From positions 364,119 through 428,118 of the forward strand of contig NZ_KQ410732.1 in the NCBI RefSeq assembly GCF_001262505.1: DNA of 64,000 bases. The letters run 5' to 3'. How positions within the stretch are numbered: position 1 is the first letter of the stretch; each line of letters begins with the position of its first letter. The notes under the pieces are model-generated. The model was not told where the DNA came from. It searched no databases and saw nothing but the letters and a program-made list of their open reading frames with translations. Positions 1-64,000 of this stretch are shown here, piece after piece. The position numbers and the translations under genes are program-made. This DNA comes from Shinella sp. SUS2. GTDB lineage: Bacteria; Pseudomonadota; Alphaproteobacteria; Rhizobiales; Rhizobiaceae.

Positions 1-174
1 CAAGAGATTTGACTTAATAAGGAGCCGAAGAGCTCCGGGGAACGGCGGCGGGTCTCCCGCCTTGATCCGACAAGGAGCTGTCAATGGTCCTCAGGGGCCG
101 AGGCGGCCCGAAACGACCAGGGGTGCCCACAGGGTGCCCTCGGATGCATGAACCAAAAAAAGGAGGACGCAATC
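1..174 (+). promoter_or_regulatory. Leader region with two small hairpins before the sugar ABC operon
   Basis: No gene is supported here. Two perfect inverted repeats are visible: GGAGC/GCTCC at 21-36 (6-base loop) and GGCGGG/CCCGCC at 47-61 (3-base loop). They could be the terminator of a gene lying before the window or part of the leader of the sugar transporter operon. The short open frame at 84-293 overlaps the true start of the binding-protein gene in another frame and lacks coding character. A strong AAAGGAGG-type ribosome site sits at about 159-167, which fixes the start of the next gene at 175. Confidence 0.4.
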
Positions 175-1413
175 ATGTTGAAATCGATAAAGAAGACCTT
201 GCTCGGCGCGGTGCTGGTTGCCGGCGTTTCCGTTCCGCATGCCTTTGCGGAAACGACGCTCAACGCGCTCTTCATGGCGCAGGCCGCCTATAGCGAGGCG
301 GACGTGCGCGCCATGACGGACGCCTTCACCAAGGCGAACCCCGACATCAAGGTGAACCTGGAATTCGTTCCCTACGAGGGCCTGCACGACAAGGCGGTGC
401 TCGCGCAGGGTTCCGGCAGCGGCTACGACGTCGTGCTTTTCGACGTGATCTGGCCGGCCGAATATGCGACCAACAACGTGCTGGTCGATGTCTCGTCCCG
501 CGTCACCGACGAGATGAAGAAGGGCGTGCTGCCGGGCGCCTGGACGACCGTCAATTATGACGGCAAGTCCTACGGCATGCCGTGGATCCTCGACACCAAA
601 TACCTGTTCTACAACAAGGAAATTCTTGAGAAGGCCGGCATCAAGGCGCCGCCGAAGACCTGGGCCGAACTCAACGAACAGGCAAAGGTCATCAAGGACA
701 AGGGCCTGCTGGCGACCCCGATCGCCTGGAGCTGGTCGCAGGCCGAGGCCGCGATCTGCGACTACACCACGCTTGTCAGCGCCTATGGCGGTGAATTCCT
801 GAAGGACGGCAAGCCGGCCTTTACGGAAGGTGGCGGTCTCGATGCCCTGAAGTACATGGTCGACAGCTACAAGTCCGGCCTCACCAACCCGAACTCCAAG
901 GAGTTCCTCGAAGAGGACGTGCGCAACCTCTTCCAGAACGGCGAGGCGGCCTTCGCGCTCAACTGGACCTATATGTACAACATGGCCAATGGCGGCAAGG
1001 ACAGCAAGGTCGCCGGCAAGGTCGGCGTCGTGCCCGCACCGGGCGTCGAGGGCAAGAGCGAGGTCTCGGCCGTCAACGGCTCGATGGGCCTCGGCATCAC
1101 CACGACCAGCAAGAGCCCGGACGAGGCCTGGAAGTACATCGTGCACATGACCTCGCAGGAGACGCAGAACGCCTATGCCAAGCTCAGCCTGCCGATCTGG
1201 GCGTCGTCCTACGAGGATGCCGCCGTCACTGCCGGCCAGGAAGAGCTGATCGCGGCCGCCAAGCTCGGTCTTGCCGCCATGTATCCGCGGCCGACCACGC
1301 CGAAGTACCAGGAGCTTTCCACGGCCCTCCAGCAGGCCATTCAGGAAGCCCTGCTCGACCAGGCATCGCCGGAAGATGCGCTGAAATCGGCAGCCGACAA
1401 CAGCGGTCTTTGA
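175..1413 (+). CDS. ABC transporter sugar-binding protein (family 1 extracellular solute-binding protein)
   Basis: Periplasmic receptor of a carbohydrate ABC importer, 412 residues. The start at 175 is chosen over an in-frame ATG at 148 because an AAGGAGG site lies about nine bases before it and because translation then opens with a classic signal peptide (basic MLKSIKK, hydrophobic core, cleavage after AFA near residue 25). The mature protein has the family-1 features: an N-terminal lobe with YEGLHDKAV and DVVLFDVIWPAEY, a middle GMPWILDTKYLFYNKE segment and a C-terminal KSPDEAWKYI segment. It is the first gene of a run with two MalF/MalG-type permeases, a SIS protein, a PfkB kinase and a MalK-type ATPase, all on the same strand. 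The ligand is not readable from sequence; the enzymes suggest an amino sugar or sugar-amine adduct. Confidence 0.93.
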   Translation: MLKSIKKTLLGAVLVAGVSVPHAFAETTLNALFMAQAAYSEADVRAMTDAFTKANPDIKVNLEFVPYEGLHDKAVLAQGSGSGYDVVLFDVIWPAEYATNNVLVDVSSRVTDEMKKGVLPGAWTTVNYDGKSYGMPWILDTKYLFYNKEILEKAGIKAPPKTWAELNEQAKVIKDKGLLATPIAWSWSQAEAAICDYTTLVSAYGGEFLKDGKPAFTEGGGLDALKYMVDSYKSGLTNPNSKEFLEEDVRNLFQNGEAAFALNWTYMYNMANGGKDSKVAGKVGVVPAPGVEGKSEVSAVNGSMGLGITTTSKSPDEAWKYIVHMTSQETQNAYAKLSLPIWASSYEDAAVTAGQEELIAAAKLGLAAMYPRPTTPKYQELSTALQQAIQEALLDQASPEDALKSAADNSGL

Positions 1414-1482
1414 CCTTCGGCCTTGTGGGCGGCTTCGGCCGCCCGCACACTCCCCTTTCCTGCAATCGATGAAGAGGACGCT

Positions 1483-2367
1483 ATGTCCGGCACCTGGATG
1501 ACGACCCGGGCATGGCTTCTCATGCTGCCGCTGCTGGTGATCATGCTCGCCGTGATCGGCTGGCCGATGGTCGATACCGTGCGGCTCTCCTTTACAGATG
1601 CCAAGTTGATCGGTTCCGGCGGTGCTTTCGTCGGTTTCGACAACTACCTGAAAATGCTGTCGAACAGCAATTTTCAGCGCGCGCTCTATGCGACGACCTG
1701 GTTTGCCGTGGTCTCCGTGACGGCGGAGATGGTGATCGGCGTTCTGGCCGCTCTCCTGCTGAACCAGCGGTTCTACGGCCGCACCGTGCTGCGCGCCCTG
1801 CTGATCCTGCCCTGGGCATTGCCGACGGTGGTCAATGCGACGCTCTGGCGGCTCATCTACAATCCGGAATACGGCGCGCTGAACGCGGCGCTGACACAGG
1901 TCGGCCTTCTCGACAGCTACCGCTCCTGGCTCGGCGAGCCCGGCACCGCCATGACGGCGCTGATCGTCGCCGACTGCTGGAAGAACTTTCCGCTCGTCGC
2001 CCTCATCGCGCTTGCCGCCCTCCAGGCCGTGCCGCGCGACATTACCTCCGCCTCGCTGGTCGATGGCGCAGGCCCCTTCGCGCGCTTCCGTTTCGTCATC
2101 CTGCCCTATCTCGCCGGCCCCCTGATGGTGGCGCTGGTCCTGCGCACCATCGAGGCCTTCAAGGTGTTCGATCTGATCTGGGTGATGACGCGCGGCGGCC
2201 CGGCCAATTCGACGCGCACCCTGTCGATCCTCGTCTATCAGGAGGCCTTCTCCTTCCAGCGTGCCGGCTCCGGCGCCTCGCTCGCCCTCGTCGTCACCCT
2301 CATCGTGACGGTGCTGGCGATCGGCTACGGCATGCTCGTGCGGCGCACGGCGGGGAGTGCCGCCTGA
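1483..2367 (+). CDS. Sugar ABC transporter permease, MalF/UgpA type
   Basis: Inner-membrane subunit of the sugar importer, 294 residues with about six hydrophobic segments. The EAA loop that docks on the ATPase is visible near residues 186-205 (SLVDGAGPFARFRFVILP). The first residues (MSGTWMTTRAWLLMLPLLVIML) start right at the first membrane helix; this start is preferred to an upstream ATG at 1423 because a GAAGAGGA stretch sits just before it and the upstream addition looks non-coding. Its stop overlaps the start of the second permease by one base (TGATG), so the two are translationally coupled. Confidence 0.92.
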   Translation: MSGTWMTTRAWLLMLPLLVIMLAVIGWPMVDTVRLSFTDAKLIGSGGAFVGFDNYLKMLSNSNFQRALYATTWFAVVSVTAEMVIGVLAALLLNQRFYGRTVLRALLILPWALPTVVNATLWRLIYNPEYGALNAALTQVGLLDSYRSWLGEPGTAMTALIVADCWKNFPLVALIALAALQAVPRDITSASLVDGAGPFARFRFVILPYLAGPLMVALVLRTIEAFKVFDLIWVMTRGGPANSTRTLSILVYQEAFSFQRAGSGASLALVVTLIVTVLAIGYGMLVRRTAGSAA

Positions 2368-3212
2368 TGGAAAGCCGCAGCCTTCTCGCCTCGATCCTCA
2401 TCCATGCCGCCGCGCTGCTGCTGGCCGCGGTCATCGTCGCGCCGATCTTCTGGCTCTTCGTGATGAGCATATCGCCGGCGGCCGACCTCGTGGCGCGCCC
2501 GCTGCGCTGGTGGCCGAGCACGGTCGATTTCTCGCGTTACGCCACGCTGCTTTCGACCATCCCGAACAGTGCGGGTGCAACCTTCGTCGCCTCGCTCGTC
2601 AACAGCATCCTCGTGGCGGGCATGGCGACGGTTGCCGCCGTACTGCTTGCCGTGCCGGCGGGCTGGGCGGTCTCGCGCACACCTTCGGTCGGTTGGTCGC
2701 TCTCGCTGGTCATCGCCACCTACATGCTGCCGCCCGTCGCACTCGCCGTGCCGCTCTACATGGCGCTCGCCGCCTTCGGCCTGCTCAATTCTGTCTTCGG
2801 CCTGGCGCTCGTCTACCTCACCATCCTGGCACCCTTCACCACCTGGCTGATGAAATCCGGCTTCGACGGCATTCCGCGGGAAATCGAGCAGGCGGCGATG
2901 ATGGACGGGGCAAGCCTTTTTGCGACGCTGCGCATCATCACCCTGCCGCTTGCCATGCCCATCGTCGCGACCTCGGCGCTCTTTGCCTTCCTGCTTGGCT
3001 GGGACGAGTTCTTCTATGCGCTGCTTTTCACTTCGGACCAGCGCGCCCGCACGCTGACAGTCGCCATTGCCGACCTCGCGGGCGGCCGGGTCTCCGACTA
3101 CGGGCTGATCGCGACGGCCGGCGTTCTGGCAGCGCTGCCGCCGGTTCTGGTCGGCCTCCTCATGCAACGGGCCCTGATTTCGGGCCTTACCAGCGGCGGT
3201 GTGAAAGGATGA
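2367..3212 (+). CDS. Sugar ABC transporter permease, MalG/UgpE type
   Basis: Second inner-membrane subunit, 281 residues, six predicted helices. The EAA motif is EIEQAAMMDGASLFATLRII followed by LPLAMP at about residues 171-196, the normal position for MalG-like permeases. The stop codon shares bases with the next start (ATGA at 3209-3212), continuing the tight operon. It pairs with the preceding permease and the MalK-like ATPase encoded at 5152-6216. Confidence 0.92.
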   Translation: MESRSLLASILIHAAALLLAAVIVAPIFWLFVMSISPAADLVARPLRWWPSTVDFSRYATLLSTIPNSAGATFVASLVNSILVAGMATVAAVLLAVPAGWAVSRTPSVGWSLSLVIATYMLPPVALAVPLYMALAAFGLLNSVFGLALVYLTILAPFTTWLMKSGFDGIPREIEQAAMMDGASLFATLRIITLPLAMPIVATSALFAFLLGWDEFFYALLFTSDQRARTLTVAIADLAGGRVSDYGLIATAGVLAALPPVLVGLLMQRALISGLTSGGVKG

Positions 3213-3214
3213 CG

Positions 3215-4231
3215 ATGGACACGACTGCATCCCGGCCGGAAGGTCTCAAGGCGATCGATCGCGAAATGGCGCGCCAGCATGCCGATGCGCTCGCCTCGTT
3301 CCGCAACACCGGCGCAATGGCCGAAAGGGCCGCTGCCAGCCTGAAGCGCACCGGCCGGCTGCTGCTCCTCGGCATGGGCGGCTCGCAGGCGGTCGGTCGC
3401 GCCGTCGAGCCGCTTTACCGCCGCCTCGGCATCGACGCGATTGCCTTGCCGCTTTCCGAGCAGCTCGGCGCGCCGCTCGCCCTCGACGGGCGCACGATCT
3501 TCGTCACCTCGCAGTCGGGGGAAAGCGCGGAGGTGCTGCGCTGGTTCGGGGAGACCGGTGGCAATGAGGACACATTCGGCTTCACGCTCGAAGGCGGCTC
3601 CTTCCTTGCGCGCACGGCGCCCTGCCTCGTCGGCCACGGCGGCACGGAGCAGGCCTTCGCCGCGACCCGCAGCCTGACCGTGAGCTTCGCGCTCCACCTT
3701 GCGATCCTCGCTGCCCTCGGCGAAGACGCCGCGTCTGCGGTCGGTATCCTGGAAACCCCGCAGGAGCCTTCCATCGATGCGGCGCTGGCCATGTTGCGCG
3801 ACGTGCGCTCCGTCGTGACGTCCGGGCGGCGGCTGCAGGGGCTTGCCGAGGCCATCGCGCTCGGTTTCACCGAACTGTCGCGTCTGCCGTGTTTTTCGCT
3901 GGAAGGTGGCCAGCTGCGCCACGGGCCGATGGAGATGCTCTCGCCAGAGGTGGGCGTGGTCCTCTTCCGCGGTGACGACGCGACGGCGGATCTTGTGACG
4001 GCGATGGCGACTTCGGTCGTCGAGGCGGGCGCAAGGCTCGTCATGTTCGACGCATCCGGCCGGCCGCCGGTCGAGGGCGCGGCGACGATCGCCTTCTCGC
4101 CGCTGACCGGGCTTGCTGCCATCTTCGCCATGCTGCCGACGGCGCAGCGGCTGATGATCGCCTTTGCTGCGGAGCGTGTCACCGATGCCGGAACGCCGGT
4201 GCGCACGACCAAGATTACCCGGAGTGAATGA
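3215..4231 (+). CDS. SIS-domain sugar-phosphate isomerase/deglycase-like protein
   Basis: Soluble protein of 338 residues with two sugar-isomerase (SIS) domains, as in the isomerase half of GlmS, AgaS and the fructosamine deglycase FrlB. Visible SIS elements are LLLLGMGGSQAVGRAVEPLY near residues 48-67, TSQSGESAEVLRWF near 98-111 and EGGQLRHGPMEML in the second domain. There is no glutamine amidotransferase domain, so it should not make glucosamine phosphate from glutamine. The start at 3215 is preferred to the overlapping ATG at 3209 because AAAGGA at 3204-3209 gives a normal spacing. Lying between a sugar importer and a PfkB kinase, it fits a role in isomerising, deaminating or deglycating a phosphorylated amino sugar or Amadori product; the exact reaction is inferred. 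Confidence 0.8.
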   Translation: MDTTASRPEGLKAIDREMARQHADALASFRNTGAMAERAAASLKRTGRLLLLGMGGSQAVGRAVEPLYRRLGIDAIALPLSEQLGAPLALDGRTIFVTSQSGESAEVLRWFGETGGNEDTFGFTLEGGSFLARTAPCLVGHGGTEQAFAATRSLTVSFALHLAILAALGEDAASAVGILETPQEPSIDAALAMLRDVRSVVTSGRRLQGLAEAIALGFTELSRLPCFSLEGGQLRHGPMEMLSPEVGVVLFRGDDATADLVTAMATSVVEAGARLVMFDASGRPPVEGAATIAFSPLTGLAAIFAMLPTAQRLMIAFAAERVTDAGTPVRTTKITRSE

Positions 4232-5155
4232 GTGAAGCCGCTTGCCGTCATCGGAAACGTCAATGTCGACCTGATCATGGGACCGGCTGCGCCCTGGCCG
4301 CAGCCGGGCACGGAAAGCATCGTCGATCACGACGAGCTGCGCGTCGGCGGTTCGGCGGGCAATGCCGCGCTCGCCTGGATGGCGCTGGGCACGCCCTTCG
4401 AGATCGCCGCAAGCATCGGCCGCGACCAGTTCGGCCGCTGGCTGGCGGAAAGTTTCGGCGCACGCGCAAGCACCTGGCCGGTACACGGCGACAGCACGAC
4501 GCTCTCCGTCGGCATCACCCATCCGGACGGTGAGCGGACCTTCTTCACGACGCGCGGGCACCTGCCGCTGTTCAGCCTGGAGGACGTCCTTTCGGTGCTC
4601 GACGGACCGAGGCTTTCCGGCGGCATTGCGCTCCTTTGCGGCTCGTTCCTGACGGAGCGGCTGGTGGAGGACTACGACCGGTTTTTCGACTGGGCCGATC
4701 GGCATGATATCGCCGTCGCCCTCGATACCGGCTGGCCGCTGGACGGCTGGACGGAGGCGAACAGGCGGGCGGCGAAACGCTGGCTGTCGCGCTGCCGGAT
4801 CGCGCTGTTCAACGAGGTGGAGACGACCAGTCTTGCCGGTGTTGCCGATCCTGCGGAGGCGGCACGTATCTTGCGGCAGGGCATGCCGGAAGGAAGCTTC
4901 GTCGTCGTGAAGTGCGGCCCGAAGGGGGCCATCGCCGTGGATCCCGACGAGCGGGTCTTTCACGTCGCTGCGCCTTTCGTGCAGGTTGTCGATACGATCG
5001 GCGCGGGCGACGTGTTCAACGCAGCTTTCCTTGCTTCCCACGCAGTCGGCGGAGGGCTTGAGGTAAGCCTTGCCGCCGGCACAGCGGTGGCCTCGCGCGC
5101 AATTTCCACCCATCCCCGAAGCTACACACCGACCGGGCAGGACACTACGGCATGA
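4232..5155 (+). CDS. PfkB-family carbohydrate kinase
   Basis: Ribokinase/PfkB-fold sugar kinase, 307 residues, starting with GTG directly after the SIS stop codon (GGAG seven bases upstream). The first PfkB signature is GNVNVDLIMG with GGSAGNAALAWMALG near residues 33-50; the second is DTIGAGDVFNAAFLA near 252-266, with the catalytic aspartate in GAGD. It probably phosphorylates the imported sugar or sugar adduct before the SIS enzyme acts, like the FrlD/FrlB pair. Its end overlaps the ATPase start by four bases. Confidence 0.88.
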   Translation: MKPLAVIGNVNVDLIMGPAAPWPQPGTESIVDHDELRVGGSAGNAALAWMALGTPFEIAASIGRDQFGRWLAESFGARASTWPVHGDSTTLSVGITHPDGERTFFTTRGHLPLFSLEDVLSVLDGPRLSGGIALLCGSFLTERLVEDYDRFFDWADRHDIAVALDTGWPLDGWTEANRRAAKRWLSRCRIALFNEVETTSLAGVADPAEAARILRQGMPEGSFVVVKCGPKGAIAVDPDERVFHVAAPFVQVVDTIGAGDVFNAAFLASHAVGGGLEVSLAAGTAVASRAISTHPRSYTPTGQDTTA

Positions 5156-6216
5156 GCACGCTGACCATTGACGCCATCCGCAAGAGCTACGGCGCCGTCG
5201 AGACGCTGAAGGGCATCGACATCGCGCTCGAAAGCGGGGAGTTCCTCGTGCTGCTCGGCGCCTCCGGCTGCGGCAAGTCCACGCTGCTCAACATCATCGC
5301 CGGCCTTGCCGAGCCGACGAGCGGCGACATCCGCATCGGGGACCGCTCGATCGTCGGGGTGCACCCGAAGGACCGGGACATCGCCATGGTGTTCCAGTCC
5401 TACGCGCTCTATCCCAATCTCACCGTGCACCGGAACATCGGCTTCGGCCTCGAAATGCGCAAGGTGGACAAGACGGAACGCGATAGGGCCGTGCATGAGA
5501 CGGCGAAGCTCCTGCAGATCGAGAACCTTCTGGAGCGCAAGCCCGGCCAGCTATCCGGTGGCCAGCGTCAGCGCGTCGCCATCGGCCGTGCGCTGGTGCG
5601 CAATCCGAAAATCTTCCTTTTCGACGAGCCGCTGTCCAACCTCGATGCGAAGCTGCGCATGGAAATGCGCACCGAGCTGAAGCGCCTGCACCAGATGACG
5701 AAGACGACCGTCGTCTATGTCACGCATGACCAGATCGAGGCGATGACGCTCGCCACCCGCATTGCCGTCATGCGCGGTGGCCGGATCGAACAGCTCGATA
5801 CGCCGGAGGCCATCTACAACCGGCCGGCGACACTCTATGTCGCGACCTTCGTCGGCGCGCCACCGATGAATCTTCTGGCCGCTACCGCGGTCGAGGACGG
5901 CGTGCGGATCGACGGCACGGACATCGCCGTGCCTGTGCCGGGTCTCAACGGCGTCTCGTCCGGCCGCCGGCTCGTCCTCGGCATCCGGCCGGAGGCGGTC
6001 GAGCGGACGGGCGAAGGCGTGTCGCTTACGGCGCGCTGCGAGGTCGCGGAATTGACCGGGCCGGAACTGGTCGTCGCGGCGGTCATGGGCCGCCAGCGCC
6101 TCGTCGCCGCCCTGCCGGCCACCGCCCGCATCGCCGCCGGCGACGAGATCGCCCTTGTCGTTGCGCCCACTGCCTTCCATGTCTTCGACGCTGAGACGGA
6201 GCAGCGGCTGAACTGA
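5152..6216 (+). CDS. Sugar ABC transporter ATP-binding protein, MalK/UgpC type
   Basis: Cytoplasmic ATPase of the importer, 354 residues. Walker A GASGCGKST lies at about residues 36-44, Q-loop MVFQSYALYP near 80, signature LSGGQRQR near 133, Walker B IFLFDEPLSNLD near 155 and the switch histidine in VTHDQIEAM near 190. A C-terminal extension of about 115 residues matches the TOBE/MalK regulatory domain (GIRPEAVERTGEG). The operon order binding protein, two permeases, SIS, kinase, ATPase makes this the energising subunit. Its end is three bases from the end of a convergent gene at 6220. Confidence 0.94.
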   Translation: MSTLTIDAIRKSYGAVETLKGIDIALESGEFLVLLGASGCGKSTLLNIIAGLAEPTSGDIRIGDRSIVGVHPKDRDIAMVFQSYALYPNLTVHRNIGFGLEMRKVDKTERDRAVHETAKLLQIENLLERKPGQLSGGQRQRVAIGRALVRNPKIFLFDEPLSNLDAKLRMEMRTELKRLHQMTKTTVVYVTHDQIEAMTLATRIAVMRGGRIEQLDTPEAIYNRPATLYVATFVGAPPMNLLAATAVEDGVRIDGTDIAVPVPGLNGVSSGRRLVLGIRPEAVERTGEGVSLTARCEVAELTGPELVVAAVMGRQRLVAALPATARIAAGDEIALVVAPTAFHVFDAETEQRLN

Positions 6217-6219
6217 CGG

Positions 6220-7125
6220 TTACTTCGCCGCGGCGAAGGCTTCGGCGATGGCGGAATAGACGCGGATCATCGCCTGCGCACCACCGGCGGCGATGTAGAA
6301 ATCGCCGGACGGCAGATAGACGACCTGACCCTTCTTCCACGCCACTGTCTCGGCGACCAGCTCGTTGTCGAGCGTGATCCTGGCGTTCTGCTCGTTGGAG
6401 CCGATCGCGGCGGCGCGGTCGAGCACGATCAGCCAATCCGGGTTGGCCTCGCGGATGAATTCGAACGAGACCGCCTCGCCGTGCGTTGCCGCCTCTACCT
6501 CGGTGATCGCCGGCGGAAGATCGAGCGAGCGGTGCAGCCAGCCGAAGCGCGAGCCGGGGCCATAGGCGGTGACTTTGGGCCCGTTGGTCATGACGATCAG
6601 CGCCTTGCCCTTGCCGGCAACCGCGGCACGGGCCGTTTCGATGGCGCCGTCGAGTTCCTTGCGCGCGGCCTCGGCCTCGGTTTCCTTGCCGAACAGGCGT
6701 CCGTAGGTGGCGATCCGCGCGCGGGCCTGGTCGATGAGGTCGTCCCCGTCCATCGTCATGTCGATCGTCGGAGCCACCTTGGCCGTGGCGCCCACCTTGG
6801 TGGAGGAGCGGCCACCGAGAATGATGAGATCGGGTGCGAGCGCGCTCAGTGCTTCGAGATCGGGTTCGAAGATGTCGCCGACCACAGTCGCACCGTCGCT
6901 CAGGCGCGACAGTTCCTTCAGGTAGAGATTGGACGGCAGGCCTGCCGGCCTGATGCCGAGTTTGTCCAGCGTGTCGATGGCGGCGATGTCGAAGACGGCG
7001 ACGGTGGCGACAGGGGTTGCAACGGTCTTCCGGCCGGCCGCCGTGTCGATCGAGATATCGGCGGCGCCGGCAGTGCCGGTGGCAAGGAGGACTGCCGCAA
7101 GGGCGAGGGACTTCAGGCGTTTCAT
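6220..7125 (-). CDS. Siderophore ABC transporter substrate-binding protein (FatB/CeuE-type), orphan paralogue
   Basis: Periplasmic binding protein of the helical-backbone (TroA/BtuF) class, 301 residues, with signal peptide MKRLKSLALAAVLLATGTAGAA. The FatB/YclQ-like core is clear: VFDIAAIDTLDKLGI, FEPDLEALSALAPDLIILGGRSS, and FEFIREANPDWLIVLDR. It is strikingly like the protein at 16727-17629, sharing runs such as KVAPTIDMT, GKGKALIVMTNGPKV and THGEAVSFEFIREANPDWL, so one is a duplicate of the other. It lies 44 bases downstream of a TonB receptor on the same strand and has no permease or ATPase gene beside it, so it probably delivers its ferric siderophore to the FatDC-type permease encoded at 17626-20292. 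Confidence 0.9.
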   Translation of the reverse strand: MKRLKSLALAAVLLATGTAGAADISIDTAAGRKTVATPVATVAVFDIAAIDTLDKLGIRPAGLPSNLYLKELSRLSDGATVVGDIFEPDLEALSALAPDLIILGGRSSTKVGATAKVAPTIDMTMDGDDLIDQARARIATYGRLFGKETEAEAARKELDGAIETARAAVAGKGKALIVMTNGPKVTAYGPGSRFGWLHRSLDLPPAITEVEAATHGEAVSFEFIREANPDWLIVLDRAAAIGSNEQNARITLDNELVAETVAWKKGQVVYLPSGDFYIAAGGAQAMIRVYSAIAEAFAAAK

Positions 7126-7169
7126 GTCTGTCTCCGGTAAGGCCCCGGCGGTCGGCCGGGGCCATGACG

Positions 7170-9479
7170 TCAGAACGTGGCGCGCACGCTGAGGAGGAAC
7201 GCGCGTCCGGGCTGGTAAAGCGGCTTCACCTCGCCGAACTCCTGGCCATAGGTGGCGCGGTCGGCATAGGTCTCGTTGAAGATGTTCTTCACCTCGGCAC
7301 GCAGCGTCAGGTTCTGGTGGCTCGGCGGCTTGTACTCGACGAAGCTGTTGACGACCTGATACGCCTTGAAGGCAGGGCTTCCATCCGGCACCTTATCGTA
7401 TTTCGGCGCGATCTCGATATCGCCGCCGACGGTGAGGCCCCAATCGGCGAAGGTATGGGCGGCGGAGACCGTGATGATCTCACCGACCGGTGTCGTGAGG
7501 TAAGTGCCGGTATCGGAATCGGCCGGCTTCCCGTCGATCAGCGTGTCGATATTGGCATATTTCACGCGGATGTAGCCGTCGGTCCAGTCATAGCCGGCGC
7601 CGATCGAAAAACCTTCCGATTCCACATGCCGTCCCTCGAAGGCATATTTGTAGCGCGCCGCGCGGGCATTCTCCATTTCCGTGCGGAACACCGAGCCTTC
7701 CAGCGAAAAGCCGGCATATTTTGCGACGAGGCCGACCGTGTAGTTGTCGGAGGTCGTCGGCTCCGGCTCGGGCGAATAGACCCAGGCGGGGTTCATGATG
7801 AAGTTCTCGGCGAGCGGAATGCCGGCCCAGACATGGGAGTACCCGGCCTTGGCGATCAGGAAATCCGGGATGAGGTCGTACTCGCCGGAAATGTTGCCGC
7901 TAAGGCCGGCATTGTCCCATTCCTCGCCGGTCGTGCCGGTGAACCATTGCCGGTCCGCGCGGCCGCCGAAGGACAGGCGGGCACGCTCGAAGGGCTCGAG
8001 GCGCGCCTGGACATAGGCACCGATATTGCGCGCCTTTTCGGTGGCGGGCTCGTAGAGGTCTTCCACCTCCGCCTTGTCGCTGTAGAAGTCCACGCCGGCC
8101 GTCACCGTGCCGAGATCGAAATGGAAGCGGTTTTCGAACTTGCCGTTGAAGGTGCCGGTGATGCCGGTGACCGGATAGGTTTCCGGTGCGCTGCCGGGTT
8201 TCAGGTAGACGGTCGTGCCGACCTCCGTCTGGCCGTAGGCGAGCACAAGCTTCGGATCCCACCAGCCCTCGGGCGCGGCGTCCGTATAGGTCAGGACCGT
8301 GTTGGTGCGGTCGAGCGCGTAGTCGCGCACCAGCGGCTCCCACGGTTTGGCCCCCGTCGTCGTGCCCATGTTGGCGCGGAACGGGCGCGGTGCGTTGTCC
8401 TTGATCGCCTCGTGGCTGAGTTCGATGCGGTCGCCGCTTTCGAACTCATAGGCAAGCTTGCCGAGGCCGCTCTGGAAGTGCGTTCGGGTGCCCAGCACCT
8501 CGTCACCGTTGCCGGCGGAGAATTCGCTGCCGCGGCCAATGTTGAAGTAGCCGAGATATTCGAACCCGTCCTGCTTGCCGAAGGTCGAAAGGCCGGTGCT
8601 GAAAATGTTGCCGTTGGTGTTGAAGCCGGAATTGACGAAGCCGCCGTAGCCGTTGCCCTGGAGGAAATCGCCGACATCCTTGGTCTCGTAGACGATGGAG
8701 CCCGCGAGCGCGCCCGGGCCGGCATCGGCCGGGGCCACGCCCTCGTCGACGCTGACGGCCTTCAGCAGCGTCGGGTCGATCAGCGTCGTCGCATTGTGGT
8801 GGAACACCTTGTTGTTCTGGCGGCTGCCGTCGATGGAGATTGCGAGGTTGGTTTCCTCGATGCCGTTGACATAAACCTTCTGCGACATGGGCAGCGAGGA
8901 GCCCACCTTGACGCTCGGCTCTTCGCGGAAAACGTCCTGGATGGTGGCGGGGTTCTTGCGCTCGAGATCCTTGGCGGAAATGTTCAGTTCGCTGACGTCG
9001 CCCTCACCGACCTGTTCGCCCTCCACCGTGATCCGGTCGAGCGTCGTCGAGCCGTTTTCCACGGAACCGGTCACGAGCGGGGAGAGATGCGAGGCTGTGA
9101 CGATCGCCGTGCCGTCGGTGGTGACCGAATGGCGCGTGTCGGTGCCCTCGAGAAGCCGGGCAAGCGCTTCCTGCGGCGTGAACGTGCCCTTGACCGGGCG
9201 GGAGGTCAGCCCGCGCGAGGTGGCGGCGGCGAGCGAGACCTGCAGGCCGGATTGCCGGCCGAAGCTGTTGAGGGCGCTCGCCAGCGGCTGTGCGGGAATG
9301 TCGAACGCCATGGTGCCGATGCGGGCGGATTTCGCCTGGGCTGCTGCCGGCTGTAGGGCGGCCTGCGGCAGGCTGAAGACGAGCGCCGCCGCCGTGGAGA
9401 CCATCAGCCTGGTCATGAAGACGGTGCGCGTGCGCGCCTTGGCGCGCGACGTGGTCGATCGATCGATATGCAAACGCAT
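7170..9479 (-). CDS. TonB-dependent receptor with N-terminal STN signalling domain (haem/siderophore type)
   Basis: Outer-membrane receptor, 769 residues from the ATG at 9479, which has GGGGG just upstream; the open frame continues to 9668 but that part is not expected to be translated. After a long signal peptide (to about residue 48, LQPAAAQA) comes a secretin/TonB short N-terminal domain (about 53-125: MAFDIPAQPLASALNSFGRQ), as found in FecA-type receptors that signal to FecR. The plug follows (DVFREEPSVKVGSSLPMSQKVYVNGIE split over 175-205) and the barrel ends in a terminal phenylalanine (SVRATF). Plug sequence and overall layout recall the haem/haemoglobin receptor group. The FecI/FecR genes directly upstream support cell-surface signalling control. 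Substrate is uncertain between haem and a ferric siderophore. Confidence 0.88.
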   Translation of the reverse strand: MRLHIDRSTTSRAKARTRTVFMTRLMVSTAAALVFSLPQAALQPAAAQAKSARIGTMAFDIPAQPLASALNSFGRQSGLQVSLAAATSRGLTSRPVKGTFTPQEALARLLEGTDTRHSVTTDGTAIVTASHLSPLVTGSVENGSTTLDRITVEGEQVGEGDVSELNISAKDLERKNPATIQDVFREEPSVKVGSSLPMSQKVYVNGIEETNLAISIDGSRQNNKVFHHNATTLIDPTLLKAVSVDEGVAPADAGPGALAGSIVYETKDVGDFLQGNGYGGFVNSGFNTNGNIFSTGLSTFGKQDGFEYLGYFNIGRGSEFSAGNGDEVLGTRTHFQSGLGKLAYEFESGDRIELSHEAIKDNAPRPFRANMGTTTGAKPWEPLVRDYALDRTNTVLTYTDAAPEGWWDPKLVLAYGQTEVGTTVYLKPGSAPETYPVTGITGTFNGKFENRFHFDLGTVTAGVDFYSDKAEVEDLYEPATEKARNIGAYVQARLEPFERARLSFGGRADRQWFTGTTGEEWDNAGLSGNISGEYDLIPDFLIAKAGYSHVWAGIPLAENFIMNPAWVYSPEPEPTTSDNYTVGLVAKYAGFSLEGSVFRTEMENARAARYKYAFEGRHVESEGFSIGAGYDWTDGYIRVKYANIDTLIDGKPADSDTGTYLTTPVGEIITVSAAHTFADWGLTVGGDIEIAPKYDKVPDGSPAFKAYQVVNSFVEYKPPSHQNLTLRAEVKNIFNETYADRATYGQEFGEVKPLYQPGRAFLLSVRATF

Positions 9480-9590
9480 TGTACCCCCGGTATCATCCTC
9501 GGGATGCGCTGCTCCTGAAGCGCGCATTCCCGGTGCAGAAACGATCGCCTCGGGAATCTTTTTCACGCTTCCGGCAAATTTCCTGAATTT

Positions 9591-9608
9591 TTCGGAAAAC
9601 TTTCCGAA
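9591..9608. promoter_or_regulatory. Perfect 18-bp palindrome between fecR-like gene and receptor
   Basis: TTCGGAAA and TTTCCGAA arms are separated by AC. It lies just past the fecR-like stop codon and about 110 bases before the receptor start. No T-run follows on either strand, so a rho-independent terminator is not convincing; a binding site in the receptor promoter is possible. Its role is inference only. Confidence 0.4.
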
Positions 9609-9612
9609 AGGC

Positions 9613-10611
9613 TCAATAACGCGAGACGATCCGGGTATAGGAGGAAATCGCGCGCACCTTGCCGCCATAGGGTTTGACCAGCGCCGTCAATGCCCGGTCC
9701 GGGTCGCGAAGGTCGTAGAGGCCGGTCACGCGCTGGCGGCCGAGCGTGCGATCCGGCACGCTGATCCAGGCGGGATGGTAACGCTGCAGGCGTGCAACGA
9801 CGCTGTCCACGGTGACGTCATTGACGAAGAGCAGGCCGCTCCGCCAGGCACCGATCTCCTCCAATGGAATGGTCGCGTGGCGGATCGCGCCGGTCGCGCC
9901 ATCGACCGTCGCCATGTCGCCGGGCGCCATTTCGGCAACGGCCTGTCTGTCGCCTTCGCCGGAAATACCGACCACGCCGCGGGCGAGCTGCACTGTGGTT
10001 GCGGTATCGTCGAGCGCCACGTCGAAGGCGGTCCCGAGCACGACCACCCGGGCATTGCCGGCCTCCACGGTGAAGGGGCGCTTGCCGTCATGCGCCACGT
10101 CAAAGAAGGCCTGGCCGGCGAGGAGGCGCACATGGCGGCCCTCCGGCGTCAGCTCGACATCGATGGCGCTGTCGGCGGAAAGGTTGACGGCGCTGCCGTC
10201 GGCGAGCGTCACCATGCGGCTTTCGCCCGTGCCGGTGCGGAAATCGGCCTTGAGCCAGATCATCAGGGCCGGCGCGGCCAGCACGACGAGGAGTGCGGCG
10301 GCAAGGGCCAGGGCGATGCCTGCCGCAAGGGGCCGGCGGCTGCGGCGGGGCAGGGGCACGACCGGGCGGGCCGGCCACAGGTCGGCGTGGCGCGGCCGTA
10401 CCTCGCCGAGGGCATCCCACGCTTTCAGTGCATCGCGCCAGGCGGAACGGTTGGTTTCCGCCCGCGCAAGCCAGTCCTCCACATCCCGGGCGGCCTGCGG
10501 ACAATCGGGATCGGCCTTCAGCCGCAGCAGCCAATCCATGGCTTCTTCGATCGCGCGGCGCTTTTCGCTGTCGTCCTGAATCAAGTTCTTACCCGTGCCC
10601 CGGCTCCCCAC
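9613..10611 (-). CDS. FecR-family anti-sigma factor / surface-signalling regulator
   Basis: Inner-membrane regulator, 332 residues with GTG at 10611 taken as start; an in-frame TTG nine codons on is also possible. A cytoplasmic N-terminal domain (WLLRLKADPD, RDVEDWLARAETNRSAWRDAL) matches the FecR sigma-binding region, a single membrane helix spans about residues 94-118 (many Ala/Leu), and the periplasmic FecR domain follows (GESRMVTLADGSAVNLSADS, HDGKRPFTVEAGNARVVVLGTAFDV). The C-terminal part (VTGLYDLRDPDRALTALVKPYG) is the segment that contacts the STN domain of the receptor. It sits between the ECF sigma gene and the receptor, the normal FecI-FecR-FecA order. Confidence 0.9.
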   Translation of the reverse strand: MGSRGTGKNLIQDDSEKRRAIEEAMDWLLRLKADPDCPQAARDVEDWLARAETNRSAWRDALKAWDALGEVRPRHADLWPARPVVPLPRRSRRPLAAGIALALAAALLVVLAAPALMIWLKADFRTGTGESRMVTLADGSAVNLSADSAIDVELTPEGRHVRLLAGQAFFDVAHDGKRPFTVEAGNARVVVLGTAFDVALDDTATTVQLARGVVGISGEGDRQAVAEMAPGDMATVDGATGAIRHATIPLEEIGAWRSGLLFVNDVTVDSVVARLQRYHPAWISVPDRTLGRQRVTGLYDLRDPDRALTALVKPYGGKVRAISSYTRIVSRY

Positions 10612-10677
10612 GCCATGCCTGGCGTTCTAGCCGAATATCAAATTGCTGCGTAGGGACGATTTGCGCGCCGATTTTTT

Positions 10678-11190
10678 TCACGGGGCGTCATTGCCGAGCC
10701 GAAGCGCGATCTCCACCAGCGCGGCGCGGACATGGCGATGAGCAGTGGCGACAGAGATCCCGAGATGGGCGGCGACCTCCTCCAGCGTGTAGCCGCCGAA
10801 GCGGTGCATTTCGAGTGCAACGCGGACATCCAGCGGAAACCGGTCAAGAATCCCGGTGATGGTCCGCACTTCGTCGGAGACGAGCACGGTCTCCTCCGGC
10901 GTCTCGACGGCGCGTGGCAGGGACCAGAACGGCGGCTCGCTGTCCTGTTCCCTCATCTCGATCTTGCGCCGCTTGATGAGATCGAGGCAGAGATTGCGCA
11001 CGATGCGATAGAGATAGGCGAGTGTCTGGCTGGCGGAAGCGCCATAGGTGTTGGCCGGAGAAAAGCGCAGGAAGGCGTCCTGCACGATATCCTCCGCGGC
11101 CTCGCGTGAGCCGAGGATCCGCGTCGCATAACGCACGAGGGCAGGGCGGTGGGCGGCGTAGAGCAGTGAGGTGGCATCTCCTTCCTTCAC
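10678..11190 (-). CDS. FecI-type ECF sigma factor
   Basis: Sigma-70 family protein of 170 residues, the usual FecI length, from a GTG at 11190 with AAAAGG eight bases upstream; the open frame extends to 11301 but that extension lacks sigma features. Region 2 is seen in LVRYATRILGSREAAEDIVQDAFLRF and region 4 helix-turn-helix in YTLEEVAAHLGISVATAHRHVRAAL. It should direct RNA polymerase to the downstream receptor promoter when the receptor and FecR-like protein signal that ligand is bound. A TGA-N9-TCA iron box about 190 bases upstream suggests repression when iron is plentiful. Confidence 0.9.
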   Translation of the reverse strand: MKEGDATSLLYAAHRPALVRYATRILGSREAAEDIVQDAFLRFSPANTYGASASQTLAYLYRIVRNLCLDLIKRRKIEMREQDSEPPFWSLPRAVETPEETVLVSDEVRTITGILDRFPLDVRVALEMHRFGGYTLEEVAAHLGISVATAHRHVRAALVEIALRLGNDAP

Positions 11191-11377
11191 GGCGCAGCCT
11201 TTTCGAGGTGGGTCCAGCGGGAGGCCGTCGGCAGGAGTCCGACCCGGCACGTCAAGCCGCGCGCCAGAACCTTTCCCGCTCGTTTTCCGGCATCGCCGCA
11301 CGTCGCCGCCATTGCCAATCCTTCAGAATCGCCGCGCCTCAGGCGGCAGTCGTGTGTCCATGAGACATATCTTAACT

Positions 11378-11392
11378 TGATTTATAAGGTCA
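11378..11392. promoter_or_regulatory. Candidate RirA iron-responsive operator upstream of the sigma gene
   Basis: A TGA-N9-TCA palindrome with extended arms: AACTTGA, nine bases, TCAAGTT. This is the shape of the iron-responsive operator recognised by RirA in Rhizobiales. It lies between the ECF sigma gene (start 11190, minus strand) and the end of the AraC gene at 11420, so it most likely controls the sigma-FecR-receptor run. The site shape is seen directly; assignment to RirA rests on knowledge of the group. Confidence 0.6.
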
Positions 11393-11419
11393 AGTTTGTC
11401 TCGGGAGCGCGGCTGCCCG

Positions 11420-12313
11420 TCATGCCCGCCGATGCTTCGGCGTCACGCCATAGGCCTTCTTGAAGGCGGTGGTGAAGCTCGATGGGTTGCGATAGCCGGC
11501 GAGGTAGGCGGCCTGCGAGATCGGAATGCCGTCCCGCTCCAGCGCGGCGGGTGCCGTCTCCAGCCGCTCCCGCCGGATGAAGTCCGAAACGGTCGTGCCG
11601 AAATGCTCCTTGAAATGGCGCTGGATGGAGGATGTGCTGATGCCGACTTCGCGTGCGATGCGGTCGAGCGTCAGGTCCTCGCAAACATGGGCGAGGATGT
11701 AGTCGCGCACCTTCTCGCTCTGCCGGCGGCTCAAGGCCGTCGGCTGGTGCGGCGCGGCCGCGTCGGCCTCGACCAGAACCGTGCAGGCCTGGCACATGAT
11801 GTCGAAGGCGTGCGAGTTGCGGTAGAGTGTCAGGAGTTCGCCCGCCATGGTGCCTGGCGGTTTGAGGATGTGTTCGGCGATCTGGATGAGGTGACGGTTC
11901 GGGGCAAAGCTGAACTCGGCGAGGTGCCGGGCGAAGAAGGCGCGCAGCTTCGGCATGCTCGTCGGCTGCGAGCGCATCAGCCGGTCGATCCAGGGCAGGG
12001 GCGCGGAGATCATGACCTTGCGCAGCGGCGTCGTGCTTTCATTAACGAACTGCAGCTTGCAGTCCCGCCCGACATTCAGCATGAAGACGGTCGGTTCCGG
12101 GTTTGCCGCATCGCCGGCATCGATGCGGAAGTGCTCCCCGTCCATCACGAAATGCTGCTGGCCTTGCAGAAGCACCATGATGAGGAATTTCGGCCAGACG
12201 TCATAGAGATTGTCGTCCGGCGTGCAGCTCGCCGGGCCATCCATGGCGCCGACGAACAGGTGTTGGGGAACTTCCGGTTTGATCCTGATGTTCAAGACGC
12301 CGCCCTCTTGCAT
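11420..12313 (-). CDS. AraC-family transcriptional regulator, siderophore-type (PchR/AlcR-like)
   Basis: 297 residues. The C-terminal ~100 residues hold two helix-turn-helix units of the AraC/XylS family (LTLDRIAREVGISTSSIQRHFKEHFG and ISQAAYLAGYRNPSSFTTAFKKAYG). The N-terminal part is a ligand-sensing domain of the type found in activators that use an iron siderophore as coinducer. It is transcribed divergently from a siderophore receptor, with an iron-responsive box in the shared gap, so it likely activates that receptor and the esterase/transport genes behind it when the ferric siderophore is present. The coinducer is inferred. Confidence 0.85.
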   Translation of the reverse strand: MQEGGVLNIRIKPEVPQHLFVGAMDGPASCTPDDNLYDVWPKFLIMVLLQGQQHFVMDGEHFRIDAGDAANPEPTVFMLNVGRDCKLQFVNESTTPLRKVMISAPLPWIDRLMRSQPTSMPKLRAFFARHLAEFSFAPNRHLIQIAEHILKPPGTMAGELLTLYRNSHAFDIMCQACTVLVEADAAAPHQPTALSRRQSEKVRDYILAHVCEDLTLDRIAREVGISTSSIQRHFKEHFGTTVSDFIRRERLETAPAALERDGIPISQAAYLAGYRNPSSFTTAFKKAYGVTPKHRRA

Positions 12314-12419
12314 CGCCTTTTTCCGCGCGAGCTGACCTCGGCTGCCGCTTCCGCAAAGTTTTCTGCGGCTTCCGCGAAAGTCTTTGCGGTCGACAGCCGA
12401 TCCAAGCTACTGGCATAGT

Positions 12420-12434
12420 TGACTTCGTTAATCA
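12420..12434. promoter_or_regulatory. Candidate RirA iron-responsive operator between araC-like and receptor genes
   Basis: TGA, nine bases, TCA with matching flanks (TTGACTTCGTTAATCAAG). It is the second site of this shape in the window, and both lie next to iron-uptake genes. It sits in the 156-base divergent gap, about 36 bases before the receptor ATG at 12470, where a bound repressor would block the receptor promoter. Confidence 0.62.
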
Positions 12435-12469
12435 AGTTTAATTGCCGGCCGCCATGCCGGCCTTGTCGT

Positions 12470-14686
12470 ATGTGGATTCAGGAAATGTGGGGCACTCTTT
12501 CGCCGTCGATCAGACACCGTCGTATCATGCTGCTTGCCGCGGCCAGCGCCCTGGCACTGAACGCAGCCGTCGCGCAGGATCAAGGGACCGGCCAGGGCAG
12601 CACCGCGCTGGAAGCGGTCGTTGTGGAGGGCGGCGCCGGCGAGCGGGGCGATGGACCGGTTGACGGCTACGTCGCCAAGAAGAGCCTTGCCGGTACCAAG
12701 ACGGACACGCCCGTTTCCAAAACGCCGCAGACCGTCAGCGTCGTTTCCAAGGAGCAGATCGAGGACCAGAGCGCCCAGTCTGTCGCCGAGGCGCTGCGTT
12801 ACACGCCGGGCGTGCTGACCGACTACCGCGGTGCCTCCAACCTGCGCGACGAGCTTTTCGTGCGCGGTTTCTACTATGTGCCGAAATATCTCGACGGTCT
12901 CTTTCTTGGCGGCGACCTCTCCTATGCGAAGATCGATCCCTATCTTCTGGAGCGGGTGGAACTGATCTCGGGGCCTGCTTCCGTCCTGTACGGGCAGGCC
13001 AATCCCGGCGGTATCGTCAACATGGTCAGCAAGAAGCCGACCGATACGCCGCTGCGCGCGGTGGAGCTTTCGGTCGGCACGGACAAGTATCTTTCCGCCG
13101 GCTTCGATATCTCCGACACCTTCGACGATGCTTTCGGTTACCGCATCGCCGCGAAGGGGCTTGGGCGCGACCTGCAGGAAGACTACGCCAGGAACCGCTC
13201 CTTCGCCATCGCACCATCCTTCACCTGGTCGCCGGACGAAGGTACGTCGCTGACGATCCTCGGCGGCTACCAGAAGGAACCGGATGCCGGCTATCGCAAC
13301 TTTCTCGATGCCGCCGGCACCGTCACGCCGATCCCGGGTTTCGGCTTCGTGCCGCGCGATTTCTTCGTGTCCGATCCGGATTTCGAGCGCTCGGAGCGCA
13401 AGCAGGCCTGGATCGGCTACGAATTCAAGCACGAGTTCAACGACAATCTCACCTTCCGCCAGAATGCGCGCTACCACCATGTCGACTGGCTGCACCACAC
13501 GCTGGTCTATGGCAGTGCCGGCCCCGACCCGGTGACCGGCAACAACACGATCGTCAGCCGCTCGGCGAGCGGCGGCACGGACACCTGGAACCAGTTCACC
13601 GTCGATAACCAGCTCGAGGCGACATTCTCGACGGGGGCGGCAGAACACACGCTGCTCGGCGGTGTGGATTTCCAGTATCGCACCCGCGACTACAAGTGGG
13701 GCCGTGCCGCCGGGCCGAGCATCGACCTTGCCGATCCGCGCTACGGTGATTTCGACTTCTCGTCGCTGGTGCTCGCAACCACTGATCTTCAGGACCTGAC
13801 GGCCCGTCAGGCCGGCGTCTACCTGCAGGATCAGGTGGAGATCGGCGCGCTCAACCTCCTTGCCGGCATCCGCTACGACCGCGCCAAGACCGAGATCGAC
13901 GACCGGCTGGGCACCAACGACCAGTCCTATGAGGACGGTGCCTTCACCTGGCGGGCCGGCGCGCTCTACGCCTTCGACAACGGCCTCTCGCCCTATGTCA
14001 GCTATGCGACCTCCTTCGAGCCGGCGCTCTACATGCCGCCTGCCGGGGCGTCGGCCTTCTCGCCCACGACGGCCGAGCAATTCGAAGTCGGCGTCAAATA
14101 TGCGCCGGAAGGCTCCGGCCTGCTGCTGACGGCCGCCTATTACGATCTCAGGCAGAAGGACGTGGTGGCCGGTGCCTGGGACCCGGACCTCGGCCAGACG
14201 GTCTATTCGCAGGTCGGCAAGATCCACAACCGCGGCATCGAGCTTTCCGCCCGGGCGGAGGTGACGAACAACCTCTCGCTGATCGCCGGCTACAGCTACA
14301 TCGACTCGATCGTCAAGGAATCCGTCAACACCAGCGAAGTCGGCAAGATGCCGTCGCGCATTCCGCAGCACCAGGCCTCGCTCTGGGCGACCTACACGGC
14401 CGATGAGGGTGCACTGGAGGGGCTGACCGTCGGCGGGGGGCTGCGCTACATCGGCACGAGCTGGGGTGACGGCGGCAATTCGTTCAAGGTCGGCGCCGTC
14501 ACGCTGTTCGACGCCATGGCTTCCTACGATTTCGGCGCGAAGAGCCCGGACCTGAAGGGGCTCTCGCTCCAGCTCAACGTCAAGAACATCGGCGACGAGC
14601 GCTATGTCGCCTCTTGCGCCAGCGCCTATGCCTGCTTCTATGGCGAAGGCCGCAGCATCGTCGCGACGCTGAAGAAGGAATGGTGA
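12470..14686 (+). CDS. TonB-dependent siderophore receptor
   Basis: Outer-membrane ferric-siderophore receptor, about 738 residues. The start is uncertain: ATG at 12470 or 12485, since neither has a strong ribosome site and the open frame extends upstream through the iron box. The signal peptide is RHRRIMLLAAASALALNAAVAQ. The TonB-box/plug region shows KTDTPVSKTPQTVSVVSKEQ, then ALRYTPGVLTDYRG and the conserved plug end VLYGQANPGGIVNMVSKKPT; the barrel closes with the aromatic C terminus LKKEW. These are hallmarks of the ferrichrome/catecholate receptor subfamily and there is no STN domain, so control is by the AraC regulator rather than FecIR. Its stop overlaps the esterase start by one base. 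Confidence 0.92.
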   Translation: MWIQEMWGTLSPSIRHRRIMLLAAASALALNAAVAQDQGTGQGSTALEAVVVEGGAGERGDGPVDGYVAKKSLAGTKTDTPVSKTPQTVSVVSKEQIEDQSAQSVAEALRYTPGVLTDYRGASNLRDELFVRGFYYVPKYLDGLFLGGDLSYAKIDPYLLERVELISGPASVLYGQANPGGIVNMVSKKPTDTPLRAVELSVGTDKYLSAGFDISDTFDDAFGYRIAAKGLGRDLQEDYARNRSFAIAPSFTWSPDEGTSLTILGGYQKEPDAGYRNFLDAAGTVTPIPGFGFVPRDFFVSDPDFERSERKQAWIGYEFKHEFNDNLTFRQNARYHHVDWLHHTLVYGSAGPDPVTGNNTIVSRSASGGTDTWNQFTVDNQLEATFSTGAAEHTLLGGVDFQYRTRDYKWGRAAGPSIDLADPRYGDFDFSSLVLATTDLQDLTARQAGVYLQDQVEIGALNLLAGIRYDRAKTEIDDRLGTNDQSYEDGAFTWRAGALYAFDNGLSPYVSYATSFEPALYMPPAGASAFSPTTAEQFEVGVKYAPEGSGLLLTAAYYDLRQKDVVAGAWDPDLGQTVYSQVGKIHNRGIELSARAEVTNNLSLIAGYSYIDSIVKESVNTSEVGKMPSRIPQHQASLWATYTADEGALEGLTVGGGLRYIGTSWGDGGNSFKVGAVTLFDAMASYDFGAKSPDLKGLSLQLNVKNIGDERYVASCASAYACFYGEGRSIVATLKKEW

Positions 14687-16293
14687 TGCGCAGGATAGTA
14701 GGATCGGGCGTCGTGGCCCTGATCCTCTCGGTGACACCGCTGCTCACCGCGGAAATGACACACGCCGTGCCGCTCGCGGTCGGCGCGGTGGTAACGGGGA
14801 AGGCTGTGGCGGCCGGGACAAGGCAGGTCTTCGATCCCGAGGCGGCTGCGGGCGACTATGTCAAGGGGACGCTTCGCGTCGAGGCTGGCGTGTTCGATCT
14901 CGATCTCGTCGCCAACGGGGGCCGGCACATGCGCCGCCTCGCGGAAGGGGCGGGGGGCGTCGCGGAGTTCCAGTTCGTTGCCGAAGGTTCTGGCGAGCGG
15001 CTGGTCGTCACGGCTGACCGCGAGGGCACCTATGTGCTCGGCATCGAGCGCAAGGTCGGCGTCGCCGATCAGCGGCCGGCGCCGACCGCCTATCTGAGCC
15101 CTGCCATCGCCGGGATCGCCGCCGCGGTCGCGACGGGTGGGACGACGGAGGCCTTCTGGGCGATGGTCACGGACCGCGGCACGCCACTCGTCGAGGACGG
15201 GCAGGACGGGCGCAAGGTCGTCACCTTCCTGGGGCGCGGTGCAAAGCGCAACATCCGCCTGTTCGGCGCACCGAGCGGCGATCACGAGGAGTTGCAGCGC
15301 CTTGGCGGCTCGGACATCTGGTTCAAGAGCTTCGAGGTGCCCGACGACACGCGGCTGTCCTATCAGCTGGCTTTCGATGTGCCTGATGTGCCGGGCACCG
15401 CGCGCGACCGGCGCGTCGCTATCCTTTCGACGGCCAAGGCCGATCCACTGAACCGGCACGGCTGGCCGGCGGAAGCGAAAGACGCCTACAATCAGGATTC
15501 CGTGCTGGAACTGGCCGGTGCCCCGCCGCAGCCGTTTCTGGCGGAGAAAGGCAACCCGCAGGGCCGGCTGAACACGCTGTCGGTCGAAAGCCGTCTGCTC
15601 GGCAACCGCCGCGACATCACGTTTTACTACCCGCCCGGTTTCGACCCGGCGCGCAAGGACACGATCCTGCTCTTCGTCTTCGACGCCGACCAGTATCTCG
15701 GGCGCGTGCCGGTGCCGCGCATCCTCGATAACATGCTCGCCGCCGGCGCCGTCCCGCCGGTGGTCGCCGTCTTCGTCGCCAATCCCGACCGGGCGGCGCG
15801 GGCGCGGGAACTCCCGGCCAATCTGGCCTTTGCGGATTTCATGGCCACCGAACTCCACCCGCTTGTCGCAAAGGAAACGGGGCTGGCGGTTCCGGCCGCG
15901 CGTACGGTGCTGGCCGGTTCCAGCTATGGCGGGTTGGCTTCGGCCACCGTCGCCATGCGGCATCCGGAGGTCTTCGGCAACGTGCTCGCCATGTCCGGCT
16001 CTTTCTGGTGGAGCCCGCCGGGTACGCCGGAGGATCGCCGGGAGCATGTGGCGGGGCTGATTGCCGCAGGCCCGGCGCTGCCGTTGCGCTTCTTTCTTTC
16101 GGCCGGGCTTTTCGAAACGGGTGCGCAGGGCACTGCGGGCATCCTCGAAACCAGCCGGCATCTGCGGGACGTGCTGCAGGCCAAGGGCATTTCCGTCATC
16201 TATCGCGACTATGCCGGCGGCCACGACTACCTCGTCTGGCAGGGCGTCATCTCGGACGGGCTGATCGCGCTTTTCGGTGGGGACCGGCCCTGA
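14686..16293 (+). CDS. Secreted Fes/IroE-like siderophore esterase
   Basis: 535 residues with a signal peptide (VVALILSVTPLLTAEMTHA), so probably periplasmic. Residues ~30-130 form an extra all-beta segment (GDYVKGTLRVEAGVFDLDLV) resembling a pre-peptidase C-terminal type domain. Then comes the N-terminal domain of enterochelin esterases (EAFWAMVTDRGTPLVED, VTFLGRGAKRNIRLFG) and an esterase-D alpha/beta hydrolase with nucleophile elbow GSSYGGLAS at about residue 411 and catalytic histidine in GGHDYLVWQ near 510. AAGAAGGA seven bases before the ATG supports this start. It should hydrolyse a ferric tri-ester siderophore to release iron, consistent with the coupled receptor gene and the FatB-type importer downstream. 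Confidence 0.86.
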   Translation: MRRIVGSGVVALILSVTPLLTAEMTHAVPLAVGAVVTGKAVAAGTRQVFDPEAAAGDYVKGTLRVEAGVFDLDLVANGGRHMRRLAEGAGGVAEFQFVAEGSGERLVVTADREGTYVLGIERKVGVADQRPAPTAYLSPAIAGIAAAVATGGTTEAFWAMVTDRGTPLVEDGQDGRKVVTFLGRGAKRNIRLFGAPSGDHEELQRLGGSDIWFKSFEVPDDTRLSYQLAFDVPDVPGTARDRRVAILSTAKADPLNRHGWPAEAKDAYNQDSVLELAGAPPQPFLAEKGNPQGRLNTLSVESRLLGNRRDITFYYPPGFDPARKDTILLFVFDADQYLGRVPVPRILDNMLAAGAVPPVVAVFVANPDRAARARELPANLAFADFMATELHPLVAKETGLAVPAARTVLAGSSYGGLASATVAMRHPEVFGNVLAMSGSFWWSPPGTPEDRREHVAGLIAAGPALPLRFFLSAGLFETGAQGTAGILETSRHLRDVLQAKGISVIYRDYAGGHDYLVWQGVISDGLIALFGGDRP

Positions 16294-16313
16294 CGGCCGG
16301 CTTCCCTTGTTGG

Positions 16314-16342
16314 GAAAACATGAGTAAAGACGTTATGTTTTC
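16314..16342. repeat. Inverted repeat before the DUF2218 gene
   Basis: GAAAACAT and ATGTTTTC are perfect 8-base arms around 13 bases. It lies 21 bases past the esterase stop and about 50 before the next start. It may be a weak terminator or an operator for the downstream transport genes; no T-run longer than four follows. A GC-rich CCGGCC/GGCCGG hairpin (16284-16300) overlaps the esterase stop codon just upstream. Confidence 0.4.
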
Positions 16343-16393
16343 GGTGCCGTCGGCAGGAGAGCCGACCGCCGGACAGGAATGAAAGGGAAGGCC

Positions 16394-16693
16394 ATGCTCG
16401 AATCCGTCGCCCATCTGGAAACCGCCCACGGCCGGAAATACCTGGCCCAGCTGTGCAAGCACTTCGCCCACAAGATCGAGGTCACTGTTTCGGAAAACCA
16501 CGGTGAATGTCACTTCGCTTGCGGCCTCGGCATTCTCGATGCCGATGACTATGGCCTGCGCATGACCGCCCGGGCGGAAAACGGCGAGGATCTCGCCCAG
16601 ACCCAGTCGGTGATCGAATCCCACCTCGCGCGCTTCGCCTTCCGCGAAGAGCTTCAGCCGCTCGACTGGCAATGGCAGAACAAGGCCGGCTGA
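16394..16693 (+). CDS. DUF2218 family small protein
   Basis: 99 residues. The start at 16394 (AAAGGGAAGG just upstream) is preferred over the ATG at 16379. The sequence MLESVAHLETAHGRKYLAQLCKHFAHKIEV and the later LARFAFREELQPLDWQW are typical of the DUF2218 family, small cytoplasmic proteins with no known biochemical role that are often found next to siderophore uptake genes. It lies between the esterase and the siderophore binding-protein gene on the same strand and is probably cotranscribed. Confidence 0.8.
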   Translation: MLESVAHLETAHGRKYLAQLCKHFAHKIEVTVSENHGECHFACGLGILDADDYGLRMTARAENGEDLAQTQSVIESHLARFAFREELQPLDWQWQNKAG

Positions 16694-16726
16694 GCGCTCG
16701 CATCCATCCAGCATGACAGGTAGACC

Positions 16727-17629
16727 ATGAAACAGTTCCGCCCGCTCGCGGCTTTCGCCGCGCTTGCCCTTTCCATCCTGCCCGCCAGCGCCATGGACGT
16801 GACGACGGCGCGGGGAACGGTCGCGGTGGACGGCGTGCCGAAGACCATCGCCGTCTATGACATGGCTGCGCTCGATACGCTCGACCGTCTCGGCATCCGC
16901 CCGGCGGGCGTGCCGGACAAGCTTTACGTTCCCGCGCTGGAGCCGATCAAGGCGGGTGCGACCACGGTCGGCACCCTTTTCGAGCCCGATCTCGAGGCGC
17001 TGAGCGCGCTCGGTCCCGATCTCATCATCGTCGGCAGCCGGTCCGCCGCAAAGGCGGATGTTGTGGCCAAGGTCGCGCCGACGATCGACATGACGATCGA
17101 TGGCGACGATCTGGTCGGGCAGGCCAAGCTGCGCCTTCAGGCCTATGGTGCCCTGTTCGGCAAGGCGGCTGAGGCAAAGGCGATTGCCGGCGAGTTGGAC
17201 ACGAAGCTTGCTGCTGCCAAGGCTGCTGTTGCCGGCAAGGGCAAGGCGCTGATCGTCATGACCAACGGGCCCAAGGTCTCCACCTATGGCCCCGGCTCGC
17301 GCTTCGGCTGGGTGCATGCGGCGCTCGACCTGCCGCCGGCAATCGCCGAGATCGAGACGGCGACCCACGGCGAGGCGGTGTCCTTCGAGTTCATCCGCGA
17401 GGCGAACCCCGACTGGCTGCTGGTGCTCGACCGTGCCGCCGCCGTCGGCTCCAACGAGCAGGCCGCGAGGGTGACGCTCGACAATGAGCTTGTCGCGGAA
17501 ACGACGGCATGGAAGAAGGGCCAGGTCGTCTACCTGCCGGCACCGGATTTCTACATCGCGGCCGGCGGCGTACAGTCGCTCGAACGCGTGCTTGCGACGG
17601 TCACGGAGGCCTTTTCCGCCGCGAAATGA
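16727..17629 (+). CDS. Siderophore ABC transporter substrate-binding protein (FatB/YclQ type)
   Basis: 300 residues with signal peptide MKQFRPLAAFAALALSILPASA. It has the same fold and many identical stretches as the protein at 6220-7125 (TYGPGSRFGW, NEQAARVTLDNELVAE, AWKKGQVVYLP), but here it heads a full transporter: two FecCD permeases and an ATPase follow, each overlapping its neighbour. Family knowledge points to catecholate/petrobactin-type ferric siderophores or their breakdown products, in keeping with the Fes-like esterase upstream. Confidence 0.92.
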   Translation: MKQFRPLAAFAALALSILPASAMDVTTARGTVAVDGVPKTIAVYDMAALDTLDRLGIRPAGVPDKLYVPALEPIKAGATTVGTLFEPDLEALSALGPDLIIVGSRSAAKADVVAKVAPTIDMTIDGDDLVGQAKLRLQAYGALFGKAAEAKAIAGELDTKLAAAKAAVAGKGKALIVMTNGPKVSTYGPGSRFGWVHAALDLPPAIAEIETATHGEAVSFEFIREANPDWLLVLDRAAAVGSNEQAARVTLDNELVAETTAWKKGQVVYLPAPDFYIAAGGVQSLERVLATVTEAFSAAK

Positions 17630-18603
17630 GCGCCAGCGCCCTGCACCCATCCTTGCGGACCGGAACGATCGCGGGCCTCGGGCTCGCGATCCTCTTTGTG
17701 CTGAGCCTTGCCGTCGGCGTCAGTCCGCTGCCGCTCGGCCGGGTGCTGAGCGATCCCGAAGCGCTCCAGCTCCTCCTCGTCAGCCGCCTGCCGCGCACGC
17801 TTGCCGCGGTCCTGTGTGGCGCTGGGCTGGCGATCGCCGGGCTCATCATGCAGACGCTGGTACGCAATCGTTTCGTCGAGCCAGCGACCGCAGGCACGGC
17901 GCAGAGCGCCGAACTCGGCATCCTCCTCGTCACGCTGCTCTTTCCCGCCGCCGCGCTGCCGGTGAAGACGCTCGTCGCCAGCGGCGCGGCCCTTCTCGGT
18001 ACCTCGATCTTCCTGGCGACCGCCCATCGCCTGCCGCCCGCCCAGCCCTTTCTCGTGCCGCTCTTCGGCATCGTCTATGGCGGGGTCATCGGCGCGGCGG
18101 CGACCTATGCAGCCTGGCAGGCGGATCTCCTGCAGTTCCTCGCCGTCTGGACCAACGGGGACTTTTCCGGCGTGCTGCGCGGGCGCTACGAGCTCCTGTG
18201 GATCGCTGCCGTGATGGTCGCCATCGCCTGGGTGGTCGCCGACCGGCTGAGCATCATGGCACTCGGGCGGGAGGCGAGCATCGGGCTTGGCATCGACTAT
18301 GCCCGCATGATGCAGATCGGCCTCGTCCTCGTCTCCGTCATCACCGCGCTGGCCGTTGCCGTCGTCGGCATGATCCCCTTCGTCGGGCTTGCCGTGCCCA
18401 ACATCGTCTCGCGCCTGATGGGCGACAATGTGCGCGGCACGCTGGGCTGGGTCGCCGCCGGTGGAGCGGGACTGGTTCTCGCCTGCGACATCGTCGGGCG
18501 CCTCATCCGCTATCCCTACGAAATTCCGGTCGGCACGGTGATGGGCGTGGTCGGCGGCGCGATCTTCCTCTGGCTGCTCTTCCGGCGTGGCGCTCATGCC
18601 TGA
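17626..18603 (+). CDS. Siderophore ABC transporter permease, FecCD family (FatD-like)
   Basis: Polytopic inner-membrane protein of 325 residues, nine to ten hydrophobic helices. FecCD landmarks include LSRLPRTLAAVLCGAGLAIAG without extra insertions (near residues 48-68), and AVVGMIPFVGLAVPNIVSRLMGDN near 245-268, the segment that meets the ATPase. The ATG overlaps the binding-protein stop (ATGA), giving translational coupling. It would form a heterodimer with the next gene product. Confidence 0.92.
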   Translation: MSASALHPSLRTGTIAGLGLAILFVLSLAVGVSPLPLGRVLSDPEALQLLLVSRLPRTLAAVLCGAGLAIAGLIMQTLVRNRFVEPATAGTAQSAELGILLVTLLFPAAALPVKTLVASGAALLGTSIFLATAHRLPPAQPFLVPLFGIVYGGVIGAAATYAAWQADLLQFLAVWTNGDFSGVLRGRYELLWIAAVMVAIAWVVADRLSIMALGREASIGLGIDYARMMQIGLVLVSVITALAVAVVGMIPFVGLAVPNIVSRLMGDNVRGTLGWVAAGGAGLVLACDIVGRLIRYPYEIPVGTVMGVVGGAIFLWLLFRRGAHA

Positions 18604-19537
18604 CCGTCGTCTTCTCGCTCTTGCCGCGGCCGCCCTTGCCGCCGCCGCCGCGTTCCTGGCGATCGGCCTCAAGGGCAACATCGTCTTCGTGCTGGAACTG
18701 CGGCTGCTGAAGCTTGCGGCTCTGGTGCAGGTGGGTGTGGCGATCGCCATTTCCACCGTGATCTTCCAGACCGTCACCGGCAACCGCATCCTGACACCAT
18801 CGATCATGGGTCTCGATGCCCTCTACCTCTTCGGCCAGATGCTAATGGTCTTCCTGTTCGGCGGAGTCGGTTACGTGACGCTCGATCCGCAGCTGAAATT
18901 CGGCCTGGAGGTGCTGGTGCTGATGGCGCTCGCCTCGGCGCTGCTACTGCCCATGCTCAAGAGCCGCCTCGACATGGGGCTGATGCTGCTGGCCGGCGTC
19001 GTCTTCGGCGTCCTGTTCCGCAGTCTGCATTCGCTGCTCGCGCGCCTCATCGACCCCAACGAATTCTCCGTCGTGCAATCGGCGAGCTTTGCCAACTTCA
19101 ATGCCGTGCGTACCGACCTCCTGGTCTTTGCTGCCATCGTCACGGTCGTCGCCGCCGTCATCGCCTGGCGCGCGCGCCACGTGCTCGACGTTATCTCGCT
19201 CGGGCCGGATACGGCGACGGGGCTCGGCGTCGGCTGGGCGGGCACGGTGACGGGCCTGCTGCTGCTCGTCTCCGCGCTGGTCGCCGTCTCCACGGCGCTC
19301 GTCGGGCCGGTCGCCTTCTTCGGTCTTCTGGTGGCGGCGCTCGCCGAGCGCATCGTCGATACCCGCCGTCACGGCGTGCTGCTGCCGGCAGCAGCCCTTG
19401 CCGGCATCGCCGTGCTTGTCGGCGGGCAGACGTTGTTCCAGCACGCGCTCGGCAATGCCACAGCACTCGGCGTCGTCATCGAATTCGTCGGCGGGCTTGT
19501 CTTCCTCCTGCTGCTGGTTCTCGGGAGCCGAAAATGA
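18596..19537 (+). CDS. Siderophore ABC transporter permease, FecCD family (FatC-like)
   Basis: Second FecCD permease, 313 residues. The ATG at 18596 lies inside the end of the previous gene; a GTG three codons upstream is possible. It has the features of the FatC/YclO branch: RLLKLAALVQVGVAIAIST near the start, GNRILTPSIMGLDALYLFG and the ATPase-contact segment VGPVAFFGLLVAALAERIV near 240-258. It ends four bases into the ATPase gene. Confidence 0.92.
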   Translation: MPDRRLLALAAAALAAAAAFLAIGLKGNIVFVLELRLLKLAALVQVGVAIAISTVIFQTVTGNRILTPSIMGLDALYLFGQMLMVFLFGGVGYVTLDPQLKFGLEVLVLMALASALLLPMLKSRLDMGLMLLAGVVFGVLFRSLHSLLARLIDPNEFSVVQSASFANFNAVRTDLLVFAAIVTVVAAVIAWRARHVLDVISLGPDTATGLGVGWAGTVTGLLLLVSALVAVSTALVGPVAFFGLLVAALAERIVDTRRHGVLLPAAALAGIAVLVGGQTLFQHALGNATALGVVIEFVGGLVFLLLLVLGSRK

Positions 19538-20292
19538 TCCGGATCGAAAACGTCTCCTTCAAACACCGGACAACGCCGATCCTCACGGATGTCAGCCTGA
19601 CGATCCCGAAGGGCGGCGTCGTGGCGCTGATCGGACCTAACGGCGCGGGAAAATCCTCGCTTCTTTCGCTCGTTGCCCGCCTGCAAGCGCTCCAGACGGG
19701 TACCATCGACATCGACGGCCTGCCGGTGGACACGACGCCCGGCCGGGAACTTGCCCGCGTCATCGCCATCCTGCGGCAGGACACGACGGTGGCAAGCCGC
19801 CTCAAGGTGCGTGAGCTCGTCGGCTTCGGCCGCTTTCCCCACGGCCGTGGACGCCTTACCGAGGCCGACCACGCCATCATCGACGCGGCCATTGCCCAGT
19901 TCGACCTCGCCGACCTTGCCGACCGCTTCATCGAGACGCTGTCCGGCGGCCAGCGCCAGCGCGCACTGGTCGCCATGGCCTTCGCGCAGGGTACGGACTA
20001 CCTCCTGCTCGACGAGCCGCTGAACAATCTCGATATGTACTATGCCCGTGAGCTGATGCGCTCGCTGCGTAGCGCCGCCGACGGCAAGGGCAAGACGGTC
20101 GTCATCGTGCTGCACGACATCAACCAGGCGAGCGCCCATGCCGACCGTATCGTCGCGATGAAGGGCGGCCGTATCGTTGCGGACGGCGCACCGACGGAGA
20201 TCCTGACGCCGGAAATGCTCGAAACCGTCTTCGGCTTCCGCATGCGGGTGGAGACGATCGAGGGCAAGCCCTTCGTGCTGCATCAGCTTTAG
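19534..20292 (+). CDS. Siderophore ABC transporter ATP-binding protein (FepC/FatE-like)
   Basis: 252-residue ATPase. Walker A GPNGAGKSS near residue 35, signature LSGGQRQRALVAM near 133, Walker B DYLLLDEPLNNLDM near 155 and switch histidine in VIVLHDINQASAHADRI near 190. Sequence and genetic order (binding protein, two FecCD permeases, ATPase) make it the energiser of the ferric siderophore importer. It probably also serves the orphan binding protein encoded at 6220-7125. Confidence 0.94.
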   Translation: MIRIENVSFKHRTTPILTDVSLTIPKGGVVALIGPNGAGKSSLLSLVARLQALQTGTIDIDGLPVDTTPGRELARVIAILRQDTTVASRLKVRELVGFGRFPHGRGRLTEADHAIIDAAIAQFDLADLADRFIETLSGGQRQRALVAMAFAQGTDYLLLDEPLNNLDMYYARELMRSLRSAADGKGKTVVIVLHDINQASAHADRIVAMKGGRIVADGAPTEILTPEMLETVFGFRMRVETIEGKPFVLHQL

Positions 20293-20358
20293 GGCTGATT
20301 GACGAACGGGTACGGGATGCGCATCAGTCCCTCCCGTCGCAGGCCGAGGGGGAGCAGC

Positions 20359-21639
20359 ATGGTCTATCCGGATACCTATTATCGCCGCACCATGACGGAT
20401 CAGGTGGTGCGTCCGGCGCTCTCCGGCACCGTCGAGTGCGACGCGGTGATCATCGGCGGCGGTCTTGCCGGTCTTTCGACGGCTCTCCAGCTCGCGCGGG
20501 CGGGGCGGAGCGTCGTGGTGCTGGAAGCGGAAAGCATCGGCTTCGGCGCCTCCGGGCGCAATGGAGGCTTCGTCAGCGCCGGTTATGCGACGGGGGAGGA
20601 CAATATTGCCCGCATGGCCGGCCCGGCCGTGGCGCACGACCTGTATCGCCTGTCGATGGAGGGCGTGGAGTTCGTCCGCGACAACATCCGGACCCTCGGC
20701 CTTTCCGATGCAGATCTCCGGCCCGGCCTGATGAGCGTGCTGCGCTACGATGACGGCGCGCGTCTCAGGGCCGATGTGGAGGAGGTGCGCCGGCGCTATG
20801 GCGAAGATATCGCCTACATGGATCGTGACGCCGTGCGTGCGGTGCTGAAATCGGATCGCTACCATCAGGCGGTGCGCCACGGGGCTGCCTTCCACATGCA
20901 CCCGCTGAACTATCTGCGCGGCATTGCCCGCGAAATCGAGCGCCTCGGCGGTCGCATCTTCGAGCAGTCTACGGCGACAGGCAGCGAACTGGACGAGGCG
21001 GAAAAGCGAGTGAGGACGGCGGGCGGCATGGTGACGGCGCGCGACGTCGTCTTTGCGACGGGTGGTTATACCGGGTCGCTGAATGCGCGGCTCCAGCGTG
21101 CCTTCCTGCCTATCGCCACCTATGTGATGGTCAGCGAGGAGGCGCCCGACCTTCTCGCCTCGGCAATCGCCACCCGCGACGCCATCGGCGACAACCGCCG
21201 GGCGGGCGACTATTACCGCCTGGTCGACGACGGCCGGCGGCTGCTCTGGGGCGGGCGTATCACCACCCGCGCCGCTTCGACCGCCGGGCTGGTGCGCGAA
21301 CTGCGCGCCGAAATGGTCGGCACCTATCCGCAGCTTGCCGGCCTCGGGACGGAGCTCGCCTGGTCGGGTCTGATGTCCTATGCCCGCCACCTGATGCCCC
21401 AGATCGGACGCATGGCGCCGGGCGTCTGGCATTGCACCGCCTTCGGCGGCCACGGCCTCAACACGACGGCGATCGGCGGCAAGGTCATTGCGGAGGGCAT
21501 TCTCGGTGAAAGCGAACGCTACAGGCTCTTTGCGCCCTTCGGCCTTGTCTGGGCCGGTGGCCTTGCAGGGCTGGCGGTGGCACAGCTGACCTACTGGAAA
21601 CTGCAGGCACAGGACTGGTGGCGCGAACGCGCGGCCTGA
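20359..21639 (+). CDS. FAD-dependent amine/amino-acid oxidase (PuuB/DAO family)
   Basis: 426 residues, with GAGGGGGAGC before the ATG at 20359. The dinucleotide-binding motif is DAVIIGGGLAGLSTALQLA near residue 31 followed by VVVLEAESIGFGASGRNGGF, a typical signature of gamma-glutamylputrescine oxidase and glycine/D-amino-acid oxidase relatives. The C-terminal FAD segment is TAFGGHGLNTTAIGG. The last 25 residues contain a hydrophobic stretch (VWAGGLAGLAVAQLTYW). The substrate is probably an amine or N-substituted amino acid; no partner gene fixes it. It stands 66 bases after the siderophore ATPase gene but is functionally unrelated to it. Confidence 0.85.
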   Translation: MVYPDTYYRRTMTDQVVRPALSGTVECDAVIIGGGLAGLSTALQLARAGRSVVVLEAESIGFGASGRNGGFVSAGYATGEDNIARMAGPAVAHDLYRLSMEGVEFVRDNIRTLGLSDADLRPGLMSVLRYDDGARLRADVEEVRRRYGEDIAYMDRDAVRAVLKSDRYHQAVRHGAAFHMHPLNYLRGIAREIERLGGRIFEQSTATGSELDEAEKRVRTAGGMVTARDVVFATGGYTGSLNARLQRAFLPIATYVMVSEEAPDLLASAIATRDAIGDNRRAGDYYRLVDDGRRLLWGGRITTRAASTAGLVRELRAEMVGTYPQLAGLGTELAWSGLMSYARHLMPQIGRMAPGVWHCTAFGGHGLNTTAIGGKVIAEGILGESERYRLFAPFGLVWAGGLAGLAVAQLTYWKLQAQDWWRERAA

Positions 21640-21746
21640 GACGACGGCCGCCACTGAGCGGTGGGTTGCCTGAATTGCGGTGTTGACTATCGACGCCGTC
21701 GCCCATTCTTCTTCCGGGAGGATATCGCATTGGAGCAGAGACACCC

Positions 21747-22520
21747 ATGACCGACCAGACCCGAGTAGCGCTCATAGCCGGTGGGGCCGGCGGCATGGGA
21801 GCGGCGATTGCCACGCGGCTTGCCGCCGACGGTTACGCTGTCGTTCTCGCAGACCTTGAATCCGAACGCCTGACGGCCGCGGCGGAGGCAGTGCAAGTCG
21901 GGGGCGGTGCCGCGCTTGCGGTGCCGCTCGACATGCGCAAGGTCGCCTCCTGTGCCGCTGCCGTGGAGAAGACGCTCGCCTGGCGCGGGCGCCTCGACGC
22001 CCTCGTCAATGCCGCCGGCGTCTGGCGCGAGGGCGCGGCCGGAACGATGACGGAAGAGGACTGGGACATCGTGCTCGACGTCAATCTCAAGGGAGCGTTC
22101 TTCCTCATCCAGGCGGCCATTCCGCATCTGGAGAACGGCGCCTCCATCGTCAACATCGCCTCGGATGCCGGCCTCGTCGGCAACAACGGCGCGTCGATCT
22201 ACTGTGCCTCGAAGGGCGGGCTGGTTCTGTTGACCAAGGCGCTGGCGCTGGAACTTGCGCCGCGCCGCATTCGCGTCAACGCGGTCTGCCCTGGCGACGT
22301 CGCAACGCCGATGATCGAGTTCCAGGCGGAACGCTATGGCGGAGGCGACCCGGACGGCTACAAGGCGAAACTCCTGTCCAACTATCCCCAGCAGGAAGCC
22401 GCCCGCTTCATCCGGCCGGAGGAGATCGCCCGCATGGTCGCCTATCTCTGCGAGCCGGATGCCGCGCCCATCACCGGGGCCGCGCTCTCCATCGATTTCG
22501 GCGTGACGGCCGGCTACTGA
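21747..22520 (+). CDS. SDR family NAD(P)-dependent oxidoreductase
   Basis: 257-residue classical short-chain dehydrogenase. Cofactor motif AGGAGGMGAAIATRLAADG near residue 11 and catalytic Ser-Tyr-Lys in NIASDAGLVGNNGASIYCASKGG near 140-160. The C terminus PITGAALSIDFGVTAGY is the usual SDR ending. It is followed after ten bases by a second SDR, a D-threonine-aldolase-like gene and a RidA gene, so it likely belongs to a catabolic operon for a hydroxylated compound. Substrate unknown. Confidence 0.88.
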   Translation: MTDQTRVALIAGGAGGMGAAIATRLAADGYAVVLADLESERLTAAAEAVQVGGGAALAVPLDMRKVASCAAAVEKTLAWRGRLDALVNAAGVWREGAAGTMTEEDWDIVLDVNLKGAFFLIQAAIPHLENGASIVNIASDAGLVGNNGASIYCASKGGLVLLTKALALELAPRRIRVNAVCPGDVATPMIEFQAERYGGGDPDGYKAKLLSNYPQQEAARFIRPEEIARMVAYLCEPDAAPITGAALSIDFGVTAGY

Positions 22521-22530
22521 GGAGGGACGG

Positions 22531-23280
22531 ATGCAGCGCAAGACGGCGATCATCACCGGAGCAGGGGCCGAGGACGGCATCGGCTTTGCCTGCGCACGGA
22601 GCCTGGTGGAGGAGGGCTATGCCGTCCACCTCGTGGCAACGAGCGATCGGATTTTCACCCGTGCCGCGGAGTTGAGGCGCGACGGGTTCTCCGCGACGGG
22701 CCACATTTGCGACCTCACTGTCAAGGCCGATGTCGAGCGCCTGCGGCAAGCAACGGGGCCGGCCGCGGTGCTCGTCAACAATGCCGGCATGGGCAGTCTC
22801 GCGCAGCCGGCACTGCAGCGCGACTTTGCGATGCTGGAGGAGGCGGATTGGGACCGCGGCATCTCCGTCACGCTCAAGACGACGTTCCTTTCGACACGCC
22901 TCTATTTGCCGGACATGCTGGCGGACGGCTACGGCCGCATCGTCAATGTGGCGTCGGTGACGGGCCCCTATGTCGCCAATCCCGGCGAGACGGCCTATTC
23001 CGCCGCCAAGGCCGGCATGGTCGGCCTCACCCATGCACTGGCGCTCGAAGCCGGCCCGCATGGCGTCACGATCAATGCCGTGGCGCCAGGCTGGATCGAT
23101 ACCGGCGCGTCGACGGACGAGGAGCGCCGCGCCGCCATGGCGACACCCTGTGGCCGCGCAGGCCGGCCAGACGAAGTGGCGGCCGCCGTCGCCTTCCTTG
23201 CCTCACCCAAGGCGAGCTATATCAACGGTGCCGTGCTGGTGGTCGATGGCGGAAACATTCTTCAGGAGCGCAAGGCCTGA
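22531..23280 (+). CDS. SDR family NAD(P)-dependent oxidoreductase
   Basis: 249 residues, strong GAGGAGGG ribosome site. It has a slightly altered cofactor motif (TGAGAEDGIGFACARSL) and the catalytic Ser-Tyr-Lys in NVASVTGPYVANPGETAYSAAKAG near 142-163; NNAG is present. C-terminal YINGAVLVVDGGNILQE is typical. It is not a close copy of the preceding SDR, so the two probably act on different steps or stereoisomers. Confidence 0.88.
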   Translation: MQRKTAIITGAGAEDGIGFACARSLVEEGYAVHLVATSDRIFTRAAELRRDGFSATGHICDLTVKADVERLRQATGPAAVLVNNAGMGSLAQPALQRDFAMLEEADWDRGISVTLKTTFLSTRLYLPDMLADGYGRIVNVASVTGPYVANPGETAYSAAKAGMVGLTHALALEAGPHGVTINAVAPGWIDTGASTDEERRAAMATPCGRAGRPDEVAAAVAFLASPKASYINGAVLVVDGGNILQERKA

Positions 23281-23388
23281 GATGTTACCGAGGCAGGCGC
23301 GGGGATTTCGGTTTTGCCCCGCCACTGTTTTCATCATAGTGACCACACCCCAACAGGCGCTGCAGGCGCCAAGACTGGAAGGCTTCCC

Positions 23389-24477
23389 ATGACCGATCCC
23401 TGGCCCACTGCCGGCACGCCGCTCGACGATGTCCTCACCCCGATGCCCGTCATCGACGAGGACCGGCTGGCCGCCAACATCGCCCGCGCGCAGGCCTATT
23501 TCGACGGGCACGGCAAGGCCTTCCGCCCGCATATCAAGACCCACAAGATCGTCGCCGTCGCCGAGGCGCAGCGCGCGGCCGGCGCCGTCGGTCTCAATTG
23601 CCAGAAGATCAGCGAGGCCGAGGTTTTCGCCGATGCCGGTTTCGAGGACATCCTGATCACCTACAACATCCTCGGTGCGGCGAAGCTCGGGCGCCTGCGC
23701 GGGCTGCACGAGCGGGTGCCGCGTCTTGCCGTGGTCGCCGACAGCGCCACGACCGTGGACGGTCTTGCCCGCGCCTTCGATGCCGCCCGTCCGCTGACCG
23801 TGCTTGTGGAGTGCGATACGGGCGGGCGCCGATGCGGCGTGCAGACACCGGAGGCGGCAACAGAACTGGCGGCCCGCATCGCCGCCGCGCCGCCCCTCCG
23901 CTTCGGCGGCATCCTCACCTACCCTGCAACCGGCGGCGCAAGCGCCGTGGAGGCTTTCATCGCCGGGACCATGACGCTGCTGGCGGCAAGGGGGCTCGAT
24001 TGCCCGGTGCGCTCCAGCGGTGGTTCGCCGGACCTCTGGAAGGCCCATCTCGTGCCTTCCGCCACCGAACACCGCGCGGGAACCTATGTCTACAACGACC
24101 GGAGCATGGTGCGCGCCGGCCATTGCACGCGGCAGGATCTTGCCATGCATATCCTTGCGACCGTCGTCTCGCGCCCGGCTGAGGATCGTGCGGTGCTGGA
24201 TGCCGGTTCCAAGGCGCTGACCTCGGACCTGCTCGGTTTCAGCGACTACGGCGAGATCGAGGGCCACGAAGGCGCCCGCATCGTCTCGCTCTCGGAGGAG
24301 CATGCGGTGGTCGATCTCAAGGATTGCCGGGGAGAGTTTCCCGCCATCGGCAGCGTGGTGCGCATCGTGCCCAACCACACCTGTGTCGTCAGCAACCTGT
24401 TCGACCGTATGGTCTTCCACCGCGGTGGCATCGTGACGCGGGTCGAGGCAGTCGCCGCACGCGGCACGGTCTGGTGA
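23389..24477 (+). CDS. D-threonine aldolase / D-serine dehydratase-like PLP enzyme
   Basis: 362 residues of the fold-type III PLP family. The PLP lysine is in RPHIKTHK near residue 50, the phosphate-binding region includes SSGGSPDLWK, and the metal-binding His-x-Cys near the C terminus is in VPNHTCVVSNLFD, all as in D-threonine aldolase and eukaryotic-type D-serine dehydratase. It should cleave or dehydrate a beta-hydroxy-D-amino acid, needing a divalent metal. The start at 23389 has GGAAGG upstream; the open frame back to 23314 is unlikely to be translated. Together with SDRs and RidA it suggests beta-hydroxy amino acid breakdown. Confidence 0.83.
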   Translation: MTDPWPTAGTPLDDVLTPMPVIDEDRLAANIARAQAYFDGHGKAFRPHIKTHKIVAVAEAQRAAGAVGLNCQKISEAEVFADAGFEDILITYNILGAAKLGRLRGLHERVPRLAVVADSATTVDGLARAFDAARPLTVLVECDTGGRRCGVQTPEAATELAARIAAAPPLRFGGILTYPATGGASAVEAFIAGTMTLLAARGLDCPVRSSGGSPDLWKAHLVPSATEHRAGTYVYNDRSMVRAGHCTRQDLAMHILATVVSRPAEDRAVLDAGSKALTSDLLGFSDYGEIEGHEGARIVSLSEEHAVVDLKDCRGEFPAIGSVVRIVPNHTCVVSNLFDRMVFHRGGIVTRVEAVAARGTVW

Positions 24478-24550
24478 GGCCGGATTTCGGTTGATGGCGC
24501 GCGGCAAAGCCGCTCGTGCTGGCCGGCAAACGCATTCAAGGAGAATCGCC

Positions 24551-24943
24551 ATGGCTGACAACGACGCCCCCTTCTTCATCGAGGATACCGACGAGACGGA
24601 GATCTCCTCCGACACCGCCGGCCTAGGCAACCTCCTCGTCACCACGCATATCCCGCTGCGCGCCGACGGATCGCTGGAGACTGGCGATATCAGGACGCAG
24701 AGCATCGCGACGCTGGAGAGCCTGAAGGCGTCGCTGGAAAAGGCCGGAAGCAGCCTTGCCGACGTGATCCACCTGACAATCTACCTCATCGACATCAATG
24801 AGCGCCCGGCCTTCAACGAGGTCTATTGCGCCTATTTCAAGAAGCCCTATCCGGTGCGTTGCGCCGTCGGGGTCGCCGCGCTCGCTGATCCCGATATGCG
24901 CGTCGAGGTGACGGCGATGGCGGCGCGGCGCGGGCGCGCCTGA
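24551..24943 (+). CDS. RidA/YjgF/YER057c family enamine/imine deaminase
   Basis: 130 residues. The RidA fold is visible in LLVTTHIPLRADGSLETGDIRTQSIATLESLKASLEKAG (taken in parts), SSLADVIHLTIYLIDI and the conserved C-terminal PVRCAVGVAALADPDMRVEVTAMA, although the usual arginine in the R-x-x-V segment is R-C-A-V here. RidA proteins hydrolyse reactive enamine/imine intermediates made by PLP enzymes, which suits its place directly after a D-threonine-aldolase-like gene. A GGAGA site precedes the ATG. Confidence 0.87.
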   Translation: MADNDAPFFIEDTDETEISSDTAGLGNLLVTTHIPLRADGSLETGDIRTQSIATLESLKASLEKAGSSLADVIHLTIYLIDINERPAFNEVYCAYFKKPYPVRCAVGVAALADPDMRVEVTAMAARRGRA

Positions 24944-25142
24944 GCCCATGCCGGACGCATCGCCTGGTTTTGCGGTGCGTCTGGCTCTGCTCTCGCCGGT
25001 CGGCGCGTGCATCCACGGGCGATGCGCAATTGAAATTCATATTTTCTATAAAAATAGTGAAATAAGAAATGGCGTGCCTGCTATCCCGGGCTTCCGCTTG
25101 TTATCCCTATCAGCATCAAGGGTCTCAAGCGGAGCGGGAACG
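24944..25142 (+). promoter_or_regulatory. AT-rich promoter region of the organosulfur operon
   Basis: A 199-base gap without a gene. Positions about 25028-25070 are sharply AT-rich (AATTGAAATTCATATTTTC and a following AAAAATAGTGAAATAAG) in an otherwise GC-rich window, typical of a promoter/operator for a LysR-type CysB or Cbl regulator. No exact operator can be named by eye. Confidence 0.4.
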
Positions 25143-25682
25143 ATGAACGCCCATGTCGAAAACACACGTTTCAACCTTCACGGCACGTCGCTGATCGAGC
25201 AGCCGGCCGACGCCGACACGCTGAAGGCGGCGCTGCGCACGCTCGGCGGCGGCGTCAGCATCATCACGGCCGGCGAGGGCGAAACCCGCACCGGCGCGAC
25301 CGTCACGTCGGCGACGGCGCTCTCGGTCGAGCCGGCGCGCATGCTGGTCTCCCTCAACCGCACCTCGTCCACCTGGCCCGTCGTCGAACGCTACGGCCAC
25401 CTCGGCATCAACATCGTCGGCAGCGCCCATGAGGCCCTTGCCAACCAGTTTGCCGGCCGCGGTGGTCTTCGTGGCGCCGATCGCTACCACGGCGCGGACT
25501 GGACCACCGCCGTCAGCGGCGCGCCGCTCCTGGTCGATGCCGTCGCGGCAATCGACTGCGTTGTCGAGGAAGCCATCGAACGGCACAGCCACGTCATCGT
25601 CATCGGGAAGGTTCTGGCGATCCGCCTCGGCGCCGGCCATTCGCTGCTCTATCAGGACGGCCGCTATCATGCCCTGTCCTGA
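25143..25682 (+). CDS. Flavin reductase family protein (NADH:FMN oxidoreductase component)
   Basis: 179 residues of the flavin-reductase-like split-barrel family. The FMN-binding pattern GATVTSATALSVEPARMLVSLNRTSSTWPVV and later HLGINIVGSAHEALANQFAG are characteristic of HpaC/NtaB-type reductases. It should supply FMNH2 to the monooxygenase encoded immediately downstream. The start at 25143 (GGAGCGGGA upstream) is preferred over earlier in-frame codons. First gene of a five-gene run with an SsuABC-like transporter. Confidence 0.88.
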   Translation: MNAHVENTRFNLHGTSLIEQPADADTLKAALRTLGGGVSIITAGEGETRTGATVTSATALSVEPARMLVSLNRTSSTWPVVERYGHLGINIVGSAHEALANQFAGRGGLRGADRYHGADWTTAVSGAPLLVDAVAAIDCVVEEAIERHSHVIVIGKVLAIRLGAGHSLLYQDGRYHALS

Positions 25683-25802
25683 CGCCTGCTGAGCGGCGCC
25701 CGCCGCACCGGCATCCACATCCGAGCACTGCCGTACCCCGCCGTGGGCGGGATCGCGACCCCGTGGCCGACGCGGCCCTCTCCAGATGCGATGAAAGGAA
25801 AC

Positions 25803-27158
25803 ATGATGACACGCAAGATCAGGCTTGGCGCATTCCTTCCCGGCGGCGGCCAGCACGTCGCCTCCTGGCGGCACCCGGACCAGCCGGCGGACGGCGCCAC
25901 TAGCTTCGAGTTCCACAAGCAACTCGCCCAGACTGCGGAGCGCGGCCTGTTCGACGCTTATTTCCTGGCGGACAACCTTGCCATCGGGTTCGGCGGGGCG
26001 CGGGAAGGGGGCAATGCCCGCGTCGCTGGCTTCGAGCCGGTGACGCTGTTTTCGGCGCTTGCGCCCTTCACGAAAAATCTCGGTTTCATCGCCACCGCCT
26101 CGACGACCTACGAGGAGCCCTACAACACGGCCCGCAAATTCGCCTCGCTCGACCTCATTTCCGGCGGGCGTGCCGGCTGGAATGTCGTCACCACGACGGG
26201 TGATCCGACCGCGCAGAACTTCAACCGCGAGACCCAGTTGCCCCATGCCGCGCGCTATCGCCGCGCTGCCGAGCATGTCGATGTGGTCAAGAAGCTCTGG
26301 GACAGTTTCGAGGATGACGCCTTCCTGCGCGACAAGGAGAGTGGCGTCTTCTACGATCCGGAGAAGCTGCACGAGAGCGACCATCGCGGCGAACATTTTC
26401 AGGTGCGCGGGCCGCTCAACGTCGCCCGTTCGCCGCAGGGCCATCCTGTCATCGTGCAGGCCGGCCAGTCGGATGACGGCCGCGGGCTTGCCGCCGCGAC
26501 GGCGGAAGTGATCTTCACCGCCCACCAGCACATCGGGACGGCACAGGAATTCTACCGCGACATCAAGGCGCGCGCCCGCGGCCTCGGCCGCAATCCGGAC
26601 CATATCCTCATCATGCCCGGCGTCTCGCCCTTTGTCGGCCGAACGCTGGAGGAGGCGCGCGAAAAATACGACCGCCTGACCGCGCTGATCGTCGAAGCGG
26701 ATGGCGTCGGCCTCCTCAACGGGCTCACCGGCGGCACGCTCGATCTTCGTGGTTACGACCTCGATGGTCCGCTGCCGCCCGCACCGCCGACCGAGGGCAT
26801 GAAGAGCCGTCAGGCGCTGATCCGCCAGATCGCCGACGAGAACAATTTCACCATCCGCCAGCTCTACCAGTGGATCGCTTCCGCCCGTGGCCATTACACC
26901 GTCGTCGGTACGCCAGAGACGATCGTCGATACGCTGCAGGAATGGTTCGAGAACGAGGCCGCCGACGGATTCAACATCCTGCCGCCCTGGCTGCCAACGG
27001 CGCTCGACGACTTTGTCGATCTGGTCATCCCCGAACTCCAGCGCCGTGGCCTGTTCCGTACCGCCTACGAGGGCACGACGCTGCGTGAAAACCTCGGTCT
27101 GCCGTTCCCCGTCAACCGCTGGGCCGGCGCACGCGCCGCCGTCCAGGCCGCCGAATAG
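25803..27158 (+). CDS. LLM-class FMNH2-dependent monooxygenase, NtaA/SnaA/DszA type
   Basis: 451 residues. AAAGGAAAC lies directly before ATGATG at 25803. Family features are LGAFLPGGGQHVASWRHP at the N terminus, LDLISGGRAGWNVVTT near 140, and QAGQSDDGRGLAAATAEVIFTAHQ in the middle, all seen in nitrilotriacetate and sulfone monooxygenases. It needs reduced FMN from the reductase just upstream. With an aliphatic sulfonate-type ABC system behind it, a role in desulfurising an organosulfur compound is likely; the exact substrate is not determinable. Confidence 0.88.
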   Translation: MMTRKIRLGAFLPGGGQHVASWRHPDQPADGATSFEFHKQLAQTAERGLFDAYFLADNLAIGFGGAREGGNARVAGFEPVTLFSALAPFTKNLGFIATASTTYEEPYNTARKFASLDLISGGRAGWNVVTTTGDPTAQNFNRETQLPHAARYRRAAEHVDVVKKLWDSFEDDAFLRDKESGVFYDPEKLHESDHRGEHFQVRGPLNVARSPQGHPVIVQAGQSDDGRGLAAATAEVIFTAHQHIGTAQEFYRDIKARARGLGRNPDHILIMPGVSPFVGRTLEEAREKYDRLTALIVEADGVGLLNGLTGGTLDLRGYDLDGPLPPAPPTEGMKSRQALIRQIADENNFTIRQLYQWIASARGHYTVVGTPETIVDTLQEWFENEAADGFNILPPWLPTALDDFVDLVIPELQRRGLFRTAYEGTTLRENLGLPFPVNRWAGARAAVQAAE

Positions 27159-27167
27159 GAGACGACG

Positions 27168-28019
27168 ATGTCCTATGAAAACGTGAACTCCACCCTCGGT
27201 GCGGATTTTCGCCTTGCGAACCGGCCGCCGGCGGCGCCCGGTCTTGCGACACGGTTGAATGCGCTGTTGCCGTCGTTTCTCGCCCGCTACGGACTGGTTC
27301 TGGCCTTTTTGGCGCTCTGGCAGATTTCGAGCACACAGGGGTGGGTCAATCCCTCCGTCTTCCCGCCGCTCCACATCATCGTCTCGGCTCTCTGGGACAG
27401 CCTTGCCAGCGGCGCACTTCTCGATGATATCGCCATCAGCCTCCAGCGCTCCGGTATCGCCTTTGTCGCCGCCGTCGCGATCGGCATCCCGCTCGGCCTT
27501 GTTATGGGGCAGGCGAAGATCGTCGAGCAGGCGCTCGATCCGCTGCTGCAGTTCTTCCGCCAGACCTCGGCGCTGGCGCTCTATCCCGTCTTCATCCTGC
27601 TGCTCGGGCTCGGTGAAACGTCAAAAGTCTTCGTCATTTTCTGGGCGACGCTCTTCCCGATCCTGCTTGCCACGATCGGCGGCGTGAAGGAGGTCGACAG
27701 CAAGTTGATCGAGATGGCGCGGACCTATGGCGCAGGGCGTTTGACGATCTTCCGCCGCGTCATCCTGCCGGCCTCGGTTCCTGCGATCTTTGTCGGCCTG
27801 CGCCTCTCCGCCACCACGGCGCTGCTGCTCCTCATCGCCGCCGAGATGATCGGCGCCAACAAGGGCATCGGCTTCCAGGTGATGAACGCCCAGTACAATT
27901 TCCAGGTCCCGCTGATGTTCGCCGCCATCCTGCTTCTGGCGCTGCTCGGCCTCCTCGCCAATGCGGTGCTGGTCCTCCTCCAGAAAAAACTCTGCCGCTG
28001 GTCGCAGCCGAACGCCTGA
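27168..28019 (+). CDS. ABC transporter permease, SsuC/TauC type
   Basis: 283 residues with about six membrane helices. The ABC permease consensus is in EVDSKLIEMARTYGAGRLTIFRRV followed by ILPASVPAIFVGLRLS near residues 165-205. An N-terminal cytoplasmic tail of ~40 residues precedes the first helix, as in sulfonate/nitrate/taurine permeases. It begins ten bases after the monooxygenase stop and forms one transporter with the next two genes. Confidence 0.9.
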   Translation: MSYENVNSTLGADFRLANRPPAAPGLATRLNALLPSFLARYGLVLAFLALWQISSTQGWVNPSVFPPLHIIVSALWDSLASGALLDDIAISLQRSGIAFVAAVAIGIPLGLVMGQAKIVEQALDPLLQFFRQTSALALYPVFILLLGLGETSKVFVIFWATLFPILLATIGGVKEVDSKLIEMARTYGAGRLTIFRRVILPASVPAIFVGLRLSATTALLLLIAAEMIGANKGIGFQVMNAQYNFQVPLMFAAILLLALLGLLANAVLVLLQKKLCRWSQPNA

Positions 28020-28054
28020 ACCTTCCGCATTTCTCTTTGTCAAAGGACACCGCC

Positions 28055-29029
28055 ATGACCTTCCACTCGCGAAAACTTCTCCTCTCCACCACCCTCTTCC
28101 TGGGCCTTGCCGGCGCGGCCTTCGCCGAGGATGTGAACCTGCGGTACCTCGCCAGCCAGGGCGGTCTTTCCGCCCATGAGCTTGCCGCCGAACTCGGCTA
28201 TTTCAAGGGAACCGGCATCACGATCGAAAATGTCGGTTATGCCGCGGGCGGCCCGGCCTCGCTGATCGCGCTCGCCTCCGGTGATGTAGAGCTCGGCAGC
28301 GCGGCCACCTCCGCCGTTCTGAACTCGATCATCGGCGGCAACGATTTCGTCGCCGCCTATCCCTCGAACGGCATCAATGCCGAAGTCCAGTCGATCTTCT
28401 ACGTGCTGGAAGACAGCCCCATCAAGGACATCAAGGACATTGCCGGCAAGAGCATCGCCGTCAACACGCTGGGCGCCCATCTCGACTATACGATCCGCGA
28501 GGCGCTGCATTCGGTCGGCCTGCCGACGGATGCAGCCAACCAGGTCGTCGTGCCCGGCCCGCAGCTTGAGCAGGTGCTGCGCTCCGGCCAGGTGGACATC
28601 TCGGCGTTCGGATACTGGCAGACGACCTTCGAGGGTGCGGCCAGCAAGAATGGCGGCCTGCGTGCGATCTTCGACGATACGGACGTGCTCGGCGAGATCG
28701 CCGGCGGCTTCGTGGTGCTGCGCCGTGATTTCGTCAAGGCGCATCCCGAGGCGGCAAAAATCTTCGTCGAACAGTCGGCCCGTGCGCTCGATTATGCCCG
28801 CGAGCATCCCGAGGAGACCCGCAAGATCCTCGCAAAGGCCTTGCAGGAACGCGGCGAGAACCCTGATATCGCGCAATATTTCCGCGGCTATGGCGTTCGT
28901 GCGGGCGGTCTTCCGGTTGAGCGGGACGTGCAGTTCTGGATCGACGTTCTGGTCCGCGAAGGCAAGCTGAAGGAAGGCCAGCTCGCGGCCAAGGACGTGC
29001 TCTATTCGCCCGACGCTGCAACGAACTGA
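28055..29029 (+). CDS. ABC transporter substrate-binding protein, SsuA/TauA type
   Basis: 324 residues; AAAGGACACCGCC before ATG at 28055 fixes the start and a signal peptide follows (LLLSTTLFLGLAGAAFA). The NMT1/SsuA-like fold is visible in LRYLASQGGLSAHELAAELGYFKGTGI, ASGDVELGSAATSAVLNSI and AGKSIAVNTLGAHLDYTI. These proteins bind sulfonates, taurine or related compounds in the periplasm. It lies between the permease and ATPase genes. Confidence 0.9.
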   Translation: MTFHSRKLLLSTTLFLGLAGAAFAEDVNLRYLASQGGLSAHELAAELGYFKGTGITIENVGYAAGGPASLIALASGDVELGSAATSAVLNSIIGGNDFVAAYPSNGINAEVQSIFYVLEDSPIKDIKDIAGKSIAVNTLGAHLDYTIREALHSVGLPTDAANQVVVPGPQLEQVLRSGQVDISAFGYWQTTFEGAASKNGGLRAIFDDTDVLGEIAGGFVVLRRDFVKAHPEAAKIFVEQSARALDYAREHPEETRKILAKALQERGENPDIAQYFRGYGVRAGGLPVERDVQFWIDVLVREGKLKEGQLAAKDVLYSPDAATN

Positions 29030-29037
29030 GGTCTCCC

Positions 29038-29808
29038 ATGAGCCTTGCCCCTGCAACGATCCGCGGAGAGGTGACGATCCGTCACCTCTCGAAATCCTAC
29101 ACGCTCGATGGCCGGCCGCTGCCGGTCCTCGATAACATCAACCTGAAGATACGCTCCGGGGAGAGCCTTGCCATCGTCGGTGCCAGCGGCTCCGGCAAGA
29201 CGACGTTGCTGCGTATCCTTGCCGGGTTGGAGGATGCCGATGGCGGCGAGGTGCTGATCGACGGCAAGGCCGTTTCGGGCGTCGGCGCGGAACGCGCCGT
29301 GATCTTTCAGGAGCCGCGCCTGCTGCCCTGGCTGACCGTGCTCGAAAACGTCGCCTTCGGTCTCGATACGCGCGGGGCCTCCCGCGAGGAAGCGAAGGCC
29401 CGTGCGCGGCGCTATGTCCAGCTCGTCGGCCTGCAATCCTTCGAGAACGCCTATCCGCGCCAGCTTTCCGGCGGCATGGCGCAACGCGTCGGCATCGCCC
29501 GGGCGCTTGCCGTGCAGCCGGAGATCCTGTTGCTGGACGAACCGCTCGGCGCGCTCGACGCCATGACGAAGATCGGCATGCAGCAGGAGCTGACGCGCAT
29601 CTGGCGCGATGAGGACGTCACGACCATCCTTGTGACACACGACCTGGAGGAGGCCATCTACCTTGCCGACCGCATCCTCATCCTGCCGCGCGAGAAGAAC
29701 GCCGCGCCGCGGCTGATCGAGATCGACCTGCCGCGTCCCCGCGACCGCAGCGCGCCGGAATTCGTCCGTCACCGCGAGGAGCTGCTGACCCTCTTCGGCC
29801 TGCACTGA
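29038..29808 (+). CDS. ABC transporter ATP-binding protein, SsuB/TauB type
   Basis: 256 residues. Walker A GASGSGKTT near residue 46, Q-loop VIFQEPRLLPWLTV near 88 (the EPRLLPW variant is typical of nitrate/sulfonate ATPases), signature LSGGMAQRVGIARAL near 142, Walker B ILLLDEPLGALDAM and switch histidine in LVTHDLEEAIYLADRI. A hairpin terminator follows at 29836-29889, so this closes the organosulfur operon. Confidence 0.93.
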   Translation: MSLAPATIRGEVTIRHLSKSYTLDGRPLPVLDNINLKIRSGESLAIVGASGSGKTTLLRILAGLEDADGGEVLIDGKAVSGVGAERAVIFQEPRLLPWLTVLENVAFGLDTRGASREEAKARARRYVQLVGLQSFENAYPRQLSGGMAQRVGIARALAVQPEILLLDEPLGALDAMTKIGMQQELTRIWRDEDVTTILVTHDLEEAIYLADRILILPREKNAAPRLIEIDLPRPRDRSAPEFVRHREELLTLFGLH

Positions 29809-29835
29809 GCGCCATCGCGCACGATTGCCTTTGAC

Positions 29836-29889
29836 CCCGCCTGCTCCGGCCGATAGACGAACGTCATCCGGCCGGGCAGGCGGGCTTTT
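29836..29889 (+). terminator. Rho-independent terminator after the organosulfur operon
   Basis: Long GC-rich stem: CCCGCCTGCTCCGGCCG pairs with CCGGCCGGGCAGGCGGG with one mismatch region, loop of about 15 bases, followed by CTTTT. It lies between the ATPase gene end (29808) and rarA (29938). Confidence 0.65.
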
Positions 29890-29937
29890 GCGTCAGGCCG
29901 CCGGGTTGGACAGGACCGTTTAAGACCGGAGGATGCC

Positions 29938-31254
29938 ATGACCGATCTTTTCGACGCTGCGCCGCGCTCCGGCGTCATGCCGCTTGCCGCGGAACTGCGC
30001 CCGGCGACGCTGGACGACGTGATCGGCCAGGAGAAGATCATCGGCGAGGGCACCATGCTGCGCCGGCGCATCGCCGCCGGAAGGCTCGGCAGCATCGTGC
30101 TCTACGGTCCGCCCGGCCTCGGCAAGACGTCGATCGCCCGTGCCATCGGCAACATGCTCGGCAAGAGTTTCCGCCCGCTGCACGCCGCGCACAACAACGT
30201 GGCCGACATCCGTAAGATCGCCGACGAGGCGCGCATGCGGCCGACCCTGCTCTTTGCGGACGAGGTGCATCGTTTCAGCGCGACGCAGCAGGACCATCTC
30301 CTCGCGCTCTGCGAAGAGGGCGTCGCCGACTTCATCGGCGCAACGACCGGCAATCCCTACCACACGCTGACGCCTGCACTCATCTCCCGTTCGACCATCT
30401 TGAAACTGGAGCCGCTGACGCTCGAGGAGATGGAAGAGGTGGTGCGGCGGGGGCTTCGCCATCTTGCGGCGCGCGGCATCGAGGTGCGCCTGGAGCCCGC
30501 CCAGCTGCGCCGCATCGCCGGTCGGTCCGGCGGCGATGCGCGGCGGGCGCTGACGGTGCTCGAAAGCCTTGCCGTCGGGCACGCTCCGGGAATACCCGTC
30601 GTCATCACCGAGGCGATGGTCGAGGAGGCCTATGCCGCCGCGCCGGTCAACCACGACCGGTCGGGCGATGCGCATTATGACGTCGTCTCGGCCTTCGTGA
30701 AGTCGATGCGCGGTTCCGATCCCGATGCGACGCTCTACTGGCTTGCCCGGCTGATCCACGGCGGCGAGGATCCGCGCTACATTGCGCGCCGCATCATGAT
30801 CCACGCCTCCGAGGATGTCGGCCTTGCCGACAATACGGCGCTGCAGACGGCGGTGGCGGCGCTGCATGCGGTGGAGAAGATCGGTTATCCCGAGGCGCAG
30901 ATCATTCTCGCCCATGCCGCTCTCCACGTCGCCCGCGCGCCGAAATCGAACTCCGCCTGCCGCGGCATCTCGCTGGCACTTGCCCATGTGGCAAAGGAAG
31001 CGCCATCGTCGGTGCCGCTTCATCTGCGTGACGCCCACTACAAGGGTGCGGCGGCGCTCGGCCATGTCGGTTATGCCTTTCCGCATGATGACGGACGGGG
31101 CTGGAGCGAGCAGGTTTACGCGCCGGAGGTGCCGCGCGGCGCCTTCTACCAGAGCGACGCCCGCGAGGCAGGAACTTTCGAACGGCGCGCCGACGAGCAC
31201 TGGGACCAGATCACCGGCCGGCCGACACCACGCCGCTTCGGCGAGAAGCGCTGA
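29938..31254 (+). CDS. rarA: Replication-associated recombination protein A (RarA/MgsA)
   Basis: 438-residue AAA+ ATPase of the clamp-loader class that acts at stalled replication forks. Walker A GPPGLGKTSIARAIG near residue 57, Walker B TLLFADEVHRFSATQQD near 100, sensor GATTGNPYHTLTPALISRS near 128 and the C-terminal tetramerisation part with HYDVVSAFVKSMRGSDPDATLYWLARL (read in two parts) and KSNSACRGISLALAHV are all typical of RarA/Mgs1/WRNIP1. Length matches the family. It stands alone between the organosulfur operon and a convergent lipid gene three bases away. Confidence 0.96.
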   Translation: MTDLFDAAPRSGVMPLAAELRPATLDDVIGQEKIIGEGTMLRRRIAAGRLGSIVLYGPPGLGKTSIARAIGNMLGKSFRPLHAAHNNVADIRKIADEARMRPTLLFADEVHRFSATQQDHLLALCEEGVADFIGATTGNPYHTLTPALISRSTILKLEPLTLEEMEEVVRRGLRHLAARGIEVRLEPAQLRRIAGRSGGDARRALTVLESLAVGHAPGIPVVITEAMVEEAYAAAPVNHDRSGDAHYDVVSAFVKSMRGSDPDATLYWLARLIHGGEDPRYIARRIMIHASEDVGLADNTALQTAVAALHAVEKIGYPEAQIILAHAALHVARAPKSNSACRGISLALAHVAKEAPSSVPLHLRDAHYKGAAALGHVGYAFPHDDGRGWSEQVYAPEVPRGAFYQSDAREAGTFERRADEHWDQITGRPTPRRFGEKR

Positions 31255-31257
31255 CGG

Positions 31258-31854
31258 CTACGGGGCGGTGAGGCCGGCCCGAACCCGGTTGACGACCGTC
31301 CAGGCGAGCAGCACGCAGGCCATCGGCTGGATATGCCATGTCCAGGCGGGCAACGTGCCGAAACCGGCGACAAGCGCGCCGAGCGCCCCGAAGAGGACGG
31401 CCCGGTCGCTCTTGCCCATCGGCCCCTCGTAGCTGCGGCCGTTGCCATGGGCGACGCCGAGCACGCCGGCGAACTCCGTCAGCGCGGCGAGAAAGACGAT
31501 GGCGGTGAACCACGGCAGGGAAAAGGGCGCGACCAGCGCGAAGGGCACGTACAGCGCGGCATCGGAGACGACATCGGTGATCTCGTTGAGATAGCCGCCG
31601 AGCGGGCTCTTCTGGCCGTGTTCGCGCGCGAGCATGCCGTCGATGGCGTTGAGCCCCATGCGCAACAGCATCCAGACCGGAACGAGCGCGAAAAGCGCGG
31701 GTGCCGGATTGACGAGAAGCAGCGCGCCGATCCCCACCGAGACGATCGCGGCGATCAGTGTTATCTGATTTGCCGTGACGCCCATGGCCGCCAGCCGTCC
31801 CACCAGGGGGCGAAGCAGGTTCTGGAAGGACGATTTCAGTTTATAGATCGACAT
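31258..31854 (-). CDS. CDP-alcohol phosphatidyltransferase, YnbA-like, with Asp-to-Asn changes in the active site
   Basis: 198 residues, polytopic membrane enzyme. The CDP-alcohol phosphotransferase motif is at residues 69-94 but reads N69-x2-D72-G-x2-A-R77-x8-G86-x3-N90-x3-D94, so the first and third of the four classical aspartates are asparagine. The retained D72 and D94 still allow partial metal binding. The variant is likely a subfamily property rather than decay because the surrounding sequence is well preserved (LNAIDGMLAREHGQKS). It is divergent from a run encoding hydrolase-methyltransferase, PAP2-phosphatase, PlsC and CdsA homologues, matching the YnbABCD set of Escherichia coli. 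It would move a phospholipid head group from or to a CDP-linked lipid; the alcohol is unknown. The start is an estimate, with a weak ribosome site. Confidence 0.85.
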   Translation of the reverse strand: MSIYKLKSSFQNLLRPLVGRLAAMGVTANQITLIAAIVSVGIGALLLVNPAPALFALVPVWMLLRMGLNAIDGMLAREHGQKSPLGGYLNEITDVVSDAALYVPFALVAPFSLPWFTAIVFLAALTEFAGVLGVAHGNGRSYEGPMGKSDRAVLFGALGALVAGFGTLPAWTWHIQPMACVLLAWTVVNRVRAGLTAP

Positions 31855-31973
31855 GTCAGCTCGAATCCGCTCGATTGCGTGCCACAAAAGAGGATGCAAA
31901 TCGTATGAAATCAACTGCAAACATGCGTCCTCATCCGTATAGGTGCTGAGGTTTCTACAGGAGAGATGACAGC

Positions 31974-33710
31974 ATGATCGAATCCGCCTTTGCGAGCCAT
32001 GACGGCGTGGAGCTTTTCTACCGTGCCTGGCCCGCCCGTTCCGGCACGGCGAAAGGCGCGATCGTGCTTTTGCACCGCGGCCATGAGCACAGCGGCCGGG
32101 TGGCGCATATCGCCGAGGAGCTCGGGCTCGACGACTTCGCCTTCTACGCGTGGGATGCGCGTGGCCATGGCCGGTCCCCCGGCGAGCGCGGCCATTCGCC
32201 GTCCTTCGCCCATTCGGTGCGCGATCTCGACTGCTTCGTCCGCCACATCCGCGAGACCGGCGGCTTTGCCATGGATCAGATCGCCGTCGTCGCCCAGAGC
32301 GTCGGTGCGGTGCTCGCTTCCACCTGGGTGCATGACTATGCGCCGGATATCCGCGCGCTGGTGCTGGCGTCGCCCGCCTTCGACGTGAAACTCTACGTAC
32401 CCTTCGCCAGGGAGGGCATCGCGCTCTGGCAGAAGCTCAAGGGCACGTTCTTCGTCAACTCCTACGTCAAGGCCCGCTTCCTGACGCACGATCCTGCGCG
32501 CATTGCTTCCTTCGAGGCCGATCCGCTGATCACCCGTCCCATCGCCTCCAACATCCTCCTGGAGCTCTACGAGGCGGCGGACCGGGTGGTCGGCGATGCG
32601 CGTGCCATCACGGTGCCGACGCAGCTTCTCGTTTCCGGCAGCGATTTCGTCGTGCGCCATGCGCCGCAGCACCGCTTCTTCGAAAATCTCGGCAGCACGA
32701 TCAAGGAGCGCCATGTGCTGCCCGGCTTCTACCACGACACGCTCGGCGAGCGGGACCGGGCCAAGGCGCTTGAAAAGGTGCGGACCTTCCTCCTCCAGCG
32801 TTTCGCCGAACCGCCCGTGGTGGCCGACCTGCGGCGTGCGCATCTTTCCGGCTACACCCGCGACGAGGCCGACCGGCTGGCGACACCCTTGTCGCTGCTC
32901 TCCCCGCGCGGGCTCTATTGGGCACTGACGCGGGGCTCGATCCGCCTCGGGAGCCTTTTTTCCAAGGGCATAGAGACGGGCGTGCGCACCGGCTTCGATT
33001 CCGGTTCCACGCTCGACTATGTCTATGAGGACGAGGCCCGCGGTCTCGGCCCCGGCGGGCGGCTGATCGACCGGCAGTTCCTCGATGCGATCGGCTGGCG
33101 CGGCATCCGCCAGCGCAAGGTCCATCTGGAAGAGCTGATCGGCAAGGCACTGGCACGCCTGAAGGCCGAGGGACGGCCGCTGCGTGTGCTCGACATCGCC
33201 GCCGGCCACGGGCGCTACGTGCTCGACGCGGTTGCGGGATCCGAAGCCAAGCCGGAGAGCATCCGCCTGCAGGACTATTCGCCGATCAACGTGGACAAGG
33301 GCGCGGCGCTGATCGCCGAGCGCGACCTGAGGGAGGTGGCGGAATTCCACCGGGCCGATGCCTTCGACACCGAAGGGCTTGCCGCGATCACCCCGCAGCC
33401 GACGCTCGCGATCGTCTCCGGCCTCTACGAGCTCTTCCCGGACAATGCCCTGATCGAGGCCTCGCTGGCCGGGCTCGCCCGGGCGATGGAGCCGGGGGCG
33501 CTGCTCCTCTATACCGGCCAGCCCTGGCATCCGCAGCTCGAGATGATCGCCCGGGCGCTGACCTCGCATCGCGGCGGCGAGGCGTGGATCATGCGGCGGC
33601 GCACCCAGCAGGAAATGGACCAGCTGGTGGCCGCGGCGGGTTTCCGCAAGGTCGAGCAACGCATCGACAAGTGGGGCATCTTCACCGTCTCGCTGGCCGA
33701 GCGTATCTGA
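31974..33710 (+). CDS. YnbC-like alpha/beta hydrolase-methyltransferase fusion
   Basis: 578 residues, the length of E. coli YnbC. Residues ~1-290 are a monoglyceride-lipase-like alpha/beta hydrolase: oxyanion region VLLHRGHEHSGR, DARGHGRSPGERGHS and a nucleophile elbow AQSVGA near Ser108 (first Gly of GxSxG is Ala). Residues ~390-578 are a class I SAM-dependent methyltransferase with motif I VLDIAAGHGRYVLDAV near 403-418. It heads a tight run with phosphatase, PlsC and CdsA genes. Acting on lipid acyl or head groups is inferred from the neighbourhood; the reaction is unknown. Confidence 0.85.
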   Translation: MIESAFASHDGVELFYRAWPARSGTAKGAIVLLHRGHEHSGRVAHIAEELGLDDFAFYAWDARGHGRSPGERGHSPSFAHSVRDLDCFVRHIRETGGFAMDQIAVVAQSVGAVLASTWVHDYAPDIRALVLASPAFDVKLYVPFAREGIALWQKLKGTFFVNSYVKARFLTHDPARIASFEADPLITRPIASNILLELYEAADRVVGDARAITVPTQLLVSGSDFVVRHAPQHRFFENLGSTIKERHVLPGFYHDTLGERDRAKALEKVRTFLLQRFAEPPVVADLRRAHLSGYTRDEADRLATPLSLLSPRGLYWALTRGSIRLGSLFSKGIETGVRTGFDSGSTLDYVYEDEARGLGPGGRLIDRQFLDAIGWRGIRQRKVHLEELIGKALARLKAEGRPLRVLDIAAGHGRYVLDAVAGSEAKPESIRLQDYSPINVDKGAALIAERDLREVAEFHRADAFDTEGLAAITPQPTLAIVSGLYELFPDNALIEASLAGLARAMEPGALLLYTGQPWHPQLEMIARALTSHRGGEAWIMRRRTQQEMDQLVAAAGFRKVEQRIDKWGIFTVSLAERI

Positions 33711-33717
33711 GGCGATC

Positions 33718-35052
33718 ATGGGGGAGGGCGTCGCATCTGTCGTTGCCGTCGATCGCCGCGCGGTTTTTCGCGCTGCGGCGCTGTGGCTCGCCTTCCTGGC
33801 ACCGTTCTTCTACCTGACCTACGGTTTCTCCAACTGGCTGGCCGCGCAGCAGGCGGATGTGCCGAATCTCGCTTTCGGCTGGGAGCGGCACATCCCCTTC
33901 CTCGCCTGGACGATCCTGCCCTATTGGTCGATCAACGCCTTTTATGCGCTCTCGCTCTTCGTCAACGAGACGCCGGCGGAGGTCGGCCGGCTGGCGCGGC
34001 GTTATCTTACGGCGCAGGTCGTCGCCGTCCTCTGCTTCATCGCCTTTCCGCTACAGGCGATCTTCGTGCGGCCGGAGACGCAGGGGCTGCCGGGTTTCCT
34101 GTTCGACGTGCTCGGCGGCTTCGACAAGCCGTTCAACCAGGCGCCCTCGCTGCATATCGCCCTGCTGGTGATCATCTGGGAACATTGGCGCCTGCGGTTG
34201 CGCGGAGCGATGCTGGCGATCTGGCATGGCTGGAGTTTCCTGATCGGCATCTCCGTTCTCACGACCTGGCAGCATCACAGCATCGATATTCCGACCGGCG
34301 CGCTGCTCGGCCTTTTCGCCCTCTGGCTCTTCCCGGCCGGCCGGCCGTCGCCGCTGGCAGGGTTCCGCCTGACGCTCGATACGAAGGCGCGGCGACTCGC
34401 CGTCTGTTATGCCGCCGGCGCGCTCGTTTTCCTGTTCCTCGCCGTGTGGACGACGTTCGATTCAGGGGCGGGCCTGCTGCTGCTCTGGCCGGCACTTGCG
34501 CTCGCCCTCGTCGCGCTCGCCTATGCCGGTGCGGGGCCGGATGTGTTCCAGAAGCGGGCCGATGGCCACATCAGCCTGGCGAGCCGCTGGCTGCTGATGC
34601 CTTACAGGCTGGGCGTGCGGGCGAATGTCTGGTGGTGGACACGGCGCCTGCCCGATGCCGTCGAGATCGCCGACGGCGTTTTCCTCGGCCGGGTGCCGTC
34701 GCAACGCTCACTTTCCACTTATGCCGCCGTTGTGGATATGACGGCGGAAAGGCCGGGCCTTGTCGTTCCCGGCCTTTCCTGGCGTGCTTTCCCGACGCTC
34801 GACCTGCTGCCCGTCTCCGCCGCCCGGATCCGCGAGGCGGCGCTCGCCGTCGAGGAGGCGGGGCGGCATGGGCCGGTCCTTGTCTGCTGCGCGCTCGGCT
34901 TCCAGCGCAGCGCGCTCGTCGCTGCCTGTATCCTGATGCGGACCGGCTTTGCCACCACGGCAGCGGCGGCGGTCGCCCAGATCCGGGCGAAGGGTCGGCC
35001 GGTGCATCTTGCGCTGGAAACCTATGCCGCGATCGAGGAGGCGGCGCGATGA
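33718..35052 (+). CDS. YnbD-like PAP2 / dual-specificity phosphatase fusion membrane protein
   Basis: 444 residues. The N-terminal ~300 residues hold about eight hydrophobic segments and a PAP2 (lipid phosphate phosphatase) core: APSLHIALL near residue 142 and TTWQHHSIDIPTGALLG near 181. The C-terminal ~140 residues are a cytoplasmic dual-specificity phosphatase with the Cys-x5-Arg loop in VCCALGFQRSA near 388-398 (the usual HC is CC). It matches YnbD. It may dephosphorylate a lipid phosphate made by the neighbouring CdsA/YnbA-like enzymes, analogous to PgpP/PTPMT1, but this is inference. Overlaps the next gene by four bases. Confidence 0.86.
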   Translation: MGEGVASVVAVDRRAVFRAAALWLAFLAPFFYLTYGFSNWLAAQQADVPNLAFGWERHIPFLAWTILPYWSINAFYALSLFVNETPAEVGRLARRYLTAQVVAVLCFIAFPLQAIFVRPETQGLPGFLFDVLGGFDKPFNQAPSLHIALLVIIWEHWRLRLRGAMLAIWHGWSFLIGISVLTTWQHHSIDIPTGALLGLFALWLFPAGRPSPLAGFRLTLDTKARRLAVCYAAGALVFLFLAVWTTFDSGAGLLLLWPALALALVALAYAGAGPDVFQKRADGHISLASRWLLMPYRLGVRANVWWWTRRLPDAVEIADGVFLGRVPSQRSLSTYAAVVDMTAERPGLVVPGLSWRAFPTLDLLPVSAARIREAALAVEEAGRHGPVLVCCALGFQRSALVAACILMRTGFATTAAAAVAQIRAKGRPVHLALETYAAIEEAAR

Positions 35053-35486
35053 CGGACTGGCAGACGGTTGTTGCGGATACCGTCCGGCGCCTTCAGCGCA
35101 ACGGCCTTGCCGGCGGGGCAACGGCTTTGCTGATCCTCGCCGTGGCGCCGCCGACGGCCGGCGCCCATGGATTTACCGGGCCGCTCGCCTGGGGGCTGCT
35201 GCTCGCCTTCTGCCTCGTGCCGCTGGCACTTTCGGTGCATCTTCTGTTCGACGCCGCGCTCTTCCGGCTCGCCGCCTCCCATGACGGGGAAACGACAGGG
35301 CTTGCTGCCATCGACGACGTGCTGGCGCGCATGGGGCTTCGCGCCAGGGGGAGCGTTTCGGCAACGCTGCGGGAGCGTCTGCAGGGATGCCGGCGGCTCC
35401 TCTGGCTGCAGCGGATCGCATTGCTGATCGCCATCACACTCTACTTCGTCCTGCTCCTCGACGGGATGGAGGGAGGCGGGGCATGA
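35049..35486 (+). CDS. Hypothetical small inner-membrane protein of the lipid cluster
   Basis: 145 residues, ATG overlapping the previous stop (ATGA). Three hydrophobic segments are predicted at about residues 22-38, 46-66 and 120-136, with a basic amphipathic loop between (LRARGSVSATLRERLQGCRR). I recognise no family. Because start and stop overlap both neighbours (phosphatase and PlsC), it is surely translated with them and may be a subunit or scaffold of the lipid enzymes. It has no counterpart in the E. coli ynbABCD set. Confidence 0.75.
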   Translation: MTDWQTVVADTVRRLQRNGLAGGATALLILAVAPPTAGAHGFTGPLAWGLLLAFCLVPLALSVHLLFDAALFRLAASHDGETTGLAAIDDVLARMGLRARGSVSATLRERLQGCRRLLWLQRIALLIAITLYFVLLLDGMEGGGA

Positions 35487-36136
35487 GCGTGAGCGGTGTA
35501 TCGCTTTTGCAGAGCGTGTCCGGGGCGGCGCTTGCGGGGCTTTCGCGGGCGGTCACCGGCGTGCGGCCGATCTGGGCGGGCTCGGCGCCCTATGGCCGGC
35601 AGCGCATCTATTTCGCCAATCATGCAAGCCACGGCGATTTCATCCTGATCTCCACCTGCCTGCCCTTTGCCGAACGACGCCGAACCGCCGCGGTCGCAGG
35701 GGCGGACTACTGGAATGCCGGCCCGGTCCGCCGCTTCATTTCCGGCAAGATGCTGCGCACGGTGCTCGTGGAGCGCAACTGGGTGGAACGCACCGCCGAC
35801 CCGATGCAGGTGATGCTCGCCGCCCTGGACAAGGGGCAATCCCTGATCTTCTTCCCCGAGGGCACGCGCAACATGACAGAGGAGCCGCTGCTGCGCTTCC
35901 GCTCGGGCCTCTACAATCTTGCGGCGCTTCGGCCGGATATCGAACTGGTACCCTGCTGGATCGAGAACATGTCGCGTGTTCTGCCGAAGGGCGCGCTCCT
36001 GCCGGTTCCGCTGCTCTGCCGCGTCGTCTTCGGCGCCCCGCTGGTGCTTCAGGTGGGCGAGGAGCGGAAAGTTTTCCTTGATCGCGCCCGCGAAGCGCTT
36101 CTCGCCCTTGCGCCCCGAAAGGATGGAACCCGTTGA
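35483..36136 (+). CDS. PlsC-like 1-acyl-glycerol-3-phosphate acyltransferase
   Basis: 217 residues. The acyltransferase block I is FANHASHGDFI near residue 45 (NH-x4-D), block II/III is FFPEGTRN near 124, both as in PlsC lysophosphatidate acyltransferases. A weakly hydrophobic N terminus may associate with the membrane. It would acylate a lysophospholipid or glycerol phosphate, feeding phosphatidate to the CdsA-like enzyme encoded next with overlapping codons (TGATG). Confidence 0.88.
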   Translation: MSVSGVSLLQSVSGAALAGLSRAVTGVRPIWAGSAPYGRQRIYFANHASHGDFILISTCLPFAERRRTAAVAGADYWNAGPVRRFISGKMLRTVLVERNWVERTADPMQVMLAALDKGQSLIFFPEGTRNMTEEPLLRFRSGLYNLAALRPDIELVPCWIENMSRVLPKGALLPVPLLCRVVFGAPLVLQVGEERKVFLDRAREALLALAPRKDGTR

Positions 36137-37065
36137 TGAGCGACGACACGCGTCTTTTCCTCGGCCTCGTCTCCGTGCTCGTCATTGCGAGCCTTGTTGC
36201 GGGCGTGCTCTCCTGGCGCAGTGAAAAGCCGCTGCCGGCGACGCTCGAAAACCTCAATGCACGCATCAAGGCCTGGTGGATCATGGTCGCGGGTATCAGC
36301 GTCGCCTTCCTGTTCGGCACGGGCGGCGTGATCCTGCTCTTCGCCTTCGTTTCCTTCGCGGCGCTGCGCGAATACGTCACGCTTACCAACACCCGCCATG
36401 CCGATCGGTGGACGCTGCTCGGCATGTTCCTGATCATCGTGCCGACGCAGTATTACCTGATCTGGATCGACTGGTACGGACTCTATTCGATCTTCATCCC
36501 CGTCTACTGCTTCCTCGCCATGCCGGCGCTGACGGCCCTGCGTGGCGACACGTCCCGTTTCCTCGAACGGGTCAGCGAACAGCAATGGGGCATCATGCTC
36601 TCGGTCTACTGCATCAGCCATGTGCCGGCGCTGGTGACGCTGCCCATTCCCGGCAACGAGGGCCGGGGCCTGCTGCTCATCGCCTTCCTCATCGCTACCG
36701 TGCAGGGCAGCGACGTGCTGCAGTACATTTTTGGGAAGCTTTTCGGCCGGCACAAGGTCGCGCCGAGCATCTCGCCGTCAAAGACCTGGGAGGGGCTGAT
36801 CGGCGGCATTGGCAGCGCCTCGCTGCTCGGGGCCGGGCTCTACTGGCTGACGCCGTTCTCGCCGCTCGAAGCGGGGGCGCTCGCCGCGCTCGCCTGCATC
36901 ATGGGCTTCTTCGGCGGCCTCGTCGCTTCCGCCATCAAGCGCGACCGCGGGGTGAAGGACTGGGGCCACATGATCGAGGGCCATGGCGGCATGCTCGACC
37001 GCGCCGACAGCCTCGTCTTCGCCGCGCCGGTCTTCTTCCACATTGTCCGGTACGCGTGGACCTGA
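36136..37065 (+). CDS. CdsA/YnbB-like phosphatidate cytidylyltransferase
   Basis: 309 residues with about eight membrane helices. The CdsA signature is complete near the C terminus: IKRDRGVKDWGHMIEGHGGMLDRADS split around residues 272-298, with SPSKTWEGLIGG near 214 as the substrate-binding loop. It should make CDP-diacylglycerol from phosphatidate and CTP. Within the YnbABCD-like set it would supply the CDP-lipid used by the CDP-alcohol phosphotransferase encoded at 31258. The TTG at 36133 is in frame but ATG at 36136 is the natural start. Confidence 0.9.
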   Translation: MSDDTRLFLGLVSVLVIASLVAGVLSWRSEKPLPATLENLNARIKAWWIMVAGISVAFLFGTGGVILLFAFVSFAALREYVTLTNTRHADRWTLLGMFLIIVPTQYYLIWIDWYGLYSIFIPVYCFLAMPALTALRGDTSRFLERVSEQQWGIMLSVYCISHVPALVTLPIPGNEGRGLLLIAFLIATVQGSDVLQYIFGKLFGRHKVAPSISPSKTWEGLIGGIGSASLLGAGLYWLTPFSPLEAGALAALACIMGFFGGLVASAIKRDRGVKDWGHMIEGHGGMLDRADSLVFAAPVFFHIVRYAWT

Positions 37066-37074
37066 AACGATCCC

Positions 37075-37108
37075 GGCAAAAGGGCGCGGCGGTTACCGCC
37101 GTTTTGCC
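37075..37108. terminator. Bidirectional terminator between convergent cdsA-like and nitrilase genes
   Basis: GGCAAAA pairs with TTTTGCC around an inner GGCGG-TTA-CCGCC hairpin. It has an A-run on one side and a T-run on the other, so it can end transcription from both directions. It overlaps the last codons of the nitrilase gene on the minus strand. Confidence 0.6.
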
Positions 37109-38004
37109 ATAGGGGTCATCGGGCCGAGGCTGTCGAGATAGGCCGAGGCGCCGCCGTTCTCATAGGTGCCGAAGGCGACATTGCGTTCGCGGTAGGATTT
37201 CAGCACCTGGCCGAGCCCGTTGGCGCCTTCGGCGCGCACCTGGCGCACCAGGCCGAGATCGACATTGATCGGAAAGATTTCCGCGACCTGCCCGCACTGG
37301 TGCACGACATTGCCTGTCGGGTCGGCGACCAGCGAACGGCCGACGCCGCCGGCATCGAGCCCGTTCACGTCGATCACGTAGCAGGAGAACATCACTGCCG
37401 TGGCCTGCACGATGGCCAGCTCGGCCTTGCGGTCGGTCGTGCCCGTGAGGACAGGATGGAGGAGCACTTCCACGCCTGCCGAGGTCAGCGTGCGCGTCGT
37501 TTCCGGGAACCAGATATCGTAGCAGATGGACAGGCCGAAGCGGCCGACATCGGGCACGTCGAAGATCAGGAAGTCGGTACCACCCGTGACCCCGGCCTCG
37601 AAAGGCATGAAGGGGAACATCTTGTCGTAGCGCCCGACGATCTCCCCATCCGGGTTGATCACGATGGAATGGTTGTAGGTCCGACCTTCGCGGTGCACGA
37701 AGTAGCTGCCCGGTATGATCCAGACACGGTGCTTGGCGGCAAGCGCCTGGAAGGCGGCTTCGTCGACGGCAGGATCCTCCGCCGCGCAGGCATGCAGCGG
37801 CCCGTGCATGGCGAGTTCCGAAAAGACGATCATGTCGGTGCCCGGATAGAGCGCCATGGTCTTTTCCACCTGGATCGTCATGGCCGGAATGTTGCGGCCG
37901 CCGATCGGCACCGGCATCTGGATGCCGGATATCAGGAAACGGGAATTGTCCCGCCGGCCGCCGGACGGCAGCATTGCATTGGCTTCGAGGGAAGAGGCTG
38001 ACAT
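37093..38004 (-). CDS. Carbon-nitrogen hydrolase (nitrilase superfamily amidase)
   Basis: 303 residues. The catalytic triad of the nitrilase family is visible: Glu63 in VFSELAMHG, Lys128 in GRYDKMFPF and Cys161 in LSICYDIWFPE. It hydrolyses an amide or nitrile; the branch resembles aliphatic amidases/N-carbamoyl hydrolases, but the substrate is open. It is transcribed with the Lrp-type gene just upstream (20-base gap) and opposite to the arginine-type operon. With the ATP-grasp ligase in that operon it could be the hydrolase that undoes an amide made earlier in the pathway. Confidence 0.86.
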   Translation of the reverse strand: MSASSLEANAMLPSGGRRDNSRFLISGIQMPVPIGGRNIPAMTIQVEKTMALYPGTDMIVFSELAMHGPLHACAAEDPAVDEAAFQALAAKHRVWIIPGSYFVHREGRTYNHSIVINPDGEIVGRYDKMFPFMPFEAGVTGGTDFLIFDVPDVGRFGLSICYDIWFPETTRTLTSAGVEVLLHPVLTGTTDRKAELAIVQATAVMFSCYVIDVNGLDAGGVGRSLVADPTGNVVHQCGQVAEIFPINVDLGLVRQVRAEGANGLGQVLKSYRERNVAFGTYENGGASAYLDSLGPMTPMAKRR

Positions 38005-38024
38005 GGGGGACGATCTCGCTTGAA

Positions 38025-38567
38025 CTACTTGCCCGTGCGCGCGGCCGGCCGCGTCGTCACGCCGCGCGGCGAGGGCGACACCAGGTCGTCGAAGGCCACG
38101 CCGCGGTAGGGCTTGCTGGATTTCAGCACGATATAGCTGGAAAGATTGCCGATCTTGGGGCCGAGCCGCAAAAGCTCGTCCGACAGCATCTGGTAGGAGG
38201 CGATGTCGGGGCAGACGAAGCGCACGAGATAATCGATCGGGCCGCTGACCTTGGTGCATTCCACCACGTAGCGCATGTCCTCGACCATCTGTTCGAAGAT
38301 CTGGAAATCCTCGAGCCCGTGGCTGTTCAGGGTGACCGCGGCGATGACGTCCACATGCCGGCACACTTTTGCTAGGTCGATGCTGGCATGGTAGCTGTTG
38401 ATGACGCCGGCCTTCTCCAGCCGCTTCACCCGCTGCAGGCAGGGGCTTGGCGATAGCCCCACCTCATCGGCCAGTTCCTGGTTGGTCATGCGTGCATTGG
38501 CCTGCAGACAGGCCAGAATCCGCAAGTCGATCTGATCGAGCCGGATCGACCCGTCTTCGTCCTTCAT
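38025..38567 (-). CDS. Lrp/AsnC family transcriptional regulator
   Basis: 180 residues. N-terminal helix-turn-helix LDQIDLRILACLQANARMTNQELADEVGLSP (in parts) with CLQRVKRLEKAGVI, and a C-terminal RAM ligand-binding domain (VVECTKVSGPIDYLVRFVCPDIASYQ). It is about 20 residues longer than the usual Lrp protein because of a tail after the RAM domain. It is divergent from the amino-acid permease gene, which strongly suggests it senses the amino acid taken up, probably arginine or a relative, and controls the long operon at 38847-51520. Confidence 0.92.
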   Translation of the reverse strand: MKDEDGSIRLDQIDLRILACLQANARMTNQELADEVGLSPSPCLQRVKRLEKAGVINSYHASIDLAKVCRHVDVIAAVTLNSHGLEDFQIFEQMVEDMRYVVECTKVSGPIDYLVRFVCPDIASYQMLSDELLRLGPKIGNLSSYIVLKSSKPYRGVAFDDLVSPSPRGVTTRPAARTGK

Positions 38568-38846
38568 TCATTCGCCCCCTGCTGCACGGACCGGGCCATG
38601 CTGTCTCATGATGAGCGTGGCCTGGCGGCCCTGGCCATATGGATACTTTTGGCCCGACCCTGTCAAGCTGGCCCCCGTGCGCGCATTTTCCGGCCGGCAA
38701 ACCTTGCTCCGGCCACGCGATAAAAACTGTCGCCAGGGATGGGCCAGGCAGCAGCAAGTGTCGGAAGAGGATCGAAATACGGCAGCCCCTTTGCCGCATC
38801 CGCCGCTACAGTTCTGGCATGTGAGGAGACATCGGAGGGGAGGACG
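38568..38846. promoter_or_regulatory. Divergent promoter region between lrp-like and permease genes
   Basis: A 279-base gap holding the two divergent promoters. A GATAAAAAC stretch around 38720 is the only AT-rich patch on the permease side. No classical Lrp-type operator can be named by eye. A strong GAGGGGAGGACG ribosome site ends the region before the permease ATG at 38847. Confidence 0.4.
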
Positions 38847-40340
38847 ATGGCATCATCTATCTTTGAGCAGATCACGCGCAAGAAGCCGGTCGATCGGCTT
38901 GTAGCGGATACGTCGGGCGGGGGCGACGGGCATGGCCATCTCGGCCGCTCGATCACGCTGTTCCAGTTGATCATGTTCGGCGTTGGCGCGACGATCGGCA
39001 CGGGTATCTTCTTCGTGCTGAGCGAGCAGGTGCCGGTGGCAGGCCCCGCCGTCGTCATTGCTTTCGTCATCGCGGCGGTCGCGGCCGGGCTTTCGGCGCT
39101 CTGCTATGCGGAGATGAGTTCGATGATCCCGGTCTCGGGTTCGTCCTATTCCTACGCCTATGCGACGCTCGGCGAGGGCATCGCCTTCTTCGTCGCCGCC
39201 TGCCTGGTGCTGGAATACGGCATTTCCGCTGCCGCGGTGGCGGTGGGCTGGGCGGAGTATGTCGAAAAGCTGCTCGCCAACGTCACCGGCATCGTGCTGC
39301 CGGGCTGGATGATCAAGGGGCCGATCACCGTCGTCGACGGCGACCATCCCTTCGCCATGGCCTTCTTCGCCGAAGGTTCCGGCCTCATCAACCTGCCGGC
39401 CGTCATCCTCGTCATGCTCTGCTGCGTCCTGCTTTTGCGCGGCGCCAAGGAATCGGCGCGCGCCAACGCCATCATGGTGCTGGTCAAGCTCGCCGTGCTC
39501 ACGCTCTTCATCGTCATTGCCGGCAGTGCCTTCAACAGCGCCAATTTCACGCCCTTCTTCAACGAGAGCGGTTTTGGCGGCGTGCAGGCGGCGGCGGCGT
39601 CGATCTTCTTCACCTTCGTCGGCCTCGATGCCGTCTCGACGGCGGGTGAGGAAGTGGTCAATCCGCGGCGCAACCTGCCGATCGCCATCATCTCGGCGCT
39701 CGTCATCGTCACCGCCTTCTATGTGCTCGTCGCCTTCGCCGCGCTCGGCGTGCAGCCGGCAAGCGCCTTCGAGGGACAGGAAGCGGGCCTTGCCACGATC
39801 CTGCAGAACATCACCGGCTCCACCTGGCCGGCGAATCTTCTGGCCGCCGGCGCCGTCATCTCGATCTTCTCGGTGACGCTGATCGTGCTCTACGGCCAGT
39901 CGCGCATCCTCTTCGCGGTGTCGCGCGACGGCCTTCTGCCCTCGATCTTCCACCGGGTCGATCCGCGCAGCATGACGCCGGTCGCCTGCACGATCATCGT
40001 CGCCGTCTTCGTCTCGCTGATCGCCGCCTTCGTGCCGTCTGGCCTGCTCTGGGACCTGACGAGCATGGGCACGCTCACCGCCTTCACGGTGGTGTCGGCC
40101 GGCGTGCTGATCCTGCGTTACACGCAACCGGACATGCCGCGTGGCTACCGAGTGCCCTTCGGGCCGGTCCTGCCGGTCCTGTCCATCGCCGCCTGCCTCT
40201 ATCTCATCTTCAAGCTGAGCTGGATGGTCTATGCCATCACCGGCGTCTGGGTGGGGATCGCCGCCCTCGTCTATTTCGGCTACTCCGCCCGCAATTCGCG
40301 GCTCGAAAAGCCTGAAGGTCTCGGCGAGGCGGCGGAATGA
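38847..40340 (+). CDS. APC-superfamily amino acid permease (CAT/YfnA type)
   Basis: 497 residues, 12 or more membrane helices. Opening GRSITLFQLIMFGVGATIGTGIFF is the conserved first-helix motif of APC permeases (GxGIGTGIF), followed by AGPAVVIAFVIAAVAAGLSALCYAE. Sequence style resembles cationic amino acid transporters. First gene of the arginine-type operon; it overlaps the UspA gene by four bases. Likely imports arginine or another basic amino acid, inferred from the enzymes downstream. Confidence 0.9.
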   Translation: MASSIFEQITRKKPVDRLVADTSGGGDGHGHLGRSITLFQLIMFGVGATIGTGIFFVLSEQVPVAGPAVVIAFVIAAVAAGLSALCYAEMSSMIPVSGSSYSYAYATLGEGIAFFVAACLVLEYGISAAAVAVGWAEYVEKLLANVTGIVLPGWMIKGPITVVDGDHPFAMAFFAEGSGLINLPAVILVMLCCVLLLRGAKESARANAIMVLVKLAVLTLFIVIAGSAFNSANFTPFFNESGFGGVQAAAASIFFTFVGLDAVSTAGEEVVNPRRNLPIAIISALVIVTAFYVLVAFAALGVQPASAFEGQEAGLATILQNITGSTWPANLLAAGAVISIFSVTLIVLYGQSRILFAVSRDGLLPSIFHRVDPRSMTPVACTIIVAVFVSLIAAFVPSGLLWDLTSMGTLTAFTVVSAGVLILRYTQPDMPRGYRVPFGPVLPVLSIAACLYLIFKLSWMVYAITGVWVGIAALVYFGYSARNSRLEKPEGLGEAAE

Positions 40341-41209
40341 AGATCCTCGTCGGACTTTCCGCCGACCAGGGCGGGCAGGAGGCGCTCGCGCTCGGCGCGG
40401 TGCTGGCCCGCTCCTGCAAGGCCTCGCTCGTCGCCTGCACGGTGACGCCCGATACCTGGGGGCATCCCTCGCCGGCACGCGTCGACGGTGAATATGGCAG
40501 CTTCCTTGCCCGGCACACCGCCACGCTGCAAGCCGAGGCGAAGGCATCGCTTCCTGCCGATGTCACGGCGGAGTTCCTTGCCGTTTCCGCCTCCTCGGCC
40601 CGCGAGGGCCTGATCCGGGCCGCCTCGGAAACCGGTGCGGACTGCCTCGTGCTCGGCTCGGCGCGCGAGGCTCCGCTGGGCCGTTTCGGCGAAGGGGGCG
40701 TTACGACGGAACTGCTGCGTTCGGCGCATCTGCCGATCATGGTGGCGCCGCACGGCTATTCGGCCGGGCCCGAGACCCGCATCCGTCGCCTCAGCGCCGC
40801 CTATTCGGGTTCGTCCTCCGCGCCCGACATCGTCGCCCGCAGTGCGGCGCTCGCCCATGACTATTCGGTGCCGCTGCGTCTCGTCACCTTCGTGGTGCGC
40901 GACAAGCAGATGTATCCGACGGGTGCCGGCTACGATGCGGAACAGTTCGTTTCCAACGTGCTGCGCGAGCAGGCGCGCGATGCGCAGACGGCCTTGCTTG
41001 CCGGGCAGGCGGGGCTCTCCGCGGAGATCGCGGATGGGGCGAGCTGGAAGGCGGCGTTCGAGTCGCTCGACTGGCAGGATGGCGAAGTTCTCGTGCTCGG
41101 CTCCAGCAAGCTCGGGCCGCTGCTGCGCGTCTTCCTCGGCTCGAATGCCCGCAAGATCGTGCACAATGCACCGGTGCCCTGCCTTATCCTGCCGCGCGGC
41201 GAAGAATAA
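40337..41209 (+). CDS. Universal stress protein family protein (tandem UspA domains)
   Basis: 290 residues made of two UspA-like domains (about 1-140 and 150-290). The first ends with VLGSAREAPLGRFGEGGVTTELLRSAHLPIMVAP cut in parts, the second with VLVLGSSKLGPLLRVFLGSNARKIVHNAPVPCLIL (in parts), both typical UspA nucleotide-binding ends. It is coupled to the permease gene by an ATGA overlap; UspA proteins next to APC permeases are thought to modulate transport, which is plausible here. Confidence 0.87.
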   Translation: MKILVGLSADQGGQEALALGAVLARSCKASLVACTVTPDTWGHPSPARVDGEYGSFLARHTATLQAEAKASLPADVTAEFLAVSASSAREGLIRAASETGADCLVLGSAREAPLGRFGEGGVTTELLRSAHLPIMVAPHGYSAGPETRIRRLSAAYSGSSSAPDIVARSAALAHDYSVPLRLVTFVVRDKQMYPTGAGYDAEQFVSNVLREQARDAQTALLAGQAGLSAEIADGASWKAAFESLDWQDGEVLVLGSSKLGPLLRVFLGSNARKIVHNAPVPCLILPRGEE

Positions 41210-41306
41210 TCGAAAAGAGGTATTTTAGCCGCTCGGACAAGTCTCGTAGAGTGCCATGTAGGGTGGGGCAAAAGACCCAGACACACGCCCCGCCGGAGGA
41301 AGAAAA

Positions 41307-42260
41307 ATGACGACAAGAACCTTCAACCAGCCGCTCGGCGGCAACGAAATGCCGCGCTTCGGCGGCCCCGCCACCATGATGCGCCTGCCGACGCAGCCGA
41401 CCGCCGAGGGACTTGATGCCTGCTTCGTCGGCATCCCCATGGATATCGGCACGTCCAACCGTCCGGGCACGCGCTTCGGGCCGCGGCAGATTCGCACCGA
41501 GAGCTGCATGATCCGCCCCTACAACATGGCCTCGCGTGCCGCCCCCTTCGAAAGCCTGCAGGTGGCCGACATCGGCGACGTGGCCATCGACACCTTCAAC
41601 CTGCCGAAATGCGTCGACATCATCACCGATGCCTATCGCGGCATCATCAAGGACGGCTGCATCCCGCTGACGCTCGGCGGCGATCACACGCTTTCCTATC
41701 CGATCCTGCGGGCGATGGCGGAAAAATACGGCCCCGTCGGCCTCATCCATGTCGATGCCCATTCGGATATCAACGAGCACATGTTCGGCGAACCTATCGC
41801 CCATGGCACCCCGTTCCGTCGCGCCGTCGAAGCCGGCGTGCTCGACACCAAGCGCTGCATCCAGATCGGCGTGCGTGGCACCGGCTATGCGGCCGACGAC
41901 TTCGACTGGTCCCGCGAACAGGGTTTCCGCGTGGTGCAGGTGGAGGAGTGCTGGCACAAGTCGCTGACGCCGCTGATGGAGGAAGTCCGCGCACAGATGG
42001 GCGACCGGCCGGTCTATCTCTCCTTCGACATCGACAGCCTCGACCCGTCGATCGCGCCCGGCACCGGCACGCCTGAAATCGCCGGCCTCAACACCATCCA
42101 GGCGCTCGAAATCATCCGCGGCTGCTGGGGGCTCAACCTTGTCGGCTGCGACCTCGTCGAGGTCTCTCCGCCCTATGACCCCTCCGGCAATACGGCGATC
42201 ACGGCGGCGAACCTTCTCTTCGAAATGCTTTGCGTCCTTCCGGGCGTGCAGAGGCGATAA
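41307..42260 (+). CDS. Ureohydrolase: agmatinase / guanidinobutyrase-like
   Basis: 317 residues of the arginase/agmatinase family with every manganese ligand present: GGDHTLSYP, HVDAHSDIN and SFDIDSLDPSIAPGTGTP. It hydrolyses a guanidino compound to an amine and urea. Annotation pipelines would call it SpeB/agmatinase, but the next two genes encode a 2-ketoarginine decarboxylase-like TPP enzyme and an aldehyde dehydrogenase, so 4-guanidinobutyrate (GbuA activity, giving GABA and urea) is the better guess. A GGAGGAAGAAAA site precedes the ATG. Compare the degenerate arginase-like domain in the racemase at 49366. Confidence 0.92.
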   Translation: MTTRTFNQPLGGNEMPRFGGPATMMRLPTQPTAEGLDACFVGIPMDIGTSNRPGTRFGPRQIRTESCMIRPYNMASRAAPFESLQVADIGDVAIDTFNLPKCVDIITDAYRGIIKDGCIPLTLGGDHTLSYPILRAMAEKYGPVGLIHVDAHSDINEHMFGEPIAHGTPFRRAVEAGVLDTKRCIQIGVRGTGYAADDFDWSREQGFRVVQVEECWHKSLTPLMEEVRAQMGDRPVYLSFDIDSLDPSIAPGTGTPEIAGLNTIQALEIIRGCWGLNLVGCDLVEVSPPYDPSGNTAITAANLLFEMLCVLPGVQRR

Positions 42261-42262
42261 AA

Positions 42263-43885
42263 ATGGCAGACACCCGATTGACCACTGGCGAATACCTCGT
42301 CCGTCTCCTGGAATCCTACGGCGTCGAATTGATCTTCGGCATTCCGGGGGTTCACACGGTCGAACTCTATCGCGGCCTGCCCGCGACCAACATCCGCCAT
42401 ATCACGCCCCGCCACGAGCAGGGCGCAGGCTTCATGGCCGACGGCTATGCCCGCGTGACCGGCAAGCCGGGTGTCTGCTTCATCGTCACCGGCCCCGGCA
42501 TGACGAACATCGCCACCGCCATGGGCCAGGCTTACGCCGACTCCGTGCCGATGCTGGTCATCTCGGCGGTCAATTCCCGTGGCGAACTCGCCATGGGCCA
42601 GGGCCGCCTGCACGAGCTGCCCTCGCAGCGCAACCTCGTTTCCGGCGTTGCCGCCTTCAGCCACACGCTGCTCGACCCTGCGCAGCTTCCCGAGGTGATG
42701 GCGCGTGCTTTCACCGTCTTCAACTCCGCACGCCCGCGCCCGGTCCATATCGAAATCCCGCTCGACGTCATCGTCGCGGAGGCGCAGCACCTTTCGGCAG
42801 ACGCATGGCCGCTGCCCGGCCGCGCCGCCGCTGATCCCGCGGCCATTGAAAAGGCCGCCGCGATCCTCAAGGCCGCAAAGCGCCCGATGATCGTTGCCGG
42901 CGGCGGGGCTGCCGATGCGGCGGCCGAGATTGCCGCTATTGCCGAAAAGCTCGATGCGCCGGTCTTCATGACCATCAACGGCCGCGGCATCCTGAAGCCG
43001 GGTGACCCGCGCACCATGACCGGCAATCTCAGCATGCCGCCGCTGCTGGAAGAGCTGGCCGCCAGCGACGCGGTCCTCGCCATCGGCACGGAATTCGGCG
43101 AGACGGAAATGTATCCCGAGCCGAAGGCGCTGACCTTCGGCGGCCCGCTGATCCGCATCGACATCGACCCCGCGCAGATCGTCACCGGCCTGCGCGCGGA
43201 CGTGCCGATTGCCGCCGATGCGAAACTCGCCGCCGCCAGCCTCAACGCCGCCCTCGGCGACGCGCGGCCGGCCGGCGAAGGCGCGGCACGCGCCAAGGCC
43301 GTGCGCGAGAAGGTCGCGGCCTTCCTGTGGCCCGCCTGCCGCACCCATGGCAGGCTGATGGAGGTGATCACCCGGGCGCTGCCCGACGCCACCGTTGCGG
43401 GCGACCAGACCGAGCCGGTCTATGCCGTCAACCAGTTCTACCAGGCGCCGCAGCCGCGCTCGTTCTTCAACTCTTCCACCGGCTACGGCACGCTCGGCTA
43501 CGGCCTGCCGGCCGCCTTCGGCGCAAAACTCGGCGCGCCGAACCGGCCCTCCGTCTGCCTGATCGGCGACGGCGGCCTGCAATTCTCCGTGCAGGAACTG
43601 GCGAGCGCCGTGGAGGCTGGCATCGCGACCGCCGTGGTCATCTGGAACAACGCCAGCTACGGCGAGATCAAGGCCTTCATGGCCGAACGCGACATCCCGC
43701 AGATCGGCGTCGACATTTTCACGCCCGATTTCGTGGGCCTCGCCAAGGCACTCGGCTGCGAAGCCTCGCGCCCAGCCTCGCTCGCGGAGCTGGAAAGCGA
43801 GCTTGCCGCCTCGGCAAAGCGCAAGGTGCCGACCGTGATCGAAATCCAGGCGGGCTCCCCGCTTGCCGCAGCCCTGACGGCGTGA
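42263..43885 (+). CDS. aruI: Thiamine-diphosphate enzyme, 5-guanidino-2-oxopentanoate decarboxylase (AruI-like)
   Basis: 540 residues, acetolactate-synthase-like three-domain ThDP enzyme. The catalytic glutamate lies in ITPRHEQGAGFMADGYAR near residue 53 and the ThDP/Mg motif GDGGLQFSVQELASAVEAG through NNASYG is near 434-460. Starts two bases after the ureohydrolase stop. AruI decarboxylates 2-ketoarginine to 4-guanidinobutyraldehyde in the arginine transaminase/dehydrogenase pathways; the flanking ureohydrolase and aldehyde dehydrogenase support this over acetolactate synthase or benzoylformate decarboxylase. The symbol is assigned on context and general similarity. Confidence 0.8.
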   Translation: MADTRLTTGEYLVRLLESYGVELIFGIPGVHTVELYRGLPATNIRHITPRHEQGAGFMADGYARVTGKPGVCFIVTGPGMTNIATAMGQAYADSVPMLVISAVNSRGELAMGQGRLHELPSQRNLVSGVAAFSHTLLDPAQLPEVMARAFTVFNSARPRPVHIEIPLDVIVAEAQHLSADAWPLPGRAAADPAAIEKAAAILKAAKRPMIVAGGGAADAAAEIAAIAEKLDAPVFMTINGRGILKPGDPRTMTGNLSMPPLLEELAASDAVLAIGTEFGETEMYPEPKALTFGGPLIRIDIDPAQIVTGLRADVPIAADAKLAAASLNAALGDARPAGEGAARAKAVREKVAAFLWPACRTHGRLMEVITRALPDATVAGDQTEPVYAVNQFYQAPQPRSFFNSSTGYGTLGYGLPAAFGAKLGAPNRPSVCLIGDGGLQFSVQELASAVEAGIATAVVIWNNASYGEIKAFMAERDIPQIGVDIFTPDFVGLAKALGCEASRPASLAELESELAASAKRKVPTVIEIQAGSPLAAALTA

Positions 43886-43895
43886 GGTGACGACG

Positions 43896-45341
43896 ATGCG
43901 GCACCAGCTCTTCATCGACGGTCGCTGGCAGGATCCCGTCGAGCCGGGCCGCATTCCCGTCTTCGATCCCTACCGCGGCACCGTCTATCATGAGGTCTCC
44001 GCCGGTGGTCCGGCGGATGTGGACAAGGCTGTTGCCGCCGCGAAGGCCGCGTTCCCCGCCTGGCGCGATGCCGGCGGGCGCGGACGCGCCCGTTATCTCG
44101 CGGCCATCGCCGCACGGTTGACCGAGCGCGCCGAAGAGCTGGCGCGCCTTTCCTCCCGCAACAACGGCAAGCCGCTTGGCGAGGCGCGCATCGACATGGC
44201 CGATGTGGCCGCCTCCTTCGCCTACTATGCCGAGCAAGCCATCGCCTTGCAGGAGAGGCAGGACGCGGATGTCGCGCTGCCCGACGACGGTTTTCACGCC
44301 CGGCTGCGGCAGGAGCCGGCGGGTGTGGCAAGCCTCATCGTGCCGTGGAACTTTCCCCTCGTGACGACCTCCTGGAAGGTCGCGCCGGCGCTTGCCGCAG
44401 GCTGCACGGTGGTGCTGAAACCCTCGGAGATCACGCCTGTCGTGGAGCTGGAACTCGGCGCGATTGCCGAGGACGTGGGCCTGCCTGCCGGCGTGCTCAA
44501 CATCATCACCGGTACCGGCGAGCGCGTCGGCGCGCCGATGACGACGCATCCGGATGTCGCCAAAATATCCTTCACCGGTTCGAACGCCGTCGGCGCCCGC
44601 GTCATGGCGGCCGGCGCGCCGGGCGTCAAATCGGTCAGCCTGGAGCTCGGCGGCAAATCGCCCATCGTGGTCTTCGCCAATGCGGATTTCGACGAGGCGG
44701 TGGACTGCGTGCTCGGCGGCATCTTTTTCAATGCCGGGCAGATGTGTTCGGCGACATCGCGCCTTCTGGTGGAAAGATCGATTGCGCCGAAGCTAATAGA
44801 CGCCATAATCGCCGGAAGCCGGGCGCTGAACCCCGGAGATCCGCTCGACGAGGGGACGACGATCGGTCCGATCACCATGAAGGCGCAGCACGACAAGGTG
44901 CTTTCCTACATCGAACGCGGCAAGGCCGAGGGCCTGACATTGCTTGCGGGCGGCGGAAAGCCGGCCGCGGCCGGTGACGGCTGGTTCGTCGAGCCGACGA
45001 TTTTCGGCGACGTGCCGACGACCAGCGCGCTCTGGCGCGAGGAGATATTCGGGCCGGTGCTCTGCATCCGCACTTTCGAGAGCGAAGAGGAGGCGATCGC
45101 ACTCGCCAACGACTGCGACTTCGGCCTCGTCGCCACCGTTGTCAGCGGCGACGACGTGCAGGCGAACCGCGTGGCAAACGCCATCGAGGCCGGTCACGTC
45201 TGGATCAACAGCCCGCAGGCGATTTTCGTGCAAACGTCCTGGGGCGGCTTCAAGGCGAGCGGCATCGGCCGCGAGCTCGGGCCCTGGGGCATGTCGTCCT
45301 ACCTTGAAGTCAAACACGTCACGTCACGCTTGAAACGTTAA
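43896..45341 (+). CDS. NAD(P)-dependent aldehyde dehydrogenase (KauB/betaine-aldehyde type)
   Basis: 481 residues. Catalytic Cys in NAGQMCSATSR near 283 and the general-base Glu in SLELGGKSPIVVF near 249, with cofactor segment PWNFPLVTTSWKVAPALAAG. TGAGGTGA five bases upstream favours ATG 43896 over GTG 43887. In this operon it would oxidise 4-guanidinobutyraldehyde to 4-guanidinobutyrate, the substrate for the ureohydrolase, completing the three-step block 41307-45341. Confidence 0.9.
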   Translation: MRHQLFIDGRWQDPVEPGRIPVFDPYRGTVYHEVSAGGPADVDKAVAAAKAAFPAWRDAGGRGRARYLAAIAARLTERAEELARLSSRNNGKPLGEARIDMADVAASFAYYAEQAIALQERQDADVALPDDGFHARLRQEPAGVASLIVPWNFPLVTTSWKVAPALAAGCTVVLKPSEITPVVELELGAIAEDVGLPAGVLNIITGTGERVGAPMTTHPDVAKISFTGSNAVGARVMAAGAPGVKSVSLELGGKSPIVVFANADFDEAVDCVLGGIFFNAGQMCSATSRLLVERSIAPKLIDAIIAGSRALNPGDPLDEGTTIGPITMKAQHDKVLSYIERGKAEGLTLLAGGGKPAAAGDGWFVEPTIFGDVPTTSALWREEIFGPVLCIRTFESEEEAIALANDCDFGLVATVVSGDDVQANRVANAIEAGHVWINSPQAIFVQTSWGGFKASGIGRELGPWGMSSYLEVKHVTSRLKR

Positions 45342-45363
45342 CCGCAACGACGGACCGGGGGGC

Positions 45364-46914
45364 ATGTCGAAAAAGAAGAAAGATCGGAAGAAAGACGAGA
45401 AGAAACAAAAGAAGCGCGACAAGCGCCAAAAACGCTCCAGGAAACATGAGGGGTACATCATGGAAACCATTCGCAACGTTGCCGATCTGCGCGTCGTCAT
45501 GCATCGCAACGAACGTCCGATCTATTTCATCTCGGCGACGAACTTCAACCTGATCGGCATCGACGAATGGGTGCGGAACTTCAAGTTCGTCAGCTATATC
45601 GACTGCTTCGACGGCCGCCATCCGAACGTCTTCGTCCCCTCCGAAATCCCCCATGCCGAATTCGAGAGCATCGAGGATATCAACAACTACCTGCTGCAGC
45701 ACAAGGAAGTCATCGACTACATCACGAAACGCGGTGGCCGTGCCGTCGCCACCTTCCTGATGTTCGACGAGACGACGGAAGAAATCTGCAAGGAACTCGG
45801 CATCGAGATCTGGTTCCCCAGGGCAAAACTGCGCCAGCGCTGCGACAACAAGATGGAGACCGTGCGCATCGGCAACAAGGCCGACGTGCCCTCCGTGCCG
45901 AACACGCTCGCCCCCGCGCGCACCTATGAGGAGCTGCTGGAGTCAGCGAAGAAAGCCGGCATCGGCAAAGACCTCGTCGTGCAGACCGCTTTCGGTGACA
46001 GCGGCCACACCACCTTCTTCATCGCGAGCGAGGAGGACTACAACCGTCACGCCGCGGAGATCTCGGCGGAAGACGAAGTCAAGATCATGAAGCGCATCAA
46101 GTGCCGCGGCGCGACCATGGAGGCCTGCACGACGGCATCCGGCACGCTCGTCGGCCCGCTCCTGACGGAAGTCGTCGGCCAGCCGGCGCTGACGCCCTAC
46201 AAGGGCGGCTGGTGCGGCAACGAGATCTTTCCGGGCGCGTTTTCGGAAAAAATCCGGGCCAAGGCGCGCGACATGGCCTACCGCTTCGGCAACCAGCTTC
46301 GCGAGGAAGGCTATCGCGGCTATTTCGACCTCGATTTCCTCATCGACGTCGAGGACAACGAGGTCTATCTCGGCGAACTCAACCCGCGCATCTGCGGCGC
46401 CAGCTCCATGACCAACCACGCCGCCTTCGCCTATGCCGATGCGCCGCTCTTCCTGTTCCACCTGATGGAGTTTTCGGGCATCGACTACAAGATTGACGTC
46501 GAGGAGCTGAACGACCGGTGGGCGCGAAAGGAGTTCATTGATTCCTGGGCACAGGTGGTGATCAAATCCACCGAAGACCTTGTCGACATCGTCACCCATG
46601 CGCCGTCGTCGGGCATCTACCGCATGGCGCCGGATGGCAGCGTGTCCTATGATCGCTTCGATTATCACCGCCAGGCGATCGAAAGCGACGAGGAGGCGTT
46701 CTTCCTGCGCATCACCGGTCCCGGCGACTACCGCTACGAGGGTGCCGACCTCGGCATCCTCATCACACGCGGGCGGGTGATGAACGACGAGTTCGAGCTG
46801 AACGAACGCGCCAGCAACTGGATCAAGGGTATCAAGCGCCTTTATGCCAGCAAGCCGCTCACCGAGATCCAGCGGGACGAAGCGCCGGAAGCCGGCTCGT
46901 TCAAGATCCTGTAG
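45364..46914 (+). CDS. ATP-grasp family ligase with lysine-rich N terminus
   Basis: 516 residues from ATG 45364. Residues 1-30 are almost all Lys/Arg/Asp/Glu (13 Lys, 6 Arg). An in-frame ATG at 45460 with GAGGGG seven bases upstream would give a 484-residue protein without this tail, so the true start is open. The core has ATP-grasp features: a pre-ATP-grasp domain, VVQTAFGDSGHTTFF as the glycine/serine-rich loop, and the Mg-binding end GYFDLDFLIDVEDNEVYLGELNPRICGASSMTNHAAF (parts; Glu and Asn of GELNPR). Such enzymes join a carboxylate to an amine or other nucleophile. Genomes often label it biotin carboxylase, but no biotin partner is present. It is followed six bases later by an Ntn amidohydrolase, so a ligation/hydrolysis pair is suggested. 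Substrate unknown. Confidence 0.82.
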   Translation: MSKKKKDRKKDEKKQKKRDKRQKRSRKHEGYIMETIRNVADLRVVMHRNERPIYFISATNFNLIGIDEWVRNFKFVSYIDCFDGRHPNVFVPSEIPHAEFESIEDINNYLLQHKEVIDYITKRGGRAVATFLMFDETTEEICKELGIEIWFPRAKLRQRCDNKMETVRIGNKADVPSVPNTLAPARTYEELLESAKKAGIGKDLVVQTAFGDSGHTTFFIASEEDYNRHAAEISAEDEVKIMKRIKCRGATMEACTTASGTLVGPLLTEVVGQPALTPYKGGWCGNEIFPGAFSEKIRAKARDMAYRFGNQLREEGYRGYFDLDFLIDVEDNEVYLGELNPRICGASSMTNHAAFAYADAPLFLFHLMEFSGIDYKIDVEELNDRWARKEFIDSWAQVVIKSTEDLVDIVTHAPSSGIYRMAPDGSVSYDRFDYHRQAIESDEEAFFLRITGPGDYRYEGADLGILITRGRVMNDEFELNERASNWIKGIKRLYASKPLTEIQRDEAPEAGSFKIL

Positions 46915-46920
46915 GGTGCC

Positions 46921-47937
46921 ATGGACCTCCAGTTTGAAGCCATCGACGAAGACAGACCCGGCCCGAAATGGCGCCGGGTGTTCGATCGTCACTGGCACGC
47001 CTACAGCCGCTGGTTCGTGCGCGACGGGGTTCGTTCGCGCCCGACCTACTTCATGAGCCTCAAGGCGCTGCGCAGCCACATGCCGGAGCTGCTGCCGACT
47101 TATGAGGCGATCGTCGAGGCGGCCGGCGGCGGCGATCTCGAAGCGCGGTTCCTGTCCATGTGGTGCCCGCCCTTCTATGTCGGCGGCTGTTCGCAGGCGA
47201 TCGTCACCGGTAAGGAACCGGCGCTGATCCGCAACTACGACTACAGCCCGCGCCTGCTCGAAGGCACCTGGCTCGCCTCGCGCTACAACAAGCGGGTGGT
47301 GGCGGTGGTCGATTGCCTGTGGGGCGTGCTCGACGGCATCAACGAGGATGGGTTGGCGGTCTCGCTCTCCTTCGGCGGGCGCACCGCCGCGGGGCAGGGT
47401 TTCGGCATCCCGGTCGTGCTGCGCTACGTCCTGGAATTCGCCAGCACCACGGCGGAAGCGGTGGCGATGCTCCAGCGCATTCCCGTGCACATGTCCTATT
47501 CGATCGCCGTCATCGACCGGCAGGACAACCACGCGACGGTCTATGTCAATCCGGATCGCCCGGCCGAAGTGGTGGAGCGGCGCGTCAGCACCAATCACCA
47601 GCACGGCGTCGAATGGGCCCGCCATGCCGAGACCACCAAATCGGTGGAGCGCGAGGCGGCGCTGGAAAAGTCGCTGGCGGGATCGGCGGATGTCGAAAAG
47701 GTGCTGTCCGGCTTCCTGCGCCCGCCGGTCTACCAGACGTCCTACGGGCGCGGCTACGGCACGCTCTACACGGCCGTCTACCGGCCGCTCGATGCTTCGG
47801 TGGAGCTGGTCTGGCCCGGCGCGGTCTGGCGGCAATCCTGCGCCGAATTCCACGACGAGGTGCGCATCATCCGTTTCAACGACGGGGATTCCGGCGGCTT
47901 CGCGCCGACCTTCAAGCAGGGCGCGGTCAGCAGTTAG
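46921..47937 (+). CDS. Ntn-hydrolase, C45-like acyltransferase/amidohydrolase
   Basis: 338 residues. It resembles the C45 (isopenicillin N acyltransferase-like) and linear-amide C-N hydrolase group: the likely autocatalytic nucleophile is Cys90 in YVGGCSQAIV, followed by the conserved RNYDYSPRLLEGT and LWGVLDGINEDGLAVSLSFGG. Self-cleavage before Cys90 would give a small alpha and a large beta chain. It acts on an amide bond in a small molecule. Placed directly after the ATP-grasp ligase and before a D-amino-acid dehydrogenase, it may cleave the conjugate formed by the ligase. An imperfect palindromic repeat follows the stop codon. Confidence 0.82.
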   Translation: MDLQFEAIDEDRPGPKWRRVFDRHWHAYSRWFVRDGVRSRPTYFMSLKALRSHMPELLPTYEAIVEAAGGGDLEARFLSMWCPPFYVGGCSQAIVTGKEPALIRNYDYSPRLLEGTWLASRYNKRVVAVVDCLWGVLDGINEDGLAVSLSFGGRTAAGQGFGIPVVLRYVLEFASTTAEAVAMLQRIPVHMSYSIAVIDRQDNHATVYVNPDRPAEVVERRVSTNHQHGVEWARHAETTKSVEREAALEKSLAGSADVEKVLSGFLRPPVYQTSYGRGYGTLYTAVYRPLDASVELVWPGAVWRQSCAEFHDEVRIIRFNDGDSGGFAPTFKQGAVSS

Positions 47938-47939
47938 GA

Positions 47940-47982
47940 GCAATTTCAGCAAAAGTGTGAGCGGTTTTGCGTCCGGAATTGC
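47940..47982. repeat. Dispersed palindromic intergenic element, copy 1
   Basis: An imperfect palindrome: GCAATT and GCAAAA arms answered by TTTTGC and GAATTGC. The core AAAGTG....CGGTTT...GTCCGGAA.TGCG recurs at 49310-49349. This type of short element is scattered in intergenic gaps of Rhizobiales genomes. It forms a good hairpin between the Ntn-hydrolase and the dehydrogenase genes and could stabilise or split the operon mRNA. Confidence 0.55.
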
Positions 47983-48060
47983 GTGGAAACAAGAACAAAA
48001 GGCCGGACCCGTTTCGCAAGACGAGGAAAAGCGGAACGTTCTCGGGGTGAGGGGAGCATC

Positions 48061-49308
48061 ATGAAAGTAGTCGTTCTGGGGGCCGGCGTCGTCGGCACGG
48101 CGGCGGCATGGTATCTGTCGAAGGACGGCCATGACGTGACCGTGCTGGAGCGCCACGAGGACGTGGCGCGCGGCACCAGCCAGAGCAATGCCGGCCTCGT
48201 TTCGCCGGGCGATTCCACCGCCTGGGCCTCGCCCGCCGCGCTCACCACCTTCATCAAATCGCTGTTCCGCTCCGATCTCGGCATCAAGGTGCGCTTCAGC
48301 CTCGATCCGCAGTTCATCTCCTGGTGCCTGCGCTTCCTCATGCAGTGCACGCAATCGCGCGCCCATGCCAATACCGAAGTCAAGCTGCGGCTGGCCTTCT
48401 ATGCCCGCGAGTGCATCAACGCGCTGCAGCAGGAAACCGGCATCTCCTACGACGACCGGCGCAAGGGCATCCTCTATTTCTACCGCTCGCAGCAGAGCAT
48501 GGATGCCGGCGCCAAGCATATGCAGTACATCGCCGACCGCGGCCTTGCGATCGAGGTGGTCGACCGCGAGCGGCTGGTGGCGCTGGAGCCCGGCCTTGCC
48601 GCCGTCAAACACCAGCTTGCCGGCGGCGTCTATTCGTCGATGGACCAGACGGGCGACTCCTCGCTCTTCACCTGCAGCCTTGCCGAGCAGGCGCGGGTGC
48701 GCCATGGCGTCGACTTTCGTTTCAACACGGTTGTCACCGGACTGGATGTGCAGGGCAACAGGGTCGGGGCCGTGCTGACCGACAAGGGGCCGGTCGCCTG
48801 CGACGCGGTCGTGCTGTCGCTTGGCCCCGAGAGTTCACTGCTCGCCCGCAAGATCGGGATCGACGTGCCCGTCTATCCCGTCAAAGGGTATACCGCGACG
48901 CTCCCGATCGATGCGGACAAGGGCCCGACCATGGGCGGCGTCGACGAGGACCGGCTGATCGCCTATTCGCGCCTCGGCAACCGTCTGCGTCTTGCCTCCA
49001 CCGCCGAATTCGCCGGCTACGACCGCTCGTTCAAACCCGCCGACTTCAAAACCATGTTCCGGACGGCGCACGACCTCTTCCCCGGCGCCATCGACGAGAC
49101 GAAGGCCGTGCTCTGGTCGGGCCTCAGGCCCATGATGCCGGGCTCCGTGCCGGTGCATGGTCGAGCACGCTACGAAAACCTCTTCCTGAATACCGGCCAC
49201 GGCCATGTCGGCTGGACCATGGCCTGCGGCTCGGGAAAGCTTGTCTCCGACCTCGTCTCCGGCCGCAGGCCCGACATCGACACGGCGGGGCTGCTCTATC
49301 GGAATTGA
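48061..49308 (+). CDS. FAD-dependent D-amino-acid dehydrogenase (DadA/DauA-like)
   Basis: 415 residues. The Rossmann motif VVVLGAGVVGTAAAWYLSKDGHDVTVLER starts at residue 3 (read in parts), and GTSQSNAGLVSPGDSTAWASP plus the C-terminal GHGHVGWTMACGSGKLVSDL are hallmarks of DadA. GTGAGGGGAGC precedes ATG 48061. It oxidises D-amino acids to 2-oxo acids, passing electrons to the respiratory chain. Next to a racemase and a 2-ketoarginine decarboxylase-like enzyme it is best read as a D-arginine dehydrogenase, though D-alanine or other basic D-amino acids are possible. Confidence 0.88.
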   Translation: MKVVVLGAGVVGTAAAWYLSKDGHDVTVLERHEDVARGTSQSNAGLVSPGDSTAWASPAALTTFIKSLFRSDLGIKVRFSLDPQFISWCLRFLMQCTQSRAHANTEVKLRLAFYARECINALQQETGISYDDRRKGILYFYRSQQSMDAGAKHMQYIADRGLAIEVVDRERLVALEPGLAAVKHQLAGGVYSSMDQTGDSSLFTCSLAEQARVRHGVDFRFNTVVTGLDVQGNRVGAVLTDKGPVACDAVVLSLGPESSLLARKIGIDVPVYPVKGYTATLPIDADKGPTMGGVDEDRLIAYSRLGNRLRLASTAEFAGYDRSFKPADFKTMFRTAHDLFPGAIDETKAVLWSGLRPMMPGSVPVHGRARYENLFLNTGHGHVGWTMACGSGKLVSDLVSGRRPDIDTAGLLYRN

Positions 49309-49309
49309 G

Positions 49310-49349
49310 CCTTTACCGGAAAGTGGACCCGGTTTCGTCCGGAAATGCG
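49310..49349. repeat. Dispersed palindromic intergenic element, copy 2
   Basis: Shares the core AAAGTG..CCGGTTT.GTCCGGAA.TGCG with the element at 47940-47982. It fills nearly the whole 57-base gap between the D-amino-acid dehydrogenase stop and the racemase start. Confidence 0.5.
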
Positions 49350-49365
49350 ACAACAAGGGATTGCC

Positions 49366-51159
49366 ATGTCCGATCCGCAAATCTCCATCGACCTCGCCCG
49401 CATCGAACACAATGCCCGCACCGTCGTTGACCTCTGCCGCGCCTCCGGCATCACGCCCTTCGGCGTCACCAAGGGCACCTGCGGCATGCCGCAGGTGGCG
49501 CGTGCCATGCTGCGCGGCGGCGTCAGGGGCATTGCCGAATCCCGCTTCGAGAACATCCGCCGCCTGCGCGATGCGGGCATCGACTGTCCGATCATGCTGT
49601 TGCGCAGCCCCCCGCTGACGCGTGTGGAAGAGCTGGTGCGCACCGTCGACATCAGTCTGCAGTCGGAGCTTCAATTGATGCGCGAGATTTCGCGTGTCGC
49701 CGAGCGGCTGGGCCGGGTGCACGACATAATCCTGATGATCGACCTCGGGGATCTTCGTGAGGGCATCTGGCCGAACGATCTGGTGCCCACCGTGGAGGCC
49801 ATACTGGAGCTGCCGGGCGTGCGCATTGCCGGCGTCGGCACGAACCTCACCTGCTTCGGCGCAATCATTCCGACCCGGGAGAACCTGACCCAGCTCGTCG
49901 CCCATGCGCAGACGGTGGAGATCATGACCGGCCGGCCGCTCGATTGGGTTTCCGGCGGCAACTCTTCCTCGCTGCCGCTGCTGCTGGCCGGCGGCATGCC
50001 GTCCGGCATCAACAACCTGCGTGTCGGCGAGGCGATCCTCCAGGGTGGCCGCGACACGTTCCTCACCGAACCCTGGCAGGCGCTCGACCGCGACGCCTTC
50101 GAACTCACCGGCGAGCTTCTGGAGGTGAAGACGAAGCCCTCCCTGCCGATCGGCCAGTCCGGCATCGACGCCTTCGGCAACGTTCCCGTCTTTGTCGACG
50201 AGGGAGACCGGCTGCGCGGCATCGCCAATATCGGCCGTGAGGACGTCATCGCCGAGGGGTTGATCCCGACGCGGCCGGGCGTGCGGGTGCTCGGTGCTTC
50301 CAGTGACCATCTGGTGCTCGATCTCACCGAGGCCGACCCACCCCTTGCCGTCGGCGAAAATGTCAGCTTCCGCATGAACTACGGTGCGTTGCTCACGGTC
50401 ATGACGTCAGAATATGTGGAGAAGGTTCCGATGCGGGATGTGCGCGAGACGGGCGAGGCGAAGACCTATGCGATCGAGACGGACGCGATCGGCGGTGCGC
50501 TCGTGGTGGTGCAGGATGTTGCCCAGCGTATCGAGCATCTCGGCTTCGAGCGGGGGGCGGAGGATGCGGATAAGACGCTCACGCTCTCCATCCGCGCACG
50601 CAAGCGGGATGTGCTGCCGTTCGTGGAGGAGGCTGGCCGTCGGCATGATGCGCTCGGCCTCATCTGGATCGATTCCGATGCAGCGATGATGCCGGATGGC
50701 GAGGCCGGCCTGCCGCCACCGGAAAACGCCGTGCTCAGCCGTATGCTCACCTGCCTGCCGCCCCATATCGCGCCGGAAAACATCGTCCTGATCGGCCTGC
50801 GCAATGCGGCGCCGGAGGAGGCGGCGGTGCTGAAGGCCTTGCGCCTGCGTGTCTTCACCATGGCGGAAATCGATGCGGTAGGCCTGCGCCAGGCGATGCG
50901 CGACGCGATCACGCTCGCCTCGGCCGGCACGCGCGGCTTTCACCTGTGTTATGCGCCGACCGCCACCGACATGTCCGGCTGGAGCGGCGGCATCGGCGGC
51001 ATCACGGTGCGCGAGACCCATTCGGCAATGGAAATGGCGGCGCTCAGCGGCAAGTTGCGCTCGCTCAGCATTTCCGGCATTGATGCCGCGCTGCCATCGC
51101 CGATCGGCGCGGAATGCGCCAATTTCATCCTGTCGGCTTTCGGCAAAACCATTCTTTGA
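49366..51159 (+). CDS. Alanine/ornithine-racemase-type PLP enzyme fused to a degenerate arginase-like domain
   Basis: 597 residues, far longer than the ~360 of the alanine/ornithine racemase family. Residues 1-~350 are a fold-type III PLP racemase with Lys36 in FGVTKGTCGMPQVA and SGGNSSSLPLLLAGG near 200. Residues ~400-597 align with the C-terminal two thirds of arginase: ALGLIWIDSDAAMMP ~ arginase's W-V-D-A-H-T-D, IVLIGLRNAAPEEAAVLKAL, RVFTMAEIDAVGLRQAM, FHLCYAPTATD ~ the S-F-D-x-D-x-x-D-P segment, and GGITVRETHSAMEM. Only one metal ligand survives (Asp436); the others are Asp438 for His, Ala440, Ala530 and Thr532 for Asp, and the GGDHS block is gone. So the domain should not hydrolyse arginine but might bind it. 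AAGGGATTGCC upstream fixes the start. In context it is probably an arginine (or ornithine/lysine) racemase feeding the D-amino-acid dehydrogenase. Confidence 0.82.
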   Translation: MSDPQISIDLARIEHNARTVVDLCRASGITPFGVTKGTCGMPQVARAMLRGGVRGIAESRFENIRRLRDAGIDCPIMLLRSPPLTRVEELVRTVDISLQSELQLMREISRVAERLGRVHDIILMIDLGDLREGIWPNDLVPTVEAILELPGVRIAGVGTNLTCFGAIIPTRENLTQLVAHAQTVEIMTGRPLDWVSGGNSSSLPLLLAGGMPSGINNLRVGEAILQGGRDTFLTEPWQALDRDAFELTGELLEVKTKPSLPIGQSGIDAFGNVPVFVDEGDRLRGIANIGREDVIAEGLIPTRPGVRVLGASSDHLVLDLTEADPPLAVGENVSFRMNYGALLTVMTSEYVEKVPMRDVRETGEAKTYAIETDAIGGALVVVQDVAQRIEHLGFERGAEDADKTLTLSIRARKRDVLPFVEEAGRRHDALGLIWIDSDAAMMPDGEAGLPPPENAVLSRMLTCLPPHIAPENIVLIGLRNAAPEEAAVLKALRLRVFTMAEIDAVGLRQAMRDAITLASAGTRGFHLCYAPTATDMSGWSGGIGGITVRETHSAMEMAALSGKLRSLSISGIDAALPSPIGAECANFILSAFGKTIL

Positions 51160-51181
51160 TCAACAACATGGGAGATTTCCG

Positions 51182-51520
51182 ATGATCAAGCGTATCAAGC
51201 CCGGCAAGCGGTTCTGCGAAGCCGTCGTCGTCAACGGCGTCGTCACCACGGCCGGCGTCACCGGCGATGGTGCCGACACCGTCGCCCAGACCCGCGACAT
51301 CCTCGCGACCATCGACGGCCTGCTGGCCGAAGCCGGCACCTCCAAGGCCAAGCTGATCAGCGCCAACATCTGGCTGCGCGACATTGCCCATTTCGCCCAG
51401 ATGAACGAAGTCTGGGACCAGTGGGTCGACCCGAACAACCTGCCGGTCCGTGCCACGGTCGAGGCGCGCCTTGCCGCACCGGAACTGCTGGTCGAAATCC
51501 AGGTCACCGCGCTCGTCTGA
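51182..51520 (+). CDS. RidA family protein
   Basis: 112 residues, short RidA/YjgF protein. Visible features: GVVTTAGVTGDGADTVAQTRDILATIDGLLAEAG (parts), ISANIWLRDIAHFAQMNEVWDQWV and the conserved end NLPVRATVEARLAAPELLVEIQVTA with the catalytic arginine in P-V-R-A-T-V. It would clear imine intermediates made by the D-amino-acid dehydrogenase, a known RidA/DadA partnership. Last gene of the long operon; a 20-base palindrome follows. Confidence 0.9.
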   Translation: MIKRIKPGKRFCEAVVVNGVVTTAGVTGDGADTVAQTRDILATIDGLLAEAGTSKAKLISANIWLRDIAHFAQMNEVWDQWVDPNNLPVRATVEARLAAPELLVEIQVTALV

Positions 51521-51555
51521 GCCCTTTGACGACCCGCTTGCCGGGTGACGAAGCG

Positions 51556-51575
51556 GGGCCGCATGCATGCGGCCC
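51556..51575 (+). terminator. Perfect palindrome, likely terminator of the arginine-type operon
   Basis: GGGCCGCATGCATGCGGCCC is fully self-complementary over 20 bases and lies 36 bases after the RidA stop, followed by TTGCAACCCTTG. A second overlapping CCCGC/GCGGG pair starts at about 51533. The T-run is weak, but the position at the operon end supports termination. Confidence 0.5.
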
Positions 51576-51688
51576 TTGCAACCCTTGATATTCATCAGGT
51601 CGGTTCCGGTTTGGCCTTGTGGAAAACATCCGGATCGGCCCGCACGGCACTTTCCCCATTTTCTTGAAGCGGTATTCTCTCACTGGTT

Positions 51689-52247
51689 GTGGGGGTGATC
51701 GTGTCCTGGTACGCGCATAGCACGGCAGACCAGAGCAAGGTGGACTGGCAGTTGCTCTCGGAGCATTGCTTCGGCGTCGCCGTCCTTGCCGCCGAAATGG
51801 CCAAACCGCTGGGCCTCGAACGCGCGGCCTTCTTCGTCGGTCTGTTCCACGACCTCGGCAAATACTGCATCGATTTCCAGCTGCGCCTCGAAGGCAGGGA
51901 TGTGCCGGTCGATCACTCGACCGCAGGCGCCCAGGTGCTGTCCGGGCTTGCGCAGGGTTCGGACAAGCTGGTGGCGCATCTCCTCGCCTATGCCATTCTC
52001 GGCCACCATGCCGGCCTGCCGGACTGGCTGAACGAGACGGATGCCTGCTGCAACATGCGCCTGAAGCGGCCGCTTGCGCTTGATCCCGCGTGGCAGGATG
52101 AGTTGAGGCCGGAAGTCTCCGACCTGTTGCCGGACATGGTGGCGCAGCTCCCGAAAACCCCGCCGGAGCAGGCTTTCGCCTTCGCCTTCATGACGCGGAT
52201 GATTTTCTCGTGTCTGGTGGACGCGGAGGCGTGGATTGAAACGTGCC
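51689..52247 (+). pseudogene. cas3: Truncated cas3 (HD-nuclease part), type I-C CRISPR remnant
   Basis: The opening ~180 codons match the N-terminal HD nuclease domain of type I-C Cas3: WYAHSTADQSKVDWQLLSEHCFGVA, then FFVGLFHDLGKYCIDFQ (HD motif), VDHSTAGAQVL, AILGHHAGLPDWL and FAFMTRMIFSCLVDA. A full Cas3 has roughly 750-800 residues and would continue with the helicase domain. Here, right after FSCLVDA, codons run into the sequence of a CRISPR repeat (shared 20 bases at 52223-52242) and the frame ends at 52301-52303 inside the next repeat. The junction carries a GCGGA stretch common to both partners. So the rest of cas3 and everything between it and the array is gone. The start may be GTG at 51689 or 51695. 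Confidence 0.88.
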
Positions 52248-52306
52248 GGCTGAATAGCCGAGCCCGCCCCAAGCAGTCGCCTCCTTGCGGAGGCGTGGAT
52301 TGAAAC
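52212..52306 (+). CRISPR. Collapsed type I-C CRISPR array: chimeric repeat, one spacer, one intact repeat
   Basis: The intact repeat is at 52276-52306, 31 bases: starts GTCGCCTCC, has a 7-bp stem CGCCTCC/GGAGGCG and ends GTGGATTGAAAC, the standard I-C form. Upstream, 52223-52242 is identical to the last 20 bases of that repeat, but the 11 bases before it (GTCTGGTGGAC) come from cas3 and cannot form the stem. Between them is a 33-base stretch (52243-52275), the right size for one spacer. After 52306 about 34 bases could be a further spacer, but no third repeat is recognisable. No cas1, cas2 or effector genes are near. Confidence 0.85.
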
Positions 52307-52354
52307 GACGCCACCGGCATGGGCTGGATGGTCGCCGTCTGGGGGGCGCCCCAG

Positions 52355-52383
52355 CGCCGGAGCGGGGAATGTCCGCTCCGGCG
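52355..52383 (-). terminator. Strong hairpin terminator downstream of the aminotransferase gene
   Basis: CGCCGGAGCGG pairs perfectly with CCGCTCCGGCG around a 7-base loop. It lies ten bases past the end of the minus-strand phospho-lyase gene; a smaller CTGGGG/CCCCAG hairpin lies next to it at 52339-52354. It separates that operon from the CRISPR scar. Confidence 0.6.
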
Positions 52384-52392
52384 TGCCTTCCG

Positions 52393-53709
52393 TCAGCCGG
52401 CCTTCAGTACGTCGGCAAGGGCGTCCACCAGCATGTCGGCGTTTTTGCGGGAGAAGACGAGAGGGGGGCGGATTTTCAGGATGTTGGCGTTGGGGCCGGA
52501 GGCGCTGATCAGGATGCGGCGGGCGCGCAGGCCGTTGACGATGCGCGCCGTCAGGGTGGCGTCGGGCTGTTTCGTCGTGGGGTCCGCGACGATCTCGACG
52601 CCGATGAAGAGGCCCGAGCCGCGGATGTCGCCGAGGGCCGGGTGGAGGCGGGAGAGCGTCTTGAGGCCGTCCATCAGGTATTGGCCGACATCGAGGGCAT
52701 TCTGCTGCAGGCCCTCCGTCCGGATGGTTTCCAGCACGGCCTTGCCGGCCGCGGCGGCGATGGGGTTGCCGCCGAAGGTGTTGAAGTAGCGGGCACGGGG
52801 GCCGAAGTCGGCGACGACTTCCGGGCGCAGCACGATGCCGGCCATCGGGTAGCCGTTGCCCATCGGCTTGCCGATCGTTACCATGTCTGGGGAGACGCCG
52901 TGGCGCTCGAAGCCCCACATGGTTTCGCCGGTGCGGCCGAAGCCGGGTTGCACCTCGTCGGCGACGAAGAGGCCGCCGGCTGCGTGGATCGCGTCCACGG
53001 CCGGTCGCAGAAACCCTTTCGGGCCGGCGAAGATGCCGTCGCTGGAAAAGATCGTGTCGGTGATCAGCATGGCCGGCTTGATGCCGTGACGCTGCAGGTC
53101 GGCGATGGCGGCTTTGACGTCGCGGCCGAACTTTTCCATCATTTCTTCCGGCGTGTGGCGGTAGCTGTCCGGCGCCGGTACGGTGCGCACATGCGGGCCG
53201 AGCGTCACGGATTCTCCAAGCGAGGGCGAGAATTCGGCGACCGCGCTCGTCAGGCCGTGATAGGCGAGTTCCGTCGCGATGATGCCGGTCCCGCCGGTGA
53301 CGAAACGGGCGATGCGCACGGCAAGGTCGTTCGCCTCGCTGCCGGTACAGGTGAACATCACCTGGCTGAGATCGTCCGGGAAGGTGGCGGTCAGCGCTTC
53401 GGCATAGTCGATGATGCCTTCGTGCAGATAGCGCGTATGGGTGTTGAGCACGGCGGTCTGGCGGGTGATCGCCTCGACGACGCGCGGGTGGCAATGGCCG
53501 ACCGAAGCGACGTTGTTGTAGGCGTCGAGATATCTTTCGCCGGCCGCGTCATAGAGGAAGACGCCTTCGCCGCGCACGAGATGCAGCGGCTTTTCGTAGA
53601 ACAGGCGGTAGGCGGGGCCAAGCACCTTCTCCCGGCGGGCGACCAGCACCCGTTCGCTCTCGTCGAGCCGCTCGAAATCCTCGCGCGAAAATGCATTCAC
53701 CATCGACAT
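52393..53709 (-). CDS. Class III aminotransferase-fold PLP phospho-lyase (ETNPPL/PHYKPL-like)
   Basis: 438 residues. YLDAYNNVASVGHCHPRVVEAI near residue 55 closely resembles the same region of human ethanolamine-phosphate and 5-phosphohydroxylysine phospho-lyases; LFVADEVQPGFGRTGETMWGFE and TIGKPMGNGYPMAG (PLP lysine) are class III features. It is encoded directly after, and two bases from, a hydroxylysine-kinase-like gene, so a phosphorylated amino alcohol made by that kinase is probably its substrate. Called aspartate aminotransferase family in many genomes. GAGG eight bases upstream supports the start at 53709 rather than 53703. Confidence 0.85.
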   Translation of the reverse strand: MSMVNAFSREDFERLDESERVLVARREKVLGPAYRLFYEKPLHLVRGEGVFLYDAAGERYLDAYNNVASVGHCHPRVVEAITRQTAVLNTHTRYLHEGIIDYAEALTATFPDDLSQVMFTCTGSEANDLAVRIARFVTGGTGIIATELAYHGLTSAVAEFSPSLGESVTLGPHVRTVPAPDSYRHTPEEMMEKFGRDVKAAIADLQRHGIKPAMLITDTIFSSDGIFAGPKGFLRPAVDAIHAAGGLFVADEVQPGFGRTGETMWGFERHGVSPDMVTIGKPMGNGYPMAGIVLRPEVVADFGPRARYFNTFGGNPIAAAAGKAVLETIRTEGLQQNALDVGQYLMDGLKTLSRLHPALGDIRGSGLFIGVEIVADPTTKQPDATLTARIVNGLRARRILISASGPNANILKIRPPLVFSRKNADMLVDALADVLKAG

Positions 53710-53711
53710 GG

Positions 53712-54761
53712 TCAGGCCTCGGAAAGGTTGGGCACGAGCCTCTTCAGCCCGGCCGGGGTAAGGTCGCCTACGTTCTGCAGGCCGCGCCAGGCGGTGGCGT
53801 GGTTGCGCATGATATAATCCCGGTTTTCCGGAAAGCGGGCGGAACGCCATTCGGCGATGATGATCGACATGGCGAGGCGGCAGCGCGTCAGGAGTGGCAG
53901 CAGCTCGATCTCGCCGGGTTCCAGCGCGCGCGCTGACAGGAAGCCGGCAAGGAAGGCGCCGGTGCGCGCCGCCCAATTGTCCGTCGCCAGATGATAGGAG
54001 AGGGCGACGGCGAGATCGTTGACCAGCGGCGCATGCACCATGTCGCCGAAATCGATGATGCCGACCACCCGTGTCGGTTCCGCCGGATCGAGCAGGATAT
54101 TGTGCGGATTGAAGTCGTTGTGGATGATCTGCCGCCGCGCGAGGCTGCTCATGGCGGGCAGTGCACGCTCGAATTCGGCGAGAATGGTTTCCACCCGCGC
54201 CCGGCGCTCGGGCGCGACATTGTCGACGACCGCGCAAAGGTCCAGCGTGTGGGAAATGTCCCACATCAATTTTCCGGCCGGCGGGCGGCCATCGTAGTTT
54301 TCGAGGCCAAGGCCGAGTTCCGCGAGTGCGCGGCCGACATTGCGGCTCTGTGCTTCCGATGCCGGCGTGCGATATTGCAGCTCACCGTCAAGGAAGGTGA
54401 GGAGGCGCACGATGCGCGGGCCGTCGCCGGTGGAAAGCGTGTGGCTCGGCCCACCCTCCGTCGTCAGGACGAGGCGCGGCACCGGCACGGCGGGGGCGGC
54501 GGCGGCAAGGTGCAGCAGGGCGCCGTCCTGGAATTCCAGAGCTGCAGGGTCTTCGGCGGGGTTGGCGATCTTCAGGACGAAGTTCGTGCCGTCGTTTCGC
54601 GTGAAGAGGAAAGTCTCGTCCCGCTCGCTGGAAAGCCGCTTCACGGTTCCAGCAAGGCCATAGATCGCCGCAACGGCGGCCTCGGCGTCGGGAAGCGCGG
54701 TCGCGCTCCAGGTTGCCGACATCGAATCCGTCTTCTTGTTTGCCGGCGCTGGCTGCGTCAT
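53712..54761 (-). CDS. APH-fold kinase, hydroxylysine kinase-like
   Basis: 349 residues of the aminoglycoside phosphotransferase/choline kinase fold. The Brenner box is RRQIIHNDFNPHNILLD with the catalytic aspartate, followed by VVGIIDFGDMVHAPLVNDLAVAL (metal-binding DFGD). Nucleotide-binding residues appear in ETFLFTRNDGTNFVLKIAN. CGGAG six bases before ATG 54761 favours this start. Pairing with a phospho-lyase is the arrangement known for hydroxylysine breakdown (kinase then lyase); many rhizobia carry the two as a fused protein. Real substrate could be another amino alcohol. Confidence 0.83.
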   Translation of the reverse strand: MTQPAPANKKTDSMSATWSATALPDAEAAVAAIYGLAGTVKRLSSERDETFLFTRNDGTNFVLKIANPAEDPAALEFQDGALLHLAAAAPAVPVPRLVLTTEGGPSHTLSTGDGPRIVRLLTFLDGELQYRTPASEAQSRNVGRALAELGLGLENYDGRPPAGKLMWDISHTLDLCAVVDNVAPERRARVETILAEFERALPAMSSLARRQIIHNDFNPHNILLDPAEPTRVVGIIDFGDMVHAPLVNDLAVALSYHLATDNWAARTGAFLAGFLSARALEPGEIELLPLLTRCRLAMSIIIAEWRSARFPENRDYIMRNHATAWRGLQNVGDLTPAGLKRLVPNLSEA

Positions 54762-54903
54762 GCTTGCTCCGTAGGCGCGGTTTCCCGCGGGTTTTTCGAT
54801 CCTTGCGCGCCGTCTGCCAACGACGGTGCCGGTGCGATTGCCGTCGCCCGGCATTTGGCAGAGGATGCTCCGTGACGGGTTCTACTTGAAACATATCAAA
54901 AAA

Positions 54904-54918
54904 GATGCATCAAGTATC
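54904..54918. promoter_or_regulatory. Candidate GntR operator, site 1
   Basis: GATGCATCAAGTATC, an imperfect palindrome. It differs in only two positions from the site at 55671-55685 in front of the SDR gene. It lies 29 bases before the GntR ATG at 54947, where the protein could repress its own gene and, on the other strand, the kinase/lyase pair. Confidence 0.55.
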
Positions 54919-54946
54919 TTATTACTCGATTTTGCGGATCAGTGCC

Positions 54947-55627
54947 ATGGCCGAATTCACGACGCTGGAACATGAGAACCTCAACAGCGTCGTTTATGGC
55001 GCGCTGTGCGACGCGCTGATGCAGGGGCGGTTTCAGCCGGGCGACCGGCTGAAGATCCGTGACCTTGCCGAGCAGTTCGGCACCAGCGTCACGCCGATCC
55101 GCGACGCCATCCTGCGCCTGGCCAATGACGAGGCGATCACCTTCCGCTCGCCGCGCGACATCCGCATCGCCGGCCTCAGCGAGAGTCGCTACCGGGAGAT
55201 CCGGGCGATCCGCGTCCGGCTGGAAGGGCTGGCGGCGGAAACCGCCGCGCAGGTGGCGACGAGCGCGGATATCCAGGCGCTGGAGCAGATTTTGCGGGAA
55301 AACGAGCAGGCGATTGCGGCCGGGGACCGGCTCAAGGGCACACAGCTCAACCAGGCCTTTCACTTCCTGCTGCCGCAGATTGCCGGGCTTCCGGTGCTGA
55401 CAACCATCCTCAGGCGACTTTGGCTGCAGATGGGCCCGCATATTTCCGATGCCTATATCGCCGGTGGCCGGGCGATGATCGATCATCACTATCCGGTCGT
55501 GGAGGCGCTGAAACGCCACGATCCGGCATCCGCCTCGATGGCGATCGTCGACGATATCCTGCTCGGCGGCAAGCCGATCCTGGAGCGCATCGAGGGGAGC
55601 GGAGAGAGGGAAGTGCGCCGGGCATAG
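54947..55627 (+). CDS. GntR family (FCD subfamily) transcriptional regulator
   Basis: 226 residues from ATG 54947. N-terminal winged helix: LNSVVYGALCDALMQGRFQPGDRLKIRDLAEQFGTSVTPIRDAILRL read in parts, with the typical TPIRDA recognition helix. C-terminal FCD domain binds small acids or amino acids with a metal (EIRAIRVRLEGLAAETAA, HHYPVVEAL). An upstream ATG at 54905 would place the start inside the candidate operator and is less likely. It sits between the kinase/lyase pair (divergent) and an SDR plus ABC transporter, and probably controls them all. Confidence 0.88.
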   Translation: MAEFTTLEHENLNSVVYGALCDALMQGRFQPGDRLKIRDLAEQFGTSVTPIRDAILRLANDEAITFRSPRDIRIAGLSESRYREIRAIRVRLEGLAAETAAQVATSADIQALEQILRENEQAIAAGDRLKGTQLNQAFHFLLPQIAGLPVLTTILRRLWLQMGPHISDAYIAGGRAMIDHHYPVVEALKRHDPASASMAIVDDILLGGKPILERIEGSGEREVRRA

Positions 55628-55670
55628 CCTTTCACGCGGAGGGGCTTGCAATTCGGAAATGGCCGATTAC

Positions 55671-55685
55671 GATGTATCAAGCATC
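55671..55685. promoter_or_regulatory. Candidate GntR operator, site 2
   Basis: GATGTATCAAGCATC, with GATG/CATC ends as an inverted repeat. It almost repeats the site at 54904-54918 and is placed immediately before the AAAGGAGA ribosome site of the SDR gene, so binding could block the downstream SDR/transporter genes. Confidence 0.58.
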
Positions 55686-55699
55686 AAAGGAGAGTGCGC

Positions 55700-56440
55700 A
55701 TGACCGAAGAACGCCGCTACATGTTGCTGACGGGGGCGAGCCGCGGCATCGGCCATGCGACGGTCAAGCTCTTCCAGGCGAAGGGCTGGCGCATCCTGAC
55801 TGTCTCCCGTCAGCCCTTTTCCGAGGAGTGCGCCTGGCCGTCCGCGCGTGAAAGCCATATCCAGGCGGACCTTGCCGACCTGACGCAGATCGACCGGCTG
55901 GCCGCGACGGTGCGCGAGCGGCTGCCGAACGGCCGGCTGCATGCGCTCGTCAACAATGCCGGCATATCGCCGAAGGGGCCGGGTCGCAGCCGTCTCGGTG
56001 TGCTCGATACGGATGCCGACGTCTGGACGCAGGTGCTCAACGTCAATATCGTCTCGACGGCGCTGATCGCCCGCGCACTGATGCCCGAGCTCGAAGCGGC
56101 GAAGGGCTCGATCGTCAACGTCACCTCGATCGCGGGTTCGCGCGTGCATCCCTTCGCGGGCGTTGCCTATGCGGCCTCAAAGGCGGCGCTTGCGGCGCTG
56201 ACGCGCGAGATGGCGCATGAGTTCGGCCGCCGCGGCGTAAGGGCCAATGCGATCGCGCCGGGCGAGATCGAGACCTCGATCCTTTCGCCGGGCACCGATG
56301 CACTGGTTGCGGCGGAGGTGCCGATGGGACGGCTGGGTGAGCCGCGCGAAGTCGCGGAGACCATCCATTTCCTGTGCACCGAGCAATCGTCCTACATTAA
56401 CGGTGCGGAAATCCACATCAACGGAGGGCAGCACGTCTGA
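55700..56440 (+). CDS. SDR family oxidoreductase
   Basis: 246-residue short-chain dehydrogenase. TGASRGIGHATVKLFQAKGW at residue 11 is the cofactor motif; NNAGISPKGPG and the catalytic Ser-Tyr-Lys in NVTSIAGSRVHPFAGVAYAASKAA near 138-160 are present. C-terminal YINGAEIHINGGQHV is typical. AAAGGAGAGTGCGC precedes the ATG, and the candidate GntR site 2 abuts it. It may oxidise an intermediate of the compound brought in by the ABC transporter downstream. Confidence 0.9.
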   Translation: MTEERRYMLLTGASRGIGHATVKLFQAKGWRILTVSRQPFSEECAWPSARESHIQADLADLTQIDRLAATVRERLPNGRLHALVNNAGISPKGPGRSRLGVLDTDADVWTQVLNVNIVSTALIARALMPELEAAKGSIVNVTSIAGSRVHPFAGVAYAASKAALAALTREMAHEFGRRGVRANAIAPGEIETSILSPGTDALVAAEVPMGRLGEPREVAETIHFLCTEQSSYINGAEIHINGGQHV

Positions 56441-56647
56441 CGACCGTCAAGCGGGGAAAATATCCCGTTGACCGGCGAGACCCGGAATGCATCAATCGGC
56501 CGTAACGCCCAGGGGAAAGGGTGCGACGACCGGAGAGGCTGCAAGAGCCGACAGGCCAAAGGCCGCGGCGGATCAGCAGTCCGACAGGAGATCGTCATCG
56601 GGGCCGGGCCATCCGGTTCCTTCACAAATGAAGAAAAGGGGAGTGCA
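56441..56647 (+). promoter_or_regulatory. Gap before the polyamine-type ABC operon
   Basis: A 207-base non-coding stretch. I see no clear hairpin terminator after the SDR gene nor a clear operator. A strong AAAAGGGGAGTGCA ribosome site ends it, placing the binding-protein start at 56648. Confidence 0.35.
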
Positions 56648-57700
56648 ATGAAGACTGTCTTTAAATCCGGAATGCTCACGGCTGCCGCCATCGTGCTGTC
56701 GGCTGGCCTTGCCGCGCCGTCCCTCGCACGCGACCTCACCGTTGTCTCCTGGGGTGGCAACTATCAGGACGCGCAGCGCAAGATCTACTTCAAGCCGTTC
56801 GCCGAAAAGTCCGGCAAGCCGGTGCTCGACGAGGCCTGGGATGGCGGCATCGGCGTCATCCAGTCGAAGGTCAAGGCCGGCGCGCCGAACTGGGATGCCG
56901 TGCAGGTGGAGGCCGAGGAACTGGCGCTCGGCTGTGCGGATGGCCTCTACGAGAAGATCGACTGGGAGAAGATGGGCGGCAAGGAGAAGTTCCTCGACAG
57001 CGCCGTCAACGACTGTGGCGTTGGCGCGATCGTCTGGTCCACGGCGATCGCCTATGACGGCGACAAGCTGAAGGAAGGCCCGGCCAACTGGGCGGATTTC
57101 TGGAACGTCGAAAAGTTCCCGGGCAAGCGCTCGCTGCGCAAGGGGCCGAAATACACGCTGGAATTCGCGCTGCTCGCCGATGGCGTCTCCAAGGACGAGC
57201 TCTATGACGTGCTCGGCACGGAAGAGGGCGTCACGCGGGCCTTCAAGAAGCTCGACGAATTGAAGGCGAACATCGTCTGGTGGGAATCGGGTGCCCAGCC
57301 GCTGCAGTTCCTCGCTTCGGGCGAAGTGGCGATGACCTCGGCCTATAATGGCCGCATCACCGGCATCAACCGTACGGAAGGCAAGAACTTCAAGGTCGTC
57401 TTCCCCGGCAGCATCTACGCGGTCGACAGCTGGGTCGTGTTGAAGGACGCGGAGAACAAGGACGCCGCGCAGGACTTCATCGCCTTTGCCAGCGAGCCCG
57501 ACAACCAGGCGAAGCTGCCGGAGTTCGTGGCTTACGGCCTGCCGGTCAAGGAGGCCGCGGCCAAGGTTCCGGCCGAGTTCGCCAAGGACCTGCCGACCGA
57601 CCCAGCCAACATGACGGACTCGATCGCCCTCAATGTCGACTTCTGGATCGACAATGCGGAAACGCTGACACAGCGCTTCAACGCCTGGCTGGCGCAGTAA
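56648..57700 (+). CDS. ABC transporter substrate-binding protein, PotD/PotF-like
   Basis: 350 residues with signal peptide (MKTVFKSGMLTAAAIVLSAGLAAPSLA, shown in part). Mature part begins RDLTVVSWGGNYQDAQRKIYF, the standard opening of polyamine/opine-type extracellular binding proteins, with VQVEAEELALGC and VAMTSAYNGRI. It is the receptor of the importer formed with the ATPase and two permeases encoded after a RIME insertion. Ligand likely an amine or amino acid derivative, given the kinase/phospho-lyase neighbours. Confidence 0.9.
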   Translation: MKTVFKSGMLTAAAIVLSAGLAAPSLARDLTVVSWGGNYQDAQRKIYFKPFAEKSGKPVLDEAWDGGIGVIQSKVKAGAPNWDAVQVEAEELALGCADGLYEKIDWEKMGGKEKFLDSAVNDCGVGAIVWSTAIAYDGDKLKEGPANWADFWNVEKFPGKRSLRKGPKYTLEFALLADGVSKDELYDVLGTEEGVTRAFKKLDELKANIVWWESGAQPLQFLASGEVAMTSAYNGRITGINRTEGKNFKVVFPGSIYAVDSWVVLKDAENKDAAQDFIAFASEPDNQAKLPEFVAYGLPVKEAAAKVPAEFAKDLPTDPANMTDSIALNVDFWIDNAETLTQRFNAWLAQ

Positions 57701-57725
57701 GGCTGCCGTTTGCGGGGCGGAACGG

Positions 57726-57886
57726 CCCCTCATCCCGCTTGCGGCGACCTTCTCCCTGCAAGCGGGGAGAAGGCAATCCCCGCAAGGCCCGGGCACAAAC
57801 AGCCCCGCAGACATGTGTTGAGGAAAACGGTGCAGTACACCTTCTCCCTGCTTGCAGGGAGAAGGTGCCGGCAGGCGGATGAGGGG
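57726..57886. repeat. RIME-type intergenic mosaic element
   Basis: A large inverted arrangement that fills most of the gap between the binding-protein and ATPase genes. It starts CCCCTCATCCCGC and ends GCGGATGAGGGG, and contains two copies of the ACCTTCTCCCTGC / GGGAGAAGG hairpin. This is the well-known RIME1 style of Rhizobiaceae. It could form a strong mRNA structure that reduces expression of the downstream ATPase and permeases relative to the binding protein. Confidence 0.8.
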
Positions 57887-57919
57887 CGCTTGCCCGCCAG
57901 CGACCGTTGTGATGGAGTC

Positions 57920-58993
57920 ATGATCTTGGCCGAATTCATCCGTTTCGACCGCATCACCAAATTCTACGGCCCGCTCTGCGTGGTCGAAAATCTCGATCTC
58001 GGCATCGACAAAGGCGAGTTCGTCAGCCTGCTCGGCCCGTCCGGCTCCGGCAAGACGACGCTGCTGATGATGCTCGCCGGTTTCGAACAGCCGACATCGG
58101 GCAACATCCTGCTCGACGGCACGGCGATCAACGACGTGCCGACCCACAGGCGCGACATGGGCGTCGTCTTCCAGAGCTACGCGCTTTTCCCGCATATGTC
58201 GGTCGGCGAGAACGTCGCCTTTCCGTTGCAGATGCGCGGCATGGGCAAGGCGGAGATCGAGGGGCGCGTCAAGCGGGCGCTGGACATGGTGCAGCTGTCG
58301 GCCTTCGCCGACCGTCGTCCCTCGCAGCTTTCCGGCGGCCAGCAACAGCGCGTGGCGCTGTCGCGTGCGCTGGTCTTCGAGCCGCGCGTCGTGCTGATGG
58401 ACGAGCCGCTCGGTGCGCTCGACAAGCAGTTGCGTGAGCAGATGCAGCTCGACATCCGCGACCTGCACCGCCGGCTCGGCCTGACGATCGTCTTCGTCAC
58501 GCACGACCAGTCGGAGGCGCTGACCATGTCGGATCGCGTCGCCGTGTTCAACAAAGGCAAGATCGAGCAGATCGGCACGCCGCGGCAGGTCTATGACGAG
58601 CCGGCGACGCGTTTCGTCGCCGAATTCATCGGCGAGACCAATCTGGTCGAGGGCGTCGTCGAGGCGGTCGAGGGGGCGGAGGCGACCGTGCGGCTGCCAT
58701 CTGGCGCGCAGATCGTTTCGGCGGTCTCTGGCCGCGTCGCCTCCGGCCAGCCGGTCTTCCTCTCCATCCGGCCGGAACGGGTCGATCTCAGCGAGACCCG
58801 GGGCGATGCGCGCAACTGTCTGGAGACCGAGGTCACCGACAGCGTCTATCAGGGCGATCACCTGCGCGTGCAATTGCAGAACGCCGCCCACCCGCTGATC
58901 GCCAAGCTTGGCCGCCGGTCCCGCGAATTCCCGCCGGGCACGCGGGTCTACGCGGGCTTTTCAGCCGGCGATTGCCGGGTCATCGCGCCATGA
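57920..58993 (+). CDS. ABC transporter ATP-binding protein, PotA-like
   Basis: 357 residues. Walker A GPSGSGKTT near residue 43, Q-loop VVFQSYALFPHMSV near 87, signature LSGGQQQRVALSRAL near 138, Walker B VVLMDEPLGALDKQ near 158 and switch histidine in FVTHDQSEAL near 192. A TOBE domain follows (about 280-357: FLSIRPERVDLSE). The start is ATG 57920 after GGAG; the open frame upstream runs through the RIME element and is not coding. Overlaps the next permease by four bases. Confidence 0.92.
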   Translation: MILAEFIRFDRITKFYGPLCVVENLDLGIDKGEFVSLLGPSGSGKTTLLMMLAGFEQPTSGNILLDGTAINDVPTHRRDMGVVFQSYALFPHMSVGENVAFPLQMRGMGKAEIEGRVKRALDMVQLSAFADRRPSQLSGGQQQRVALSRALVFEPRVVLMDEPLGALDKQLREQMQLDIRDLHRRLGLTIVFVTHDQSEALTMSDRVAVFNKGKIEQIGTPRQVYDEPATRFVAEFIGETNLVEGVVEAVEGAEATVRLPSGAQIVSAVSGRVASGQPVFLSIRPERVDLSETRGDARNCLETEVTDSVYQGDHLRVQLQNAAHPLIAKLGRRSREFPPGTRVYAGFSAGDCRVIAP

Positions 58994-60168
58994 GTGCAGG
59001 CTCCTCCCGGACCGGGCGGTCGCTCCTTCTGCTGGCGCCGCTGCTTCTCTTCCTCGTCGGCTTCTTCGTCTGGCCGCTGATCAGCATGATGTCGCAGGCC
59101 GTGTCGGATCCGGCCGTGCTGCGCCTCCTGCCGCGCAGTGCCGAAGTGCTGGCCGACTGGGACCGCGCCTCGCCGCCGACCATGCCCATGCAGGCGGCGC
59201 TGATGGAGGACCTGAAGGCCGTCGACGACGACCAGGCACTCGGCGACATGGTGCGTCGCCTCAACAGCGCCCGCTCCGGCTTCCGCACGCTGATGGCGAA
59301 GACGACGAGCGCACTCGGTGACACGGCCAACCCGCCCGGCGACCTCGTCTCCATCGATAAACGCTGGGAAAAACCGGAATTCTGGCTGGCGATCGCCGAT
59401 GCGCTCTCGCCCTACACCGACCGAAACCTGCTCGCCGCCGTCGATCTCGGCCGCAATGCCGCAGGCAGCATAGAACACCTGCCGGCCGACCAGTCCGTCA
59501 ACCGGGTGATCCTCGTGCGCACCTTCTGGATCGCCGCGCTCGTCACCTTCGCCTGCGCCTGCATCGGTTTTCCCTATGCGATCATCGCCGCCTCGCTGAC
59601 GGGCTGGAAGCGTGACCTGATGCTCGGCGCCGTACTGCTGCCGCTCTGGACCTCGCTCCTCGTGCGCACCGCGGCCTGGTTCATCCTGCTGCAGGAGCAG
59701 GGGCTGATCAACGATCTCCTGCGCTGGCTGCACATCATCGACGCGCCGCTGCCGCTGATCTTCAACCGCACCGGTGTCATCATCGCCATGACCCATGTGC
59801 TGCTGCCCTTCATGGTGCTGCCGATCTATTCCGTGCTGATCACCATTCCGAAGAACCTGATGCCGGCCGCCGCCTCGCTCGGCGCGCCGCCCTTGCGGGC
59901 GTTCCTGCGCGTGCTTCTGCCGCTGAGCCTGCGTGGTGTCGCCTCCGGCAGCCTGCTCGTCTTCATCTCGGCGATCGGCTACTACATCACCCCGGCGCTG
60001 ATCGGCGGGCCGGGCGACCAGATGATCTCGTCCATCATCGCCTTCTACGCCACGGGCTCGGCGAACTGGGGCATGGCCGGCGCCCTTGGCGTCGTTCTGC
60101 TCGTCGCAACGCTGCTGCTCTACAGCGTCTATGCGCGGCTCTCCTCCGATGAACCGGGGAGGCGCTAG
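58990..60168 (+). CDS. ABC transporter permease, PotB-like, with large periplasmic insert
   Basis: 392 residues, about 100 longer than E. coli PotB. After the first helix (LLLAPLLLFLVGFFVWPLISMM) there is a soluble stretch of ~150 residues (about 38-178), predicted periplasmic, before helix two. The EAA loop lies in LMPAAASLGAPPLRAFLRVLLP near 297-318. Similar insertions occur in MalF and in rhizobial PotB relatives and may help dock the binding protein. Confidence 0.9.
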   Translation: MSAGSSRTGRSLLLLAPLLLFLVGFFVWPLISMMSQAVSDPAVLRLLPRSAEVLADWDRASPPTMPMQAALMEDLKAVDDDQALGDMVRRLNSARSGFRTLMAKTTSALGDTANPPGDLVSIDKRWEKPEFWLAIADALSPYTDRNLLAAVDLGRNAAGSIEHLPADQSVNRVILVRTFWIAALVTFACACIGFPYAIIAASLTGWKRDLMLGAVLLPLWTSLLVRTAAWFILLQEQGLINDLLRWLHIIDAPLPLIFNRTGVIIAMTHVLLPFMVLPIYSVLITIPKNLMPAAASLGAPPLRAFLRVLLPLSLRGVASGSLLVFISAIGYYITPALIGGPGDQMISSIIAFYATGSANWGMAGALGVVLLVATLLLYSVYARLSSDEPGRR

Positions 60169-60171
60169 GCC

Positions 60172-60954
60172 ATGTCGATGAAATTCGCCAAGATCACCTT
60201 CGCCACGCTGGCGATCCTCTTCCTCGTCGCGCCGCTCATCGCCATCCTGCCGCTCGCCTTCACCTCGAGCGTCATCCTCACCTATCCGATCCCGTCCTGG
60301 TCGCTGCGCTGGTTCGAGGAACTGTTCACCGCCGATGCCTGGCGGCGGGCGATCATCAACAGCCTGATCATCGGCACGGGCACGACGCTGCTTGCCACGG
60401 TGCTCGGCACGGCCGCCTCGCTCGGGCTGCGCAACCGTCTGCTCTTCTTCCGCGGCTCGATGCGCACGTTGTTCCTGCTGCCGATGGTGGTGCCGGCGGT
60501 CGTGCTCGGCGTCGGCATGCAGGTGCTGCTTGCGGGTTTCGGCCTGACGAACAGCTATGCCGGCGTCATCATCGCTCATACGGTCGTCGCCGTGCCCTTC
60601 GTGGTGGTCAGTGTCACCGGCGCGCTCGCCGGTATCGACGAGCGGGTGGAGCTGGCGGCGCAAAGCCTCGGCGCATCGCCCGCCACCGTCTTCCGGCGCG
60701 TGACGCTGCCACTTGCCATGCCCGGCGTGCTCTCCGGCGCGGTGCTCGCCTTCGCGACCTCGCTCGACGAGGTCGTGCTGACGCTCTTCGTCGCCGGCCC
60801 CAACCAGCGCACGCTGGCCCGGCAGATGTTCTCCAGCATCCGTGAGAATATCAGCCCGGCCATTGCCGCCGCGGCCTTCCTCTTCATCGCCGCGACGGTC
60901 GCGATCGGCCTCATCGTGGTGCTGTCGCGCTCCATGCTGGCGAAACGGCGTTAG
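60172..60954 (+). CDS. ABC transporter permease, PotC-like
   Basis: 260 residues, six helices. The EAA loop is RVELAAQSLGASPATVFRRV then TLPLAMPGVLSGAVL near residues 160-195. It starts three bases after the previous stop; ATG 60178 is an alternative start. Its end overlaps the end of the convergent MocR gene by four bases. Confidence 0.91.
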   Translation: MSMKFAKITFATLAILFLVAPLIAILPLAFTSSVILTYPIPSWSLRWFEELFTADAWRRAIINSLIIGTGTTLLATVLGTAASLGLRNRLLFFRGSMRTLFLLPMVVPAVVLGVGMQVLLAGFGLTNSYAGVIIAHTVVAVPFVVVSVTGALAGIDERVELAAQSLGASPATVFRRVTLPLAMPGVLSGAVLAFATSLDEVVLTLFVAGPNQRTLARQMFSSIRENISPAIAAAAFLFIAATVAIGLIVVLSRSMLAKRR

Positions 60955-62351
60955 GCTGTGCGTTTCAGCGTATTGGCCAGAACCTGGTAGATGCGTGGTT
61001 CCAGCATGTGCGCCACATTGAAGCGCATGAAGCCGGCGGCGCTCTGCGACACGCTGAAGACGTTGCCGGGGGCCAGCACGACACCCTCGGCAACGGCTGC
61101 CTGTGCGATCTCGCTGGAATCCAGCCCCTCCGGCAGCCGGCACCAGAGGTTGAAGCCGCCGCGCGGCTGGAGCCAGGGCGTGATGCCGAGCCGCGAAAGC
61201 CGTTCCGCCACCTCGCGCCGGGTGCGCACCAGCTTGCGGCGCAGCTCCTCCATGTGTTTGCGGTAACCACCGCCGGCAAGCATATGGGCGATGATCTCGC
61301 TGGACATCGGGCTCGGCCCGCCGAAATTGGTGGCGATCTGCAGATCGACCAGCCCCTCGATCCAGTCCGGCCGCGCGGCGATGTAACCGCAACGCGCCGA
61401 GGCGGAGAGTGTCTTGGAGAAACTGCCGATGCGGATGACGCGGTCGAGCCCGTCGAGCGCGGCAAGCCGGGTGGAGGGCTCCGGCTCGAAATCGGCAAAG
61501 ATGTCGTCCTCGACGATGATCGTCTCGCTGCCGGCGGCAGCGTTTAGCAGCCGGTGCGCCACCTGTGGCGACAGCGTAGCGCCCGTTGGATTGTGGATCG
61601 CCGAATTGGTCACATAGAGGCGCGGCCGCTCTGCCGCGAGCACGGCCTCGAAGGCGGCGATGTCGGGGCCTGACGGCGTATAGGGCACGCCGATGACCGT
61701 CACCTGATGGGCCTTCAGCAGTGCCTGGAAATTGAAATAGCAGGGGTCGTCCACCAGCACCGTGTCGCCCGGGCGCAGCAGGAAACGGCCGATCAGGTCG
61801 AGCGCCTGCGTGCCCGTGCTCGTCAGCATCAGCTGATCCGGCCCTGCGGCAATGCCTTCCTCCGTCAGCCGGCCGAGCAGCAGCCGGCGCAGAAACGAAG
61901 AGCCGCGCGTGCTGCCGTAGTAGGCGATGAGATCGCTGTCGCCGCGCGCAAGGCTGCGGATCGCGCGGCGCAGTGCCTCGTCCGGCATCCAGTCCGCCGG
62001 CAGCCAGCCGCAGCCGGGCTTGAGCACCACTGTGTCGGCATCGAGCGATTGCCGCGACACCCAGAACGGATCGACCGCACGCGCCTTCGGTGTCGCCGCT
62101 TCCGCCAGCTTCAGTGGGGGCAGAGCGCTCTGCGAGACGTAGAAGCCGGAACCGCGCTGCGCCCGGATAAGCCCTTCCGCCGCCAATCGGTCATAGGCCT
62201 CCACGACGGTGGAGGGCGAGACACCCATGCTCGCGGCGAACCGGCGGATGGACGGCAACCGATCACCCGGCGTGAGCGCACGGCTGGCGATGCGGTGGCC
62301 GATGGTCGCCATGACCTCCGAAATGCGCGTGTGCGGTGTTGTGTCAGTCAT
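60951..62351 (-). CDS. MocR/GabR-type regulator: GntR DNA-binding domain fused to aminotransferase fold
   Basis: 466 residues. N-terminal GntR winged helix (residues ~10-75: LTPGDRLPSIRRFAASMGVSPSTVVEAYDRLAAEGLI, read in parts) and a fold-type I aminotransferase domain with PLP lysine in RIGSFSKTLSASARCGYI near residue 305 and SAIHNPTGATLSP near 252. Such proteins usually lack aminotransferase activity and respond to PLP-bound amines or PLP itself. It is divergent from an EamA transporter gene, with three GTACTG/GTACAG repeats between, which are the likely binding sites. Confidence 0.92.
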   Translation of the reverse strand: MTDTTPHTRISEVMATIGHRIASRALTPGDRLPSIRRFAASMGVSPSTVVEAYDRLAAEGLIRAQRGSGFYVSQSALPPLKLAEAATPKARAVDPFWVSRQSLDADTVVLKPGCGWLPADWMPDEALRRAIRSLARGDSDLIAYYGSTRGSSFLRRLLLGRLTEEGIAAGPDQLMLTSTGTQALDLIGRFLLRPGDTVLVDDPCYFNFQALLKAHQVTVIGVPYTPSGPDIAAFEAVLAAERPRLYVTNSAIHNPTGATLSPQVAHRLLNAAAGSETIIVEDDIFADFEPEPSTRLAALDGLDRVIRIGSFSKTLSASARCGYIAARPDWIEGLVDLQIATNFGGPSPMSSEIIAHMLAGGGYRKHMEELRRKLVRTRREVAERLSRLGITPWLQPRGGFNLWCRLPEGLDSSEIAQAAVAEGVVLAPGNVFSVSQSAAGFMRFNVAHMLEPRIYQVLANTLKRTA

Positions 62352-62365
62352 GATTTCTCATTTTT

Positions 62366-62407
62366 GTACTGGTTCGCATGTGGGTACAGTTTGGAGAAAT
62401 TGTACTG
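62366..62407. promoter_or_regulatory. Triple direct repeat at 18-bp steps between mocR-like and eamA-like genes
   Basis: GTACTG at 62366-62371, GTACAG at 62384-62389 and GTACTG at 62402-62407 are spaced exactly 18 bases start to start, placing them on nearly the same helix face. They lie 15 bases before the MocR start and about 130 before the transporter. MocR/GabR proteins bind direct repeats, so this is the candidate operator. Confidence 0.6.
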
Positions 62408-62538
62408 CACTGTTTCTGTCTTTTCCAGCCTTGCAAGCCTAGGAAGGCAGGACTGTTCCTCTGGAATAAAGCCGCTTCCGCAATGTCAGTCAGGAAGAGG
62501 TTTGACGCTCCATGGCAACAGCTCTGCACAGGAAAGGC

Positions 62539-63411
62539 ATGAGATCGATGAGAACATCCATGGAAGGCTGGGGCAGCGGGCTGACCGGCGTCATCATTTT
62601 CAGCGGTTCGCTGCCGGCGACCCGCGTGGCGGTGGCGGATTTCTCGCCGCTGTTCCTGACGTCGGCGCGCGCGGTCATCGCGGCTCTTCTTGGTGCGGCG
62701 CTGCTCCTTGCCCTGCGCCAGCGGAAGCCGTCGCGCGACACGCTCTTTTCGCTGGCGATCGTCGCGCTCGGCGTCGTCGTCGGTTTTCCGCTGCTGACGG
62801 CGCTGGCGCTGCAATATGTCACCTCCGCCCATTCCATCGTCTTCGTCGGGCTGCTGCCGTTGGCGACTGCCTTTTTCGGCGTCCTGCGCGGCGGAGAGCG
62901 GCCGAAGCCGCTGTTCTGGCTGTTTTCCGGCATCGGCAGCGCCACGGTGGTGGGCTTCGCGCTGAGTTCGGGCGGGGACGTCTCGCTCGTCGGCGACCTG
63001 CTGATGGTCGCCGCCATCATCGCCTGTGGTCTGGGCTATGCGGAAGGGGCGAAACTTTCGCGCACGCTCGGCGGCTGGCAGGTCATCTCCTGGGCGCTGA
63101 TCCTCTCTCTGCCGTTGATGGCGGTGATCGCCCTCTTCTCGCTGCCCGCGACATTCTCCGGCATTGACGGCGCCGCCTGGGCGGGGCTTGCCTATGTCTC
63201 GGTCTTCAGCATGCTGATCGGTTTCGTCTTCTGGTATCGGGGCCTTGCGCTTGGCGGCATCGCGGCCGTGGGGCAGCTACAGCTGCTCCAGCCCTTCTTC
63301 GGTCTCCTGCTTGCCGCCGGCCTGCTGCATGAGCGTGTGAGCCCGTTGATGCTGGTCACGACGCTCGCCATCGTGCTGTGCGTTGCCGGCGCGCGCAAAT
63401 TCGCGCGGTAG
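62539..63411 (+). CDS. EamA/DMT-family transporter
   Basis: 290 residues with about ten hydrophobic helices in two EamA repeats (GVIIFSGSLPATRVAVADFSPLF near the start and WAGLAYVSVFSMLIGFVFWYRGLALGG in the second half, read in parts). Start choice is uncertain: ATG 62512, 62539 (AGGAAAGG just upstream) or 62560 are all in frame. Probably exports or imports an amino acid or related metabolite under control of the divergent MocR regulator. Confidence 0.87.
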   Translation: MRSMRTSMEGWGSGLTGVIIFSGSLPATRVAVADFSPLFLTSARAVIAALLGAALLLALRQRKPSRDTLFSLAIVALGVVVGFPLLTALALQYVTSAHSIVFVGLLPLATAFFGVLRGGERPKPLFWLFSGIGSATVVGFALSSGGDVSLVGDLLMVAAIIACGLGYAEGAKLSRTLGGWQVISWALILSLPLMAVIALFSLPATFSGIDGAAWAGLAYVSVFSMLIGFVFWYRGLALGGIAAVGQLQLLQPFFGLLLAAGLLHERVSPLMLVTTLAIVLCVAGARKFAR

Positions 63412-63416
63412 CGAAA

Positions 63417-63435
63417 GCTGCCCGGGACCGGCAGC
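63417..63435 (+). terminator. Weak hairpin after the transporter gene
   Basis: GCTGCC pairs with GGCAGC over a 7-base loop, six bases after the stop codon. There is no T-run, so termination is uncertain. Confidence 0.3.
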
Positions 63436-63541
63436 CCGCGGCGTTCGGGGAATGGAGGTGGCGGGCGAAATCTGCTATGGCTCTTGCCAGCGGCTCGTGC
63501 CTTCGGCGATAGTGTCGGGCGGAACGGCCTGGGAGAGCTGG

Positions 63542-64000
63542 ATGGCGGCAGATGTTCGGACGTCGAAGGAGATGAACGGTGCCCTGGCGCCGAAGGCGCT
63601 GCGCGTCGGCTTCATCCTGTCGAAAAGTTTCACCCTGTCCGCCTTCGCGCTGTTCGTCGATACGCTGCGGCTGGCCAGCGACAGCGAGGATCGCTCGCGC
63701 CGCGTCCATTGTGACTGGGACGTTTTGAGCAGCACGCGCAACTTCATCACCTCGTCGAGCGGCATCCAGGTCGCCCCGACCGCGCCCTTCGCCGATCCCT
63801 CCTGTTTCGACTACATTGCCGTCGTCGGCGGTCTCCTGTCGGTGGAAGAGCCCATAGACAGCTATGCCCAGGCCTATCTGCGCAAGGCGGCCCAGGCCGG
63901 CGTCGGGCTGATCGGCCTCTGTACGGGCAGCTTCATCCTGGCCGAGGCGGGCCTCCTCAAGGGGCATACGGCCTGCGTCAGCTGGCTGCACCACCGTGAT
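63542..64000 (+). CDS. GlxA-family transcriptional regulator (DJ-1/PfpI plus AraC type), partial at window end
   Basis: Only the first 153 codons lie inside the window and the frame is open to the last base. Translation shows LRVGFILSKSFTLSAFALFVDTLRLASD, then FDYIAVVGGLLSVEEPIDSYAQAYL and VGLIGLCTGSFILAEAGLLKG, the class I glutamine-amidotransferase-like (DJ-1/PfpI) domain of GlxA-type regulators, with the conserved Cys in GLCTGSF. An AraC helix-turn-helix would be expected beyond the window. GGAGAGCTGG before ATG 63542 supports the start. Regulators of this type often control quaternary amine or arginine metabolism. Confidence 0.85.
   Translation, partial: MAADVRTSKEMNGALAPKALRVGFILSKSFTLSAFALFVDTLRLASDSEDRSRRVHCDWDVLSSTRNFITSSSGIQVAPTAPFADPSCFDYIAVVGGLLSVEEPIDSYAQAYLRKAAQAGVGLIGLCTGSFILAEAGLLKGHTACVSWLHHRD

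Follow-up and report, generated by a model that had tools for sequence, protein, structure and literature searches.

The protein encoded at 49366-51159 (+) of the window, a 64,000-nucleotide stretch of Shinella sp. SUS2, has 597 residues in two halves, an N-terminal racemase and a C-terminal arginase-like domain. As judged by alignment, the catalytic residues of the arginase are gone while the pocket at its subunit interface persists, and the retention of the pocket alongside this loss, seen in 76/76 aligned fusions (69 proteobacterial and seven from Lentisphaeria), is what is new here. We propose, giving it an even chance, that the protein is an arginine racemase in which a dead arginase survives as an oligomerization, possibly arginine-sensing, module.

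Overall architecture of the fusion

The open frame and the residues quoted in the earlier note (K36, D436, D438, A440, A530 and T532) were all confirmed in the translation. Homologues begin with MSDPQ, MSGPQ or alike, in agreement with a start at 49366, the longest listed open reading frame starting at 49345. A sequencing or frame artefact is ruled out by recurrence of the fusion in independent genomes. The gene is divided as follows.

49366..50433, +, racemase part (residues 1-356), PLP-dependent, alanine/ornithine-racemase type, fold type III
49471..49473, +, codon of Lys36, a Lys in 69/69 distinct fusions
50434..51156, +, pseudo-arginase domain with a strongly shortened first part (residues 357-597; Pfam match at 418-565)

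Profile search placed Pfam Ala_racemase_N (PF01168) at residues 8-224 (6e-30), and the NCBIfam Orr model NF040742 covers residues 4-354 of 597 with 397.6 bits, under its curated cut-off of 480; three Lentisphaeria fusion copies are likewise under this cut-off (378-421 bits). Together with the constant Lys36, presumably the PLP lysine expected of the family, these matches uphold the alanine/ornithine-type racemase that had been assigned to the N-terminal half. The racemase part is about the size of free-standing Orr, nine uncut free-standing relatives having 350-357 residues, and shares 37-48% identity with such relatives, of which the pattern search gave ten and two further searches thirteen and seven. 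Structural similarity search using Foldseek gave alanine racemases, D-threonine aldolases and a lysine racemase as the best matches of the model; with the whole model, the 50 matches listed were of the racemase fold only.

For the C-terminal half, Pfam Arginase matches residues 418-565 (8e-11, 42 bits against a cut-off of 22), and NCBIfam rocF arginase matches residues 461-570 with 47 bits, under its cut-off of 228. The likeness to arginase is strong in profile-profile comparison (hhalign) against six active arginases, with a probability of 99.7 and an E-value of 1e-25 over 213 columns. In the tree, the fused domain lies inside the arginase side (support 100/100). Profile matches and tree thus bear out the earlier claim of a racemase joined to a metal-less arginase domain. 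An agmatinase origin was rejected, as the trees place the domain with arginases.

From residue 366 to residue 591, the AlphaFold2 monomer (pTM 0.59) shows eight strands that alternate with helices, and therefore the predicted structure probably contains a whole, compressed arginase-type domain starting at about residue 357; a second model, of the fusion L102, has a pLDDT of 77.6. The ~200 residues of arginase likeness in the earlier note fit the Pfam match, but the modelled domain is longer. The fusions end 4-5 residues past a conserved Gly, level with the arginase of B. caldovelox (profile end compared to residue 298 of 1cev), and therefore have no Arg308 tail. The Pfam arginase score is graded, from 42 bits in the window to 64 bits in Thiofilum and 91-204 bits in three Lentisphaeria copies. 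Because nearly the entire length of arginase is still matched by 4/7 Lentisphaeria copies, the family appears to be an ancient fusion that has since degenerated.

Loss of the metal ligands and the catalytic site

The altered positions of the former active site are listed below.

50671..50685, +, D436-S-D438-A-A440, degenerate metal motif DAHxD, in which D436 alone is an original ligand
50953..50961, +, A530-P-T532, degenerate metal motif DxD by alignment
51076..51078, +, Gly571, replacing the substrate/catalytic-site Glu277; Gly in 64/69 proteobacterial fusions, Glu in 7/7 Lentisphaeria

The replacement of the metal ligands that leaves only Asp436, as first read from this sequence, was confirmed at D438, A440, A530 and T532. 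The His of GGDH, the sixth ligand, is replaced as well, with Arg at this position in 61/69 proteobacterial fusions. When conservation of the loss was checked, 76/76 aligned fusions retained 0-2 of the six arginase ligands (GGDH, DAHxD and DxD), and no homologue with all ligands was found. The 24 active enzymes aligned alongside, 16 arginases and 8 agmatinases, have six of six ligands in all cases by choice, as they were picked from rows showing the metal motifs. With no copy exceeding two ligands, the possibility of a still active arginase was rejected for the fusions found. Glu550 was also considered as the catalytic, guanidinium-binding Glu277, which proved wrong: residue counting equates Glu277 with Gly571 and Glu550 with the interface residue Glu256.

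Within the former cavity, three residues hardly vary among the 69 distinct fusions (Tyr529 in 68/69, Pro531 in 67/69 and Ser437 in 63/69), as might be expected if the cavity had taken up a new metal-free function in ligand binding or catalysis. However, the Lentisphaeria copies have different residues at these positions, and the invariant residues cluster in the interface stretch described below instead, and we consider such a function highly improbable.

Retention of the inter-subunit pocket

The following residues, present in 69/69 proteobacterial and 7/7 Lentisphaeria fusions, align with the subunit interface of arginases.

50872..50874, +, Asp503, corresponding to Asp204 of human arginase I (Asp199 in B. 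caldovelox)
51010..51015, +, Arg549-Glu550, corresponding to Arg255-Glu256 of human arginase I
51031..51033, +, Glu556, corresponding to the interface residue Glu262 of human arginase I

The counterparts of Asp503, Glu550 and Glu556 in B. caldovelox arginase are Asp199, Glu250 and Glu256. An Asp equivalent to Asp503 is found in 16/16 arginases and 0/8 agmatinases, and a Glu equivalent to Glu556 in 14/16 and 0/8, respectively. All three together occur in 76/76 fusions, 14/16 arginases and 0/8 agmatinases, a count in which one of the six search patterns, ETHSAMEM, favors copies keeping Glu550 and Glu556, and to which six further Lentisphaeria copies came from a whole-length profile and not from the pattern search. 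Going by the title of one paper, Glu256 and Asp204 reportedly take part in oligomerization and cooperativity.

Invariant residues of the 69 sequences occupy 7/13 positions in the stretch 544-556 compared to 14/164 elsewhere in 421-597, with a Fisher p of 1e-4 that is to be read in the light of the stretch having been picked after looking at the data. Of 58 columns invariant in arginases, the fusions keep 9 fully, and all three residues of the triad known from the literature are in this set (p 0.003; leaving out the six ligand columns, about 0.004 as calculated by hand). The rows behind this statistic are not independent, being mostly Mesorhizobium, and the residues were singled out only after the invariant columns were seen. 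Change of Glu278 is reported to break the B. caldovelox arginase hexamer (PMC11271267), and the stretch holding its equivalent is not conserved in the fusions. The pocket residues may serve trimer packing alone, free of ligand.

Arg308 is described as forming a bridge to Glu262 and, in the rat enzyme, to Asp204 of the adjacent subunit; the arginase of B. caldovelox is without Arg308, and free L-arginine occupies that inter-subunit region (PMC7925462). The earlier note had suggested an arginine-binding or regulatory domain, which is only partly supported: the catalytic arginine site is destroyed and the inter-subunit site is kept, a pattern that points to oligomerization, or to arginine binding at a second site, and not to the old substrate site.

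The domain might instead be a purely structural add-on, which helps to pack or stabilize the racemase, as a dimer or in some larger assembly, via the old trimer interface, ligand-free and non-sensing. Retention of interface residues with loss of catalytic ones would suit such a role, and many arginases are described as trimers or hexamers (PMC6988801, PMC11271267). Nevertheless, free-standing racemases of the same family exist without an arginase domain, and the kept residues are reported to be those that bind a guanidinium group in characterized arginases (PMC7925462); we regard this explanation as possible, though on the unlikely side.

Distribution, origin and selection

A search with six patterns gave 78 loci, ten of which are free-standing racemases; L095 and L100 (contig ends) and L099 (interrupted) were dropped, and 65 remained, namely 64 proteobacterial loci and L102. 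There are 69 distinct sequences among 72 full-length fusions, seven of these from a separate genome search, and the 69 proteobacterial rows of the ligand and pocket alignment are this distinct set without L102 and with L147. Checked in other genomes, the fusion recurs in many, and it is full-length in 64/67 proteobacterial loci of the pattern search, two of the remainder being cut by contig ends. Plasmid records with the full fusion name it a bare “alanine racemase” in 2/3 cases, and the third lists no gene. A phage source of the C-terminal domain was rejected, none of 28 pattern matches in viral contigs proving related when checked with the domain profile.

The fusions fall in two places of the racemase-half tree, in which a single clade is not rejected (AU p 0.072), and form one clade in the arginase-half tree (97/94). 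The latter tree included L021, L035, L157 and L168, which have a wrong frame or odd sequence; repeated with 44 rows and without these four, it again gave one clade (90/88). The racemase trees and the first arginase tree used 14 proteobacterial representatives, and the repeat used 13 (L041 being a duplicate). Arginase was probably fused to an ornithine-type racemase once.

The C-terminal domain is under purifying selection, with pN/pS of 0.14-0.39 in 13 pairs compared to 0.06-0.24 for the racemase part, and by this measure evolves 1.1-3.2 times faster than the racemase. This selection argues against a vestige, in which a bifunctional ancestor would have acted as arginase and ornithine racemase (Arg > L-Orn > D-Orn) and left a dead remainder with little function. 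The full length at most proteobacterial loci, the triad in every aligned fusion and the lack of a copy with a live arginase among them also speak against it. On the other side, the graded decay of the Pfam score and the racemase half, which is nearest to ornithine racemase by profile match, agree with a vestige, and in Fusobacterium an analogous dead arginase is reported to be dispensable for the essential activity (PMC12826042). Altogether, we hold a vestige to be unlikely.

Gene row and putative arginine route

The fusion lies in a row of genes on the same strand.

38739..40340, +, APC-type amino acid permease, opening the row; start per the listing of open reading frames
40337..41209, +, universal-stress-protein-family gene
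41307..42260, +, agmatinase/guanidinobutyrase-type ureohydrolase, proposed 4-guanidinobutyrase (PF00491, 315 bits; TIGR01230); metal motifs present
42230..43885, +, 5-guanidino-2-oxopentanoate (2-ketoarginine) decarboxylase (NF005712, 737 bits, cut-off 500); true start probably slightly inside
43887..45341, +, aldehyde dehydrogenase, proposed 4-guanidinobutanal dehydrogenase (PF00171, 541 bits)
45364..46914, +, ATP-grasp protein, “biotin carboxylase” model PRK06524 (NF005096, 765 bits)
46921..47937, +, C45-family acyltransferase/hydrolase (NF040521, PF03417)
48061..49308, +, D-amino-acid dehydrogenase, DadA type (NF001933, 466 bits)
51176..51520, +, Rid-family protein, proposed iminoarginine deaminase (PF01042)

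A DadA-type dehydrogenase is directly upstream in 60/63 proteobacterial fusion loci (those of the pattern search with room). The core order hydrolase-decarboxylase-aldehyde dehydrogenase-dehydrogenase-fusion-Rid recurs in Shinella, Labrys, Thiofilum, Thiothrix and Burkholderiaceae; at some of these loci, two to four other genes lie in between. Family profiles and this conserved order support the arginine-type operon proposed earlier. The 2-ketoarginine decarboxylase is present in 15/16 fusion genomes tested; within 10 kb of the fusion it is absent at 46/59 loci, 43 of these Mesorhizobium. Aestuariivirga-type loci gave no hydrolase or Rid match, and the decarboxylase was not found in the one Lentisphaeria genome tested. 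The Lentisphaeria fusions adjoin an EamA-type transporter, often with an Lrp/AsnC regulator, and arginine is therefore less sure as the substrate there.

The operon reads as a route from L-Arg via D-Arg, 2-ketoarginine and 4-guanidinobutyrate to GABA and urea. The PLP-dependent racemase, most likely of arginine, would supply D-arginine to the neighboring D-amino-acid dehydrogenase, the product of which would be carried to GABA and urea by the Rid protein, the 2-ketoarginine decarboxylase, the aldehyde dehydrogenase and the guanidinobutyrase. Rid2 and Rid3 proteins are reported to deaminate the iminoarginine produced by the D-arginine dehydrogenase DauA, and RidA and Rid1 proteins not to act on it (PMC5619798).

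With an intact ureohydrolase in the same operon, the fused domain could also be a dead subunit that co-assembles with an active ureohydrolase, for example this guanidinobutyrase, joining racemase and hydrolase in one particle, as in the precedent of the metformin hydrolase MetCaCb (PMC11271267). However, in the trees the fused domain groups with arginases and the operon enzyme with agmatinases, and the fusion is the sole PF00491 protein found in 7/7 Lentisphaeria fusion genomes, which are possibly incomplete; co-assembly thus appears very unlikely.

Proposed function of the dead arginase

In the mechanism we favor, that of an arginine racemase with an oligomerization module, the C-terminal domain stems from an active arginase that lost its binuclear metal and catalytic substrate sites and kept the acidic inter-subunit pocket, and these losses and this retention make oligomerization its most likely role. 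Either free arginine in the pocket, as in B. caldovelox arginase, or a neighboring Arg side chain may tie the domains together, which would in turn determine how the racemase assembles or how active it is. Rather doubtful is the reading that the dead arginase is kept solely for the second, inter-subunit arginine site, as a sensor that assembles and switches on the arginine racemase; if true, L-arginine would enter the D-arginine route only when plentiful.

Comparison with known systems

The closest precedent is the ornithine decarboxylase/arginase Oda of Fusobacteriaceae, which also combines a PLP enzyme for basic amino acids with a C-terminal arginase in which metal ligands are lost, and whose dead domain is kept across strains (PMC8503589, PMC12826042). 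They differ in the PLP part, reported for Oda as a decarboxylase of the aspartate-aminotransferase fold, compared to the unrelated alanine-racemase fold (PF01168) here. Moreover, two Asp ligands are described as replaced in Oda (Ser609 and Asn713), compared to at least four of six in the present fusion, which comes from another phylum. The earlier statement that this architecture had no description thus stands for the racemase version, of which our literature searches found no report, but not for fusions of a PLP enzyme to an inactivated arginase.

The racemase half aligns end to end with Orr of clostridia, whereas Orr is free-standing, in C. difficile is reported to act in ornithine degradation (PMC8803604), and has a model cut-off that the fusion does not reach. 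The arginase half, modelled as an eight-strand domain, resembles RocF and B. caldovelox arginase (1cev) in sequence, interface residues and the lack of an Arg308 tail; however, these retain the metal ligands and the Glu277-type residue, both lost in the fused domain, which in addition has a shortened start and an attached racemase. MetCb of metformin hydrolase is likewise a ureohydrolase-family protein turned metal-free partner, but is described as a chain of its own, partnered with an active ureohydrolase (PMC11271267), whereas the dead domain here is covalently part of a racemase. The putative route shares the dehydrogenase, Rid, 2-ketoarginine and guanidinobutyrate steps with the DauA and 2-ketoarginine routes (PMC5619798, PMC2242806); DauA/DauB of Pseudomonas aeruginosa are reported to convert D-Arg to L-Arg, whereas here the racemase would feed D-Arg in.

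Alongside the fusobacterial fusion of a PLP enzyme to a dead arginase there is now a second kind, whose PLP partner has a different fold; arginase thus seems readily turned into a non-catalytic companion of enzymes that act on amino acids. The family displays stages of decay, from a near-whole to a shortened arginase, in which catalytic residues are lost and the interface pocket is untouched, so that the purpose of dead arginases becomes testable by point changes. In addition, the gene row suggests which genes rhizobia and sulfur bacteria would use to break down arginine by a route that a racemase feeds.

Architecture of the fusion protein

49366-51159 (+): a single open frame of 597 codons encoding the fusion

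The N-terminal part of the fusion (residues 1-356) is an alanine/ornithine-type PLP racemase that matches PF01168 (Pfam). It also matches the ornithine racemase model NF040742 end to end, albeit at 398 bits, below the curated cut-off of 480, and the best Foldseek hits were among alanine racemases. The C-terminal domain (residues 357-597) is a relative of arginase, with matches to PF00491 and to TIGR01229, the latter scoring under its cut-off. A single-sequence search found the arginase of B. caldovelox (PDB 1cev) at 1.7e-12, and a profile built from 11 fusions matched arginases at 5e-31, with one unrelated hit among 45 (RecA, 1e-4). Comparison with six active arginases by hhalign gave 99.7%. 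As the AlphaFold2 model of the fusion (pLDDT 83.8, pTM 0.59) has eight strands plus helices across residues 366-591, the predicted C-terminal domain looks complete, but compressed at its start.

Loss of the metal ligands

We aligned 69 proteobacterial and seven Lentisphaeria fusions against 16 arginases and eight agmatinases chosen for intact metal motifs. Out of six metal ligands (the His of GGDH, three of DAHxD and two of DxD), one is left in 53 proteobacterial fusions, two in 14 and none in two; the Lentisphaeria fusions keep one (three copies) or two (four copies), leaving a domain that is dead as arginase. The lesions of the two groups are unlike: 67/69 proteobacterial fusions still have the first Asp of DAHxD, whereas this residue is gone in all seven from Lentisphaeria, which retain the His of GGDH (6/7) and the position of Glu277, the guanidinium-contacting residue of the substrate site (7/7). 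Because just one of the 76 fusions retains the His of DAHxD and no fusion has the first Asp of DxD, these two ligands were probably already gone in the common ancestor of the fusions.

Distribution and origin

A scan of genome contigs yielded 78 loci, comprising 65 full-length fusions, three incomplete or interrupted copies and ten free-standing racemases. The fusion hosts are chiefly Mesorhizobium, Shinella, Labrys and other Hyphomicrobiales, in addition to a Burkholderiaceae MAG, Thiofilum, Thiothrix and a Lentisphaeria MAG. Searches with a whole-length profile found seven fusions in 387 genomes of the phylum of the Lentisphaeria MAG (E up to 1e-60), two in 63 genomes of the Thiofilum order and two in 249 genomes of the family of the Burkholderiaceae MAG (both E up to 1e-80). 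Among 385 genomes evenly sampled from the window's class, only the window's own carries the fusion and 13 others gave a racemase-only match; the distribution is thus patchy. Around the window's own genome, 7 of 61 genomes (itself counted) have the full fusion, all within its genus. In three records, NZ_CP016452.1 (labelled Sinorhizobium sp. RAC02), NZ_CP132312.1 (Shinella zoogloeoides) and NZ_CP084753.1 (Roseateles sp. XES5), the fusion is carried by a plasmid or secondary replicon 0.5-2.2 Mb in size.

In four genomes from the same genus as the window (G004, G012, G015 and G018; loci L017-L020), all that is left of the fusion gene is 36-108 residues of its 3' end, beside the Rid gene. At two of these loci, the 18 kb examined gave no match to the upstream genes of the operon, and the downstream genes are in place. 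The operon was apparently deleted from these sites, and the leftover 3' end looks like a scar of its loss.

The Pfam arginase score is highest in three copies from Lentisphaeria (204, 169 and 91 bits), lower in those of Thiofilum (64) and Pseudaminobacter (56), and lowest in the window protein (42). The match spans positions 2 or 3 to 279 of 280 in four of the seven Lentisphaeria copies, and 68 to 263-269 in the remaining three. The fused arginase halves form one clade within the arginase side of the tree, with support of 97/94 (90/88 in the cleaned tree), and a single clade of fusions was not rejected for the racemase half (AU p 0.072); one fusion event, partly spread by transfer, would therefore be the simplest reading. 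The fusion looks old.

Gene setting and proposed pathway

38739-51520: gene row of amino acid permease, Usp, agmatinase-type hydrolase, 2-ketoarginine decarboxylase, aldehyde dehydrogenase, ATP-grasp, C45 hydrolase, D-amino-acid dehydrogenase, fusion and Rid protein
45364-47937 (+): the adjacent ATP-grasp and C45 acyltransferase/hydrolase genes of this row
51689-52307: short HD-domain gene (204 aa), matching Cas3c/Cas3 HD models
52223 and 52287: two identical 21-nt CRISPR-like repeats, 64 bases apart, overlapped by the tail of the HD gene
52393-54854 (-): two genes matching the ends of the long model PRK06148

The decarboxylase of the window row scores 737 bits against a cut-off of 500. With substrates inferred from enzyme family, the row would convert L-Arg via D-Arg, iminoarginine, 2-ketoarginine, 4-guanidinobutanal and 4-guanidinobutyrate to GABA and urea. 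The complete row is also found in Labrys. Those of Thiofilum and Thiothrix lack just the Usp gene, and they begin with the ATP-grasp, C45 and permease genes. Aestuariivirga-type loci gave no match for the hydrolase or Rid, and no ATP-grasp, C45 or permease gene lies within 10 kb at the Burkholderiaceae locus. At 60 of the 63 proteobacterial loci, the gene immediately upstream of the fusion encodes the D-amino-acid dehydrogenase. The decarboxylase is encoded inside the locus in 13 of the 59 loci having 8 kb upstream (43 of the other 46 are from Mesorhizobium), and somewhere in the genome in 15 of 16 fusion genomes tested.

The setting of the seven Lentisphaeria loci (L102, L148-L153) is very unlike the proteobacterial operon. 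An EamA-type transporter gene adjoins the fusion or lies one gene off in all seven (by sequence; three tested by profile), and an Lrp/AsnC gene is nearby in four (two tested by profile). The 2-ketoarginine decarboxylase was not found in the sole Lentisphaeria fusion genome tested, and none of the seven genomes yielded a PF00491 protein other than the fusion.

The ATP-grasp/C45 pair accompanies the operon into Thiothrix and Thiofilum, and suggests an amide-forming and amide-cleaving side branch. Downstream, the HD gene and repeats look like an eroded type I CRISPR remnant; a related genome has three copies of such repeats (L155, 12561-12728). The PRK06148 matches cover 5-328 (phosphotransferase) and 575-1010 (class III aminotransferase) of 1015 positions; the middle portion is absent, and the single protein of the model is represented here by separate kinase-like and aminotransferase genes.

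Conserved residues of the arginase inter-subunit pocket and possible function

Of 57 arginase-invariant columns (15 or 16 of 16), eight are conserved in 99% or more of the 69 proteobacterial fusions and in 7/7 from Lentisphaeria, namely three glycines, R180, E186, D204, R255 and E256, with R180 and E186 numbered as in the reference arginase L024. E262, the same in 14/16 arginases, is kept in 76/76 fusions. In human arginase I, the counterparts of the window protein's Asp503, Glu550 and Glu556 are Asp204, Glu256 and Glu262 (residues 463-576 aligned with 164-282 of 1wva_A), provided that the five-residue gap falls after 503 and before 550, where the printed alignment with 1cev places it; in 1cev they are Asp199, Glu250 and Glu256. 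All three inter-subunit pocket residues are present in 76/76 fusions, and they occur together in 0/8 agmatinases. Their falling among the nine fully kept of 58 columns has a p of 0.003, for a set noticed after the fact and with kinship ignored.

As described in PMC7925462, Arg308 in the C-terminal tail of arginase bridges to Glu262 and, in rat, to Asp204 of the next subunit; assembly of an Arg308Ala mutant is rescued by guanidinium. The same article describes that B. caldovelox arginase has no Arg308-type residue and binds free L-arginine in this region. The tail is missing from the fusions as well. The strongest rival reading is that the C-terminal domain is a purely structural module.

The pN/pS ratio in 13 gene pairs is 0.14-0.39 for the C-terminal domain and 0.06-0.24 for the racemase; judged from these sequences, the domain is still under selection. 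That it is a vestige ranks next after a purely structural module.

Earlier papers describe a fusion of a PLP decarboxylase with an inactive arginase in Fusobacteriaceae (PMC8503589, PMC12826042), as well as dead arginases in T. brucei and MetCb (PMC11271267, PMC10820115). An inactive arginase joined to a PLP enzyme is already known, and searches of the open-access literature gave no description of the racemase version (one result list being covered for the best 20 of 153 titles). In the mechanism that we favour, the fusion would be an arginine racemase whose C-terminal domain serves in oligomerisation and may also sense arginine, the sensing being the least certain part.
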